Shown here: positions 1 to 64,000 of the stretch, piece after piece
How the letters are laid out: the number at the start of each line of letters is the position of its first letter
How positions within the stretch are numbered: position 1 is the first letter of the stretch
Assembly: GCA_033439255.1 (NCBI GenBank)
Contig: CM065883.1
Location: 2,418,001-2,482,000 of the forward strand
DNA length: 64,000 nucleotides
Source: Hericium rajendrae
Lineage: Eukaryota; Basidiomycota; Agaricomycetes; Russulales; Hericiaceae
Direction: 5' to 3'
Made by a program: the position numbers and the translations under genes
Notes under the pieces: model-generated
Told to the model about the DNA's origin: nothing
Databases searched by the model: none
Seen by the model: the letters and a program-made list of their open reading frames with translations, nothing else

Positions 1-363
1 CTTAATCGTTATGTGATTCATGCGACTTGTGAGTGGTCTTTGGCTCAATGATCTTTCAGTACCACAACATGATACCTGGTGTTTCCTAGGCTGACTTTGG
101 ATGACTGAGACTTCGCAGGCGCTCTTCTATTCTTGTCGTCAAACAGCATCTTCTGTACTCTCAATCTAGCGGCACTCATGTGGATTGTCCGACAACATAG
201 CGTCAGTGCTGATGTCATTGCTGGCTGTGGATTGAACAGATCCAGCTTGTTTCCTTCCACCTCTATGGATCCACACTTACAACCCTCCACCCTATACCCT
301 TGACTAATGCATTCTGGAGCAAGTCTGGATCGCTTGTCTCCGTCATGATGGTAAGGTTTCTAG
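1..363. other. Upstream region of first SDR gene
   Basis: No gene is supported here. The stretch from about 160 to 363 resembles the sequence upstream of the third dehydrogenase copy (about 5560-5766): both carry 'CTCATGTGGATTGT', then 'TGACTAATGCATTC', then a TATA box. It therefore looks like a duplicated promoter region rather than coding DNA. Confidence 0.6.
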
Positions 364-370
364 TATAAAA
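364..370 (+). promoter_or_regulatory. TATA box of first SDR gene
   Basis: TATAAAA lies 80 bases before the start codon at 444. The surrounding sequence matches that around the TATA box of the third copy at 5767. Confidence 0.7.
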
Positions 371-443
371 GGGCTACGATGGACTGCAGTCGACCTAAGT
401 CATACACACTCACACAATTCACTCCTACTTTCACAGTTTAACC

Positions 444-1818
444 ATGTCGATTCTCGTGAGTGCCCTATACAAATCATTCCCCATTGAATATGTCTCTAAA
501 TATGTCTCTTTCTAGGTTACTGGCGCGAACGGATTTCTCGCATCTCACATAGTCGATCAGCTACTTGACGCAGGTCATCGCGTTCGTGGGTGAGCATAGA
601 CGATATCACAATCCATCACATTCTCACCGATGACATTGATTCAGGTCCGTGCGATCCGGAAAGGAGGACGGCCTTCGATCCGCTTATGCGTCATACGGAG
701 AGAGATTTGAAGTTGTGGTCATTGACGACATCGCCACGTCTGATCTAGAGCCTGCGTTCCAAGGTATGGGTGTATATCTTCCATGCTCGCAACTCTAGTA
801 TTCCTTACATTGTAACTTCAGGCGTACGAGCCGTCATACATTCAGCAACAGCAATTCCTCAGAGCGCAAATGCAGAACATACACTGGAGGTCGGTGTATA
901 TCATTACATTCTTATGGAAGCCTTCCACTCACTTAAGCGACAACTGAACCAGACTGCGATAGACGGCACTCGCCATATACTTCGGGCCGCTCGAGCTGCC
1001 AATGTGAGGAACGTCGTTGTGACGAGTAGTCTTGCCGCTCTCTTTGTGAACAACATGGAGGACGGTCAAAAGGATGCTACAGTGGACGAGAATTGTGAAT
1101 ATTCAGCCATTTTCTGGGACTCACTGGACACACTACTAATGACGCCTACGTTAGCGTGGAATCCACTCACCATGGAAGATGCTCTTCAGCCGGGAGTTGA
1201 CCCTGTAGTGGCGTACGGGGTCTCAAAAAAGCTTTCCGAACAGGCGGTCTGGCAATTCGCAAACGACAACCCAGATATCGACGTGGTCACTGGTGCGTCT
1301 AGACAAGTCATTCTGCCCGGCCATAAACTAACAATTGTGCAGTTATACCCCCATGGTGCATTGGACCCATCAGCCCCCACTCCTTGAACCCTGCAGAAGC
1401 CGTGAAGACCTACTCGAACCGAGTCATCTACAACATGATAAATGGATTCGAAGGCCGCCCATTCCGGGAATTTGCCGAGCATCATAAGGACTACATCCCT
1501 GTCTTCGTCCACATATCGGACATCGCTCGGGCCCACGTTCTGGCACTTGAGTCGGCTCCATCGTCTACGCCGAAGCGGGTCGTTGTCAGCGGCGGCTATC
1601 TCTACTTGAGCGATGCCGTCCGGCATATCGCAATTGTCAGGCCTCAGCTCAGGCACCGCTTGCCGGTGACAGACGAGGCCTTCCAGGAGGATCGCGATCA
1701 CATCAAAGTCGATGCGAGCAGCGCAAGCAAGATCTTGGGGATGAGGACGTACAAGAGTTGGCAAGAAACAGTAGAAGAGACAGTGGATGATATTCTCCGT
1801 GTACAAGGGCGGAACTGA
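444..1818 (+). CDS. Extended SDR (NAD(P)-dependent epimerase/dehydratase-like reductase), copy 1
   Basis: Seven exons can be placed at about 444-455, 516-589, 645-763, 822-889, 953-1094, 1155-1292 and 1343-1818. They join in frame to 342 residues, the usual length for extended SDRs. The N-terminus after the first intron reads VTGANGFLASHIVDQLL, the Rossmann TGxxGF nucleotide-binding turn. The catalytic YxxxK is in AYGVSKKLSEQ and the upstream Ser is in VVVTSSLAALF. Family knowledge: such proteins (dihydroflavonol reductase/Gre2-like) reduce carbonyl substrates with NAD(P)H in the cytosol; the substrate cannot be read from sequence. It is the first of a tandem array on one strand, all with their own TATA box. 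No defect is seen. Confidence 0.9.
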
Positions 1819-2731
1819 GCACATGATACTTAGACGGCTTCGTCGGAGAGGATGCAATATCTCAGGGTCGCGCTGTATCTTCCAGACGAAGTTTTGGCTT
1901 TTGGTCGCATGATGTCAACACTTCTGCGAATACAGTATACATAAGTCACACGATGTAGCCTTCCAGCGTGGTCAGTCAATGCTTCTTAACGGCATGCTCA
2001 CCTTTGTTTCTCTGCGCGTCAACAGGCTAGATAGAGCCTATCTACAGTATAGTATCTTGCAGGTCCGGCAACTTATTTGAAGTCCCAAAGATTCCAGCTC
2101 GAGGTCCCATCAGGTCGAGGCCATCGCGGAGGACCCTCTCGCAAGTTAACTGTCTTCTTCACCAGTGCTTCCGGCAAGCAGGAGCCACCCTTCATAATCC
2201 AGTTCCAAGACTGGAAAATAACCGCGCCTTTCAGATTGCTGCTTTTGCATCTGTCATGTGGACTACCATATGGCAATCACTCACCCTCGTTAACCATCGG
2301 CGTCCCTATTTACCGACATCGCTCATCATCGTTATTTCTACTTAGGTGGCATCTATTGGCGTGGTGGGTTGCTTCTCCAGCCTTCATGCCAACCAAAGTT
2401 AATTTTGCCGTATCTAGCAGTCATTTGCATGTACAAAACGCGAAGCTGAGCCGAACAAACAGACACATCCATAACAACTCAACTACAGTATCTCAGCATC
2501 TAAGCTCATTCTCACCAGTGCGCGCATTTTTCGTCGGGCTCTGTCTGCACGGACGCAATGGATTCCGTTATCTTGTTCCGAGTTATTCGCGCACTTGGAG
2601 ATCCGTTCTACGTGCGACTTCCATTAAACGCACAGACGCCTTCCTTGGCCACCCGACTATCAATGGCTTCGCACGACCTGTTTTCAAGATCAGAGTCTCC
2701 GAATTTTACAATGTCCGCTATCAATGGAGCA
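1819..2731. other. Intergenic region between SDR copies 1 and 2
   Basis: This holds the 3' flank of copy 1 and the promoter region of copy 2. Several open frames cross it but none has splice or protein features that convince me. I see no repeat or RNA gene. Confidence 0.5.
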
Positions 2732-2738
2732 TATAAAA
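2732..2738 (+). promoter_or_regulatory. TATA box of second SDR gene
   Basis: TATAAAA lies 62 bases before the proposed start codon at 2794. Spacing is similar to, though shorter than, that of copies 1 and 3. Confidence 0.6.
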
Positions 2739-2793
2739 TGGCCAAGTCCTTCACTTTACTCATCTCGGAATTCCGCTCTCCATTCAGTACTAA

Positions 2794-4151
2794 ATGCCAT
2801 TTATCCTCGTGAGCCCCATTTCAGAGTCTCGGCACCCGCCCCGCTGATTGCTCTCGTAGGTAACTGGCGCCAACGGCTTCGTCGCCACTCATATCGTCGA
2901 TCAACTGCTTGATGCTGGCCACTATGTCCGCGGGTTCGTACCAATGACCATGCTCTATCACATGGAAAGGTGATGACACTTCGTGCAGCACTGTCCGCTC
3001 TCCGAGGCTCGAGAGCATCCGCGGTGTCTATGCATCATACGGATCTCACTTTGAAGTTGTCGCTGTGGACGATATCTCAAAGTCCGATCTGACCGAGGCT
3101 TTCAAAGGTGCGAGAATACTTTGTTCAATCTCGACATGCCGATGTATCTGACGTTGCTCGCAACAGATGTCCGCGCACTTATTCACGTCGCTACACCACT
3201 CCCCGGTACAACCTCCCCCGAAGTAACATTGAAGGTAGGACAAACATGTATTTTGTTGGATAAATTTAAACTACATCCTGTCAGATCGCTGTTGAAGGTA
3301 CCACGCGGATGCTACAAGCGGCGCATATTGCAGGCGTGAAAAAAATTGTAGTGACCGGCAGCATCATAACTCTATTTAATCCGGACGACAAGTGCACAGA
3401 CATTACGGTAGACGAAACATGTGAGTCATTGCGTTTGAATTCTGACGACTATCCAATGACAGTCTTGATGCAGCATGGTGCCCATACACTGAAGAGTATG
3501 CGCTCCAGCCCGGGACGCATTCCTTGAAAGTCTACGCCGTCTCCAAGAAACTTTCTGAGCAGGCCGTCTGGAAGTTTGCTCTGGAGCATCCCGACATTGA
3601 TGTGACCACCAGTATGCCTTTCTTCCCCGACCTCCGATTACATGTATGCCGACCCTTCACATATAGTTCTACCATCATGGTGCTTCGGCCCCTTGAGCCG
3701 CCACGAACCGGATCCCATCGATGCGATCACCAACAGAGCCTATTCGAATCGCACATTCTACTACATGATCAACGGATTCGAAGGACGCCCGTTCGCCGAG
3801 TATGCGGAGGCTCTGAGCTACACTTATCCGGCATTCGTACATATCTCGGACATCGCCCGCGCGCATATCCTTGCCCTTGATGTGCCTCCATCCCCGAAAC
3901 CCAAACGCATCACCATATGCGGAGGCCACCTCGTGCTGAGCGAAGCAGTGAAGCATATTGCCAGGGTGAGGCCTCAGCTGAAAGATAGGTTGCCGGTATT
4001 AGAAGATGGGTTCACAGATGACAGGCCCTACGTCAAGTTCGATACTAGTGCAATGGAGAACATCTTGGGGATGAAGAGACTCAAGACATGGCAAGAGACT
4101 ACAGAGGACACTATAGATGCCATTGTGGCCATACAGAAGCAGGCCGTCTGA
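2794..4151 (+). CDS. Extended SDR, copy 2
   Basis: Seven exons at about 2794-2808, 2860-2933, 2989-3107, 3167-3234, 3285-3420, 3474-3611 and 3667-4151 join in frame to 344 residues. Exon lengths match copy 1 except in exons 1, 5 and 7. The Rossmann motif is VTGANGFVATHIVDQLL and the catalytic motif VYAVSKKLSEQ. The residue at the catalytic Ser region reads VVVTGSIITLF, so the Ser is one place from where copies 1 and 3 have paired Ser. It is the most divergent of the three and may differ in substrate. The acceptor of exon 3 was chosen at 2988 because the earlier one would put stops in frame. It appears intact. Confidence 0.85.
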
Positions 4152-4596
4152 GACAATGGTTTGTCGGGTCTAGCCTGGTCTAGCACCCATAGAGTGTTGT
4201 TTAGAAGTGCCAGTGGATGCGAAAGATGGCCCCGATCGCGTTGCTCGTACCATTGAATGAATTGCAAATGGAACTTCCTTGGTTATCAATATGTCAAGTT
4301 CATTCATTGAACTCACCTCGGTCCGAACATTGAACTTTTATCTTCATAGGTAAAGCGGGGTGTCATGAGGGAAACATTGTAAGTACTTACCTGAAGGTTC
4401 TGAGATTAATTATACGGCAGGCAATAGATCTCGGGAATCACGCAGACTCTTCGATTATCTTCTTGTAAAAGATGGTCAGCGACGAGTCGTATAGACAGAA
4501 ATTATTGAGTGCCGTGACGACCAGGTTCCTAGTAGAGAGATGTGAGGCGGCTTGGAGGATTTTTTTTGCGTTCAAGTTGAACCAACTACTCCCGGA
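4152..4596. other. Intergenic, 3' flank of SDR copy 2
   Basis: No gene seen. The stretch near 4380-4455 resembles 5020-5085 (shared 'GTACTTACCTGA', 'AGATCTC.GGAAT', 'CGCAG.CTCTT'), so the 3' flank was duplicated along with the coding fragment that follows. Confidence 0.5.
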
Positions 4597-4897
4597 CGCC
4601 GCTCGTCCCCACGTCCTCGCCCTCGATGTGCCTCCGTCCCCAAAAGCCAAGCGCTTCAATGTGATCGAAGGCTACCTTATATTGAGCGAGGCCGTGAAGC
4701 ATATTGCGAAGGCAAGGCCCGAGTTGAACGACCGATTACCGATATAGAGGAGTGGTGTAACGATGAATAACCCTACATCAAGTTCAATACTGGTGCTACA
4801 GAGAATGTTCTGGGAATGAAGGCACTCAAGACAGGGCAAGAAGCTGCGGAGGACATTATAGATGCCATTGTAGCCATTGATACACAATCGATTTGAC
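4597..4897 (+). pseudogene. Decayed 3' fragment of an SDR gene
   Basis: Translation gives AARPHVLALDVPPSPKAKRFNVIEG and AVKHIAKARPELNDRLPI, matching the C-terminal third of copy 2. The frame then meets a stop, and the remaining match (NTGATENVLGMKALKTGQEAAEDI) is in a shifted frame, ending with a stop at the place expected for the family. The N-terminal two thirds are missing. It is a broken tandem duplicate lying between copies 2 and 3. Confidence 0.85.
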
Positions 4898-5766
4898 TGA
4901 GACTGGTCTGTCGGACCTGGGACACGTAGGTTTTTGTGTCTGCGTGGATTCTTGGCCTCGATCTCGACACGTAAGTAGCATCATGCTGTCTCGGGTGCTG
5001 TCAACGGTGGGTCACGGAGTACTTACCTGAGATGTGTTGCACGGCAAGCAGCAGATCTCAGGAATTTCGCAGGCACTCTTGTAACTTACTATGATCGTGC
5101 GACAAATCGTCTACGATGAGATACTGATGAGATATGTGGAGATTATAGAATTCAAAGGAACTGTTGGCAGGAAGATTACCCTTTCAGGATCCAACACTTT
5201 CCTTTTGCGAACCCCAGCCGTGCGATCGCCCTGCAGATCAGTCCTCTGAGTTCGTCTTCCACCTACTCTTGAACCCACCTACCTTGGTCAGTGGAGCAGA
5301 GCTCACCAGTTATAGTGAATGTTCATCTCCGTGTGCTCCATGTTGGTACGCAGTCGTTGGTCGAGTATCTGCAATGCCGTGACTCAATCTTCCACTTTCT
5401 CGTAGCGAGATTCTAGCATCCCTTCAGCGGGCGAGAATATTTGAGATCCGTAACTTGGAAATCGGATCCTTGCCAAGCTGTGATATATTCCAGGCTCTCT
5501 TCCGTCCGCCTCTTCGAGCACCAGCCATGCAGGGCCTAGAAAGCTGAATTTGACGTGCCACGGCGCTCATGTGGATTGTACAAGAAAAACTTCAATCTAC
5601 TGAGTGCTCAGGCTGACAGGCTGATGTCATGCGCCTGTGGAGTCGACGAGCGAAGCTACGCATCTCCCTTTGTCGCTGTCCAGATTTAATCTGCAACCTG
5701 CTTGACTAATGCATTCCCGGAGCAAGCCTGGATCTCCTGCCTTCGTCATGAAGGCAAGGTTTTTCG
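4898..5766. other. Intergenic region and promoter of SDR copy 3
   Basis: Bases about 5560-5766 repeat the promoter region of copy 1 (160-363). The part before that holds the duplicated 3' flank noted at 4380. No coding feature convinces me. Confidence 0.55.
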
Positions 5767-5774
5767 TATAAAAA
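5767..5774 (+). promoter_or_regulatory. TATA box of third SDR gene
   Basis: TATAAAAA lies 60 bases before the start codon at 5827, in a block shared with the promoter of copy 1. Confidence 0.7.
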
Positions 5775-5826
5775 GGCTACCGTGGTTTCCAATTGACCAA
5801 TTCATACCCATCCACGCACTTCAACA

Positions 5827-7185
5827 ATGTCGGTTCTTGTGAGTATCTATCTTCCAGCTCACCTGCATCGATCACGTTCATCTAATGCCGTCTCTGAGTA
5901 GGTTACTGGCGCGAACGGATTTCTCGCATCTCATATCGTTGACCAACTACTCGACGCAGGCCATCGAGTTCGTGGGTAAGTGCAGGTTACCCTCAAATCC
6001 AGCACGTCCTCATCTAAGAACTGGTCCAGGTCCGTAAGATCTGGGAAAGAGGACAGTCTCCGCTCTGCCTACGCCTCGTACGGGGACAGATTTGACGCTG
6101 TGGTCATCGATGACATCGCCACGTCTGACCTAGAGCCTGCTTTCCGAGGTACGGTTGCAAGCCTTCCGTTGTTATGATTATAATATCAATGATCTTCTGC
6201 TCTTAGGCGTAAGTGCACTCGTGCATGTAGCAACAGCTATCCCCCAAAGCGCAGATGCAAAAAGTACTCTGAAGGTCTTCGTCTGTTATTCTTTCTCATG
6301 GAATATTATGCTAATCCGAACTCAACCAGACTGCAATAGACGGGACTCGCCGTATGCTTCATGCCGCACGGGCTGCCAATGTCAAGAAGGTTGTCATAAC
6401 GAGTAGCCTCGCTGCTCTCTTCGTGAATGCTGAAGAAGACAAGCAGAAGGACATCACAGTGGACGAGAACTGTGAGTACTGCGACGTTGGCTGAGATTCT
6501 TACTTACGAGATCTACTCTAGCCTGGAACCCCCTCACTATGGAAGACGTCGTTCGGCCGGGAGCGGACGCTGTGGTGGCGTACGGGGTCTCAAAGAAGCT
6601 ATCGGAGCAGCTGACTTGGCAATTCGCGAGTGAAAACCCAGATATCGACGTATCCACTGGTGCGCAATTATAATATGTGCTACATGGCTGTGACTTAACA
6701 TTCGCGCAGTCATACCTCCTTGGTGCATCGGCCCCATCAGCCCCCATTCCTATAATCCTGCCGAAGCCATAAAGACCTACTCGAACCGGGTGATATACGA
6801 CATGATCAACGGTTTCGAGGGTCGTCCATGGCAGGAATATATCGAGCGCCATAAAGACTACATCCCAATCTTCGTCCACATCTCCGACATTGCCCGAGCA
6901 CACGTTCTGGCCATCGAGTCTGCCCCGTTACCTACGGTCAAGCGCATCATCGTCAGCGGCGGACAACTGTACCTGAGCGACGCCGCCCGGCATATTGCAA
7001 AAGTCCGACCGCAGCTCAAAGATCGCTTGCCAGTGATAGGCGAGTCTTTCCAAGAGGTCCGCACCCACATCAGGGTCGACGCGAGCAGCGCTGAAGGAGT
7101 TTTGGGTATGGGGGCGTACAAGAGCTGGCAAGAGACGGTGGAAGAGACGATCGACAACATTCTCAGTGTACAAGAGCGGAAGTGA
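5827..7185 (+). CDS. Extended SDR, copy 3
   Basis: Seven exons at about 5827-5838, 5902-5975, 6030-6148, 6207-6274, 6330-6471, 6522-6659 and 6710-7185 give 342 residues. All seven exon lengths equal those of copy 1, and the promoter blocks match, so copies 1 and 3 are the closest pair. The Rossmann motif VTGANGFLASHIVDQLL and the YxxxK motif in AYGVSKKLSEQ are present. The first exon codes only four residues, as in copy 1. No defect is seen. As for copy 1, the carbonyl substrate is unknown. Confidence 0.9.
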
Positions 7186-7453
7186 GCTTAGTTAAGTTAC
7201 ACATAACATTCTGGAATTATCCGAATCAAAGTTGAGTTTCCGTGACGGTTCACTTCTACAAAGGAACTTGAGTATACAGGTTCCTGGGCAGACATTCCCC
7301 AAAAACCCTGAATCGTTCGCCACGTCATCATCTTCCATCTTGACACGGATTTGTAATTAGAATTCATAGTCATTGCGTATCATTTAGATACTCTAATCAA
7401 CAAGACAACCAAATACAAGTACAAGACAATACAGCATCAAATAACCTAATAAT

Positions 7454-8540
7454 CTAAATCCTGACAGTATCAGTGTAACCAAAGCGGCGAACATCGTCGT
7501 CGCTCATCTGGACCCACACCCACCCGCCGTCCACCTTCTGCATCGTACCAACCTTCGCCTTAGCATCAATATCCTCCAGCACATCGGCACCCAACGGGCC
7601 CAGCACATGGCCCCTGTTGATCATTTCCTGGAGCTTCCGAATCGACTGGTACAAGCGCTCCAGCTGCGCGTCTGCGTCAAGCTGCGACCGGAAGGGAAGG
7701 TTTTCCCTGGCTGGAGGCTCGAGGATAGGAATGCCGCCGATGCGTGGCGTCCTCCTGTACCAGAACAAGAACGGAACCGTTCCCAGGAAGCGGTCCCGGG
7801 CATTCCACTCTCGCTCGGCGAGCTCCGCATCCTCCTTCGCGAACACCTCGCCTTTCGCCAGCAATGACTTCTGTATCCTCGCCAACGTAGGATCCTCCTT
7901 CTCGTCCTTGTCGACGGCATCGAACATACCCTGGGACAAGCGAAGCATTGCCCCTGGATTGTCGTCTGGACAGGCCTGTGGGCGCAGTATGGCAGTGAAA
8001 GTGGCACGGTGTAAGGGGAAGCCCCGGAGCGAGGTGCCGCTCACGAGGCTGCAAGCTCGGAAGGTGTCGAAGATGATTTTGCTGATGGACATATTCTGGA
8101 CATGGAACCACAGCCTGAGGCGGTTCAGCTCTGTCTGCAGGATCTGGTCTTTGGCTATGCCGCAGTCATGACCCAGGAAGTCCCTCATCATCACACTATC
8201 TGTTTTCATCCCGATCTTGTGATTGCGGAGGGTTGAGCACGTTCTCCTGTCGAGCGCCAGGGCCCTCAAAGTCAGGCCAGCGAGAAATATATAAAATGTT
8301 ACACGTACTTGTGATGATGCCAGTTTGCCCTTTGGCATTGCTTGTCTGACGGCCACTTACTTAGACATGCACTGCTGGATCAGCTGTGGGAGACTTACCG
8401 CAGTACACGGCGACATTGCAACCTTTACATCTGTGGACCTTCCGGTCCGACACGCACACCTCCTCGCGGCAATTACTGCAAGGTGCAGTCTTCGTCGCAA
8501 CATGCGCCACTTGTTTCTCTGAAGCGTCGTTTTCTCCCAT
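7454..8540 (-). CDS. MYND-type zinc finger protein A
   Basis: Three exons at about 8399-8540, 8309-8345 and 7454-8246 give 323 residues. Exon 1 carries the first half of the MYND finger (CSNCREEVCVSDRKVHRCKG then CNVAVYC). The 37-base second exon carries the second half (QCQRANWHHHK), and exon 3 opens with the last Cys (RTC). The rest is a domain of about 250 residues shared by the whole cluster: RP..CPDDNP, DRFLGTVPF, GHVLGPL, and the C-terminal WVQMSDDDVRRFGY. MYND fingers bind two zinc ions and proline-rich partners; the function of the C-terminal domain is not known to me. This is the first of five related minus-strand genes. Start chosen as the first ATG in frame with the finger. Confidence 0.85.
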
Positions 8541-8962
8541 AGTCTGTGGTCAACAGCGGCCATGAGTTCACAGCTACGATCAAACATCATTAACTTACCT
8601 GCGGACTGTCAAATGACCTTTCTATCCACGACGATCTCTGCGTATTATGAAGTAAGGATATACGAAGAGGAGAAGGATAACGTTCAACCGACAGCAGATA
8701 AGCCGACTTAGACCAGATGTACGATGACTACGTCATGGCAAGGACATTGCTATGGATGACGTGACTGAATTCCCGCAGTCACAATGGACGGAACTAAATG
8801 TAAATTCAGATTTCGTCGTTCACACTGTCAGTACCAAGTTGAAGTCCACGAAGCGCTAGAAAAATGATAGATAGAAAAATGTCAACGACGCAATCGAGAC
8901 AGAAGGCCACACACAGAAGTACCAAGAAGTGATGCAAACGGACACTGAATTGTCAAGCAGCG
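8541..8962. other. Intergenic, promoter side of MYND gene A
   Basis: I see no gene or repeat here. Confidence 0.4.
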
Positions 8963-9990
8963 TCAAGCCTTAAGGATATCAGAATAACTAAAGCGACGTG
9001 CTTCATCATCACTCATCTGGACCCACTCCTGCTCCCCGCCCACCTTCTGCATCGTACCCGTCTTTGACATCGTTTCAATGTCCTTCATCCCTTCAAATGA
9101 CATGGGTCTGACGACATGGTCTTGCAGCGCCATAGCCCAAACGGTCGGCAACCACTTCTTCCAGCGAGTCACGTCGCCGTCTTTCTTGGGCATTGTCATT
9201 GGGCAACGACTGTGGCAGGGGGTCGAAAATAGGCACTCCGCTCTGAGTCGAGTACCTTCCGTAGACCCACTCCATTGGCAGTACTTACTCCACGATACCG
9301 GTCCGTTGCATTCCAATCGTCGCGCTCACGTAAAAAGCACGTCTCGTTCATCTCCTTTAGATACTCCGCCATGCCGTCAACGTGGAAGTATGCGACGTCT
9401 TATGCGGTAGCGACGCCGCGGATTTCGGCCCGTTGGACGAAAAAGGTCCTGCTGAGGCCTTCGCTGTCGATAAGAAGAGGGCGCAGCATGACACGGAAGA
9501 GAAAGCGGTCGAGCGCCACGCCTTTGGCTGAGGAGGGCGGCACGCAAGGCAGAGGTCGTGGCACGGAAGAGGGTGGAGGTGTGCACACGGCACCACTCCT
9601 CGAAACGCGCATGGGCGAATCTCTTCCTGGCTACCTCCGTACAGATGCCACAAATGGTCGCGAACCAGGTCTTGAGTGGCGTCCATCTCAAGCTTGCAAT
9701 TTTTGGCTGTGGAGCAAAGCGATCTGGTCATAGCGCATCAGGCAAGTTTATTGACGGGTATTCATGTTCGCATGCACACTTGTGTGCAGGTCAATCAGCT
9801 TTTTGACACTGCTGATCTACTGCTGATCTGTAGTATTGCTTAGCGTTTTGATCTGCTTGCGTAACAGATGAAGCTCACCACAGTACACAGCGTACTTGCA
9901 ACCCTTGTACTCTGGCAGAGGCAGAGTAGACAGGACAGGACTCAACATTCGTACCTCAGGATCGTCTGTCGACAACCCTTGCACCGCTGG
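8963..9990 (-). pseudogene. Decayed MYND zinc finger gene B
   Basis: All parts of the family are recognisable but not in one frame. From the 3' end: EWVQMSDDEARRFSYSDI (8963-9016), WKKWLPTVWAMALQDHV, then in another frame VYGRYSTQSGVPIFDPLP, then pieces of the middle (LWHLYGGSQEEI near 9630). The finger halves (CKGC near 9983 and YKGCKYAVYCG near 9909) are out of frame with each other. The microexon region near 9780-9815 reads QCQKAD-stop-PAHK, with the conserved Trp codon changed to a stop. Several frameshifts and one stop make this a clear pseudogene of the cluster. Confidence 0.85.
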
Positions 9991-10761
9991 ACGCTCTTGT
10001 CCTTTCAGACCTTCTTGAAACAGTGGATGAACAGTCGGTAGTGACCCAAAGACTATTGTCCATGATAATCTGCGGGCATGAAGGGGGCTGATCAGGTAAC
10101 TGGGGCGCTGATGAGTTCGCCGTGACTGACCTTGTCCGGTGCTTAGTGCGCCTCGTCCACCGACACGCTCCTCTGCCTTATATCGCATCCCTGGTGCAGC
10201 CAACCACATGTCAGAAGTACCGCAACGCAAGATAAGCATGACCTGTCGAAGTCACTTGTGCTCAAAGCAGAATCATTTGCACTCACTTGAAGGGGTACTA
10301 CTCGAAAGTGTGCTCGAACTATGTTAGCGTGGGAATCGGGCGCGAAGATTGCCATCACGCTTTCGGGGATAACTTTTATTGTCCACTGCCAGTCCAGTCT
10401 GCCTTCACGCGCTCATTCACAGCCAGGCCCAGTGATCGTTCCGGTATCGGCGTGTGATGCCCTTGCTGTGTTTTGTTTTCAGGTTGCCAAAGCAGCACCA
10501 GCGCATACGCAGCCAGAAGCGTATATGCAGCCTGGAGTGGGTGCGTCTTGTCCATCGCGGATGGTTTCGAGAACTCTTGAGTTTGCGTCAAGCGTGGTTT
10601 TGCAAGACGATGAGTCCATGGCTGTCTGTCGTAATGATCTGACCCCGAGTTGTCCACAGAACGGGTTTCAAATCAACGGCTTTGTTGCCCTTAAATAATG
10701 GCGACTGATGGAAAATATTCCCTTGGCAGGGCCGACCGGGCTATTAACCAAATCTCCAATA
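9991..10761. other. Intergenic region upstream of chitosanase
   Basis: No protein with convincing features. It lies between the start side of the decayed MYND gene and the start of the chitosanase gene, so it would hold divergent promoters. No repeat noticed. Confidence 0.4.
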
Positions 10762-10767
10762 TATAAA
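10762..10767 (+). promoter_or_regulatory. TATA box of chitosanase gene
   Basis: TATAAA lies only 22 bases before the first ATG (10784) and 55 bases before the third (10817). Transcription normally begins about 30 bases after a TATA box, so the first ATG is probably not in the mRNA. Confidence 0.6.
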
Positions 10768-10816
10768 GGACCATCCTGCTGTTATGTTCATATATGCCCT
10801 CAATTTCACGATGTTC

Positions 10817-12048
10817 ATGTCTTTCTCAAGATTCGCTGTTCTCGGCCTCTTATTCTCCGCTAGTCCTGTCGCGCTTGCGTCCGTTCATGGCAAGCGCGCA
10901 TTCGGCCTTCACTCAGCACATCGCAGACGGGCCACGGCAGACTTTGCTGCAGCGTCATCCATTGACGTGAAAGCCATCTACGATGCTGCCAAGGACACTG
11001 CAGGGAAGAATGTCCTCGCAAGCTTCCGTGCTACGACCGACAACAGCAAGACGACGACCATCAATGGCGATTGGAAAAACCTTCCCGGTGTTTCGGCATA
11101 TCACTTCATGGCAGATATGGACGTAGACTGCGATGGTGTCGACGTGAGCAGATCACCTATATATTTTGCTGTCCGGACCAGTCTTATTGACCTCATTTTT
11201 TCTTGATAGTTTCAATGCTCTGTACGTCATTCCGCGGGACTTCGTGCATGTCCAACATGTCACTAAGTCGCCTTCCAGGGAAATCCGGACGGACAGTCGG
11301 AAACTTCGTTCGGAAGACTCGATGCTGGAGAAGTCCCATTCTATGTCCTCCCGGAGCAATTCACGAACAAACACAAAGACATCAAGCCTAACGCGCTCGG
11401 TGCCATCATCTGTGACAACAAGATGTTCTACGGCATTTTCGGAGACGAGAAGTTAGTCCGTTCAGATGTTTATCATCGTGGCTGCAGCGCTTACAATGAA
11501 CTCTTACTTATTTTTCATCTTTAGCGGTGACGATCCTCAGCTCATCGGCGAAGCATCCATCCTTCTAGCTAAGACTTGTTTCCCGAATGATCATCTGAGC
11601 GGCGATAATGGTCAGCGACTGCCATCATGTCGTGGTTGACAGTTGAACTAATCTCTGTTGTCATTAGGCCACACTCCCTTGGACGTTCTTTGTGCGTGTC
11701 CATCCTTTCCTCTCTTGCAGTGATTGTCCTCAACCCTGCCTGATAGACATTGTGTTCCCCGACCAAGTACCCTCCGGCGTAGGGGAAAAGACTATCGACA
11801 TCGGTGCTCTCAAGAAGCTCGGAGATAAGCAGGCTAGTCTGCTAGCCGGCGCCCTTGGCGGCAAGGACAAGCCTGCTCCGAGCCCATCGACGACTGACAA
11901 TGCTCCATCCAGCACCCATAAGCCCAACAAATTTAATGAGCAACCTACGACGCCCGACGACTCGAAGCAGACGACCAATTCTACTGGCAAGCAGGACGAT
12001 GCTCCGAAATGCAAGTCTCGGTCACGCCGTCGACGAAGCCTCGCCTGA
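10817..12048 (+). CDS. Secreted GH75 fungal chitosanase
   Basis: Six exons at about 10817-11143, 11210-11221, 11279-11451, 11525-11610, 11668-11691 and 11747-12048 join in frame. The product begins with a signal peptide (MSFSRFAVLGLLFSASPVALA). The catalytic region has DMDVDCDGVD, then GAIICDNKMFYGIFGD and GEASILLAKTCFP, the hallmarks of glycoside hydrolase family 75, which cleaves chitosan; the Asp in the DVDCDG segment and the following Glu are the expected acids. The second exon is only 12 bases (FQCS). The tail after the hydrolase domain is rich in Ser, Thr, Pro and Lys and ends in a basic run, RSRRRRSLA, and could be a linker or wall anchor. The start at 10817 is preferred over 10784 because of the TATA box position. 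Likely role: chitosan breakdown in its own or another fungus's wall. Confidence 0.88.
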
Positions 12049-12383
12049 ATTTGCCTTAGGATCTTCAAGCCCTGGACAAGGTCCAGGTCTCGTATTTATT
12101 ATAGCTATTTGTAGTCTGGTTATGCCTTTTGGATAAAGGCAGCTCTCGCTCTTTCACTCACTCTTTATTAGGTATCTGAATGCTTATATATGTACTCCAA
12201 GCAGGTCTTATACAAATGCACAGTTATGACGGTCACTTGTGGCCAATTGAGTTCCCCCGTGCCCATTGCCCACATATTGGTTCGTTATTATCTATCAGTG
12301 AGTTGTCGGAAAAAATGATACAGATGCAAGCCAAAACTACCAGAAATTTGCATTCCAGCCCAAGACTTGCTCCCGGAGTACCC
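12049..12383. other. Intergenic region between convergent genes
   Basis: The chitosanase gene and MYND gene D end towards each other here. It should hold both 3' ends. Nothing else is seen. Confidence 0.4.
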
Positions 12384-13456
12384 CTACGCGCCTCGAATAA
12401 TATCGCTATAACCGAACTGGCGCACTTCCTCGTCGGAGATCTGCACCCACTGCCACCTGCCCTGGATTTTCTACATTCTCCCAATGCGCGCCTTCGAGTT
12501 CACATCCTCCATCACGTCGAGTGCCGCGTCCGGGGGGCCGACCACGTGCCCCCTAAGCATCATCGCCTGCAACATCGGCAGCCAGCGCGCACCCAAGCGG
12601 TCGCTGCGCGCCAGCGCCGTATCCGGCTGACCGTCCCGCTCCCCGGGCTCTGTGCTCGGCAGTGGGTCCACAACGGGCGTACCGTCGTTAACGGGCGTCC
12701 CCGCGTAGGAGCACACCACCGGCAGCAGCCCGGCGTAGCGATCCTGTGCCTTCCACTCCTTCTCTGCGTGTTCGCGGTAGCGCTTCGATAGGTTGCTGAG
12801 CACCGGCGTCATCCCTATGGCGTCAAAATAGCCCGGACCTTTGAGGCTCGTGGGATGGATCGTGGCAGACGCGACGTAGAACATCGTGCTGGGATTGTCG
12901 TCGCCCGGAAGGTGCGGTCGGGCATCTATGGAGAGCATGAGGGGGACGACGGATTGCGCTTCTGGAGACGTGCGTTGATATTGCCATAAGGCGGACATGG
13001 CCGCCCTGTGGATGGTGAGGATGTGCAGCCGGTCCCACTCGACGAATTGTAGGAACCCCTGTGCACGGAGTTCGTTCTTGGACAGAGATGGGTATTGTTT
13101 CGACAATTGACCCAGGAGAAGCTTGTGGTCTTCCCTTTGTTCTTCTTTCTGTACCTTGTGATGAGGACAGGCAAATCTGCGGGGACAGTACAATTCAGAA
13201 TCGTGCTAGGGAATACCGAAGATCGGCGCACTTATGTCTCCACCAGTCGGCTCGTTGACACTCCCGATCTGGAGTAGAATGAGACATTGCTTCTCATTCG
13301 AACCATAGGCAAAAAAGACATACTGCAGTACACAGCGAGTTGGCAGCCTGAGCAACGGTGGAGGACTTCGGAGTACGGGAGCACTTTGGTACAATTGATG
13401 CACCTGAGCTCGTAGAAGTCCGTCCTCTTCCGAGACGACCGACCTTCTTCTGGCAT
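12384..13456 (-). CDS. MYND-type zinc finger protein D, with an in-frame stop near the end
   Basis: Three exons at about 13324-13456, 13217-13268 and from 13176 down. Exon 1 has CINCTKVLPYSEVLHRCSGC..AVYC; exon 2, 52 bases here rather than 37, has REC then QRADWWRHKC. The cluster-wide domain follows (RPHLPGDDNP, DRYAGLLPV, RGHVVGP). The frame reaches a TAG at 12471-12473, giving 296 residues. The same frame then continues with the complete conserved tail (KIQGRWQWVQISDEEVRQFGY) to a second stop at 12384. In relatives this codon is CAG or similar, so a single C-to-T change would explain it. It is either a recently truncated gene, read through, or edited; the tail has not decayed. Confidence 0.75.
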
Positions 13457-13763
13457 AGTCGAAGAAGCTTTGAAAAAGATGATCTATGTATTGTTGGGAG
13501 GTTCGAAAACTAGGATGTGGGCGCATGTAGATCCGTTAGAAAACGAGACTTCGTCACTGCAGGTATAAGTAGAGGGGACAATATTTGCTTCCGCAGCCCG
13601 CTCAAACGGAAGCAACCGCAGGTGAAACATCAGTTCAAAGGCCCTCAACCTCTAAATCCTGTGCATGGATCAAGTCAGGTCTCTGAAATTGAGACGTGAG
13701 ATATCGAAAAAAGTTAGACCATATGTTTACGCGAGAGGATGAACAAGCTAACGCAGATGCTAG
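13457..13763. other. Intergenic between MYND genes D and E
   Basis: This short stretch is the promoter side of gene D and the 3' flank of gene E. No feature seen. Confidence 0.4.
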
Positions 13764-14813
13764 CTAAGCGTCCGCTAAAATATGACCATAACCAGAACGG
13801 CGGGCCTCGTCCTCGCTCATCGGCACCCATCGCGTGTTACTGTCTCCTACTCTCTCCATCACCCCAACCTGTGCCTTGGTGTCGAGGTCCTCCAAAGCGG
13901 CCAATGGGCCGATCACATGCCCTTTGAGAACCATCGCCTGCAATGTCGGTAACCAGCGATTCGACCGACTCAATTCATCATAACCATCCGGCAATGGCTG
14001 AGCGGACTTCGGGCGCGGCAATGGTCTATAAACGGGGGCGGCGTGGTATGTGGGCATCCCGGCGTACATCACCATGAAGGGAAGTATACCCATGAACCGT
14101 TCCGGCGCGTGGTATTTATCGCGTGCAATTTTGTAGTAGTCCACGGACAATTCCTCAAAGCGCTTTGTCGCCCCCGCCAGAGTCAGCCAATCCGTCTCTT
14201 TATCCAGCCGGAGGTCCATCCATCTGGCGGTCTCGATCATGAAGCGGCTGCCCGGGTTGTCGTCGATAGTGAAGCGAGGGCGGATGACGAAGATGAGGAG
14301 GCGACGATTCAAAACGACATTCTCGAGTGAGTGGGTGCCATGATACATTCGGGCAGAGCAGATTACTGCCCGGTAGAGGGTGAAGCAATGAAGATTGAGC
14401 CATTCGAAATAGCGTTCGACCTCCGCCTTTCGCCGCTCGGGTTTAGGGACCATTGGATTCAGAAGCGCAAGGACCGTCTGAACAAATCTGTGGTCATCTT
14501 CTCCTTGGTGCTTGAGGCTTGCTTGAAATGCACATTGTTCCCTGTCAAGCGAGAAAAACAAGGGATATATCAGCCGGATCCGACGTCATGAGGCCGTCCG
14601 TAGCTTGTCACACCTGTGCTGCTCCCAATCGGCCTTTTGACACTGCTGACCTACAGATACATGCAGTCAGTGGTCTGTTATACAGCCTACGACACGATGG
14701 AGATGCGTACTACAGTATTCTGCCATCTGGCATGCTTTGCAGCGTAATGCGGTTCCGTCTGCAGAGGAGGTTTCCTTAAAGCAATAGGTACATCTTCGTT
14801 GCACCCCGTCCAT
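13764..14813 (-). CDS. MYND-type zinc finger protein E
   Basis: Three exons at about 14711-14813, 14614-14650 (37 bases) and 13764-14541 give 305 residues. The finger runs CTYCFKETSSADGTALRCKAC..AEYC in exon 1, QQCQKADWEQH in the microexon and REQC at the start of exon 3. The C-terminal domain carries RPRFTIDDNP, ERFMGILPF, GHVIGPL and WVPMSEDEARRSGY. Start at 14813 was chosen because it gives a short leader before the finger as in gene F; an in-frame ATG also exists at 14915. It appears intact and sits head to tail with its neighbours, which fits tandem duplication. Confidence 0.85.
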
Positions 14814-15061
14814 GGCAATCTTCTTGAGAGACCATCGAAGCTCTTCGCATCGTCTGCCCGACATGAATGCCGAGGTCTGAGATGAGATACGTGCCAGTGT
14901 AGCTTCTGCTGACATGTGTCTGTTAGCAGAGTGACATGTTGTGGCCCCTGTCCAGGCGGCTGATGTAACATGAGACTCGGTCCCGAATTACCACTGAATG
15001 TTTGAACTATGAATGGCCACCACCAAGACGGAGGAAGGGAGCTAGACAAACAGCAAATTCT
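14814..15061. other. Short intergenic between MYND genes E and F
   Basis: Promoter side of gene E. No other feature seen. Confidence 0.35.
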
Positions 15062-16079
15062 TCAGGTATTTTCAACGAAAGCATCGTAGCCAAAACTGCG
15101 TGCTTCAAGGTCGCTTATCTGTACCCACTTCCATCCTGCCCCTACCTTCCGGAAAATACCTATCCTCGCCTTCGTGTCTATGTCTGCAAGCGCACTCCCG
15201 TCCATAGGCCCCAGCAAATGACCTCGTAGAACCATGGCCTGCAATGTAGGCAGCCATTTTTTCCACCGAGAAACAGCGTTGTGATTGTCCCATGGCAAAA
15301 CGATCCTCTTCTTCGGCAAGGGTTCGAGAATAGGCGTGCCCATCGAGTGGAACATATCTGCGTACACGCACGACACGGGAAGTATTCCCTGAAATCGATC
15401 CGCTGCACCCCACACATGATTGACCAAGAAGTGATTGACCGGCGACTCCAGCTCTATCTCTTGCGGAAGGTCGACGCCGGTCCAGCTCGGCTCGTCGTTG
15501 CCCGGCATCGGTCTAAGCTCCGCTCCAACGACCAAGAATGCGCTGCTGGGATTCCTGTCCGACGAAAGATGCGGACGGACGACCACGTAAAACAAGACTC
15601 GGCTGGGCTTTAACTTCAAGGGCGCGATGGCGTCCTGGAATTCGCGGGCCGCATAGATTCCTGCTCGCTGGAGGTTCAGAGTGTTGAGCTCGAACCATCG
15701 TTTGAACAATGCCTGCTCCCTGTGACGAAGTTCCTCCTTGGAGCCTCCATGAAGGTCGGATAAATGGTCATAGAGGGCTTGTCGATCGACCTCCCAACGA
15801 AGCCTTGCCGCTTCAGCATCCGCACAGACAGTTCTGAATTGGCATGTCGTCCTGTTCAACTAATGCAAAGGGCAACAACGCATACTTACTTATGAACAGC
15901 CCAATTGTCTTTCTGGCATTTCCTATCTGAATAAAAGCTGAGTCCTTTCCGAGAAAACAATATGTCCCGAAACGCGTACCGCAATAAAACGCGACCTTGC
16001 AATTTTTGCACCGATACAGATTGTCTGACTTTGCAATCGGCTTTGAACAATGGTAACACGAGCGATACTGCACCTTCAT
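15062..16079 (-). CDS. MYND-type zinc finger protein F
   Basis: Three exons at about 15980-16079, 15890-15926 (37 bases) and 15062-15833 give 302 residues. The finger reads CYHCSKPIAKSDNLYRCKNC..AFYC, then RKCQKDNWAVHK in the microexon and TVC opening exon 3. The long C-terminal domain has RPHLSSDRNP, DRFQGILPV, RGHLLGPM and WVQISDLEARSFGY. It is intact. Exon lengths, intron phases and the position of the microexon match genes A and E, so these three descend from one gene with this structure. Confidence 0.87.
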
Positions 16080-16738
16080 TGCAGATAGATTGGAGGGTAT
16101 AAGTCTTACCCTGTGAGGGTGTATACTCGAAGACGATTAATGGTGTTGACGGAAGTACCAATGGGGATTGTCTTTGCCTTGGCCGTGGTAAAAACCTCGA
16201 GTGGGACGGAGCCAGGCTGTCGGGTTGAACGGAGCCCGAATTGCGGCCGAAATATCGGCACCTCCACGCATTTCCGACTCCAACTTCAAGATCCCTCATG
16301 CTTACTTCGCTTGCAGCGAGTACTCAAACCACAACAATGCCCACCATGCTATGCTAGACATTGATTTGCACGCATTCATGTGAGCTCTCTATCTTCGCAA
16401 ACTTCCGTTGAGCTCAGCAACTACGCTCAGAATTCTATCGAGCCAACTGTGACGCGTGATCCCGTCTCGATTCTCAAATATCCGGCTCCTACAGACATGT
16501 ATTTCATTGAACAATCAATTGTTTTACGCCATATTGAAGCTTTTCTCAACAGTGCTCATTCACAGCTATATGATGTCGACATCAGAATCAGAAGTTGAAG
16601 CCTGGATTGCGACTTTGAAGTGTGTGATATCTTGCAATTCTACCAATCTTTTGCCTCCTGACAGCCGCATATAGTCCGCATGAATTTTGGTCGAGATTTG
16701 TCCAGCCTCGGATTGCCCAGATACTAAAAATCACTCCT
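16080..16738. other. Divergent intergenic region, MYND F and F-box genes
   Basis: The two flanking genes start from opposite ends of this stretch, so it should contain both promoters. I do not see a clear TATA box or repeat. Confidence 0.4.
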
Positions 16739-18571
16739 TTGATGTCAACCGATCTCATCGTGGATGCTCGTCGAACGCTCGACAATGAACTGGACGCTCT
16801 GCACTTGGCTATATGCTACCTACGCACTGGCCGCAATGCTCTGTCACCGATCTCTTGTCTTCCAGATGAGGCCCTTGCTCTTGTATTCAAATTCGTGGCT
16901 GCCACTATGCCAGTAGAGCTGGAATTTGAATCTTTCGATCCAGATTTTATCATCCCCCCGCCCATGTCGCCCCCGTTCACATTCAAGTTTCCTACTGCCA
17001 CTACGTCTCTGGCAGGTATCTCTGAGCCTCCTCTCGGATTGATTCAAGCGACCCATGTCTGTAGATGCTGGCGCGACGTTGCTCTAAGTCAGGCCAGCCT
17101 CTGGGGAAACATCACCGATGAATTAGGTCCGCAGTGGCAAGAACTGATGCTATCTCGTGCGCAGTCTACACCTGTATCCATTTGTTTGCCGTCTTGTCGA
17201 CCGGAGCATACCGCTGTCATCGCCCAGCATATCTCTCATACCCGTGATCTGTGTCTGGCTGCTCATCCCGACACTCTGGAAACCATCTGCCACTCGTTGA
17301 CGACTCCAGCTGCTATGCTGACTTACCTGAAGATAGTAAACTGCGAAATTCAATCCATCTTTCTGCCTAAAACTGTGTTTGCTGGACATACGCCTTCTCT
17401 GCGCCACGTCATCCTGTACGGGGTTGTATTTTCATGGTCTTCCCCTATATTTCGCAACTTGACAAATCTGAGAATGTTTTCAGATCGCCCTGTCAATCCT
17501 TCTTATGCACCCGACACTTCTGCCTTGGAACCAGATTTCGACAGCTTTCTTTGTGCTCTTGAGAATATGCCTGCCCTGGAGACGCTGGACCTTTCCTTCT
17601 GTCTTCCCTCAAGATGTTACTCTCCCACAAACCATGATACTGCCGCCTTACCGTGCTTGAAATTGCTGTCCTTGAGGGGGACTACAACGGACTGCATTGA
17701 CATCGTTGCACACTTGAAGATTCCTCCGTCGTGTCGTCTTGCTCTCAGGTGTCACGAAGGGGCGCACTGGGAGATCGATTATCTTCTTCCTTTCATCAAA
17801 GAACATACGCACAACAGCACGGTAGAACCTCTACGTACTCTATTCATAAGTCTTCCCACAGACGACTATGGAGACCGATTTGCCGTCGAGATTTGGCGCA
17901 CTTATCGCTCTCTGGATCTAGAACTTCCTGGTGCGCGCCCCGACGGGGATCCTGCCATAACCATTTGGTTTCCTGTGGCCTGGAACTCCATAGCTGCGTT
18001 GGAAGCTCTTTGCGCAGTTCTGCCCCTGGACAATCTGCGCGTCCTCTCAGTAACATATCAACACCGCGCCTGGTCTCTCCGATTTTGGATACGCATGTTC
18101 GAGCGATGCACATCTCTGGAGCGCGTTCATGTAGCTGGCCGAAATGCGGTGTACTTTCGCGCTGCCCTTGAGCCTCAGGTACTCGAAGAACCCCAGGACG
18201 CTTTGACGCCGGAGCGGCTCTTCCTCAGGCAACTTAAATCACTTCAGGTGACCGAGGTCGATTTCGGAATCAACGAGGATGACCAATCATTCTTCGACCT
18301 CCTTGATTACTGTCTACGCCTTCGTCTGCGAATCATCAAGACTGCGCAGCTTGGGAACAGCGACTCGGACGTTTGCGGCAAACTCGAAAGTCTGGTGATC
18401 GCACGTTGTAAGGTTCCGGTGAAATTTTTGCCTGCAGTTCGCAAGATTGTGCAGGACCTCCGGTCGGAAGTTGTTCAAGTCGTCACCTGGGACGGAGAAA
18501 TCGACGAGGAAGATGAGGAAGACGAGGAAGACGAGGAAGACGAGGACGAAGAAGATGAAGACGAAGACTGA
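16739..18571 (+). CDS. F-box-like protein with leucine-rich region and acidic tail
   Basis: A single-exon gene of 610 residues. Residues about 35-115 form an agaricomycete F-box-like domain: an N-terminal coiled segment (LDNELDALHLAICYLRTG), then LSPISCLPDEALALVFKFV, then QATHVCRCWRDVALSQASLW. The middle is leucine-rich with repeating 'LETLDLSF' and 'LKLLSLRG' segments, as in substrate-receptor arms of SCF ubiquitin ligases. The protein ends in about 25 residues that are almost all Asp and Glu. By family it should bind Skp1 and recruit a target for ubiquitination; the target is unknown. No defect seen. An ATG two codons upstream context (MMST) leaves the start slightly open. Confidence 0.85.
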   Translation: MMSTDLIVDARRTLDNELDALHLAICYLRTGRNALSPISCLPDEALALVFKFVAATMPVELEFESFDPDFIIPPPMSPPFTFKFPTATTSLAGISEPPLGLIQATHVCRCWRDVALSQASLWGNITDELGPQWQELMLSRAQSTPVSICLPSCRPEHTAVIAQHISHTRDLCLAAHPDTLETICHSLTTPAAMLTYLKIVNCEIQSIFLPKTVFAGHTPSLRHVILYGVVFSWSSPIFRNLTNLRMFSDRPVNPSYAPDTSALEPDFDSFLCALENMPALETLDLSFCLPSRCYSPTNHDTAALPCLKLLSLRGTTTDCIDIVAHLKIPPSCRLALRCHEGAHWEIDYLLPFIKEHTHNSTVEPLRTLFISLPTDDYGDRFAVEIWRTYRSLDLELPGARPDGDPAITIWFPVAWNSIAALEALCAVLPLDNLRVLSVTYQHRAWSLRFWIRMFERCTSLERVHVAGRNAVYFRAALEPQVLEEPQDALTPERLFLRQLKSLQVTEVDFGINEDDQSFFDLLDYCLRLRLRIIKTAQLGNSDSDVCGKLESLVIARCKVPVKFLPAVRKIVQDLRSEVVQVVTWDGEIDEEDEEDEEDEEDEDEEDEDED

Positions 18572-19322
18572 GGGAGACGGAAGGAAGGCGAAACTTCTTG
18601 ATTCTGGACTCCAATTGGGCTGGTATGGAAGCAGTGCAAATACACTTAACCCTCAACTTACTCATGTGTACAAGGACGTAGTCCTGTAAAAATATTCAAT
18701 GTTTGATGGAATCGACAGTTGATCGACAAGCACTGCTGAGCTGCTCTGCGTGCAATAACATGTGTGAGGATGTACCACCCATGTTTGCCGCCGTGTTAGG
18801 GTGCTTCACACCAACAAACTATGACTGTACTACTGATGCTTATGAAGCAACATCTGCGGCAACTGCATTGTGACAGAGATTGAACTATCCAACTAAGCTG
18901 GAACTCAAGCGCACGGTGTCGCTCATTCACCACTGGCAGCAGCAAGCTGGGATGCCTTCGGATCCTATCTGAGACACGCGCGATAACCACCCTCATCCCC
19001 AACAATCCTCATCGTGGTAAACTCGATGGCAGGCTTGAGGCCCACATCTGACCACCCGTCTCCCATGCCTAGTATTTCAAGGGGTAGCTACTGGAATTAC
19101 AGTCAGTTTTGAGGATACATCGGTAAGAGCACTATGTCAAGTGTCTTCATGACCTCAAGGCCTCATATCTGTCGAAAGGGTAACTCGGAGGATCGACAAT
19201 ACATACACACATACAACAGCATCCTGGCTGCTTCAAGAAAGTACATCCATCCATGGTACAAACAAGAAAACAACAATCTCCACAACCTCCAGCATTCCTA
19301 CATACAGCCCCGCGCCGCCGCC
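18572..19322. other. Intergenic between convergent F-box and ADI1 genes
   Basis: Holds the 3' ends of the two genes. Open frames here lack splice or domain support. Confidence 0.4.
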
Positions 19323-20085
19323 TCACTTGAGCAAGATCGCATTCCCAACAGCACGCGCAAGCCACGTGAACAAGCCCTCCACGCGCCCCGCGCCCGACCG
19401 GATCTCGTCGAGATACGTGAGCCGCGTGGGGTGCGTGTCCGTCGTATCGTCGCGGCGCACGGGCGCCCAATTCGGGACGTCCTGCGGGCGTTTAGTTACA
19501 TACATAAATCAGCACCGCGCGGCGCGCACGCACCTCCCACAAGCGCAGGCCGAAGATGGCGTTCTGCTCGTCGAGCATGAAGCGGTGGTAGATCCCGCGC
19601 GGGACCGCGATGAGGTCGCCCGGGATGATCTGGATGCGGATCCACGCGTCCGTCGGGTGCTCTGCGCGGCACCATCAGCAGTCAACGGTCAGCGCAGGTG
19701 GATAAGCACGCACCGCGCACGTCGTAGTACCCGCCGCCGCTAACGACGAAGCGGATCTCGTCCTCCTCATGCAGGTGCCTGCGCATCGCCATCAATCAGA
19801 CGCAGCACAACGCCAAGGAGCCAAGAGCAGACGCAACTCATCAAAGAAGTCCTTCAGGATGTCGTCGTACTTCTCGCCGAACGACTCTTTCGTGACGTTG
19901 ATCTTGTCCTGGCACTTGAAGTTCTCCTTCGCGGCGAGCGCGTCGACGCGCGGCGCCCAGTCGTCGAGCGGCACGGTCCAGTGCCGGATGCCGAGGCCCT
20001 CGAGCTGCGCCTGGTCGACGGCTTTGCCGGAGTCGTGCGGGAGGCGCACGTCGCCGGGGAGGTTGTCGTAGTAGTAGGAGCGCAT
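19323..20085 (-). CDS. ADI1: Acireductone dioxygenase (methionine salvage)
   Basis: Four exons at about 19838-20085, 19714-19778, 19534-19661 and 19323-19481 give 199 residues, close to the family length. The product begins MRSYYYDNLPGDVRLPHDSG and has the cupin metal site: HLHEEDEIR (His, His and Glu ligands, residues about 84-92) and the last His in YHRF. The enzyme oxidises 1,2-dihydroxy-5-methylthiopentene to the keto acid that precedes methionine, in the cytosol, with Fe(II); with Ni(II) a different reaction occurs. The reading frame is intact. Its upstream neighbour on the same strand is APS kinase, another sulfur gene. Confidence 0.95.
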
Positions 20086-20582
20086 CGTGATGGGGTGATG
20101 AGGGTAGGGTAGTAGGGAAGAGGCTTACGGGAAGTAGGGAGACCGCGCGATGGGAGCAGGAGCCTTTATGTAGGAGAGCATGCTATTTGTGGGCTGGACA
20201 ATGGATAAGAAGGAATGCGATGCCTTGACAAGGTAACGCGGTTCGATATGATGTGATGTGGGGATCATGCGCGGGACCCACTTGCAACAGCGTGTATACT
20301 TTGTAAGTAATACGGTGTGTGAGCACCATCAGAGCGTCAAGTTGCCACACCAAGCGATCTGTTACTGTGGACTGTAGCGCTGCCGCGGCAACCTCGCAGG
20401 TGCACGCCTCGTATAGACAACGCTGAGAACCTGCAGACTCCGTTATTAGTGAGCAGGATCCCAGACAGTCCTTATTATAGCCGGGAAGCATCCTATCACC
20501 GCCTGTGGAGTATGTACAGCTTACGGTCGCCAGCAACCAGATACATACAGATAGATAGCGCCGCCTTGGCAGCAGCCAACTA
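20086..20582. other. Intergenic between ADI1 start and APS kinase end
   Basis: Contains the ADI1 promoter and the 3' flank of the APS kinase gene. No gene seen. Confidence 0.45.
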
Positions 20583-21399
20583 TCAGATGAATGCCTTCGC
20601 CTTGAGATACTCCGTGATCGTGCGCACTGCCTCCGTAACGTCGCACTCATCCGTCTTGATATGCAGCTCAGGCGCCTCCGGGGCCTCGTACGGCGCCGAG
20701 ATTCCTGTGAAATCTACGTGTCGTGTGAGATAAGACGGGAGGCACAGTAGCAACCACGACGCACCCTTGATCTCGCCCGCCCGCGCTTTCTTGTAGAGCC
20801 CCTTCGGGTCGCGCTGTTCGACGACGGCAAGCGGCGCGTCGACGAACACCTCGACGAAGCCGAGGCCTGCCTTTTCGTGCAGCGCGCGCGCGGTGTCACG
20901 GTCCGCCTTGTAGGGCGCGATGAACGCCGTGATGGTGATACACGCGCCGTCGGAGAACAGCCGCGCGACCTATGTGTAAGGGCGCGAGTCAGCGCAGGCG
21001 GCATGCGGAATGGAGAGGCAGGCGGCGCACCTCGCCGACGCGGCGAATGTTCTCGTTGCGCGACTTCTCGTCGAAGCCGAGGTCCTTGTTGAGCCCGAAG
21101 CGCAGGTTGTCGCCGTCGAGGCGGTATACAAACTTGTGCAGGTGTAGCAGATGCTGCTCGAGCGCGCAGGCGATGGTGGACTGTGACGGCGTCAGGACGC
21201 GAAAACGCGCAGTTGCGAGGAGGCTCACCTTGCCGCTGGCGCTGAGGCCCGTCAGCCAGATGGTGACGCCTTTTTGGCTGAGATACTGGGTGCGCTCTGC
21301 GAGATCGACGGCGCCTGGTGGGTTTGTTCAATTCGTTGTTTGCAGATCAAATGGAAATGCCGTTGGCTGACCTTCGTGGAAGGTGATGTTGCTCGCCAT
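20583..21399 (-). CDS. Adenylylsulfate (APS) kinase
   Basis: Five exons at about 21372-21399, 21229-21314, 21031-21180, 20765-20969 and 20583-20713 give 199 residues, the usual size. The start [10 protein letters not shown] leads to the P-loop GLSASGKST (ATP binding, split by an intron after GK), then [17 protein letters not shown] with the APS-binding DGDN/R region, and [37 protein letters not shown]. It phosphorylates APS to PAPS in sulfate assimilation. Homologue of yeast MET14 and bacterial CysC. An upstream in-frame ATG exists, but MASNI is the conserved start. Intact; adjacent to ADI1. Confidence 0.95.
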
Positions 21400-22368
21400 T
21401 TTGATTCCGCTGATCTGCAACTTTTCACTTAGGCGATAGGCCGCGTAGTATGCTCGGGGCTTTTGGTGCGCTAATCTAGGTTGAAGGAGTGAAAGGAATT
21501 TGGGCTCTTCGTCCGACCAATTTTTTTTCGCCACTGCCTATCGCATCATGATCACCTCATCGGCGCGAAACGATAGGGAAGTAAGGAAAGTAGGCATCGG
21601 TGGGCGTTTGACTACATATATCGGTCGCAGGAACCGTCGCAGTAAAGATGCTGTATCTGTGGTGTGTTGGTGAAAGGTTAATGTTGATCGCAGCCTCTTA
21701 CGATAGTCTGTCTGATCTAGCCGAGATGAAGTAGAGTACCTGATAGTAATAGAACACCGGGGTTGGTCTCCCTAGCTTGCAGTCTCATTACGCGTACAAG
21801 TGACCTCAACTGAAGCATGGAGAGCATGCAATGTTTTCCTTTACGCTAATAACTCCATTTTTAGATGGTTCTCTTTACAAGGAGGAGTGACGGTGACGGT
21901 GATGACGAGCAGATAGCCATCACTCCCCGCTTGAAAAGGAAAGAGCCGATCGCGGTATAGCCTTCGCTGTGCCTATTCTCCTGCAGCGTTCGACCCTTTC
22001 CTTTCTGCCATCCAGCCTTCACCACGTCAGTTCACGACCCTTTATAATTCCTTGTGAGTTTTTATGTATCTATGGCACGCAGGTATAGTATTCTGACCTT
22101 GAGTCATGCGGGATGCACGTGGGTTTATCCAGTACACCACAAGATCGCACTTCGAGATCGATCTACGTAGACACCACGTAGACTCCCAGCACACGCTCCT
22201 CCACCTGGGCAGTCTCCTTGCCCATCGCCTCGAAGGTGCGCATAGACAGCGAAATGTGTTGTGAGAGCTCATTCTCACCACCACGCGACCGCAGACGTAT
22301 AGACCTTCCCCAATCCCCACTGCCACCGACCTCCCTAGCTCTCACCGACACACGTACCGATAGAAAAC
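21400..22368. other. Divergent promoter region, APS kinase and SEC14
   Basis: The two flanking genes are transcribed away from each other. The stretch is not repetitive and has no supported coding region. Regulatory elements for sulfur control could lie here, but I see no motif I can defend. Confidence 0.45.
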
Positions 22369-23462
22369 ATGTCACCAGGGCAGGCACCATCCAGCGTGTC
22401 ACAGCTCCCGCCAGGCATTACTGATCCAAACTACCACCCCCTGCCCGGCCGTCTGGGCAATCTCACCATCCCGCAGCAGCATGCACTCGACACGCTGAAG
22501 AAGGAGCTGAAGGAAGAGGGGCACTTCGTTGAGGAGCGGATGGACGATGCGATGCTGCTCAGGTGCGTGTGGACGCCTCTGCTCCGCTCCGCTCCAGAGT
22601 GCTCATGCGCTGGTTTCGACAGATTTTTGCGGGCGCGCAGGTTCGATGTCGTAAAGGCGAAGGCGATGATCATCGATGCTGAGAAGTGGCGCAAGGACTT
22701 TGGCGTCGACGATATCGTCCAGTGCGTGCATGCAGTCTAGACCGGGGCGGGGGCTGATCGTGTGTCGCAGGCACTTCGACTTCCCAGAGCGAGAGCAGGT
22801 GGATAAGTACTACCCGCAATACTACCACAAAATGGACAAGGTGCGTAGCCCGATCCTCCTCGCGGCCTTTCCGGAGCACACGTCGCTCACCTTACCTCCG
22901 CGGACAGGACGGCCGCCCGCTGTACATCCAGAAGCTGGGCCTGATCGACGTCAAGGCGCTCTACGCGGTGACGACGCCCGAGCGGCAGCTACAGCGCCTC
23001 GTGCTCGAGTACGAGAAGTTCCTGCACGAGCGCGTGCCCGCGTGCGCCGCGGCGATCGGGCACCCCGTCGAGACGTCGTGCACGATCATCGACCTGCACA
23101 ACGTCTCGATCGCGAACTTCTACCGCGTCAAGGACTACGTGATGGCCGCGAGCAGCGTCGGGCAGGACCGCTACCCCGAGACGATGGGCAAGTTCTACAT
23201 CATCAACGCGCCGTGGGCGTTCAGCGCCGTGTGGGCCATCATCCGGCCGTGGCTCGACGAGGCGACCGTCGCGAAGATCAATATCCTCGGCAGCGGGTAC
23301 CGCGATAAGCTGCTCGAGCAGATCCCCGTGGAGAATCTGCCCAAGGAGTTCGGCGGCCTGTGCGAGTGCCCCGGCGGCTGCAGCCTGAGCGACGCGGGCC
23401 CGTGGAATAAGGGCGAGGAGCAAAAGGAGGAGCGGAAGGAGGAGCAGGAGGCGAGCGCATAG
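22369..23462 (+). CDS. SEC14: SEC14-type phosphatidylinositol/phosphatidylcholine transfer protein
   Basis: Four exons at about 22369-22562, 22623-22721, 22771-22840 and 22908-23462 give 305 residues, against 304 in yeast Sec14p. The CRAL-TRIO N domain has LLRFLRARRFDVVKAKAMI and WRKDFGVDDI. The CRAL-TRIO lipid-binding domain has DGRPLYIQKLG, TIIDLHNVSIANFY, YPETMGKFYIINAPWAFSAVW, VAKINILGSGYRDKLLEQI and LPKEFGG. It exchanges PtdIns and PtdCho between membranes and supports Golgi secretion. The last 20 residues are a Glu/Lys-rich tail. It converges on SNU13 with 181 bases between stop codons. Confidence 0.95.
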
Positions 23463-23643
23463 AGCGCCGCGGTCAGGCTGAGTGCTCGGCGGTAGTCTAC
23501 CTGTACAGTTTATACCTAATCGATTGTCGTCCGAGCGACTCGTCGGCTCGGTCTTCATTTCAGATTGCTCGTTTACGCATCAAGTTCTACGTAGCAAAAC
23601 AACTGCTGGTTGTGGGAGCGAGGGCTACAGGAGCGGGCTGTGT

Positions 23644-24194
23644 CTAAACCATAAGCTTGTCGATGGCCTTCTTCACAGACTGGATTTGGCTCTGCAGCTC
23701 GCGTTGCTCGTTTGTCGTCACGCTCGCAGCGATAACGGGCCTCGTCACTCCGCACGCGCGTCCCAACGCCGCCTTTGACTCCACGAAGATGTACGGCACG
23801 TTCTGTGCAGTGTGATGTCAGTATTACTACCGTGGCGAGAAGGATATTCGAGACATACCTTCTCTTCGCATAGAAGCGGGAGATGGAGCAGGATCTCCAG
23901 GGGCTCCGTGTCGGCGGTCAGAATGATGAACTCGGCGATGCCGCGGTTCAAGGTCTTGGTCGCTGCACAGATACAATTCTCAGTGAATTCGTCCGCATAT
24001 CAACGCATTGGACGCACCTTCATTGGCGCCCTTTTTAAGCTGCTTGTACGTAGATGCCTGCTGAACAAGGTCCAGAATCTGGGAGCACTCCCGTCAGTCG
24101 CTAATAAGGTCAGAGGGCCGACCGGGCTCACCTGGTTGTTCAGCTCGGGGGGCGCGAGAGGCCAGGCTTTGCCGCGCGTGTTGGGGTCCGACAT
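23644..24194 (-). CDS. SNU13: SNU13 (15.5K) RNA-binding protein of U4 snRNP and box C/D snoRNPs
   Basis: Four exons at about 24132-24194, 24018-24078, 23859-23962 and 23644-23802 give 128 residues, the length of the human protein. Sequence blocks [61 protein letters not shown] and [16 protein letters not shown] identify the L7Ae/NHP2 family and the SNU13 branch. It binds kink-turn RNA in the U4 5' stem-loop and in C/D snoRNAs. Intact. Confidence 0.96.
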
Positions 24195-24593
24195 GGTGTT
24201 ATGTAGTAGTTAAAGTGACCTCACGAATATGATCCTTGGTCGTGGTATGTTCAAGGCAGTCGCATATAATGCAGTCTGCTATGTAGAGTCGAAGTAAAAA
24301 GCACGAAAATTTGCAGGCGCGCCGACATGTCGGCCGGAGTTCAAGCTCCGTCACGCCGATGACCTGGCTTCACCACTTCGGACTGAGAAGCAGTCCTTCC
24401 TTGCTCTACAATTTGCACATTCAACTCACCCATGCCTACAAAGAGCCTTCTTATATAGTTAGTTGTTTAAGAAAAGATTAAAAGCTAAATTGATTATATG
24501 TTACAGGTAAAAATCACACTGCACATTAACTAAATTAAAACTAATGTTTGATAATACACTTCTCTCTAAAATGGCATTATTCTTGTTCAAGCC
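24195..24593. other. Intergenic upstream of SNU13
   Basis: Holds the SNU13 promoter and the 3' flank of the NLR gene. The base composition turns A+T-rich from about 24,450 on, before the NLR stop codon is reached. No gene or repeat seen. Confidence 0.45.
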
Positions 24594-27500
24594 TTAACAA
24601 GTCACAAGTGTAATATAACATTTGCATGTATTTGTTAGCTCATATAACTCTACTGCCTTTTTCAAATATTGCTGTGCTGCATCAAGATCATCCATTTGTA
24701 TACTCAATTGAACTAAATCATCATAATCTGAAGCCTGTGAATTGATACTATGAATTTGCTCATGCAATCTTAGTGCATCTAAGAAGTACTGTTTTGCTTT
24801 GCTAAGCTGATTTTGCTTCATAGCTAGTTGGCCAAACATTTTTAATACATTAGCTTCACCATAAACAAAATGAGCTTCTTGAGAAAGTAAAAGAGCCATC
24901 TCAAAATAATATGTGGCTTCATCAAATTGACCTAGAATCACACTCAATTTGCCTAGATCTGTGAGATCAGTGGCTTGTCCAAGATTATCTTTGCCATCTT
25001 GATGTAGTATTAATGCCCTCTGCCAAGTTTGTTTTGCAGCATAAAGCTGATTCTGAATTCTATGCAATACATCTAAATCTTGCAAAGCATATCCTTGGCC
25101 TATTTTGTATTCCACTTGATGATATAGTCTCAAAGCCTCTTCAATATTTTCTTTTGCTATATGAAGCTGATCCCATCTTATATACAATCTTCCAAGCATT
25201 AGCAAACTCTCAGCCTGTCCTATAATATTCTGAGTATGATGAGATATTATTACTGCATCCTCAAGATATTGCTTTGCTATATCAAATTGATAAACTAGTG
25301 TAAGTTCATATAAAAAGCTTAGAGATTGCAAAGCAATAATCTGATATCTAGGCTTATCAATCTGATTAGAGATTGTCAAAACTTTTTCAAAGTGCTGTTG
25401 TGCTATATCACTCTGATTCAGGAATATATTCAATTTTCCTAGTATCAAATGAGTTTCTACCTGACCAAACAAATCTTGAGCCCATTGATACATTATTAGA
25501 GCATCCTCAAGGTACTGCTCTGCTATGGCAAAATTATTCAGTTTCATATTTAGTTGTCCTAAATATCGTATAGCATTGGTCTGCTCATAAAGATCTTGAT
25601 CTTCACAGCTTAGTCTCAAAGTCTCATCAATATATTGTTTTGCCATGTCAAGCTGATGTTGTTTTATATATAAATCACCAAGTCTTAACAAAACAGTAGT
25701 TAAACAATAGCCTAAGCTTTTTGTCTGATTATGTTGAAATAATCTCATTGACTTTTCATAGTACTGCTTTGCTACTTCTATCTGTTTAATGCTAACATGC
25801 AAATCACCTTGACATAGCAAGATACAAGCTTGACCTTCATTATCTTGAATTGAACGAAACAATCTTAAAGCTGTCTCAAAATGATATGTAGCTGCCTGAG
25901 ATTGAAATTGTTCTGCAAAATATGAGCCTATATTCTCATGAATAAGTGCTTGCAATTTGACATTATGTGATTGAGTAGCCAAATTTATTGCTTTTGATAA
26001 CATTTCTTGAACATCATCTATATTTTCAAATTCTAATCTGAGTATTGCACATTTATAAAGATAAAAACACTGCATAGATATATCTAACTCTGAAAAAAAT
26101 ACTGCACATCTTAATAATAATTCTGTTTCATTTTTTCCTTGCATAGAAACAGAAGAAACATATCCAATGATAGAATTTATTATATCAGTTTTTTTTGGAC
26201 TCAAATAAAGATAATGTTCTAACAATTCTCTTGAATTGTTCTTATTAAATTTAATAAAAGGGTTTTTTTCCATTGTATTTTTTTCCATCCTATAACATCC
26301 TTTCCACCAGCCATTAAGATGGACTTCAAGATTCTTGTGACCTTGTGAACTTATCTTTTGAAGTGGATAATGTTTTCTCATATAAAGAAGAATAGGAGAT
26401 AGCAGTTTGAAGGTCTTGGCACCAGTTGAAATCAAAGAGCAATTTTTCAAATTATGCAAAGATCCAGTAATTGAATTCTCAAAGTTCAATATGTCTTGAA
26501 TTTTTTCCACATCAGCCTCATCTATACCCTCAGGCATCATAGATAAGACACTGAGAATTGCCAAACATTTAGGATCATTTTGTATTCTAGGACTCTTCAG
26601 AGATAGCTGAATAGAATATTCAACACTAGACAATCTGCTATGCTGATCTTGCTGACGAGTTAGAAGTTTCAAATGATCTGTAGCCCACTGTTTCCAAACT
26701 CTCTCTGATGTGCTTGTTTTAGTATAATGAGCAAGCAGAGTCAGAGCCAAGGGAATGCCATACACAGCTTTCACAAGATTGTAAGCATGCTCATCATCAT
26801 AATGTGAAATATCATAGAAGATTTGAAGAGCAGCATCCAAATCCAAAGGTGTAATTGGTGGCAAATCAATTGTCCATGATACATTCCATGGATGCTCTTC
26901 ACCTCTCATTGTGATCAGAAGATGGACAGAAGTAATCGCAGCCAGCTTCGGCAGAAAGTTCTCTATCTGACTGCTCTGAGCTTCCCAAGGTGTCTCAAAA
27001 TTATCCAGACACAGAATAGCCTTGCCCAGATTTCTGATAGCATCAAGAACCTTTGATTCATCGAGACTTTGATCTGCATCTGAAGAAACATCCAACATCT
27101 GTGCAATAGCCATAACAAGGGCATCTCGTGTTTCAATCGCATCACAGGCCAGAAAATAGCATGCATCTTTATAGCTCTCTTGGATATCATCGTCATGCAA
27201 CACCGATAGAGCAATAGAGATCTTTCCGATGCCCCCAGGACCCAGAAGTACAGCTCTGGCCGGAGGCCCATGCAAGATAGCAGCGACAAGTTCAGCAATA
27301 ATGTCATCACGGCCATGCATGATCTGCGGTTTTGCGGGTAGAGCGTATCGGACCCTGTCAGAAATATTTAGTATTAATTTATAGACCGCATTCATACATT
27401 GACAAACCTAGTGGGTCGGTCCAAAACACGGCCACGGACAAGACTTTGGAGAAGCCGATTGTTTGCAAGACCGACTCGAGTCTGATCAACGTTCATCAGA

Positions 27501-28177
27501 AACCTGCAACCTGTCGCCCGGATGATGCAGCTCACATTGAAAAAGACAAGCTCTGCACGGACTTGCTCCTTGCACGCGTCGACGACAGCTCGCAGCTCAC
27601 GACGCTGGAGCGCCATGCGGATGCGCTCCCTCGTTCGCGTCCCGCAACAACGAGACAGGGCTCTCGCCACACTTTCGAGCACCCTGTTGCGAACAGCGTG
27701 TCAGCCTGCACCAGGAGGTTCATCGTCAGCAAGATTGACCCACTTCTCGAGACCACGCAGATGGGCCTTGATGTCCTCCGACAGTGGCAAATCTGTCGGG
27801 GCAGAACCTGCGTATTCATCAACGATCTTGTGGATGCCCTGGATATCGCGCATGACCTCCGCCCACTTATCGCGGCACGCGGTTACCTCCTATAGCGGTG
27901 TGCCATTTAGTCCGGGAAAATGAAGGCGACCGTACGACGAACTCACGTCTTTGATCTTGAGAATCTCGAGCATGATGCCCGCGATGATACCCACATAGGG
28001 CGCATTCTGGATCATCATGCCCGCATCCTTGATCAGGCTGAGGACAGTTTCGACACTAGACGTGCTGAGGTTTCTGGTACAAGTTAGAAGGCCGCCGTTG
28101 GGTTCACTAGCAGGATCGTTGCTCGAAGCAGGTTGGTCATCAACTCGCTCGGAGGCCAAAGTAGCACCTGAAGACAT
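24594..28177 (-). CDS. NLR-type receptor: N-terminal helical domain, NB-ARC, TPR repeats
   Basis: Four exons at about 27947-28177, 27744-27889, 27408-27683 and 24594-27354 join in frame to 1137 residues. Residues 1-210 form a helical N-terminal domain (VLSLIKDAGMMIQNAPYVGIIAGI; AVVDACKEQVRAELV), of the adaptor/HeLo-like kind found in agaricomycete NLRs; this is inference. The NB-ARC follows: P-loop LLGPGGIGKISIALSVL, Walker B KAILCLDNFETPWE, then YGIPLALTLLAHY. The Thr/Ser usual after the P-loop Lys is Ile. From about residue 590 there are ten or so TPR-like repeats of about 40 residues (AKQYLEDAL, AKQYFLDALRL). Such proteins sense non-self or symbionts and trigger cell death. The last exon is markedly A+T-rich against normal composition in exons 1-3. 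No stop or shift. Confidence 0.88.
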
Positions 28178-28690
28178 GGTGAGTTCAAGTTGTTTCCAGT
28201 GGCGGAGAGTCTAGGATAGGTTCGCTGGTGATTGGCGATCGCTGTTTGCAAGACGCGGTTCACATTCCAGGAGGACGTGTGGCGTACCAGACAGGCGACA
28301 ATTGGATCGTTCACCATCGAAGCAACCCCACCAAACGTACGTAATATTAGGATCTGCTGAAGTTCAAACGCTGCCGCGAGCTCAAGCGCTCATCTTTAGT
28401 CGTTCCTGACGCACGAAGGTTTAATAAGTCAAGTATCTACTCTGCCTCTGGGAGCCTACTGACATTTAGCTCTGATTGAAGGAAGACACAGAGCAGTGTG
28501 GCACTGTCCTCGAACTACGTGTCCGGTTCCATGTTAGGCACTTACCACATCTTACTTACTGCTGTTGTGCGTCAACTGCAAACACCGCTTTCGCCAGATC
28601 TCTGAATATACATTGCAGTACTACAGCAGCTGTGCCTCCTCCACCAAAGGCCCAAAAACAGTGAATCGAGAAAGAGAACAGAAAGGCACT
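28178..28690. other. Upstream region of the NLR gene
   Basis: Bases about 28,610-28,690, read on the minus strand, match 33,660-33,740 on the plus strand ('AGTGCCTTTCT', 'CTCTTTCTCGATTCACTG', 'TGGTGGAGGAGGCAC'), so the promoter region was copied with the gene into the relic downstream of EMG1. Confidence 0.6.
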
Positions 28691-29337
28691 ATGCCCACTT
28701 ACCGAACAGGCCTCCCGACGGGAGCCGCATAGCCAGCAGCGAAGGCCCGCACGAGCTCGCCAACACACCTCTCAAACGCTCCATAAACACCCATCGCAGT
28801 GGTGGCCAACCTCTGATCCCCGGCCCACACGCCCGATGCACCCGCAACATCATCAGAGCAGCCCCACGGGATACCGCCATGGAGGCACGGCAACGGCACG
28901 TCCGCCCCTGCCCCTCGACGCACGCAGGGCGACGACACGGGCCGCGTCCGGCTCAGCCTCAGTAAGCGACATGCAGCGAAACAGGATCTGCAGCGCCCGG
29001 GGCGCTCGACTTCCAGCAGGCCCACCGCGATCCGCAGGTCCGCCCCGTCGTCCCGGCGCAACCAGCACACGACGCCGATCCGCCATCCGCCCCACGCGGC
29101 GAGGAAGGACATCTTTGCGAGCGGGGCTGCGTACTAGTAGGCCATGTGGACCAGCGAGGGCGGCGCGTGCAGGGGCAGCCGAATGGGATAGGACGAAGAA
29201 CCCGCGCCGCGGCGAACGCACGATGACCGCGCAGTGCGTGTGATGGTGAGCGCCAGGGCACGATGCGCACGAACGCATCGAGAGGTCGGCAGTGCCAGGG
29301 ATGTGCCAGTCGGAGACTGGGTCTCGCAAAGCCTCAA
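28691..29337 (-). other. Possible coding region of unknown function
   Basis: A GC-rich stretch open in more than one frame on both strands. On the minus strand one frame ends with YGAFERCVGELVRAFAAGYAAPVG just before a good splice donor (GTAAGT at about 28,699). A related piece, GASGVWGREGLLG, occurs at about 33,620 ahead of the first NLR relic. This suggests a real exon upstream of the NLR, but the frame cannot be settled and no domain is recognised. It may be chance. Confidence 0.25.
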
Positions 29338-31748
29338 AGCCTGAGACTACAGCCGGAGACCACGCGTTTTAAGACCGAGACTTAGTGGAGTTTCCGGGTC
29401 CCTTCAAGCACTGAGGGCGATTTTGCGACGTGGACTGCCCAAGGCCACACAAAAGCAGAAAGAAAGAATCATGTTGACGGCAAGCTGAGTACATGGGTTT
29501 TCACGGTTGCGCATACGGACGAAATGGGGCCAGCACTGTACTTCCCATGTACCTCTGTTGCCCAGGGAGGCTCGACTCGCGTAAACTGCCTGGCTGTGCG
29601 GTCGATTTTGCTTCGTGCCTCCGCGGAAGCATCCATGACGTTTCGCATCGCCTAACGCGAGGAAACAGGACTCCTCCGGGTACCGTAGAAAGCCTCCAGT
29701 CGAAAAGAGCCTGACTAGTCGTGCAGATGTTCTCATCGTCTGGTCTCCAACTTGAGACTCGAGACTTAAGGATGCCCATCTCTGGGCAGTGCTGTCCAGC
29801 TCGCGGCGGTTGGTTCTGGAGGTAGAACGAAGCTGCGCCATGTCCAAGTGGACGACGAGGTTGCGATCGTGATAGAATTGGCGCGGCGTGTGAGAATGGA
29901 AGCGCTGCAGACGAGCAAGCCCGCTGGAGCCAAACGCTCTCGGTAAACGGCACCGGCCATCACCTAGGTTCTCTAGAAGTAGAACATAGCAGAGCGAGAC
30001 TAGCGCGTCTCCAACTCGAAGGAGGGCCTATGCGGTTCAAAGCCCCGGCATAGATCTCCGTCCATAGCGCAACAGCCAGTCGCCGATGGCCGCATCTCCG
30101 AAATCGGCAGACGTGGAATACATAAATCCAGCGGAACGAATTATGTCTGCAAACGAAACCGGATATTCTCTCCATTGAATGGAGGATAAATGCAGGATAG
30201 GATCCTGAAGTTGGACGAAAGAAGCTCTGGCGGGGCGCGGGACCGTCGAGTGACGTTGCCAACGGTATATACCAGCAGTTGCACACCCAGAACCCTGGAT
30301 ACTGTTGATCCTGCCGTCAAATAATCGATGCGCATATGGCAGGGACTCAAAACAGCGAGCTGAACAATGCTGGCGTCAATATCTCGTCAACCAATAGAGC
30401 TGATTCCCATTTATTCTAGAAGACCGCGTACGGACGAGCAGCAGCAATGGCACGGGCGAAAGTGGGCTCGGCGCAGTATTTGGACTTGAATAGATCGAAA
30501 GAAACGGTCGGCCCGCATTGCCTCGGTGTCGACCAGACATCTCATCTGCGTGCCGACTTGTCAGAACTTACATAGATGATAGATGACGTGATGGAGCAGA
30601 CCTACTAGTACAAGTAGCAGCCTCACACTCGAAACAACCCATGCTCGAAACGGCTCTCACACTTAGACAACTTGAAAGTGAGGCCGATGCCCGTCGGCAG
30701 TGAGCAGCGGCTGAATTCCATGAAAGCCCGGGGCGACTGCGCGGACTCGGGATTTGCTTCCGCAGCCAAGTTGCAGATCTGTGGCGATGCAACTTCGATG
30801 AACGGGACGGACATGAAGTGCGAATCTCCAGGCAGTACAATGCGGGGCCGGCGAGTGAGCGGAGAACCTGGCCAAAAGGCGGAATCGCGTCGGCGTTGAC
30901 TGAAGACGGATGGTAACGTGCAAAGCTGGCGGCGTCATGTCGATGACTGGACCCAGCGATGACTGGGAGGAGTGACACGGCCCCCTCGCGTTCTACCACT
31001 GGCTCGCAGATACCCATGGAGGGGTGGCGAGCTGCCATCAGACGTTCATATGTACGCTGACGTTGCGTTCCCGTCACGATACACGCCATGGGACATAATG
31101 TTCCTCAGGAGGATGCCTCGCCGGGCGATACATCGATATGCATGCCGTGTAAACGTGCGTCTTTTGGGCTTCGAGGTCGGATCAGCCGACTGCGAGAGGC
31201 AGGGCGGCGTGCAGGAGAAGGACTTCTGGAGCAATTTTGCCGCCTGCTGGATCGATGGAAGGTCGCCGTCGGCTGGCGCGGCGGATGCATCGACGTATTC
31301 GGCTCGGTGCACGGGGATGGCATGGTGCGGTGCAATGCAGAATGTTGGGATGACAGACAGCGGGGATAGCGGGGTCGGATGCGAGCAGGGGTTGCATTGA
31401 GACCGGGGCCGGGTTGAAGAGGATGATCGGGAGGCGGAGGCGGGGGAGCAGTACGCACGCGCAGTACTTGTTTCGTGCCAGACTATATTGGATGGGTCGG
31501 CGGAGCGATCTAAGTCCTCGCTGCGGGTGGGTGCTCGGGTGGCGGAGCAAGGAAATGGTCGCAACTCGGCCAGTACGTGGGCGGGAGGACTACGCGCTGA
31601 CGTAAATAGATAATGAATGGGCGTGGGAACATGCGCCGACCGATTTACTTTTCTGCAACGCGCGATCTCTGCTTCAGAGTCTTCCCATCGCTCTCACCCC
31701 GCACATCCAAAAAGTACGCCTGCCCGCCCGCCCGCTCTTCTTTACGCC
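29338..31748. other. Long intergenic region upstream of EMG1
   Basis: I find no supported gene, transposon end or RNA gene in these 2.4 kb. Several open frames of 60-170 codons overlap on both strands and have no domain, no consistent introns and biased composition. The last 140 bases are the EMG1 leader. Confidence 0.45.
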
Positions 31749-33074
31749 ATGGCCGCCGTCGAAACCGTCGCACCCACCGTTATCCCCGCTCCCCACGCTT
31801 CTGCCGATCTATCGCGGCGCCGCCGACACTCCGGCTCTGCGACCACTCTACCTCCTGCACTCGCCGTCCTCCATCCACACGCACGTCTCGGCCTCGAGCC
31901 CGTCGCCCGCCCAAAATCCACACCAGTCGATGAGCGCGAGCCCCAGCGCCGGCGTGTGCACGAGAGCGAGAGCAGCGAGGACACCAGCAGCGAGGACGGC
32001 GACATGTCCATCGACGGCGAGCCCCGCAACGAGGTCAAGATCCTAGTCCGCGGCGGCGCCCCCCGCACCGTCACCGCCGACACGCCCCCCGCCGCGCGCC
32101 CCACGCGCCCGCTCCCCATCTCCTCCAAGGGCCGCCCACAGAACCAGCAGGGCGCAGAGCAGGACATGACCCCGAACCAGCTGCCGAGCCAGAACCCGAC
32201 CATGCTCCCCGTGCAGGCGCACGTCCCGCGCGGGCCCGCCGCGGGCGCGCAGCGCCGCCTCTTCGTCGTCCTCGAGCAGGCGTGCCTCGAGGCGTACAAG
32301 GTCGGCACCGTCGGCGGCGGCGGCAAGCGCGGGAAGGAGGGCGAGGCCAAGTACGCGCTGCTCAACTGCGACGACCACCAGGGCATCCTCGCCAAGACCG
32401 GCCGCGACATCGCCGACGCGCGCCCGGACATCACGCACCAGTGCCTGCTCACGCTCCTCGACTCGCCGCTCAACAAGGCCGGCCTGCTGCAGGTCTACAT
32501 CCACACCGCGAAGAACACGCTCATCGAGGTCAACCCCCACGTGCGCATCCCCCGGACGTTCAAGCGCTTCAGCGGACTCATGGGTGCGCTATCCTGCTTT
32601 CTAATGCGCGTGCGACCCACCTAACCGCGACCCAGTGCAACTCCTGCACAAGCTCTCCATCCGCGGCGTCAACGGCCCGGAGAAGCTCCTCAAGGTCATC
32701 AAGGTGCGTTAACCCCATATACACGCACCCTCCGAGCGAGTCACTCACGCGCCCCAGAACCCGATCACCGACCACCTCCCCCCGAACACGCACAAGCTCA
32801 CGCTCTCGGGCGACGCGCAGACCGTGCGCCTCTCGCAGTACCTCCCGACGCTCCCGCCGACGCACAACATCGCCGTCTTCGTCGGCGCGATGGCGCGCGG
32901 CCGCGACGACTTTGCGGACCACCTCGTCGACGAGAAGATCTCCATCAGCGACTACAAGCTCAGCGCCAGCGTCGCCTGCGGCAAGGTGCGCCCCTCCCCT
33001 CCTCCTTCCCCTCCCAGCTGACTGACGAGCACCAGTTCTGCTGCGCGCTCGAAGAGCTCTGGGACATCGTCTGA
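31749..33074 (+). CDS. EMG1: Ribosomal RNA small subunit methyltransferase NEP1
   Basis: Four exons at about 31749-32583, 32636-32703, 32758-32985 and 33036-33074 give 389 residues. The C-terminal 230 are the EMG1/NEP1 SPOUT domain: [110 protein letters not shown] and [16 protein letters not shown]. The enzyme methylates the N1 of a pseudouridine in 18S rRNA during ribosome assembly in the nucleolus. The first 150 residues are a Pro/Arg/Ser-rich extension not present in yeast. Start at 31749 has a CCATGG context; an upstream in-frame start at 31617 seems less likely. Intact, on the strand opposite to the NLR gene. Confidence 0.95.
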
Positions 33075-33765
33075 GCGCGCAGGCCGCATGTGTATTTATA
33101 CGAGAACACCGCCAGAACCCAAAACCCACGAACGCCGTTTGTGCTGTGACATTACGTGTATTACCCGGCCTACGACCCGCACCTCATCTCACCTCATCTC
33201 ATCTCACCCATCTACATACATCTACCAATCTGTTCTCGTACGCCCGGTTGTATGACTCCCGTTCCTGCTACCCGTCTGGTTCTTGCGTGCATTTCAACCT
33301 GCGCACTGACTTACTTATCTCCGCACTCACCCACTCCTCACCACCCCTCCGCATTCGCACTTGACCGTGCGTCTGCCCCGCTGCATTACTGCTCCTACGC
33401 ACGCCCGCGCTACGCTACGACTACCCAGGGCCGCGCCCGCGCTAACATACCGTACCTATTCGTACGCACGCGTACCATACTGACACAATTCGATTTGACG
33501 AAGGCGGCCGCGCAACTCAACTTGCGCCCCGCTTTGATTTGGAGCTTGTGTGTGCTGGTGTGCGTGTGAGGCTCAGGACATGCGGTGCTCCGTGGGGTGG
33601 TTGATGTCTGACCAGGCCCCTGCTGGTGCGTCGGGTGTGTGGGGCCGGGAGGGCCTGCTCGGTAGGTGGGCACAGTGCCTTTCTATCTCTTTCTCGATTC
33701 ACTGGTGTGCTTGGTGGAGGAGGCACGGCTGCAGTACGTATCCGCCACTGGAAACTACTCGACTC
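33075..33765. other. EMG1 3' flank and copied NLR upstream region
   Basis: Bases about 33,560-33,765 resemble, in inverted orientation, the region 28,600-28,900 upstream of the NLR gene. The first half is EMG1 3' flank with short repeats of 'CTCATCTCAC' near 33,184-33,210. Confidence 0.6.
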
Positions 33766-34680
33766 CACTATGCCTTCAGACGCCACTTCGGCCTCGCGAG
33801 TTCACGACCGGCCTGCGCCGAGCAACGATCCTCCTAGTGAACTCGACGGCGACGATTTAACTCGTACCAGAAACCTCAGCGCGTCCAGTGGGGTGATCAG
33901 GGATGCGAGTGCGCCTGATCCAAAACAGCTTCATCGCGGGTATTATTCGAGATCCTCAAGGCCAAAAGACGTGCGTTCGTCCGCTGTCGCCTTCATTTTC
34001 GCGGACGTAATGGCGCACCTCTGCAGGAGGTGACCACATGCCGCGATAAGTGGGTGGAAGTCATGCGCGATGTCCAGGTGACCGAGTCTCTCGAACACAA
34101 ATTGCGGACGAGTCGAGTATTGTGTAGAGAATATTCATGGCATCCAGAAGATCTCTGACGAATACCCAAGTTCTGCTCCGACAGATGTAATGCTGTCAGA
34201 GGACATCAAGGCCCATCTGTGTGGTCTCGAGAGGTGGGTCGGTATTGCTGATGATGGCGATGTGCTTCCTGGTGCAAATGCTGACGCGCTGTGCGCAGCA
34301 GGGCGCCCGAAAGAGTGGTGAGAGCTCTCTCGCGCTGTTGCGGAACGCGGACGAGGGGGCGCATCCGCATGGCGCTCCAGCTGCGAGCTGTTGTCGATGC
34401 GTGCAAGGAGCAAGTCCGTGCAGAGCTTGTCTTCTTCAACGTGGGCCGCACCGTCCGGGCGACAGGTTACACGTTCCTGTTAGAAGTTGATCAGACTTGA
34501 GTTGGTCTTGCGAACAATCGGCTTCTCCAAAGTCTGGTCCACGGCCATGTTTCGGACCGACCCACTAGGCTTGTCAACATATGAACGTGATCTATGAATT
34601 GATACTCAAGATTTCTGACAGGATCCGATACGCTCTACCTGCAAAACCGCAGATCATGCATGGCCGTGATGGAACACAGG
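33766..34680 (+). pseudogene. Broken copy of the NLR N-terminal half (relic 1)
   Basis: Begins MPSDATSASRVHDRPAPSNDP, aligned with MSSGATLASERVDDQPASSNDP of the intact NLR. Later parts match: VVRALSRCCGTRTRGRIRMALQ, LRAVVDACKEQVRAELVFFNVG, VGLANNRLLQSLVHGHV and ISDRIRYALPAKPQIMHGRD. Part of exon 1 is missing, a stop lies after EVDQT, and the match ends soon after HGRD without the P-loop. It is in the opposite orientation to the intact gene, with EMG1 between them. Confidence 0.85.
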
Positions 34681-34779
34681 TCCGCTTGCAACAAGGTAGG
34701 GTGCCTTCAGGCGCGACTCCAGATTTGCGCAATGACCTGTCTGCTCGTGTCGACGGTCCTCCTAGGGCACCTAATGCGG

Positions 34780-35665
34780 CCTTCTGACCTATACCGAAAA
34801 CCTCAGCGCGTCCAGTGCAAGGGTGATCAAGGATGCAAGCGCGCTGATCCAGGACGCGCCATACGGCTTCATGCTCGGCATCCTCAAGGTCAAAGACATG
34901 CGTTCGTCCTGCGGTCGCTTCCATTTTCCCGGACGGAATGGCATACCGCTGGAGGTGACCGCGTCGCGACAAAATAGGCGGGAGTCATGCGCGATATCCA
35001 GGGCATTCTGACGAATATGCAGGTGCTGCCGCGACAGATATGAACTGTCGGAGGACATCAAGGCCCATCTGCGTGGTCTCGAGAGGTGGGTTCTTCTCGC
35101 TAACGATGAGCTTCCTGGTGCAATGGCTGACACACTGTTCGCCACAGGGTGCTCGGAAGTGTGGGGATAGCCCTGTCTCACTGTTGCGGAACACGGACGA
35201 GGGGGCGCGTCCGCATGGCGCTCCAGCTGCGAGCTGTTGTCGATGCGTGCAAGGAGCAAGTCCGTGCAGAGCTTGTCTTCAACGTGAGCTGCACCGTCCG
35301 GATGACAGGTTACACGTTCCTGATAGAAGTTGATCAGACTCGAGTTGGTCTTGCAAACAATCAACTTCTTCAAAGTCTGGTCCACGGCCATGTTTCGGAC
35401 CGACCCATTAGGTCTGTCAACGTATGAACGTGGTCTATGAATTGATACTCAAGATTTCTGACAGGATCCGATACGCTCTACTTGGAAAACCGCAGATCAT
35501 GCACAGCCGTGAGAAAATTATTGCTGGACTTGTTGCATCTTCTTGCCTCCGGCCATAACTGCACTCTTGGGTCCTGGGGGCATCGGAAAGACCTGTATTG
35601 CTCTGTCAGTGCTGCATCATGGTGATGTTCAAGAGAGCTATAAAGATACATGCTATTTTCAAATT
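34780..35665 (+). pseudogene. Broken copy of the NLR N-terminal half (relic 2)
   Basis: A second tandem copy: SARVIKDASALIQDAPYG, then CGTRTRGRVRMALQLRAVVDACKEQ, then VGLANNQLLQSLVHGHVSDRP, then ISDRIRYALLGKPQIMHSREKIIAGLV, and a P-loop region ALLGPGGIGKTCIALSVLHH. Here the P-loop has the normal Thr after Lys. The copy stops after ESYKDTCYF near 35,665. Frames change several times. It is closer to relic 1 than to the intact gene, so relics 1 and 2 likely arose by tandem copying after an inverted duplication. Confidence 0.85.
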
Positions 35666-37012
35666 TCTGGTCTATCAGCATTTTCTCGCAAATCAAAAGC
35701 ATACGTTGCAATGCTCCTGTCACAGCCATCGGATGCGCCGACAGCCCCGCGAACCAGCCTTCCCGGCTTCCGACCACGGGCGCAACGGACAATCGCCGCA
35801 TGCACGAACACGTCAGCTCCACGTCTCAGCGCTCGCTATCCAGGACTAGATGTCCGTCGCGCCGCGCGGCGTCTTACGTCTGAATTGCAGCGAAGCGCGT
35901 CGTAGGCTCGCGTCGGCCGCGTTCAGATACGCCCGCGGACGATCCTGGACGGCGCAGATCGTGCAGGAAAGATCGCCCCCGATGCCTATGTCGCCCATCG
36001 CACCCCGGTTCAGGCAGGTTTGTCCACCACCCGCTGCATGGAAACCTGGTGGCTTGTCCTCGTACGAGACGCAGACAAGCGGGCGCTCTGTCTGACATAG
36101 CACACGGCATGCTCGCCATCCATTGTCGATGACCACTGATCTGGCTGGCCGGCTGTCCCGATCCCGTTTCCTCGAATACAACCCAGCGTCCTCGAGTTGG
36201 CCGCCGCGGGCGCGGCGGCGCTGCCCACGAAGCTTCGTGCCCTCGCGAGCCCCCACTTTTGCGCGGTCATACCAATGAAGAATGCCGGCGCGCTCGAGCT
36301 GGTCGCAGTACTCGCGCGCGCGTCTCCTTCCGCGCGGCTCGGGCGCGGAAGTGCAGTGCCTCACGCCGCTACGAGCGTCTGCCAGCGCCACGGAGACGCG
36401 AGACCGGGGTGTATATCATCTCTCCCGCACTCATTCTCTCGACCTGCCCTCGCGGCCGAGCTGTATATCCGCAGCGGATGGGCAGGGAGCCGCTCTGGAG
36501 AAGGGTGCGGGGCTACGGTGTGCAGCGCGGTGCTCGGAATCTAGGATCCTAGAGCGGGATTATGTTCGACGTGGTATCACATTTTGATTCCTGTCAAGCG
36601 TGCCGCGTGGGAGGGTTGTCTTCTGAGTGCTCGTTGGATATGTCATGGACTTCATCTTCGAGTATAGATACTTCTGTCTTCTCTTACTGATAGATGCTGT
36701 GTGAATAGATGCTGTGTGTATGGCGTAAGTACATTGTCCCGAAGCTCAATCTTGAGTCTTACCTTTCATTTATCCATTTACATGACTGGCATAATAATTG
36801 TCAGAAAATGGAGTGTGGTGGCCGGACATTGCCGCCTTTTGCCGCTGAGGATGTTGGCAGGCGCCGTGGCGTCCTTGAACTTCAATCAACAAGTTGTGTT
36901 GCATCGGCTCATCGGTCAAATTTCTCAGTAGATCTAACCCTCAACGTCGCTCAAGTACCGCAAGATTGTATTCAGACAATTACCATGTCTGAAAATCTTC
37001 AGTCACGCCATC
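35666..37012. other. Region between NLR relic and LINE
   Basis: GC-rich from 35,700 to 36,540 with overlapping open frames on both strands (the longest 35,846-36,391 on minus, 181 codons, including VCVSYEDKPPGFHAAGGGQ), none with a known domain. The remainder, 36,550-37,012, lies upstream of the NACHT/WD40 gene and may carry its original promoter. An ATG at 36,985 could be the original start of that gene (see the LINE finding). Confidence 0.4.
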
Positions 37013-37027
37013 ATATCTGGTGCCTCG
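37013..37027. repeat. LINE target-site duplication, left
   Basis: ATATCTGGTGCCTCG here and ATATCTGGCGCCTCG at 38,572-38,586 differ at one base and flank the LINE. Confidence 0.85.
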
Positions 37028-38571
37028 GTTTTTTTTTTTTTTTTGAATCAAGTGTGTTATATACAACGCCAGCCGAGGCCAGGGGCATGAGTACATAGGT
37101 ACATGAGTGCAGGGGTGCGTGTAGTAGGTACGAGTAAAGACGGCCTGCATAGTCAAGGGTCCAAATGAAGAACCACGATGGAATGACGAATCCTACTGGG
37201 GTATGGTAAGGCAAGTCGAGGATGTATGGTAGAGATCGCGGATGGCGAGGTACAGTAGAGATTTAAAGTAGAGGGTCTGGGGCATCATTAAACGTGAACG
37301 CAGTCTCATTGTCCGTTAGAAAAGAGGAAAGAAGGGCACCGGGCTCGGACGAGTTGATGAGGAATTCCAGGAAGCGTTCGCGTGGTCTGTTGTAATGCAT
37401 GCAGTTGTTCAAGATGTGTCGGCGTGACCAATGTGTGGCACCAATTGCAGTTCGCGTTTTCATGGGGGAAGAATCTCGTCCGAAATTCACCAGTGGGGGT
37501 GTGATTCAGGATTGTGCACGCCATGCGTGCGGCGAATGGGGATGAATCACTGAACGCGCTGATGAACGGGCCGCCGTTGATATGGGAGACTTTACGGAGG
37601 CGAGGGTTGGGGATGAATTGGCGGCCGATGTAGGAGGGGAGGTGCGCTATGTGCTGCCATTCTTTGGTGACGGATCACGTGATGCGTTGATGGGCAAAGG
37701 CGTGTGAGATGTATGGCGTGATGGGGAGGGACGCGGCCACGGAGTTCGCATCACGGTCTACGAGTTTGTTGTTAATGTTATAGATTCCAACGTGTCCAGG
37801 GCACCAATGAAGGTGGACGCTGCGCTCGGGGTGTTCGTCGAGCCACGCTCTAACTGCACGGCATGCCATTACAGACAGCATTTGAGACGCGTGGTTGCGG
37901 GTGTCAAAGAGGGTGCGAAGGGCGGACTCGTTGTTGCAATAAAGATGAATGGAGGTCGCGTCCACCTGCGTGAGGTGACGGATGGCCATGTAGAGGCCGA
38001 ACAGTTCTGCATCATAAGGGGTTGCTTGACCACACGAAATCGACCTGCGGAATAATTCCTGTTGTCCGCGGAATGCACAGAAACTCGCCGCTGCCCGGTT
38101 GCCCTGTGAAGCAAGAACAGAACCATCAGAAAATGCGTAAACAGAGTCTTCAGACTGAGAGATAAGAGAAAAAGAAGCGCAAAATTGAACCAACCACTGG
38201 TGAAACATATCGGAGTGCTTTTTGGGGTGAGAAGTATGGTAATGAATGGATGAGGAGAAATGATCGACAACATGTCTGCCTGGATGGCACTCGTCATCAT
38301 GGAGGGGGAGAGCTTCTTCAACGTGCTCGGGGATGCCTTCAGTAACAAAATGGAGCGGGAGTAGACTGAGTGGGCATACGTCGTAACGCTGGGCCATAAG
38401 TAAACGCCGTAGGGGGCTGCGGAGGATAATTCAGACCGGCGGAAGTAGAGCGGAGAAGAACGTGAGATGACAGGAGACGGGGGATACGTAGGTGAGAGCA
38501 TAGGTACAACTTTTTTAGATGAAGATGAACTGGAAGAAGACCTGCAAGAACTTCAATGCCACCTGTAGGTG
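37028..38571 (-). mobile_element. 5'-truncated LINE (non-LTR retrotransposon) with RNase H domain
   Basis: On the minus strand the element ends in a run of about 16 A (seen as T at 37,029-37,044) and is flanked by 15-base target duplications. The coding remnant includes an RNase H domain: VYAFSDGS, DAELFGLYMAI, HLYCNNESAL and HWCPGHVGIYNINNKLVDRDAN. The third acidic position (usually D in xxDNxSAL) is Asn here, and the GNExAD motif is altered, so the enzyme is probably dead. A Cys/His tail follows (HENANCNWCHTL..HLEQLHAL), in another frame. Endonuclease and reverse transcriptase are missing by 5' truncation. The RNase H plus Cys/His tail fits Tad-like LINEs of fungi. Confidence 0.85.
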
Positions 38572-38586
38572 ATATCTGGCGCCTCG
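38572..38586. repeat. LINE target-site duplication, right
   Basis: Partner of 37,013-37,027. The NACHT/WD40 gene's nearest ATG begins 17 bases after it. Confidence 0.85.
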
Positions 38587-38602
38587 TTTGCGATGCGCTA
38601 CT

Positions 38603-41600
38603 ATGTCATTCTCACATCGACCCAGAAAGCGCCCTGCCCCTTCCAGTGTCTGTTCGACCAGTCTGCGTAAGTCTCGTATGCTTGACCAGATTTGGGCACT
38701 TATGCTATTCCCCAGGAAACCCAGATTACTCCTGCAGGGTCTGGCGATCTGGCTGCAGTCCCGCCCGATCACATACCAGAAATCCAGGATGTCGGTAGTA
38801 ATGTCCTCGTCGATCACTCAGCCAAAGACACATTCAGTCCAATAGCGAGAAACCTTCCATCTGCGACAGGAACTACATGGGCGGTCTTCAAGCAGACCCT
38901 TAAAATAGCGGAAAACTTCGCAGATGCCTTCCCTTTTTTTGAAAGCAGCCATATCTAGCTTGGTGATCGTCCTCGATCGCATTGACGTACGTGTCAAAAC
39001 ATGCATCGTTGGCATGCTAGCTCATCCAGCCACAGATGGTTGCTGAAGTCCTCAAAGATCTCACCGAGGTCAAGACTCGGCTGGACGGCTTTTTCGACGT
39101 GATCCAGAAGTACCAGAAACCCGACATCTATATCCGCAGCCACGTAGATGGGTTTGCTCGGCACGTGCCTGCCATCATCGTCTCTGAACTGGACGCTGAC
39201 ACTCGTTATTTAGCGCACTCAAGGTGCAAAAGCTGTCAATCGCAGATAAGCTGGAGCGCGGTATGATCAAATGCGTCATCGAGGCCTCAGAGGACAAGGT
39301 GGAGATCTTGCGACACATCTGTACCATCGGGTATCTGGTCGATCAATTCATGGTTTGAACCCTGCATATGTCTGCATCACAAGAATCAACTGACAGATAG
39401 CCACAGATGGCCACAGCTTTGAACACGGATGCAAATATCACAGTGTTGCTCAAGGTATGTGTGGATCCCGGCCGATCATGTCCGCCCGAGTGCTTATTTC
39501 CGGCCGTTTGGCACAGGATGCCAAATTCGCCAGACTGGATCATGTAGCCGAAGCAGCCTTCAATGGTCCCCACTCTGACGGCAAAGGATGTATGGAAGGC
39601 ACACGTGTCACCGTCCTTGCCAATCTCGTATCGTGGGCTGTTGATCCCGAGGCGGCCCCCATCTACTGGCTCACTGGTCTGGCGGGGACTGGAAAATCTG
39701 CAATTGCATACAGCTTGTGCAGAGTTCTCGACGAGTCTGGCCTTCTGGGTGCCAGTTTCTTCCGTTCGTGGCAGTCATCCTTGGCGCGAAGGAATATTTA
39801 TCGTATCTTGCTAACTCTTGCATACCTGCTGGCTCGAAATAATCTTGGATTTGCTTCAGCGTTGCTTTGGAGCCTTGATGCAGTGCCTGATGCAGGAAAG
39901 CTGTCACTCGAAGTTCAGTACAGAAGCTTATTGTTGACACCTTGTTCTGCTGCATTTTCATCAACTGCTAGAGCTCGTATCCTTGTGATTGATGCCTTGG
40001 ACGAATGTGAAGATCAGGATGGAGTGTCTAAATTTGTGCAATTCATGATGCAGCATATGAAGGCACTTGGAGTCAAAGTGTTCATCACTAGTCGTCCAGA
40101 GAGCCAGATCAAGCATGAATTTGGACAGCTGAAGTCTGATCAGGTCTTATACTTGCATCATATTGAAGACAGTCTTGTTAAGACAGATATTCAGAACTAT
40201 CTGAAGCAGCATCTCACTGCAATATTTGAAAAGCACTACTGGTCCAGAAGTCATCAGCCATCACTCAGACAGATTGAAATGTTGACAAATCTGTCTGATA
40301 AGCTATTCATTTATGCATTCACAGCCTTGAAGTATATTGGATGGAAGAATGCAGATCCAGAACAACGTCTTAATATATTAGCAAGCAAAAATGTATTAGA
40401 ATCAAAAAATATTATGGTTGATCAGCTTCATATATTATATCAGTTCATTCTTCAGGATGCTTTTGAGGGTCTAAATCAGAAGGAAAAAATGCATCAAAAA
40501 TCTTTTTTAGCTTGCATTTTATCACAATTCAGCCCAATGTCTATTCAAACAATAAGTGAATTTCTTGATGTGCAAATTCATCAGATGAATGCTATTATGA
40601 GTGGATTTCATGCTGTACTTGACATTCCCTCTAATAATTATAAAGGATATGTTCTTCCATTTCATGCCTCCTTAGAGGACTATATTACCAATAAGACTTT
40701 GAAGTATCAACATGATTGGTATATAGATATTGCAGAGGCTCATTCTTATATGCTCAAAAAATGCTTTGACATTATGAAGCATGAGCTTAAGTTTAATATT
40801 TTCAGATGTAAAACATCTTATTTAGCCAATGATGAGCAAAATTTAACTTCTTTATCTGAAAGGCTAGTTTATGTATGCACATACTGGCCTGAGCATTTTG
40901 TACGAGCTTCAAATCAACAACTTTTTATATTGCATCTAGATAATTGGTTACATACTCAATTGCTTTACTGGTTAGAAGTAATAAGTTTTAACAAAACAAT
41001 CAATCAATGTATGATTTCATTGAGAAGTGTTCATTATATGTGTAAAAAAGTATGTATAATAAAAACTTTCAAGTTTAGCATTATAAAACTCATTATTTTG
41101 TATTTTAGAATCTAGAGAATACATCACCTGATCTTATATCTAGATTTGAAGAGATATTGCAATTTTTGAACATATACAAAGAGCCTATCTCAAAGAGTAT
41201 ACCTCACATATACATATCAGCATTAGCATTTGGAATTTCAGATTTTACTAGTTTCAAAAATTATGCTAAAAAATACCCTCAACTTTTTTCAGTTCATCAC
41301 AATTTTCAATCTCTACAACTTGAACAACCTGCTCTCATTACTCTAAATGGTCATAGCAATGTTATAAACTCAGTTTCAGTTTCAAAAAATGGTCAGTATA
41401 TTGCATCTGGATCTGATGATATGACAATTAGAATCTGGAAAATAGCTACAGGCATAGCTGTTGGACAGCCTCTTAAAGGACATAAGCAGAGAATTACATC
41501 AGTATCATTTTCTTCAGATGAATTACATATTGTCTCTGGATCTTATGATGGAACAATTAAACTCTGGAATATTATTACAGGCTACATTGTTCAGAATTAT

Positions 41601-42773
41601 ATCTATAGACATACTATTCCTATGTCAGTGGCCTTTTCTCCAGATAACAAATATATAGCATCTGGCCATTCTAATTCAACAATTATCATCTGGAAAACTG
41701 ATACTGCAGAAGCTACTATTCAAAAATGTAGTACATTAGAACAAATTCTATCTATAAATTCAGTTGCTTTTTCTCCTGATGGTCAATGTATTGCATCTGG
41801 ATCAGATGATGGTACAGTTAGAATTTGGAGAGCAGATGGCCAGTGTATTGCCTCTGGAGCTAATGATAATACAATTTACATCTGGAAAACAGCTACTGGT
41901 AAGGCTATAGGACATCAGCTTAAAGGACATACAGAAAAAGTTATGTCTGTGGCCTTTTCACCAGATAGTCAATATATCATATCTGGATCCTTTGATCAGA
42001 CAATTAGAATTTGGAGTGTAGACACTTGTGAAGCAGTTGGAAGGCCTATTGAAGAGCATCAGAGCTCAGTATCATCAGTTTCAGTTTCATTAGATGGTCA
42101 GTATATTGTGTCTGGATCTGCTGATAATACAATTAGACTATGGAGTCTAGATACATATTCAAATACATTTCAATATAAGATAAATGCTGTTCAAGATCAT
42201 AAAGAGGCAGTATCAGCAGTAACATTTTCTTCAGATGGTCAATATGTTATTTCTGGCTCATATGATAAAACAATTCGAATTTGGAAAGTATCTACAAATG
42301 TTGAAGCCATACATGAAAGGATAATTCATGACCATAATATGTTTATAATATCATCAGTGGCTGTTTCTCCAGATTCAAATTATATTGCTTCTGGCTCTTT
42401 TGATAGCAACATTAGAATATGGAATATATATACAGGTAAAATCTTTGGAAAGCCTATTGAAGGACATACAAATGAGATAACATCAGTGGCATTTTCACTA
42501 AATGGCCAATATATTGTATCAGCAAGCTATGATTATACAATTAGAATATGGAGAGTAGATACAGGTGAAGCTGCAATATCACCAATCAAGTGTATAGCTT
42601 GGATATCATCTGTGAAGTTTTCACCTGATGGTCAATATATTGCTGCTGCATTGACTAGAGGAATTGGAATATGGAAGACAAGTACAGGTGAAGCTGTAGG
42701 AAAGTTATTAGAGGGACATACTAGTTGTGTTTCATCAATTGCATATTCACCAGATGGTTGTTATATTGCATCA
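38603..42773 (+). pseudogene. NACHT/WD40 NLR gene, 5' part (split by transposons)
   Basis: Exons at about 38603-38666, 38738-38986, 39036-39150, 39214-39352, 39407-39454, 39517-41049 and 41109-42773. The N-terminus resembles agaricomycete NWD proteins (TWAVFKQTLKIAENFADAFPF then KAAISSLVIVLDRID), but a run of seven T at 38,934-38,940 shifts the frame there. NACHT: WLTGLAGTGKSAIAYSLC (P-loop), ARILVIDALDECED (Walker B), VKVFITSRPE. WD40 repeats begin near 41,340 (GHSNVINSVSVSKNGQYIAS then GSDDMTIRIWK) and about eleven are seen before the break at 42,773, where a transposon begins and brings an in-frame stop. The 3' end lies at 58,517-59,217. The part from about 40,300 is strongly A+T-rich. Confidence 0.88.
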
Positions 42774-42846
42774 CATCTCAAAAATGTGAAATCTACATAG
42801 CTGCCAGCCAATGCTATGTCTGGTTTCATAGTGCTATGGCTACTAT
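42774..42846. repeat. Outer transposon, left terminal region before the Gypsy insertion
   Basis: Continues at 49,952-50,215 after the Gypsy element. The combined sequence matches the inverted right end of the inner element (55,380-55,712), including 'CAGCCAATGCTATG' and 'GTTGGGCCACACATCTATAC'. Confidence 0.85.
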
Positions 42847-43269
42847 TGTCACGGATCGCTCCATTCCTCTCTGCCTTCTTCTCTGCCATCAAGGCATCGC
42901 GTCGGTCATGTGCTCCAGCAGCCCCATCACATGTTCACTTCCTCACATGACCTGGGGCTATCCTTCACCCATGCCCTTGTTCCCCTTTGGGACATCCTAT
43001 TGTTCTTCCTACCATTGTTCTCCTTTTGGCCACCATTGTTCTCACTCTATTGTTCGACCCGTTATGGTGTCCATTGTTCTTTTCCCATTGTCGTCCCAGT
43101 ATTTATAGGCTCCCTGTCGCTCGCCTATTTCCCTAGATTGTCCATTTTGTCTGTACCGTACTGTACCTCCAATACAGGTCACTGCGCTGCTAGTCGCTCT
43201 CTGCTCTCTCGCTCCCATCATCGCTGGTGACTTGGGTAGTTCTCTGCTGTCTACGACCGAGTCTTGACA
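42847..43269 (+). repeat. Gypsy left LTR
   Basis: 423 bases, nearly identical to 49,524-49,946. Contains a TATA-like TATTTATAGG near 43,097. Confidence 0.95.
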
Positions 43270-44388
43270 CCTGGACAATCTCTCATACACCCGCCTCACC
43301 TCCCTACTATCGCCCATCATACCTTTTTTCTTTGAACCCTTCACCGCCGACATCTTCACCGAATCTCGACATCCATTCCATCAACCTCATCTCCCCTTTC
43401 CCATCGCCAACACCATCGAGGGCAGTGCACTCATCCCCCTCCTCCGCTATTGTGCTGTGAAGCATTGGGAAGCTGAAGGAGTTTGGTTTCGATTGAGGTC
43501 GTGGAAACCACGTGCAGGTGCTATCTCCATTGCCTTATACGTTCGAATTCGAGTTTCCTTTGACGTCGACTTGCAAGAATTCATGTTCGGTGCCTCGGAC
43601 ATCGCTTACCACTGTTGCCAACCCAACCGAGGATCCCCTGCAAGTATCCTACCATCGACCTTGTTCCCCTTTTGTACACTAGGTCTCTTCACCCCCGAAC
43701 CCTCGCCTGAGCCTGTGTGGGCCAGAGAACGCCTCGGCCACCGATTCCTCAGAACCCCGTACTCGGACCCCCTGTACCCTCGTGCTCTTGGTCGTCGCCC
43801 AGTCACGGCTGACTTCCTCTAGACCTCACCATTGATCCCACCGACCCCCGTTTCCAGACCACAGAACCATACCCACTTGGCGTCTTTGCCTCGCTCGACG
43901 AATACTTCATCTACACCCTTTCTGGCATCGTTTGAATAGACTTCGTCACTCTGGACGAGGATGATGACAGTCCCGCACAGTGGTACTTCGCTGATCGTGA
44001 CGACCAGGCAGACCTCGAGCTTAATGACTTCGACGTCGCAGCCACAGAACACCGCCGCCAACACCCTGCTACCCCACCGCTTCCCACCGTCACCCTTCTT
44101 AGGGCAGATTCTCCCCCTGCTCGCACCACACCACTTGTTGTTCCCCCAGGTATTACCTTCAACCCGGTAACCAACAACTACTATGCATACTGCTCCGACA
44201 CCAATCGGCTTGTAGTCAGTTGGAGACCCAGCCTTGTAGAAGAAAGTGACCTGTGGTTTTGGCAGGCCAGTACCCTCTTCTTAACCACTGCAGAACTTGC
44301 ACTCTCTCAGGCAGTTATAGAGAATCTCGCTCAGCAACAAGCTACCCGCCTCGATACCCTTCGGGCCCCACTACCACCACCTGTTTCG

Positions 44389-45498
44389 ATGCCTACCCCA
44401 GTACCAGTCCCCTCACCTGCTCCACCCGTTGCCGCTGTTGCATCGACATCCACCGTCAACATCAAACCAATCATCACCACAGCTCCCCCTGTTCAGCTGC
44501 CCGACGACATGTCCAACCCCGAGATTGGCGTCAAACCTGCTCCCTTTGAGGGAGATCATTCCAAGTCCAAGGAGTTCCAGTTGCGTATTCGCTTATTCCT
44601 TTGTGCCAACTCTGTCCGGTATAAAGATGATACCGCCCAGATCTCCCTCTTCCTCGACCTCTGCCAGGGCCCTATCGCCGGCCAGTGGGCCACCCAGCGT
44701 GTCAAGGAGATCCTTGAGGATGACGATCTCGTGGCTGCAAACACATCTCCAGCTCATGTCCCTTGCTACGCCAACCTCGCTGCCCTTTGAACTCGCTTCA
44801 ATTTGGACTTCTCCCCCCTTGATGACTCCAAGGATGCCTCCCATGCCATCCAGACCCTCCAGATGGGTACGCGCCCGGTAGTCGACTACATCACTGAGTT
44901 CGAGTCCTTCGCTCCTCGCACCGGCTACAACGATGTGGCCCTGATCGATTGGTTCCTGCATGGCCTCAACAGCACCCTGCGGGATGATTGCCAGCGCAGC
45001 TACCCCACGCCCACCACCCTGGCTGAGTGGAAGGCGAGGGCCCGTGACAGGAATGCTGCCTATCTCATGCGCACCCGGTTCCAGAGTCCCCGCCCTACAA
45101 CTGGGCGCACCCCGGTGAGCACTCGCTCCCCTCAGTCTACATCTACTGGCCGATCCTGCACAGTTGCTGCTACAGGTGCCCCACTGCCCAAACTCTCGGA
45201 GCCTGACCGTGAGCGCCTCAGGCATGAGGGCGGTTGCTTCCGCTGCCACCAGAAGGGCCATGGCTTCCGCGACTGCCCCCTCAATGCCGACTCCAACCCC
45301 CGTGCCCCAATCCCTCGTGTCCGAGCGCTAGAAACCGGCTCTGCCCCGGGAGTAGCTCCAGAAGATGCAGCCGCCGCCCTCGCTGTCCCCGCCATTAACA
45401 GGTCCATCGCCGACTTATCGTCGCAGTTGAAGGACTTGAACGAGGAAGAGAGGGAAGAGGCAAAGGCTGCATTAAAGGATATGGTTGAGGGTTTTTAA
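44389..45498 (+). other. Gypsy gag-like region
   Basis: Encodes the capsid-like portion and a zinc knuckle, CFRCHQKGHGFRDC, near 45,240. Family: Ty3/Gypsy gag. Treated as part of a fossil element. Confidence 0.8.
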
Positions 45499-46300
45499 AG
45501 CGCCCCCGGTCACGTCGTCCGTGGGTGGCAAGAAACATTTCTTTGATCCGTCGAATCACTTCTCTGTACTATCCGACCCCTGTGAGCAATCGTATCCATC
45601 GTCTTTGCGCATGTCTGCTATCACGCCCAACCGTCAGACACCGTCCATTACGCTCCAGGCCAAGATTATCACTGCCCCGATCAAGAAACAAATCGACGCT
45701 GAGGCACTTCTCGATAGTGGTGCAGAAGGCATCATTATGCACCCCGAGTTTGCCAAGAAACACCAGTTCCCCCTCAAGAAACTCCCTAAACCCTTTCCCG
45801 TTCGCAATGTGGACAACTCCGAAAACATCATGGGCTGGGTTCGCTATTCAGTCAACCAGAACATCCGCATTTATGCCAAGGACTCGACGTCCTTCCATGA
45901 GGAGACAGCTGAGTTCTATCTCGTTGACATTGGCGACTACGACATCATCCTTGGGACCGATTGGTTACAGGAGCACAACCCTGAAATTGATTGGGTCTCT
46001 CGTCGTGTCGACATGACTCGCTGCCCTCCCTCTTGCACTCTGAATAAACCCCCGGTCAAGAACCTGTCCACTCGCACTGAACGCCGCCAGTCAGCCCCTC
46101 GTCCATCAGTCCTCAGTGCTGCTGCAGTACTGCTCCCCCCACCTTGCCCCCCTCCATTGCTCCCACTGCCCCCACCATTTGTTGCTGCTCCACTTCCCAA
46201 ATACGTGATCCCTGCTCGCCGAGTCCAAGGTGTCCGCCTTCGCTGCATCCACCTGTCCAAAGTCCCTGCATGCCTCTTCACCGAGGACGATGACCCCTGA
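45485..46300 (+). other. Gypsy protease region
   Basis: A retroviral-type aspartic protease fold is suggested by LLDSGAEGIIMHPEFA and YDIILGTDWLQEHNP. Lies between gag and the polymerase region. Confidence 0.8.
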
Positions 46301-46456
46301 CCTAATGTCGATGATGACTGGGTTGAAGAGGGCCTTCGCCTAGCTGGTGTCCTCCCTGACTGGGACACACCACCCCCACCAGACGACAACCCCGACTACC
46401 AACACACCATCCGTATCCGTCGCTCTTTCACCAATGCTCAGAAACTGGCTGAGCGT

Positions 46457-49400
46457 GTGGCCACTCGTGTTGCAGAGAAGTCCTTTGCCGAGATGGTTCC
46501 CCCTCAGTATCAGGATTTCCAACCTGTTTTTGACGAGGAATCCTCTCATCACCTCCTCGAACGTCGCCCTTGGGATCACACCATTGACCTGAAAGATGGT
46601 TTTGAACCCCGCTCCTGCAAAGTCTATCCCATGGCTCCTACTGAGCAGGAGGACCTCGATTCATTCCTTGATGACCAGGTCAAGAAAGGCTACATCCGTC
46701 CTTCCAAATCCCCTATGGCGAGTCCCTTCTTCTTTATCAAGAAAAAAGATGGAAAACTACGCCCCGTCCAGGACTATCGCACCCTCAACAAAGGCACCAT
46801 CAAGAATGAATATCCCCTGCCCCTCATCTCTGAACTCGTTGACAAGCTCAAGGGTGCCAAAGTCTTCTCCAAGATGGATGTTCGTTGGGGTTACAACAAC
46901 GTTCGCATCAAGGAGGGCGACGAATGGAAAGCCGCCTTCAAAACCAACCGCGGTCTCTTTGAACCCCTGGTGATGTTTTTTGGTCTTACCAACTCCCCTG
47001 CCACGTTCCAAGGAATGATGAATGAACTTTTCAAGGATCTCATCGACACGGGCAAAGTCGTCATCTACATGGACGATATCCTCATTTTCACCGAAACCCT
47101 CGAAGAACATCGCGACCTTGTGCGCAAGGTCCTCCAACGCCTCCAGGGCAATGACCTCTTCCTCAAACCAGAGAAGTGCTCCTTTGAGCAGCCCTCAGTT
47201 GAGTTCCTCGGTCTCATCGTCTCCCATAACATGCTCGCCATGGACCCCGTCAAGGTTGCAGGCATTGCTGAATGGCCTGCCCCTCATAACGTCAAGGACG
47301 TCCAGTCCTTTGTTGGCTTTGGCAACTTCTATCGACGCTTTATCCAGGACTTCTCCAAAGTCGCTCATCCCATGTTCGACCTTACCAAGAAAGACCATCC
47401 TTGGGCCTGGTCTGCTGAATGTCAACATGCCTTTGAGGCTCTTAAAGCTGCGTTCACCTCGTCCCCAGTCCTTATCATGCCTGACCCGTCCAAACCCTAC
47501 CTGGTTGAGGTCGATGCCTCAGACTATGCCACAGGAGGTATCCTATCCCAGCGCGGGGAGGACGAGCAATGGCACCCTGTTGCTTACATCTCCAAGGCCT
47601 TCACTGCTCCTGAATGCAACTATGACATCTATGACAAGGAACTCCTGGCCATCATCCGTGCCCTCGAAGCCTGGTGCCACTACCTGGAAGGTTCTCCCCA
47701 TACTGTGGAGATCTGGACCGACCATAAGAACCTGGAATACTTCAAGTCTGCCCAAAAGCTGAGTCGTCATCAAGCTCGCTGGGCTCTCTTCCTCACTCGT
47801 TTCGACTTCACCCTAATCCACAAACCCGGTATTCATCACCGGCCAGATGCCATGTCGAGACGACCTGACCATAGAGAGGGGGTGGATGACGACAACTCTG
47901 ATCGTGTCCTCCTCGACCCCAAGTACTTCCAGATCCGTGCTACACGTCCAGCCGCTGTCAAGTCCATTGGCAACGCTGATCTTCGCCAACGCATTCGCAA
48001 TGCCAAGACCAAGGACATTGAGGTTGTTCAAGCCCTTGATGTGATCCTGAACAATGGTCCTCGCTCCCTCGTCAAGAACCTCCAAGAATGGAACTACGAG
48101 GATGGCCTCATCCTCTTTCGTGGCAAAGTCTACATCCCTGCTGACAAGGACCTTCGTCGGGACATCGTCAAGCTGCATCATGACACCCCCATGGCTGGTC
48201 ACCCAGGACGCTACAAGACCTATGAGCTCCTCAGTCGCAACTACTGGTGGCCCGGTATGTCTGTCTTCATTCATGATTATGTTGATGGCTGTGCTACCTG
48301 CCAGGCCACCAAGGTTCAAAATCACCGCCCTCATGTTGAAACAATTCCCAATGCCATCCCCACCCGTCCCTTCCAAGACATTACCTCGGACTTCATCGTC
48401 AAACTCCCAGAATGCCAAGGCTATGACTCCATCAATGTGGTTGTCGACCATTTTACAAAGCACGTCTCCTTCACTCCTTGTAAAGAGACCATTACCAGTG
48501 ATGGCACAGTCGACATCCTTTTTGACAGGATTTATCGGAACTATGGCCTCTGGGAACGTCTCATCTCTGATCGTGGCCCACAGTATGCAGGCAAAGTCAT
48601 GCGTGGCATCTTTGACAAACTTGGTATCAAGTCCTCCCTCAGCACTGCCTATCATCCACAGACCGACGGCAAGTCAGAACACATCAATCAAGAACTCGAG
48701 CAGTTCCTTCGTACCTTCTGCAACTACCGTCAGGATGATTGGGTCCAATGGCTCCCTTACGCTGAGTTCTCGCACAACCACCGTATCCACAGCGCCACTA
48801 ACCGAGCTCCATTTGAAATGCTCCTCGGCTATATTCCCACTGCCATCCCCACTGTCAACCCCACATCGTCTACACCCGCCGTCGAGGATTGTTTCCGTCA
48901 CCTCGAACAACTTCGTACTGAGGTCCAGGCCAGCCTTCAAACAGCTGCTGATCTCATGAAGCGCAACAACCAGGACCATATGCACGACACCATCCACTTC
49001 CAGGTTGGTGACAAGGTCTGGCTCGATGGCAAGAACATCAAAACCACACGACCCAAAGCTAAGCTTGCTGATCGACGCCTGGGACCTTTCGAAATCACTG
49101 ACGTCCTGGGCCCAGTCTCTTATCGACTGAAGCTACCGCCCACCTGGCGTATCCACCCGGTGTTCCACACGTCCCTGTTGTCCCCTTACAAGGAAACCGA
49201 TGCTCATGGTCCCAACTTCCCTGCACCACCACCTGACCTTGTGGAGGGCGAGGAAGAGTACGAAGTTGAGTCTGTCCTCGATGCTCGTCTCACCCGGAAC
49301 AAATGCGGCATTGAATATCTCGTCAAATGGGCAGGCTACCCTGATTCGGAAAATCAGTGGCTTTCACGTACCTCCCTTTCCAATGCCCATGGTGCAATCA

Positions 49401-49523
49401 CCGACTTCTACACCCACCATCCGCATGCACTCAAGGCTCCCAATCTTCGTGGACTCATCTATCTCGACCCCGTCCATGCTCATCACGCACTCCAGGCAAA
49501 AGTGCATCTTAGAGAGGGGGTGA
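46457..49523 (+). other. Gypsy polymerase region: RT, RNase H, integrase, chromodomain
   Basis: Motifs in order: RPVQDYRTLNKGTIKNEYPLP and VVIYMDDILIFT (reverse transcriptase, YMDD), VEVDASDYATGGILSQ (RNase H), LHHDTPMAGHPGRYKT and CATCQATK (integrase zinc finger), DHFTKHVSFTPC and STAYHPQTDGKSEHINQELE (integrase core), and VESVLDARLTRNKCGIEYLV with KWAGYPDSENQW (chromodomain). The chromodomain places it among chromoviruses. Confidence 0.9.
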
Positions 49524-49946
49524 TGTCACGGATCGCTCCATTCCTCTCTGCCTTCTTCTCTGCTATCAAGGCATTGCATCGGTCATGTGCTCCAGCAGCC
49601 CCATCACATGTTCACTTCCTCACATGACCTGGGGCTATCCTTCACCCATGCCCTTGTTCCCCTTTGGGACATCCTATTGTTCTTCCTACCATTGTTCTCC
49701 TTTTGGCCACCATTGTTCTCACTCTATTGTTCGACCCGTTATGGTGTCCATTGTTCTTTTCCCATTGTCGTCCCAGTATTTATAGGCTCCCTGTCGCTCG
49801 CCTATTTCCCTAGATTGTCCATTTCGTCTGTACCATACTGTACCTCCAATACAGGTCACTGCGCTGCTAGTCGCTCTCTGCTCTCTCGCTCCCATCATCG
49901 CTGGTGACTTGGGTGGTTCTCTGCTGTTTACGACCGAGTCTTGACA
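49524..49946 (+). repeat. Gypsy right LTR
   Basis: 423 bases, preceded by a purine tract AGAGAGGGGG at 49,511-49,520 and followed by ACTAT. Confidence 0.95.
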
Positions 49947-49951
49947 ACTAT

Positions 49952-50215
49952 GTAGTTGGGCCACACATCTATACAGGACTATGGTAGCTATCATAGCTAT
50001 CATAGTCATAGGTGATGGGTATATAGTATTACATAGTAACAGGACACTACTATGCCTACTATGTAACTTATGTATTCTCTGTCTACCTCTATGTATCCTA
50101 TAGAGACTATGTTCCATACAGAGCTTCTAAAGGTTACTATGGACCCTCAGGCTGCTATAATGTAGTCAGTGTAGAGTCTATGATTTCGAGCAAAGTATAC
50201 TCGAAACAGGTCAAA
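49952..50215. repeat. Outer transposon, left subterminal repeats (continued)
   Basis: Repeats of CTATCATAG and related words, for example TAGCTATCATAGCTATCATAG near 49,990. Matches the inverse of 55,380-55,650. Confidence 0.85.
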
Positions 50216-50820
50216 TTTGATTATATTTAATTACTACTACAAACAAGTATACTACATGACACGTGCGCCCGCGGGGTGCAACAAAGCATGCACCACACAA
50301 AGGCGCAGCTGGTGTGCGTGACGCTGCGTGCGAGACGCGTCGGCCACGTGCGAAGCTCAGGGCCCGTTGTCACGCTGGATTGTGTTATCAGCCTAGATGA
50401 GCTGGGTTATGGTCTTTCCCAAGTACACCTAGTGGTTCAATGGGAGGATATAGCTTTCTGATTTTGCGCTTGTCGCACACTTAATCAGATATATCTATAT
50501 ATATTCCTGAATTGTTCAGGACAGGCGGTCTGACAGTCTGACAGTCTTTGTTTGCACTTATTTAATGCAAAGGTGAATAGCGTGTATTCGAAGGGAAACT
50601 TTCTTCCCTATTTCTGGCTCTTTATATACTAGAGGAAATGAGGCTGTACACGAATGACCAATCGACTAAAAACTCGGTTTGTAAGAAAAGGAACATATTA
50701 CTAAACTCCAACCAGGCGACTCAGCGAATAACTGCATGAATCAGCAGAAAACTGAACGACTCAGTGTATTTGAAGAGGATGAATAAGCAAAAGGTAAATC
50801 TGTAATCGAACTAGGACGAC
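50216..50820. other. Outer transposon interior, no gene seen
   Basis: Mixed composition. Short repeats: GTCTGACA twice near 50,530 and GAATGAATAAGCAAA near 50,835. A GGTTCAAT word near 50,433 recalls a polymerase III B box, but no A box or tRNA fold goes with it. Confidence 0.4.
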
Positions 50821-52918
50821 TCAGCAAATCTTCTTTGAATGAATAAGCAAATGTAAGCCCTTATGAATAAGCACTTTTCCAAACTGGGCTATCTTTCCCA
50901 TTAAGCTTGCCTGCCTCGGATCCTCGCCCATCCCTCCAGATTGACGTAGTACCTTGATTCGCGGTTCAGGATCTGAGCTGCTTTGATTCCTTCCATCCTC
51001 TTGACGTAGGAGAAGAATGCGGTGGTCTGCGGCAGTGGGATCGATGAATTGTGATGAGGAGGGAAGTAGGTGTGGATGTGATTGTACGGGTTGAACCGAC
51101 CGAGTATGTCCATCTTCCCATACCCCTTCCAGGCGATGAGGCATGATGCGAGTAACGACGGCGTGATGCTCCAGATGCGGGGAACAAAGACGAACAGATG
51201 GTTTCCTTCCCACCTGAGCCCGTTGATACGCCTCAAGCTGTGTTCAGCAATGTTAGACCTCATCTCACCATCTTCCATGCAGTTCCCCTTCACTTCCATC
51301 CAGCTTCCAGCTCCTCACCCACCAACCTCGCTCAGAGCGGTGATGTCCCTCATCTCAGGAGTTGTCAGCTACTGCAGGCCTCACCAAGGTTTCCTCAAGT
51401 TCGCTCCAGGTCGTCCTCAGCGGTTTTGGTGAGCCAATCAGGTTGCTGGCATTATGGTACCGGGTCTGTGTTGTACAGGATGCCTGGATGCCGCCTTTTG
51501 ATGGTTTCGGACCATAGATGTACCATAGAGCAGCTGAGTCCGAGATCGCCCGAGACCGCCAAGGGCGAGTTTCTTACTTGTATGGTAGACAGAGTCCCAG
51601 CTTCGAATAGAACCCCCCAGTGCACCTTTCCCCCTCAGAGCTCAGACCTCAGAAGTCTCTCTCACTGTTGTTCTCATCATTCTCCAGACTTTAGACAAGT
51701 CCGCCCTCTTTAGGCCAGTCCGCCCGCAGCATCGTTCGTCAGATTCAGTCATATCAGCCGCTTTTCAGTCCTTTTCTCTAGGATTAGTCCGTCGTATCGG
51801 AGACCCGTGTGTCTCATCGTTCTCCTTGTCATTCTACAGCCGTTCCTCATCCTTCCCAGCCGCTTATCACCAGATCGCCTCAGACTCGCCCTTAGTGAAC
51901 TGGTCGCTCCATTGTTCCTGCTGCAGTGACCCTCAGCTGCCCTCACCTCACTCCTCACTTGAGATACTTGGTCCCCTCGCACCCCCCGTACTCTGTTGGT
52001 TTTGGTTTTGGCTGCTGCCTCCATTCCCAGGGTCCACACATCACCGTGCATATTGATGATCTCAGGGACTCGTCTGACCTTGAACTGCATCCAGCTAGAT
52101 CCTGCACTGACCAACTCCTCCACTATCCCTGATACGCAATATCCCTCTTCTCCACTCATTATTACCAATCTCTCTCCCACGGCTATGTCACGTGTTGGAC
52201 GGACGACACAGACCCATGGATTGTTCACATTTTCTTCGATTAGATCTGCAGAGGCGAAAATGAATGGGAGGTTGTGAGGAGCGCTGATGGAGTAGAATGA
52301 ACCCAAGGGGCACTCCTTACATATGAGGCTTGCGCTTGGCTTGCCCGGCTGGGTGGGAATTATGATTTGATCCGTCAGGACATAGTCTGGAATGAGAAAG
52401 CGGACGAGCTGATCAGGATGTAGGATACAAGAAAATGGTGGATTAGGTGGCTGATATATAGGGGGAGGTGTTTCAAGATGCATTCGGTCTTCTACCGGAT
52501 CGTATTGCAGAGAGAAGCGTGGACCAAGAAGGGAGATGTTTTCCACGGTTGTGTGGGTTTGACGCTCGACGTGAACTAAGAGCTGATCTTCAGGCTGAGG
52601 GGATCTGCTGTGAGAGCGACGACGGAGAAAGAACATTGTGGTTACAGGGAAAGATTGGTGTCTCGGTTCGTCAGGGAAGTCCTTTAGCTGTTCTTGGCTC
52701 AAAATCCCCATCACACGTAAAGGTGTGCTTAACCGAGATCTTCTTCTGTTACTGTGGCGTATGCTTCGATTGCCGTTACTTTGCCCAGTCTGGACCGATT
52801 CAATTGGTGGCTGAGGCATATGCAACGCTGCATGCACATTCCAATATCTCTTCCGGACGACTCTCATCTTACTACTACTTGGGCTATGGATGTTGCCAAT
52901 CCTCTGTTCAATTTTCAA
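50821..52918 (-). pseudogene. Degenerate coding region, possibly KOW-domain protein
   Basis: Two open stretches on the minus strand, 52,918-51,749 and 51,299-50,821, are in different frames. Visible segments: VGERLVIMSGEEGYCVSGIVEEL and GWARIRGRQASLMGKIAQFGKV have the spacing of KOW-like motifs (as in Spt5), and HLFVFVPRIWSITPSLLASC precedes the latter. Both are only suggestive. The region lies within the outer transposon and may be a carried gene or part of its coding content. Function not assigned. Confidence 0.35.
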
Positions 52919-54167
52919 GTGCAGATCCTTTTGGCTTGAATATACACTGAGATTTCATCTGAAAAACTTACAAGTGGTACATAGCTCTATAAAGTCTACA
53001 TAGATTTCATAGTTCCATAGCACTGCCCTTTTCTCTGTAGCCCACATAGCTAAAGAGAGATGCTATATAGTACTATGGAGCTTAAGGGTGATGCTATGGA
53101 GTGCTATCATAGCTATGAGAGCTGACTATGCAGCTATGATAGTATGGCTAGCTATAAGAGCTATAAGTATCTATCAAAGCTATGAGACTTATGTCACTTG
53201 CATATCCTATATTCATTATATAACCCTAAGATATCTATTGAAGCAATAAAGCCTACTGAAACTATCAATCTTGACTAAATTTACATAACAATGTCTAGAT
53301 AAAACAATCATACAAATATAAACTTTGTTTAAAACATCAAAATTAAATTTATGTTGTAACACTACTTTAAAACAAAGATACTACTACTAATTACAACAAA
53401 TAAAAATATTATACTTACTACTAAAATATAAAGACAAGATAAGTATACTAGACTTACAAAGACTACAAAAAGCGAAAATATAATCTACAAAGTAGAAGAT
53501 TAATTAGTAACAAAACAACAGTAACAAGATATAAAGACATACCAAAAAAATTATTAAAAAAAAGAATATATAACCTAAAACATGAATAACATAAGCATAG
53601 AACAGCCGACATAAAGATGAATGACTTACCGAAGGTTGAGGAAGGAGGTTTGAGGTACCGAGGAAAGTCGGGAGCATGTGGTGGTTAAAGAGAGAGAGAG
53701 AACGCGCGTCGTGCGAGGGTTATATAGGTGAGCGCGGGTTTGCCCGGCGGAGTCCCAAACGTGGCTGCTGGGCGCTGCCGGGAGTCGTGGCTGGGGGCTA
53801 AGTGGCAGACTTCATTAAGTGGCCATTGTTACCCAGTAGCGTACGATACGATATATACTTACTGAGCTCATTTGGTGTACTGTAATAGATAGTCGCCGGT
53901 CTCTGTCTTTTATTCGAATTAAATAGCATTTTATTTGATTTACTACGCATGAGACAGTTTGAGCTCGCGCGTTCGGTGGCTAATGCATCGAAGTCGCGTC
54001 GTTCGACTTCGACTTCGTCTCCACCACGTCCGTTTTCTCCCTATTCTCTGCTCATCTCTCTCCTTCCTCGTTCCTCCTCAAGTCGAAGGTCGGAAGGGCT
54101 TGTTAGGAGTTGGAAAGGCATGAGGTAAGTAAAAAATATCATCTATTGTGAGTTCTGTACTCATCTC

Positions 54168-54199
54168 GAGGGTACCGCTCGTTATCGAGCGGTACTCTC
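54168..54199. repeat. Palindrome module, copy 1
   Basis: Arms GAGGGTACCGCTCG and CGAGCGGTACTCTC around TTAT, one mismatch in 14. GTAAGT lies 43 bases before it (54,125). A run of seven T follows. Lies in the inner TIR element, plus orientation. Confidence 0.9.
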
Positions 54200-54209
54200 A
54201 TTTTTTTCG

Positions 54210-55350
54210 TTGGTTCTCTATTCCCTGCGGCGTCCGACCGTCTTCGACACCCCGCTGCTCGCCTCGCGCACGTCCGCCTGTCCACATCACACACCCCTTC
54301 GACAACTCCCGCTCCCGCCTACGGCACTCTGTCTGCCAACACACAGCCCGTCGCCCCGACAAGCCATCGCTCATGGCGACTTCGCCTGCCTGTGTGCACG
54401 ACCACCATGCTCCGCCTCCCCACGCCTGCCCACGCCTGCCCGTGCACACGGCCCCGGACAACAGCGCCAGCACACGGCCTTGCCGGCCTGTGCCAACGGA
54501 TGGTGCCACATGCTCGCACTCGTGCTTGCAGACCAGCGCACAGCGGGCGTACGTTGGTACACAACCCCGCCTGCGACGCACGTATGGCCGCGCACGACAG
54601 CGCCAGCACAAGGTCGTGCATGCCTGTACGCACCCACGCGCACGGGCCTATCAACACAGGCTGCTCGCTTACCCACGCAAGCCCCCCTCCCCACATACGT
54701 TCCCGCATGCCAGCGCCAGCATACGGCCACGAGTGCCTGCGTACACGTGCACGCTGCGCAGCTCAGTCGGCCTCGCGTGAATCCAACGATATGCACATGG
54801 CCGCAGCTCGCGCATGAGCCAAGCAACCCGCTCGCGACCCGCACGCCTCGCGCATGGTCCCCGCAGCGTATGCACGCCCGCCAATGCATGGTCGCGATTG
54901 CTGCCCACCCCGCACGCCCCCGACTACATGTGCACGCCACGGACTGCACGCGCACGGCGACACATGCCACGGCCAGCGCACGCATGTCCGCGCCTGTCCT
55001 CGTCAGCATGCGTCTGCCTACGCCGTGCCTTCGCATGTGCCAGATTGTGCAGGCATGCCACAAGCTACGCGCGCACGGGTCGTTCGGCCTCAAGCACATG
55101 CACGGCACCCAGCGCCCTCACCCCTGCGATGTTATGCATCATCGCGATGCCACCTCTCCCGCGCCACGCACTCAGCATGCCGTATCTGATGCGACTCACG
55201 CCGCGCGCATCGCGTATAGGGCAGACACCTGTAACGTGACCGCCATCGTTTCAGCTTGCGTGCGCGCATGTCAGCGACAGTGTGCACGAGTCCAGGATGA
55301 TGAGGATCTCACGCGGGCCAGTTCATGCCACTTTGTATGCTATGTATTGT
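54210..55350. repeat. GC-rich quasi-repetitive tract of inner element
   Basis: Rich in alternating words such as GCGCACGC, GTGCATGC and CAGCGCCAGCAC in imperfect repetition. Open frames of over 130 codons exist on both strands at once, which points to stop-poor composition and not to a gene. I do not call a protein. Confidence 0.7.
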
Positions 55351-55712
55351 AGTAGTCGAGTCTAATGTATACCTTCTTGCTGTAATACATTATAGTGCTC
55401 AAAATATAGACTCTATAACCACTATACCTTGTATAGCAGCCTGAGATTCCATAGCAGCGTTATGAAGCTATATAACAAACATAGTACTCATAGCATGCAT
55501 AGAGGGAAACTAGAAATATATAAGTTACATAGCAGGCATAGTACTGTGCTATTACTATGTAGTGCTACATAGCTATCACCCATAGCTATGATAGCTATGA
55601 TAGCTCTCATAGTTCAGTATAGATGTGTGGCCCAACTAGATAGCAACCATAGCACTATGAAAGCAACCATAGCATTGGCTGAGAGCTATGTAGATTTCAC
55701 ATTTTTCTGATG

Positions 55713-56110
55713 TTCTGACATGCTTGTCCCCTGCTAGAACGGCCAGTGGGTCTATTTTTGGGACTCGACGGGTAAAATAATTCATGGCAAGGTTCGGTCG
55801 ACTGCCATCCAAAGCGATGCAAGTCTCCTTTTTCTCCGATGATTTTCTATTCATGATGCTTACCCTTCAATCCTCCTCTTTAGGGCACCCAAATTGTCCG
55901 GTTGAGGCTAGCTGGAACACGTAACTTTGTCAACTTTCCGTGAGTCATAGTATCATAAAATATTGAGGTCTATGTTTAATTTCTTTCTTTTCTTTTTTAG
56001 TGCTGACCTAATGAATGCCAATCCGAACCCGCCTTCAGCTATTCAGGAGTCAGCCATCTTTATGAGATACTGGATTAAGCAGGCAAATGAGAGCAGGGTA
56101 GATTTTTAGA
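55713..56110 (+). other. Outer transposon interior with short coding-like stretch
   Basis: Near 55,738 the plus strand reads NGQWVYFWDSTGKIIHGKV, and near 56,010 NANPNPPSAIQESAIFMRYW. These look like real protein but end quickly in stops. They may be remnants of a carried gene; family not recognised. Confidence 0.35.
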
Positions 56111-56129
56111 GAAAGTCCATGATCGAGTT

Positions 56130-57130
56130 TACAAACCCTTTGTGAACGCGACACCGTGCGCAAGAGCGTGGACTGCGCGCGGGAAACGTGGAGGCCCGGG
56201 GCCTGTGCGCGACGTGCCGGACTGTCGCGGGCTCACACAGGCCGTAGGGTATGTGCACGAGATGCGGATGCCCATGCGTGGGGGTGCCACGCTGCCACAG
56301 GCTCATACGCGAGGCACGGGGAATGTGCATAAGGGCGGCAGGCGGCGGGCCCATGCGTGAGGCGCGAGGGACGTGCAAGGGCCACGGCGGGCGTGCACGA
56401 GGTGCGGATGGTGTGCACGAGACGGTGCCGATGCTGAGTGCGTGCGTGGTGTGTTGAGGGGCATGAGCGAGACGTGGCGGGCATGCGCAAGGCCCGGGAC
56501 CTGTGCGTAAGTGGTTGAGATGCCGGGCCCGTGCGCGAGATAGAGGAGCTGGGACGCGGCGCGGAGGCCATGCGCAATGCAGCAGCCTTGCGCACCGGAG
56601 TGTGACGCGAGCTGGCGACGTCGATACGCTGCCGCGGGCCCGTGCACGGTGCGGTAAGCCTGCGCGTGAGGCGCACTAGCCGCATGCTGGATGGTGACGT
56701 GGAGTACGACGTGCGGAGCCCGCGTGCGAGGCGTCGGCTGCGACATGATTGCGCACGGCTGTGGATGATGTGCGCCCGTGCTTGCCCGTCCTGCTGGCCG
56801 TGCACACGGACCACGGCGGGGTTGCGTGCAACGCGTCGGCCCCTGCGCGAGACGGGGAGGCCGCGCACAAGGTGGCTGGCCCATGTGCCAGGCAGCAATT
56901 CAGGACACGGGACGGCGAGGTCGTGCGAGAGGGGCGAAGCCCATGCACGAGGCAGCGGGCCCGCGTACGCGTTGTCCGGTGGTGTGCACGCACCAGCGCA
57001 CGTGGTCGCGGTCGTTGGAGATGGTGCATCAGCCTCTGCGGTGGTAGCGGCGATGTCAGGGGGTGGGTCGATGATGTGGAGACGGCAGCGGGAGGCGAGA
57101 GGAACGGAGGGGCACGCGAAGGGGAAGATG
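56130..57130. repeat. GC-rich quasi-repetitive tract of outer element
   Basis: The minus-strand equivalent of 54,210-55,350: GCGTGCACGAG-like words repeated, open on both strands. Same position relative to the palindrome as in the inner element, in inverse orientation. Confidence 0.65.
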
Positions 57131-57132
57131 TC

Positions 57133-57162
57133 GAGAGTATCGCTCGAATGAGCGATACTCTC
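57133..57162. repeat. Palindrome module, copy 2
   Basis: Perfect 13-base arms GAGAGTATCGCTC and GAGCGATACTCTC around GAAT. On the minus strand GTAAGT (57,206-57,201) lies 44 bases before it. Lies in the outer TIR element. Confidence 0.9.
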
Positions 57163-57859
57163 TGCGTTAGCAAAAACAAACGAAAGAAGGTAATTTTCTT
57201 ACTTACCTTGAACCCCTCTACATGCTACTTATCCCCCGCGGCTTTCGTTTTGAAGGGAGACAGAGGGGAGGGATGAAGGAAAGAGGGTGACTGGAGGAGT
57301 GGCCAGGGTGGTTGAGGAAGACAGTCGAGACGAACTTCGACGCGCGGTTCAGTGCTTCAGCCACCAAACGAGTCGAAGCTTTAGATTTCGAGCCTTCACT
57401 CAGCTAATAAAATCATATAAATTCAAATAAAAAGGGAACAACTATCTATTGTACATACAATCAAAACTAGTCAGACTTCGAGCCATTTACTATACGTTGC
57501 ATCCTTGCGTAGCAAAATCTACTTAGTTAAGTCTGGCGCCAGTCTCTGACGCGATGCTCGGCAAGCGTCAAATCCTGGCTCCGCCCGAGCTTCGTATATA
57601 AGGCTCGCGTGACGCGCGTTACCTCTTGCTCCTAACCCCCACTGTCTCCTGCCACATCGATGCCTTCGTCGACGTCCTTTGCTCACTCGTCGTCGTTTCT
57701 TACTCGCTCGTCGTTGTCTCTTACTCGTTGAGCATCGTTTCTTGCTCGTTGTTGCTGTCTTTAAGGTAATCTTTTATTGTTAGTCTCTTATTGCTCATAC
57801 TAATACTGATGTCTTTAAGTTTGTCTTTTAGATTTTGCTTTTTGTTACTTTGGTAAGTT

Positions 57860-58060
57860 TTTATGTGTTATCTTTATCTTCTAAGACTAATGTTTTCTTA
57901 TCTTTTCTTACTTATATAGTTTCTTATATTCTTTTCTTTATCTTATCTTACTCACTTATCTTATCTTATCTTACTCATTCATCTTATCTTATCTTACTCA
58001 TTCATCTTATCTTACTCACTTATCTTATCTTATCTTACTTTTTTTTAAAAATATATTTGT
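57860..58060. repeat. A+T-rich tract with CTTATCTTATCTTACTCATT repeats
   Basis: A simple tandem array of TTATCTTATCTTACTCA-like units between about 57,940 and 58,040, inside the outer element. The inner element's matching position (53,400-53,600) is also A+T-rich but not so regular. Confidence 0.75.
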
Positions 58061-58259
58061 TTTGCTCTTTAGTTAGTAGTAGTGTTTATAATATTAGTAT
58101 AATCTTGATGCATTGAAATAGTTTATATCTGTGTGATTATATGTCACTAATTCTGATATGATTGTAAAAAGATTTATAGTTCTAATAGACTTTATAATTT
58201 CAATATATATATATCAGGTCTACATATTGAATATAAGATATGTAAGACACATATTGCAT

Positions 58260-58514
58260 ATAGGATATGTAAGATATATAAGCTTTATGGCTTTGATAGA
58301 CACTTATAGCTTTCATAGCTGGTCATACTATCATAGCTACATAGTTAGCTATCATAGCTATCATAGTACTCCATAGCATCACTCTTCAGCTCCATAGCAC
58401 TACATAGCATTCCTCTTTAGCTATGCTGGCTATAGAGAAAAGGGCAGTGCTATGGAACTATGAAATCTATATAGACTTTATAGAGCTATGTACCACTTAC
58501 ACATTTTTCTGATG
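58260..58514. repeat. Outer transposon, right terminal region
   Basis: Repeats of ATAGCTATCATAG and the shared blocks GAAAAGGGCAGTGCTATGGA and TAGAGCTATGTACCACTT, which recur inverted at 52,970-53,220. Confidence 0.85.
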
Positions 58515-58516
58515 CA

Positions 58517-59217
58517 GGCTCATGGGATAAGACAGTTCAAATATGGAAAACAGATACAGGAGAAGCTTTTGGACCATCAATTCAAGGGCATACTGATATA
58601 GTTACATGTGTTGCATTTTCATCTGATGGTCAATATATTGCATCAGGTTCAAAAGATTGGACAATTCGAATTTGGAAGGCTGATACAGGTGCAACTGTGG
58701 GTGAACCACTTCAAGGACACACCATTGATATAACATCAATTGCATTTTCACCAAATGATCAATTTCTTGTGTCTGGCTCACTTCATCAATACATTTGTAT
58801 TTGGCCAATCAATCTCAGTAAGTACCAAGTCATACTCACTTGCAATGAATGACTAAAATAATAATAATTCTAACAACAGACAGATACAAGCCTGAGATAT
58901 CATTCAAACCTAGAACTTCTCAGAGGATTGAGCTTGATACTATTGAAAAGTCAATCTGGAAAGTTATCCGAGAACAAAAAGCAAAGCCATGGGCTCATAT
59001 TGGGTTTCAGGGGTATGCAAAACAATCACAGTCATTTGGCTCATGGATCACTGGTCCAGATTCAGAGCTTCTCATGTGGATTCCACGACATTACCTTCAC
59101 TACCTTCATTGGCCATATGATGCACTGGTCATGGGATGCTATAAAGTTACCCTTGATCTATGCAATTTCGTGCATGGAGAAGACTGGATTAAATGTAACT
59201 CACCTACCCTAGTATAG
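58517..59217 (+). pseudogene. NACHT/WD40 NLR gene, 3' part
   Basis: Starts with GSWDKTVQIWKTDTGEAFG, which joins in frame to YIAS at 42,773 to complete a WD40 repeat. Two more repeats follow (DIVTCVAFSSDGQYIASGS, DITSIAFSPNDQFLVSGS), then an intron at about 58,830-58,880 and a C-terminal domain (WAHIGFQGYAKQ, GPDSELLMWIPRHYLHYLHW, VTLDLCNFVHGEDWIKC) typical of the ends of agaricomycete NWD proteins. The stop is at 59,217. Same A+T-rich character as the 5' part. Confidence 0.9.
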
Positions 59218-59310
59218 AGACCACATAAGGCTTGCAGTTTTGTTTGATCTATTCTCTGTCGATAGAATGTAATCTTATGCTCAACAATTGTGCAAGAAAA
59301 AAAGTGCATG

Positions 59311-59318
59311 CCTACCAT
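59311..59318. repeat. hAT target-site duplication, left
   Basis: CCTACCAT, identical to 63,827-63,834. Confidence 0.92.
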
Positions 59319-59964
59319 TAGGGTTGGACACGAGTCAGAGTCACCCGCAGGTCAGTGCAGGTATACCTGCGAAATATACCCGCAGGTATGCGACCCGCAG
59401 ATCCGGATCACCCGGTGGCTGAGACCCGCGCAGATCCAGGTCAAGACCTTACGAAAATACATAGACCTGCGAGTGACCTGCGAGTAACTCGTAGTATCTC
59501 AGAATTGACTCGGGTGCTGTATTTTCCTTGCATGAATTTCCATTTCAGCATCACTCTGCACCTCCCTCAGTTGACCACTCTGTACCTGATCTCATGTATG
59601 GACCGAAGACTCGATGACGCTCGACTTCGGCACGCTTCGCGCACGTGCCACCATGCTTGCGCTGCTCTCCTCTTCCCTTCACCCTCACGGACATGGAGTG
59701 TCTACACAGAACGCATCGCACGACGCACAGAAGTCCGCCGCGCAGACGCTGTCAATGCTCCGCCACTCGCGCAGCATCTCCGATTGGTCCGAGAGCCTGT
59801 GCGATGGCATGCAGGAAGGCTCTCCGAGTCTTGTCACGGCTTTGGCCATGGATGTCAAAGAAACACCGAGAGCGTGTGCCGCGGGGCATGGAAGCTACGC
59901 CGGCAAGACGAGGGTTTGTAGGTAAGTATTCAAAACATCTATTGCACTTCTTATACTGACTAAC

Positions 59965-59996
59965 GAGAGTATCGCTCGAATTCGAGCGATACTCTC
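59965..59996. repeat. Palindrome module, copy 3
   Basis: A perfect 32-base palindrome: GAGAGTATCGCTCGAA followed by its reverse complement. GTAAGT at 59,922 lies 43 bases before it, as in copy 1. Lies in the hAT element. Confidence 0.92.
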
Positions 59997-60035
59997 GGTT
60001 TTTGTCTCTTTGCTACGGAACCTCGCTGCGCTTTC

Positions 60036-60185
60036 CCATCGCCCGTCGCCATCGCCCATCGCCCATCGCCGTCGCCCATCGCCCGTTGCCGTTGCCGACT
60101 GCCCGTTGCCGTCGCCCATTTTCCATCGCCGTCGCCCATTTCCCATCACTGCCGCACCTCTTCCATCACTGCCGCACCTCTTCCA
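60036..60185 (+). repeat. Minisatellite of CCATCGCCCGTCG-like units
   Basis: About a dozen imperfect repeats of 'CCATCGCC' and 'CCGTTGCC' within the hAT element, just after palindrome copy 3. Ends with two copies of ACTGCCGCACCTCTTCCATC. Confidence 0.85.
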
Positions 60186-60460
60186 TCCCGCCATGTCACT
60201 AGCGCGCCACGCGACGGCGTGCATGACCCCGGACAAACCCATGCGCGTGTCGCCCTCCACTATGCTACAATACCGGCCACCATGCCTGCGCACGACACCG
60301 CACACGTGGAGGCATCACTCTCGAACGTGCCGAATGCCTTGCCCGTTCCTGCCCGTGGATCGCCCAACCCCTCCGCAGAGCGCCACGCATGCACGCACGC
60401 AGACGTGGTACAGCGGCGCAGGGCTTCAACGGCCAGTGCATGCCCTGTCTGCTTACACGG

Positions 60461-60611
60461 TGGAGTGGCCTAAGGGCGAGAGCTATGCCCAAGGTGATGA
60501 CAGTGCAGACGAGGCTACTCTACATGAGGTGAGACTAGCTATGGACATGCTGACTAAGCCTCGGCATCCTCCGAACCTCTGCATGCAGGGAGCCACAGGC
60601 TCCCTAGTCCA
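60461..60611 (-). repeat. Miniature element terminal repeat, downstream copy
   Basis: 151 bases, same as 63,225-63,375. Flanking ACGG at 60,457-60,460. Confidence 0.9.
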
Positions 60612-60657
60612 GGTGCCCCCCTCGAAAAAAGCGACGTCCGCGTCGCTGATGAACAAC

Positions 60658-62928
60658 CTAAGAACCAGAACCATGAACCCAACCTAACCCTCGAAGCACT
60701 CGACCCAACTCCTGAAGACGAGGATCCCCCTGCCAATCAAGAGGTGAAAGCTCCTGCTTCACCGAACTTGGAACCAAAGATGATGAGATAAGGACAGCAG
60801 GACGGTCTGCACGAAGACCGGCAGGATGTCGCCGTGTGATGATGGGCTCGGAAGAGGGAATGAACAGTCGAAGTGGGCATGAAGTACGAGTGGGCCGTGC
60901 TTGAGATCGCCTTGCGCGCCGTTTTAGGGAATCGAATGGCCGCGCGGAGCTAGAACGAAGAATTGAAAAATCACGAGGTGGGGGAGAGATCAACGGAGCA
61001 GGATGAGAAATAGCAGGTAATGAGGCATCATCAGCCCACGAAAATGAAGGTAAAGGAGTATGTGCAGTATTAAAAGAAGCAGGGGAGTCATTATGGGACA
61101 AAGAATGGTTGTTAAGAGACGTGGAAACATTAGAAATGGTTGGAGGCATATGAGAATGAATAATGTTGGGAGTCAAAACTGTATGCGAGTTGGTATCGTG
61201 AGTGGACAAAACACGAAGAAAAGGACTATTAGAAACTTCAGTAGCCATAGCAAGGTCGAGCGTGCTGGAAGCCAGCAGTGTTTGCGACGCGCGATCGACG
61301 CGTGCGGGCCAATCGACATCATCCGTTTGGACGACGGTGACAGCGCATGAGGCACTGCTCACCTCTGCGAACACCTGCTCATGGCCATCCTTCAATTCGG
61401 ACTTCCTTCCTGCATCGAAACCCTCCTGGAAGCCTACGTGCTTCCCCTTCTTCAATCCAGCAGCCTCGCCCCTCGCAATCGCTTTCGCGAGGATCTCGGT
61501 GAGGAGACCGGGTTCGATCTCCTGCACGATCCTGGCGCGGGCAGGCGCAGAGGAGCGTGGCGTGTCAGTCTGCATGCTGGCTTGGACACGGGAATGCGGG
61601 GAGTGCGAGTCGTCGGGTGGAGACAATGGGATTGCGGTTGGGGGTGAGTCTTCGGCTTGAATGCCTGTGCCGATGTACGAGATCGCGCGCGTGGGGATGG
61701 GGTCGTGAGTCTGGACGTGTACGTTGACGCGCGGGGTCGTGAATGGAGTGTTGAGCGGAGGTGAGGACACGAGGGCGTCGGCTTGCACGCCAGCGTGAAT
61801 GCGTGCGATGGGAAAGGGTGCGGCGTCGGCTTGTATGCCAACGTGTAGACGCGGGGACGCGGTGGTCGTGTCGATAGGCGATAGGGGCATGAACGGAGGG
61901 TCGTCCGTTTGGACGTCTGCGTGGGCGCGCGAAGTCGTAGGGGACGTGTCGGCAGGCGGGGAATGTGGAGAGGTCGAGACGTCCGCCTGGACGCTGGCAT
62001 CGACGCTGGAGGGCGTACTCACCTCGGTACGCGCGATTTCGAGACCTTCTTGGTACCCATACCACCTCCCTAGTTCATACCCGTCCTTCCACGCTCGCTC
62101 TCTCTGCTGCTCCTCGACCCTCGCTTCTCTCTTCGTGTGCCTCTTTCCTTCCTCAAACCCTTCTCTCCAGCCTCGCTCTTGGCCCTCCTTCAGGGCCTTC
62201 ACTCGCACCTCACATCGCGCCTCTATTCGCATCGCGTTCTGCGCGTCCTCGATTATGTTATCGAGGAGGTCCTCGTCGATCTCCTCGACGGACATGGCCG
62301 GGCTCGTACGCGGTGCGAGCGATTCGGGTTTGCGGCTGTGGACATTGACGCGGTCGAAGTCGTGCACGGGGCACTGGAAATACGCGTCCGGTGGGCCTGC
62401 GCGATCGAGAGCAGTCGCGAGATCCGCGAGAGCTGCTGCTGCAGGGGCAGATAGGGCGGGAAACGGTGGGCGTAGCGTGGTAGGCGTGGTCTGGTAGGTG
62501 CTGACACGCGTTCGTTGCGCGATGATGTCGATGGTGTCGAACGGGTCGCTGGTGGGCGTAGTCAATGCCGGTGGTGTGTCGCGGGGCTCGGGACACGAGT
62601 CAAGCTCGTGGGCTGCGTGCGTTTGCGGTGTTGCTATGGCAACGGGCTCCTCTGCGTGTGTATCGACGATGGCCGGCTCGCGAACGAGCGTGGTGTCGAT
62701 GGTGGGATACGCGGGGGTTGTTGCACGAGGCGCGCGAGTCGCGTCTGCCTCGTGGCTATCGCGCGGTTGCGGTGGTGCTTTCGCGAGGGGTTCCTCAGCG
62801 TCGCATGCGGTTGTCGTATCGACTGGGGCACTGTGTGCGTCGAGTGGAACTGCGGGGCTCGGGGTAGCAGCTAAGGCTGCTGCTGCTGTTGCTGCAGCTC
62901 GGCGCGCGGCTGAGCGCTTCTTGCCCAT
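60658..62928 (-). CDS. Uncharacterised protein with repeated VQTD-like motifs, carried by the LTR element
   Basis: An uninterrupted frame of 756 codons from ATG 62,928 (MGKKRSAARRAAATAAAALAA); an in-frame start at 63,108 would add 60 residues. The N-terminal third is Pro/Thr/Ala-rich and disordered. Next comes a charged helical part with Gly-spaced repeats (GWREGFEEGKRHTKREARVE, GYELGRWYGYQEGLEIA). Then about nine segments with [V/I/M]Q[T/A][D/E], for example ADVQTDD, VGIQADA, AGVQADA, VHVQTHD, TGIQAED, ASMQTDT, VVQTDD, spaced roughly 20-40 residues apart. A second Gly-spaced helix (GLKKGKHVGFQEGFDAGRK) lies among them. No enzyme domain is recognised. The motif array resembles multivalent dynein light chain (LC8) binding regions; that is inference. 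Confidence 0.6.
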   Translation of the reverse strand: MGKKRSAARRAAATAAAALAATPSPAVPLDAHSAPVDTTTACDAEEPLAKAPPQPRDSHEADATRAPRATTPAYPTIDTTLVREPAIVDTHAEEPVAIATPQTHAAHELDSCPEPRDTPPALTTPTSDPFDTIDIIAQRTRVSTYQTTPTTLRPPFPALSAPAAAALADLATALDRAGPPDAYFQCPVHDFDRVNVHSRKPESLAPRTSPAMSVEEIDEDLLDNIIEDAQNAMRIEARCEVRVKALKEGQERGWREGFEEGKRHTKREARVEEQQRERAWKDGYELGRWYGYQEGLEIARTEVSTPSSVDASVQADVSTSPHSPPADTSPTTSRAHADVQTDDPPFMPLSPIDTTTASPRLHVGIQADAAPFPIARIHAGVQADALVSSPPLNTPFTTPRVNVHVQTHDPIPTRAISYIGTGIQAEDSPPTAIPLSPPDDSHSPHSRVQASMQTDTPRSSAPARARIVQEIEPGLLTEILAKAIARGEAAGLKKGKHVGFQEGFDAGRKSELKDGHEQVFAEVSSASCAVTVVQTDDVDWPARVDRASQTLLASSTLDLAMATEVSNSPFLRVLSTHDTNSHTVLTPNIIHSHMPPTISNVSTSLNNHSLSHNDSPASFNTAHTPLPSFSWADDASLPAISHPAPLISPPPRDFSILRSSSARPFDSLKRRARRSQARPTRTSCPLRLFIPSSEPIITRRHPAGLRADRPAVLISSSLVPSSVKQELSPLDWQGDPRLQELGRVLRGLGWVHGSGS

Positions 62929-63224
62929 ACCGGGTAATCGCGCGAACGGTGTCGAACGCGGGTGCGAGTGTTGAACTACGAGCACGGGGGACACTTGATG
63001 ATGGCCTAGGACACGAGAGACACGGGATGAACACGAGACACGGGGTAGACACAGGAGTGTGTGAGAACACGAGAAACGAGCGCAACACGGGGCGCGAGAA
63101 CGGGACACGAGGCGCGCGAGAGAGACAACGAAAATGATGCGAAAAGGCCAGAAAAAAGCCAGAAAAGCCAGGAGTGACTCAACCCAAAGCTGTGGTGGGT
63201 CGAATCACACTCTCATCACCAAGA

Positions 63225-63375
63225 TGGAGTGGCCTAAGGGCGAGAGCTATGCCCAAGGTGATGACAGTGCAGACGAGGCTACTCTACATGAGGTGAGACT
63301 AGCTATGGACATGCTGACTAAGCCTCGGCATCCTCCGAACCTCTGCATGCAGGGAGCCACAGGCTCCCTAGTCCA
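63225..63375 (-). repeat. Miniature element terminal repeat, upstream copy
   Basis: 151 bases, same as 60,461-60,611. Flanking ACGG at 63,376-63,379. Confidence 0.9.
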
Positions 63376-63826
63376 ACGGACATACGACCTTCTCTCCCAT
63401 GCCTCTCACTATTTATCAGTGCTTTCAACTCACGCGTGCCACCAATATTGCGCCGCCAACGGCATGTCGATGCGTGTTATGACCCCGCATCCACCATGTT
63501 ACACGCGTAGTACCGAGCTGCTTGCGCACAGTCCCTAAGTGCTGTCGAGAGTCCTTGGTACTGCACCAGGCAGTTGGGTGATTATCTATGTAGTCTTACT
63601 TACAATGTAGTAATAAAATAGTATATTTATCATGCTGCAATTACATTGTTGCCTGATTGTTAACAACTGACCTGCGAGTGACCTGCTGCTGTACGAGTAC
63701 CTGACCCGCAAGTCCGAATCACCCGGTGGCTGAAACCCGGACGGATCCAGGTCAGCCCTTGCGCTGGGTGAGAAACCCGCAGGTTCGGATCCGGGTCACC
63801 TGTGAGTGCACTCGTGTCGAACCCTA
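63376..63826. other. Right part of the hAT element
   Basis: Ends in subterminal repeats of the kind CACCCGGTGGCTGA...CCCG and the TIR. No coding region seen. Confidence 0.6.
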
Positions 63827-63834
63827 CCTACCAT
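63827..63834. repeat. hAT target-site duplication, right
   Basis: CCTACCAT, identical to 59,311-59,318. Confidence 0.92.
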
Positions 63835-64000
63835 CTCTTGTCCTTAAAACTCGAAAATTTTGTAAGATTAGAAGGCTATTAGACTCAGTCAGACCTATTG
63901 AATACTTACAGCCATTTGGAAAAATGATGACAGTGTCCGTCCCGTAGGAATTCTCGTGGCGTCATCGGAATCCTGCCTTTGCCAAATTGGGCGCGATGTG

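Follow-up and report, generated by a model that had tools for sequence, protein, structure and literature searches.

A palindromic module behind a splice-donor-like motif in PlavakaB-like and hAT-type elements of Hericium rajendrae

The sequence analysed here, referred to below as the window, is a stretch of 64,000 nucleotides from contig CM065883.1 of Hericium rajendrae, and it contains several mobile elements, some of which are nested within others. These elements and their footprints, as delimited directly by their ends and flanking repeats, are as follows.

52956–55712, forward strand: element A, 2757 bp, ends CATCTGAAAAAC...CACATTTTTCTGATG, 2-bp flank repeat TT, inserted in element B
42774–58514, reverse strand: element B with nested insertions, ends CATCAGAAAAATGTG / CATCTCAAAAATGTG, 2-bp flank repeat CA
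59319–63826, forward strand: element C, hAT-type, TIR TAGGGTT(G/C)GACACGAGT, exact 8-bp duplication CCTACCAT
42847–49946, forward strand: Ty3/gypsy-type chromodomain retrotransposon, nested in B, flank repeat ACTAT, outside the module
60461–63375, reverse strand: LTR-like element, nested in C, 151-bp identical direct repeats, outside the module

Elements A and B are related to each other and have PlavakaB-like ends of the form CATC[A/T]...TGATG. Without element A and the Ty3-type element, B is about 5.87 kb in length; its insertion point is a WD40 exon, the empty site reads YSPDGCYIASGSWDKTVQIWKTD, and excision restores the WD40 frame. Element C is 1593 bp long without its LTR-like insertion and has, close to both of its ends, stretches of 62 bp that are related to each other.

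The available sections of PMC12730594 place PlavakaB in the CMCT clade, with termini CATCA..TGATG and target duplications of 2 or 3 bp, and the word 'palindrome' is absent from that paper. Elements A and B have ends of the CATC[A/T] type, two of the four reading CATCA as in PlavakaB and two (one per element) departing from it as CATCT, and they are similar to PlavakaB in their 2-bp target duplications, CA for B and TT for A, a flank repeat such as that of A being weak on its own. They differ from it in that no transposase or TET/JBP domain was detected in a Pfam scan of eight ORFs (seven of B and one of A, leaving aside the short ORFs of 55700–56200), and because a Plavaka-type DDE transposase was not found in these ORFs, the two elements are named PlavakaB-like and are not filed as members. 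Element C has CCTACCAT on both sides, an 8-bp target duplication as in hAT elements, and its short TIR (17 bp, 16/17 matching) begins with TAGGG, which we take to be of the hAT type. A Pfam scan of two of its ORFs (59926–60687 and 59322–59921) matched 0 families, and since no transposase was found in them C is named hAT-type and is likewise not filed as a member. It resembles non-autonomous hAT elements in having a TIR with one mismatch and an exact 8-bp duplication, and differs from them by carrying the module described below. Judged by ends and flank repeats, two unrelated types of element bear this module, in agreement with the preliminary description of this DNA.

The module is comprised of the donor motif AGGTAAGTA, a spacer and a dyad, and its three copies are located as follows.

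54123–54199, forward strand: module copy 1, in element A, with AGGTAAGTA, a 36-nt spacer and a dyad with one G-T wobble
57133–57208, reverse strand: module copy 2, in element B, with AGGTAAGTA, a 37-nt spacer and a dyad at 57133–57162
59920–59996, forward strand: module copy 3, in element C, with AGGTAAGTA, a 36-nt spacer and a dyad at 59965–59996

Read directly from the sequence, copy 1 has AGGTAAGTA at 54123–54131 and the dyad GAGGGTACCGCTCG TTAT CGAGCGGTACTCTC at 54168–54199, and copy 2, on the minus strand, has AGGTAAGTA at 57208–57200 and the dyad GAGAGTATCGCTC ATTC GAGCGATACTCTC at 57162–57133. In copy 3 the motif is found at 59920–59928, and the dyad extends to a 34-bp perfect palindrome at 59964–59997. 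The bases before the arm are CTCAT in copy 1, CTAAC in copy 2 and CTGACTAAC in copy 3. Counted from the first base of AGGTAAGTA, the arm starts at a distance of 45, 46 and 45 in copies 1, 2 and 3, respectively; the spacing is thus conserved, as had been claimed, although the earlier figure of 43–44 counts from the G of GTAAGT. The three palindromes noted earlier are real and are the sole such copies in the window, but the earlier account of copy 1 needs a correction, as its arms are not fully complementary: the left arm has an extra A-to-G change opposite a T, which counts as a mismatch in DNA and as a wobble in RNA.

AGGTAAGTA occurs five times in the window compared with 0.14 expected, and three of these occurrences are module copies. 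Dyads in which 12-bp arms match perfectly across a loop no longer than 8 were found at two places, viz. copies 2 and 3 (copy 1, having one mismatch, falls outside this count), and in none of 40 dinucleotide shuffles; with one mismatch allowed there were five, consisting of the three copies and two dyads in GCTATCATAGC-type repeats (49977–50007 and 55586–55612). A fourth, decayed copy was rejected, as an unfiltered scan of the window with a covariance model of the three copies gave nine matches up to E = 10, of which six are the three copies, each on both strands, and the other three are at chance level (E 5.6–8.3), with no further match below E 5.6. A consensus-arm scan also yielded no fourth copy: the three copies scored 26, 26 and 23 of 26, the other nine among the best 12 listed overlap these, and 20 block shuffles reach 17–20. 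An Rfam scan of 52900–60700 gave nothing above the gathering score, its one weak match (55566–55693; 24.2 bits, gathering 130) being located off the module.

In other collections, the dyad pattern matched four stretches from two contigs in IMG/VR and nine loci in prokaryote genomes; these were rejected as relatives, GTAAGTA being present within about 100 bases on either strand in 0 of the 13 and the other flanks looking unrelated. The donor-to-arm pattern had 108 matches in 108 loci of IMG/VR, none with the exact 9-base second arm within 25 bases, and two stretches in IMG/VR matched a peptide pattern from the 401-aa ORF of element B, neither of which was confirmed. As these collections are viral and prokaryotic, silence in them says little. 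The arm sequence was not found as a text string in the literature, and the matches to short strings, which in the portions of text available concern Yarrowia transporters and chicken genes, were rejected as apparently unrelated.

The segment shared by the copies, and its rough limits, can be observed by comparing the copies bin by bin. Copies 1 and 2 have at least 450 bp in common upstream of the module and are alike at −600..−300 and at −300..−60 (0/200 shuffles for each); for copy 3 against copy 1 or 2, 6–28 of 200 shuffles reach the observed likeness in these bins. At −60..0 copies 2 and 3 are alike (0/200), the likeness of copies 1 and 2 is reached by 5/200 shuffles, and copies 1 and 3 are not alike (53/200). 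Within the dyad all three pairs of copies are alike (0/200), the spacers of copies 2 and 3 are not (78/200), and in the downstream bins 6–123 of 200 shuffles equal the likeness of copy 3 to the other copies. The shared stretch of copy 3 extends from about −40 through the palindrome, together with a C-rich tract that aligns weakly. Such tracts lie downstream of each copy.

54200–55340, forward strand: C-rich tract downstream of copy 1, C 40%, G 25%
56140–57132, reverse strand: C-rich tract downstream of copy 2, C 43%, G 26%
59997–60460, forward strand: C-rich tract downstream of copy 3, C 42%, G 23%

The C-rich tract of element C scored 133 against that of B, compared with 60–106 for 14 control stretches, and 117 against A, where it fails to exceed all shuffles (null maximum 120). 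The presence of a shared piece in two unrelated transposons suggests that one has copied it from the other, and, as far as can be judged from sequence, the pattern would fit the capture by C of a transcribed-leader fragment rather than a freely moving palindrome. The earlier proposal that the module moves on its own is not borne out, since copies 1 and 2 belong to one element family and the likeness of copy 3 to copy 2 runs upstream past the module, as would be expected had a larger piece been captured. The same upstream likeness argues against a palindrome, with or without the donor, that is itself mobile (an introner-like or small palindromic element) and was inserted separately in each element, and we regard this reading as very unlikely. 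Although conservation is best in the dyad, the spacers of copies 2 and 3 are dissimilar, and ascomycete fungi do have introner-like elements as well as symmetrical stwintrons according to the available parts of PMC8469720 and PMC9860276, copies 1 and 2 occupy a homologous place in one family, leaving at most two insertions, the donor distance is fixed, and 64 kb contain only three copies. It is also very unlikely that both families captured the module from a third source, e.g., a host gene leader. Both could be capture vehicles, as neither element type has a transposase in its scanned ORFs, and transposon-mediated gene amplification and transduplication in fungi are reported in the sections seen of PMC6710886 and PMC3538342; however, no copy is present outside the elements within the window.

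Two further, weak similarities were observed: the right part of C scored 71 against A, above all 60 shuffles (maximum 65), and its left part scored 85 (null maximum 90).

Copies 2 and 3 have kept 26/26 bases of the arms compared with 17/39 columns of the spacer (Fisher p = 1.9e-4 for one arm; the other pairs of copies are weaker, p = 0.056 and 0.049), and the dyad is in this respect better conserved than its spacer. Because it outlasts the adjoining spacer and the spacing from the donor motif is nearly invariant, the sequence comparison indicates that dyad and spacing are likely under constraint. Structure prediction places the hairpin in the fold of each copy (z −5.9, −4.4 and −4.05), with 0, 1 and 0 of 200 shuffles being as stable as the native fold in copies 1, 2 and 3. 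The paired change, previously taken as a compensatory sign of selection, does not bear that weight: of 14 pairs one has changed on both sides among three sequences, 159/500 shuffles reach this, and template switching between the arms could yield such a change without selection (PMC8794818, in the part available). As the same source indicates, template switching can create or maintain hairpins, and it is conceivable, if rather unlikely, that the captured piece has no function, its dyad being an old inverted repeat in which template switching during replication kept the arms matched, and the paired change representing one correction. The frequency of the two-sided change in shuffles agrees with this, but arm-to-arm copying alone does not keep the letters of copies 2 and 3 while the spacer drifts, nor does template switching alone explain the spacing.

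The near-perfect two-fold symmetry, with the letters of both arms kept, would be as suitable for a dimeric DNA binder as for an RNA stem. The dyad could then be a DNA-level binding site (for a host regulator, a silencer or a transposition accessory) just within the start region, with GTAAGTA incidental or a second site. We consider this unlikely, as the G-T of copy 1 is a wobble in RNA yet breaks DNA symmetry, the donor motif is kept 9/9 at a fixed distance (although the motif helped define the copies), and an arm of 13–14 bp is long for a dimer site.

Upstream of the module, copies 1 and 2 have pyrimidine tracts at the same offset.

54020–54079, forward strand: pyrimidine tract, 87%, at −103..−44 of copy 1, putatively start-region-like
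57252–57311, reverse strand: pyrimidine tract, 85%, at −103..−44 of copy 2

Compared with random anchors these have P values of 0.003 and 0.009, and no such tract was found at copy 3 (best 58%, P 0.72). The donor motif is present in all three copies, as is CTNAY within the last 13 bases before the arm (chance 0.13, 0.12 and 0.18, for a motif picked after looking); CTRAY proper occurs in two of them and is lacking from copy 1. No clean acceptor AG was found for either reading of the intron: one ending at the hairpin base would be only about 45–46 nt long, with copies 1 and 3 using GAG, and for one ending beyond the hairpin the first AG lies 145, 95 and 204 nt further on. An AG located 95–204 nt past the hairpin is far for a fungal branch site. 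Hence, of the earlier suggestion that the hairpin is in an intron, the donor and a branch-site-like CTNAY stand while a convincing acceptor is missing, and a location within a leader intron is plausible. Codon bias left the coding strand of B undecided, and the direction of transcription is unsure because a TATATA common to A and B sits nearer a second, outward leader. A reading of the hairpin as a source of small RNA was likewise considered and set aside; fungal small-RNA loci are very rarely within introns, according to the available part of PMC9757828.

The reading that we favour, tentatively, is that a non-autonomous PlavakaB-like family (A and B) has the module in its transcribed leader, that C holds a captured piece of this leader, and that the hairpin controls the acceptor of a leader intron. 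In A and B, the pyrimidine tract would mark the start region, with transcription directed inward, and a short first exon would end at AG/GTAAGTA. The branch-site-like CTNAY would come next, its A about 37–41 nt after the donor G, followed directly by the hairpin, which would lie over or just before the acceptor region and may govern acceptor use, either hiding the AGs close to it or making the path to a later AG shorter. Control of this kind would account for the drift of the spacer letters between a donor and a hairpin that are themselves kept, as is the distance separating them. A broader version, in which the donor-plus-hairpin cassette is a selected leader part passed among unrelated transposon superfamilies of this fungus because it allows splicing to be regulated or silencing to be escaped, with the hairpin serving as a leader-intron switch, appears quite unlikely. 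A set of three copies is too small to demonstrate any activity of the hairpin, and it provides a good lead, not a result. Should more copies agree, exchange between transposons of different superfamilies would be shown to include leader parts in addition to host genes, and there would be a compact RNA hairpin, set at a constant distance from a splice donor, to test for control of transposon expression.

Transposons that hold fragments of other origin between their own ends are described for plants and fungi in the available sections of PMC8903248, PMC3538342 and PMC6710886. Element C is similar to such Pack-TYPE elements and transduplications in that it seems to have a foreign fragment within its own ends, but in its case the fragment apparently came from another transposon's leader rather than from a gene of the host. 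Symmetrical stwintrons and introner-like elements are also intron-like sequences with inverted repeats in fungi; in the part available of PMC8469720 their terminal inverted repeats are 45–55 nt and they proliferate at new gene positions. In contrast, the module has a compact hairpin 45–46 nt after the first base of the donor motif, lies inside transposons and is known from three copies.

Three copies of the module, each consisting of a donor-like motif, a spacer and a dyad, are present in the window within three mobile elements (A, B, and C), whose limits were set by ends and flanks read in the sequence.

54123–54199, plus strand: copy 1, in element A
57133–57208, minus strand: copy 2, in element B
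59920–59996, plus strand: copy 3, in element C
42774–58514, minus strand: element B, ends CATCAGAAAAATGTG and CATCTCAAAAATGTG, CA flank on both sides
42847–49946: Ty3-type element inside B, flank repeat ACTAT
52956–55712, plus strand: element A inside B, flank repeat TT (weak evidence alone)
59319–63826: element C, ends TAGGGTT(G/C)GACACGAGT, exact CCTACCAT duplication
60461–63375: LTR-like insert inside C

The module has the layout AGGTAAGTA, followed by a dyad starting 45, 46, and 45 bases from the first base of the motif in copies 1, 2, and 3, respectively. Perfect dyads with 12-bp arms are found at two places in the window (copies 2 and 3) versus none in each of 40 shuffles; the occurrence of the module is far from chance level, and no fourth copy above that level was detected within the window. 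Direct sequence reading and these dyad counts confirm the three modules as they were initially described, and no description of such a module was found in the portions of the open-access literature searched.

The termini of PlavakaB elements are CATCA..TGATG with duplications of 2 or 3 bp, and Plavaka is grouped in one clade with EnSpm/CACTA (PMC12730594); on this basis the earlier designation "CMC-like" is sound for the ends of A and B. The ends and flank repeats likewise bear out the surmise that the module hosts are a CMC-like and a hAT element. As no transposase was found in the eight ORFs scanned from A and B (one and seven, respectively) or in two from C, family membership is not claimed for these elements. 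Long inverted repeats in A and B are made up of subterminal repeats of the CTATGATAGCTATGATAG type (52948–53219, 55396–55713, 58251–58522, 49948–50192). The LTR-like insert in C, perhaps a non-autonomous retrotransposon, carries identical direct repeats of 151 bp (TG..CA) and is flanked on either side by ACGG; its single ORF, on the minus strand, is 848 aa long and gave no above-cutoff match in Pfam.

Pairwise likeness of the copies by bin (negative, upstream of the module), as shuffles out of 200 for pairs 1-2, 1-3, and 2-3
−600 to −300: 0, 16, 28
−300 to −60: 0, 27, 6
−60 to 0: 5, 53, 0
Spacer: 2, 1, 78
Dyad: 0, 0, 0
+80 to +180: 21, 64, 53
+180 to +480: 6, 123, 13
+480 to +1000: 0, 9, 6

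Copies 1 and 2 are alike upstream (62% over 558 aligned columns, from about −455 to the dyad end), as should be the case for two members of one family. The likeness of copy 3 to either is not clear in the two bins beyond −60; from −60 to 0 it is alike to copy 2 and not to copy 1, and when copies 2 and 3 are aligned locally the match starts with GCCGCGGGG, at −34 and −42. Every copy is followed, on its own strand, by a C-rich tract (40% C for copy 1, 43% for copy 2, and 42% for copy 3). The tract of C scored 133 against that of B and 117 against that of A, versus 60–106 for 14 control stretches; in a wider comparison it scored 139 against B (null 94.8 ± 7.8, maximum 113) and 117 against A (null 92.3 ± 9.5, maximum 120), with 60 block shuffles each. 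In our reading of the copy 3 region, a single piece reaching from about −40 onward was captured, and its tract has diverged too far for good alignment. The proposal that the module moves on its own is not supported, and the shared segment from about −40 favours capture.

In counts taken on alignment A1, copies 2 and 3 agree at 26/26 arm versus 17/39 spacer positions (p by Fisher's test 1.9e-4 with one arm and 4.2e-7 with both), copies 1 and 2 at 23/26 versus 21/38 (0.056, 0.0044) and copies 1 and 3 at 23/26 versus 20/37 (0.049, 0.0035); since one arm depends on the other, the fair figures are those for a single arm. Both the dyad and the donor motif are kept, with the spacer drifting at nearly constant length. 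The compensatory change reported in the preliminary description comes down to one paired change, and compensation is unproven: the change affects one pair of 14, beside another that alters one side only (A-U to G-U) and a single cell left unpaired, and equal covariation was reached by 159 of 500 shuffles. Arm-to-arm template switching can also produce compensatory-type changes (PMC8794818). Such switching would not, we infer, keep the arm letters constant between families.

A pyrimidine tract occupies exactly −103 to −44 in A (87%) and B (85%), and copy 3 has no such tract. Since start regions in fungi typically have pyrimidine tracts, it is plausible that A and B have a short first exon that ends at AG/GTAAGTA. 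The position of a TATATA common to both, nearer to a leader that points outward and has a donor-like site of its own, counts against this inward direction of transcription. This second leader (53600–53735; 57590–57790) ends GGTAAGTC in A (minus strand) or AAGGTAATC in B (plus strand), and together with TATATA it is possibly a divergent promoter. CTNAY starts 8, 8, and 9 (also 5) bases ahead of the arm in copies 1, 2, and 3 (joint chance ~0.003 from three single values, for a motif picked after looking); CTRAY is absent from copy 1. Fold prediction gives a hairpin in all three copies. If the acceptor were the GAG, CAG, or GAG at the base of the hairpin, the intron would measure 45–46 nt, and past the hairpin the first AG lies 145, 95, and 204 nt on; both options are poor. 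In neighbouring genes, candidate introns recognized by sequence pattern are 50–63 nt long (six rows). The donor, CTNAY, predicted hairpin and poor acceptors lead us to propose tentatively a leader intron whose acceptor use would depend on the hairpin; the suggested placement of the hairpin within an intron is unproven.

Element B interrupts a WD40 exon, and its short flanks when joined give YSPDGCYIASGSWDKTVQIWKTD, in frame. At 58500–58517 the B end (58514) and flank repeat read CACATTTTTCTGATGCAG/GCTCATGG, which is splice-acceptor-like and abuts the WD40 exon. Splicing might remove the insertion or join it to this host exon. The window, taken as eukaryotic, encodes NACHT and NB-ARC/TPR proteins, contains a Ty3-type retrotransposon with a chromodomain and shows intron-like interruptions; together with the PlavakaB-like ends, these features point to an agaricomycete fungus as the probable source. 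The NB-ARC/TPR and NACHT/WD40 genes (24594–27407, 39394–42773, 58515–59200) lie in AT-rich islands, mostly about 30–34% GC versus mostly 50–60% around them. A 3-beta-HSD/epimerase-type gene is duplicated at 299–1820 and 5701–7187, with 72% DNA identity.
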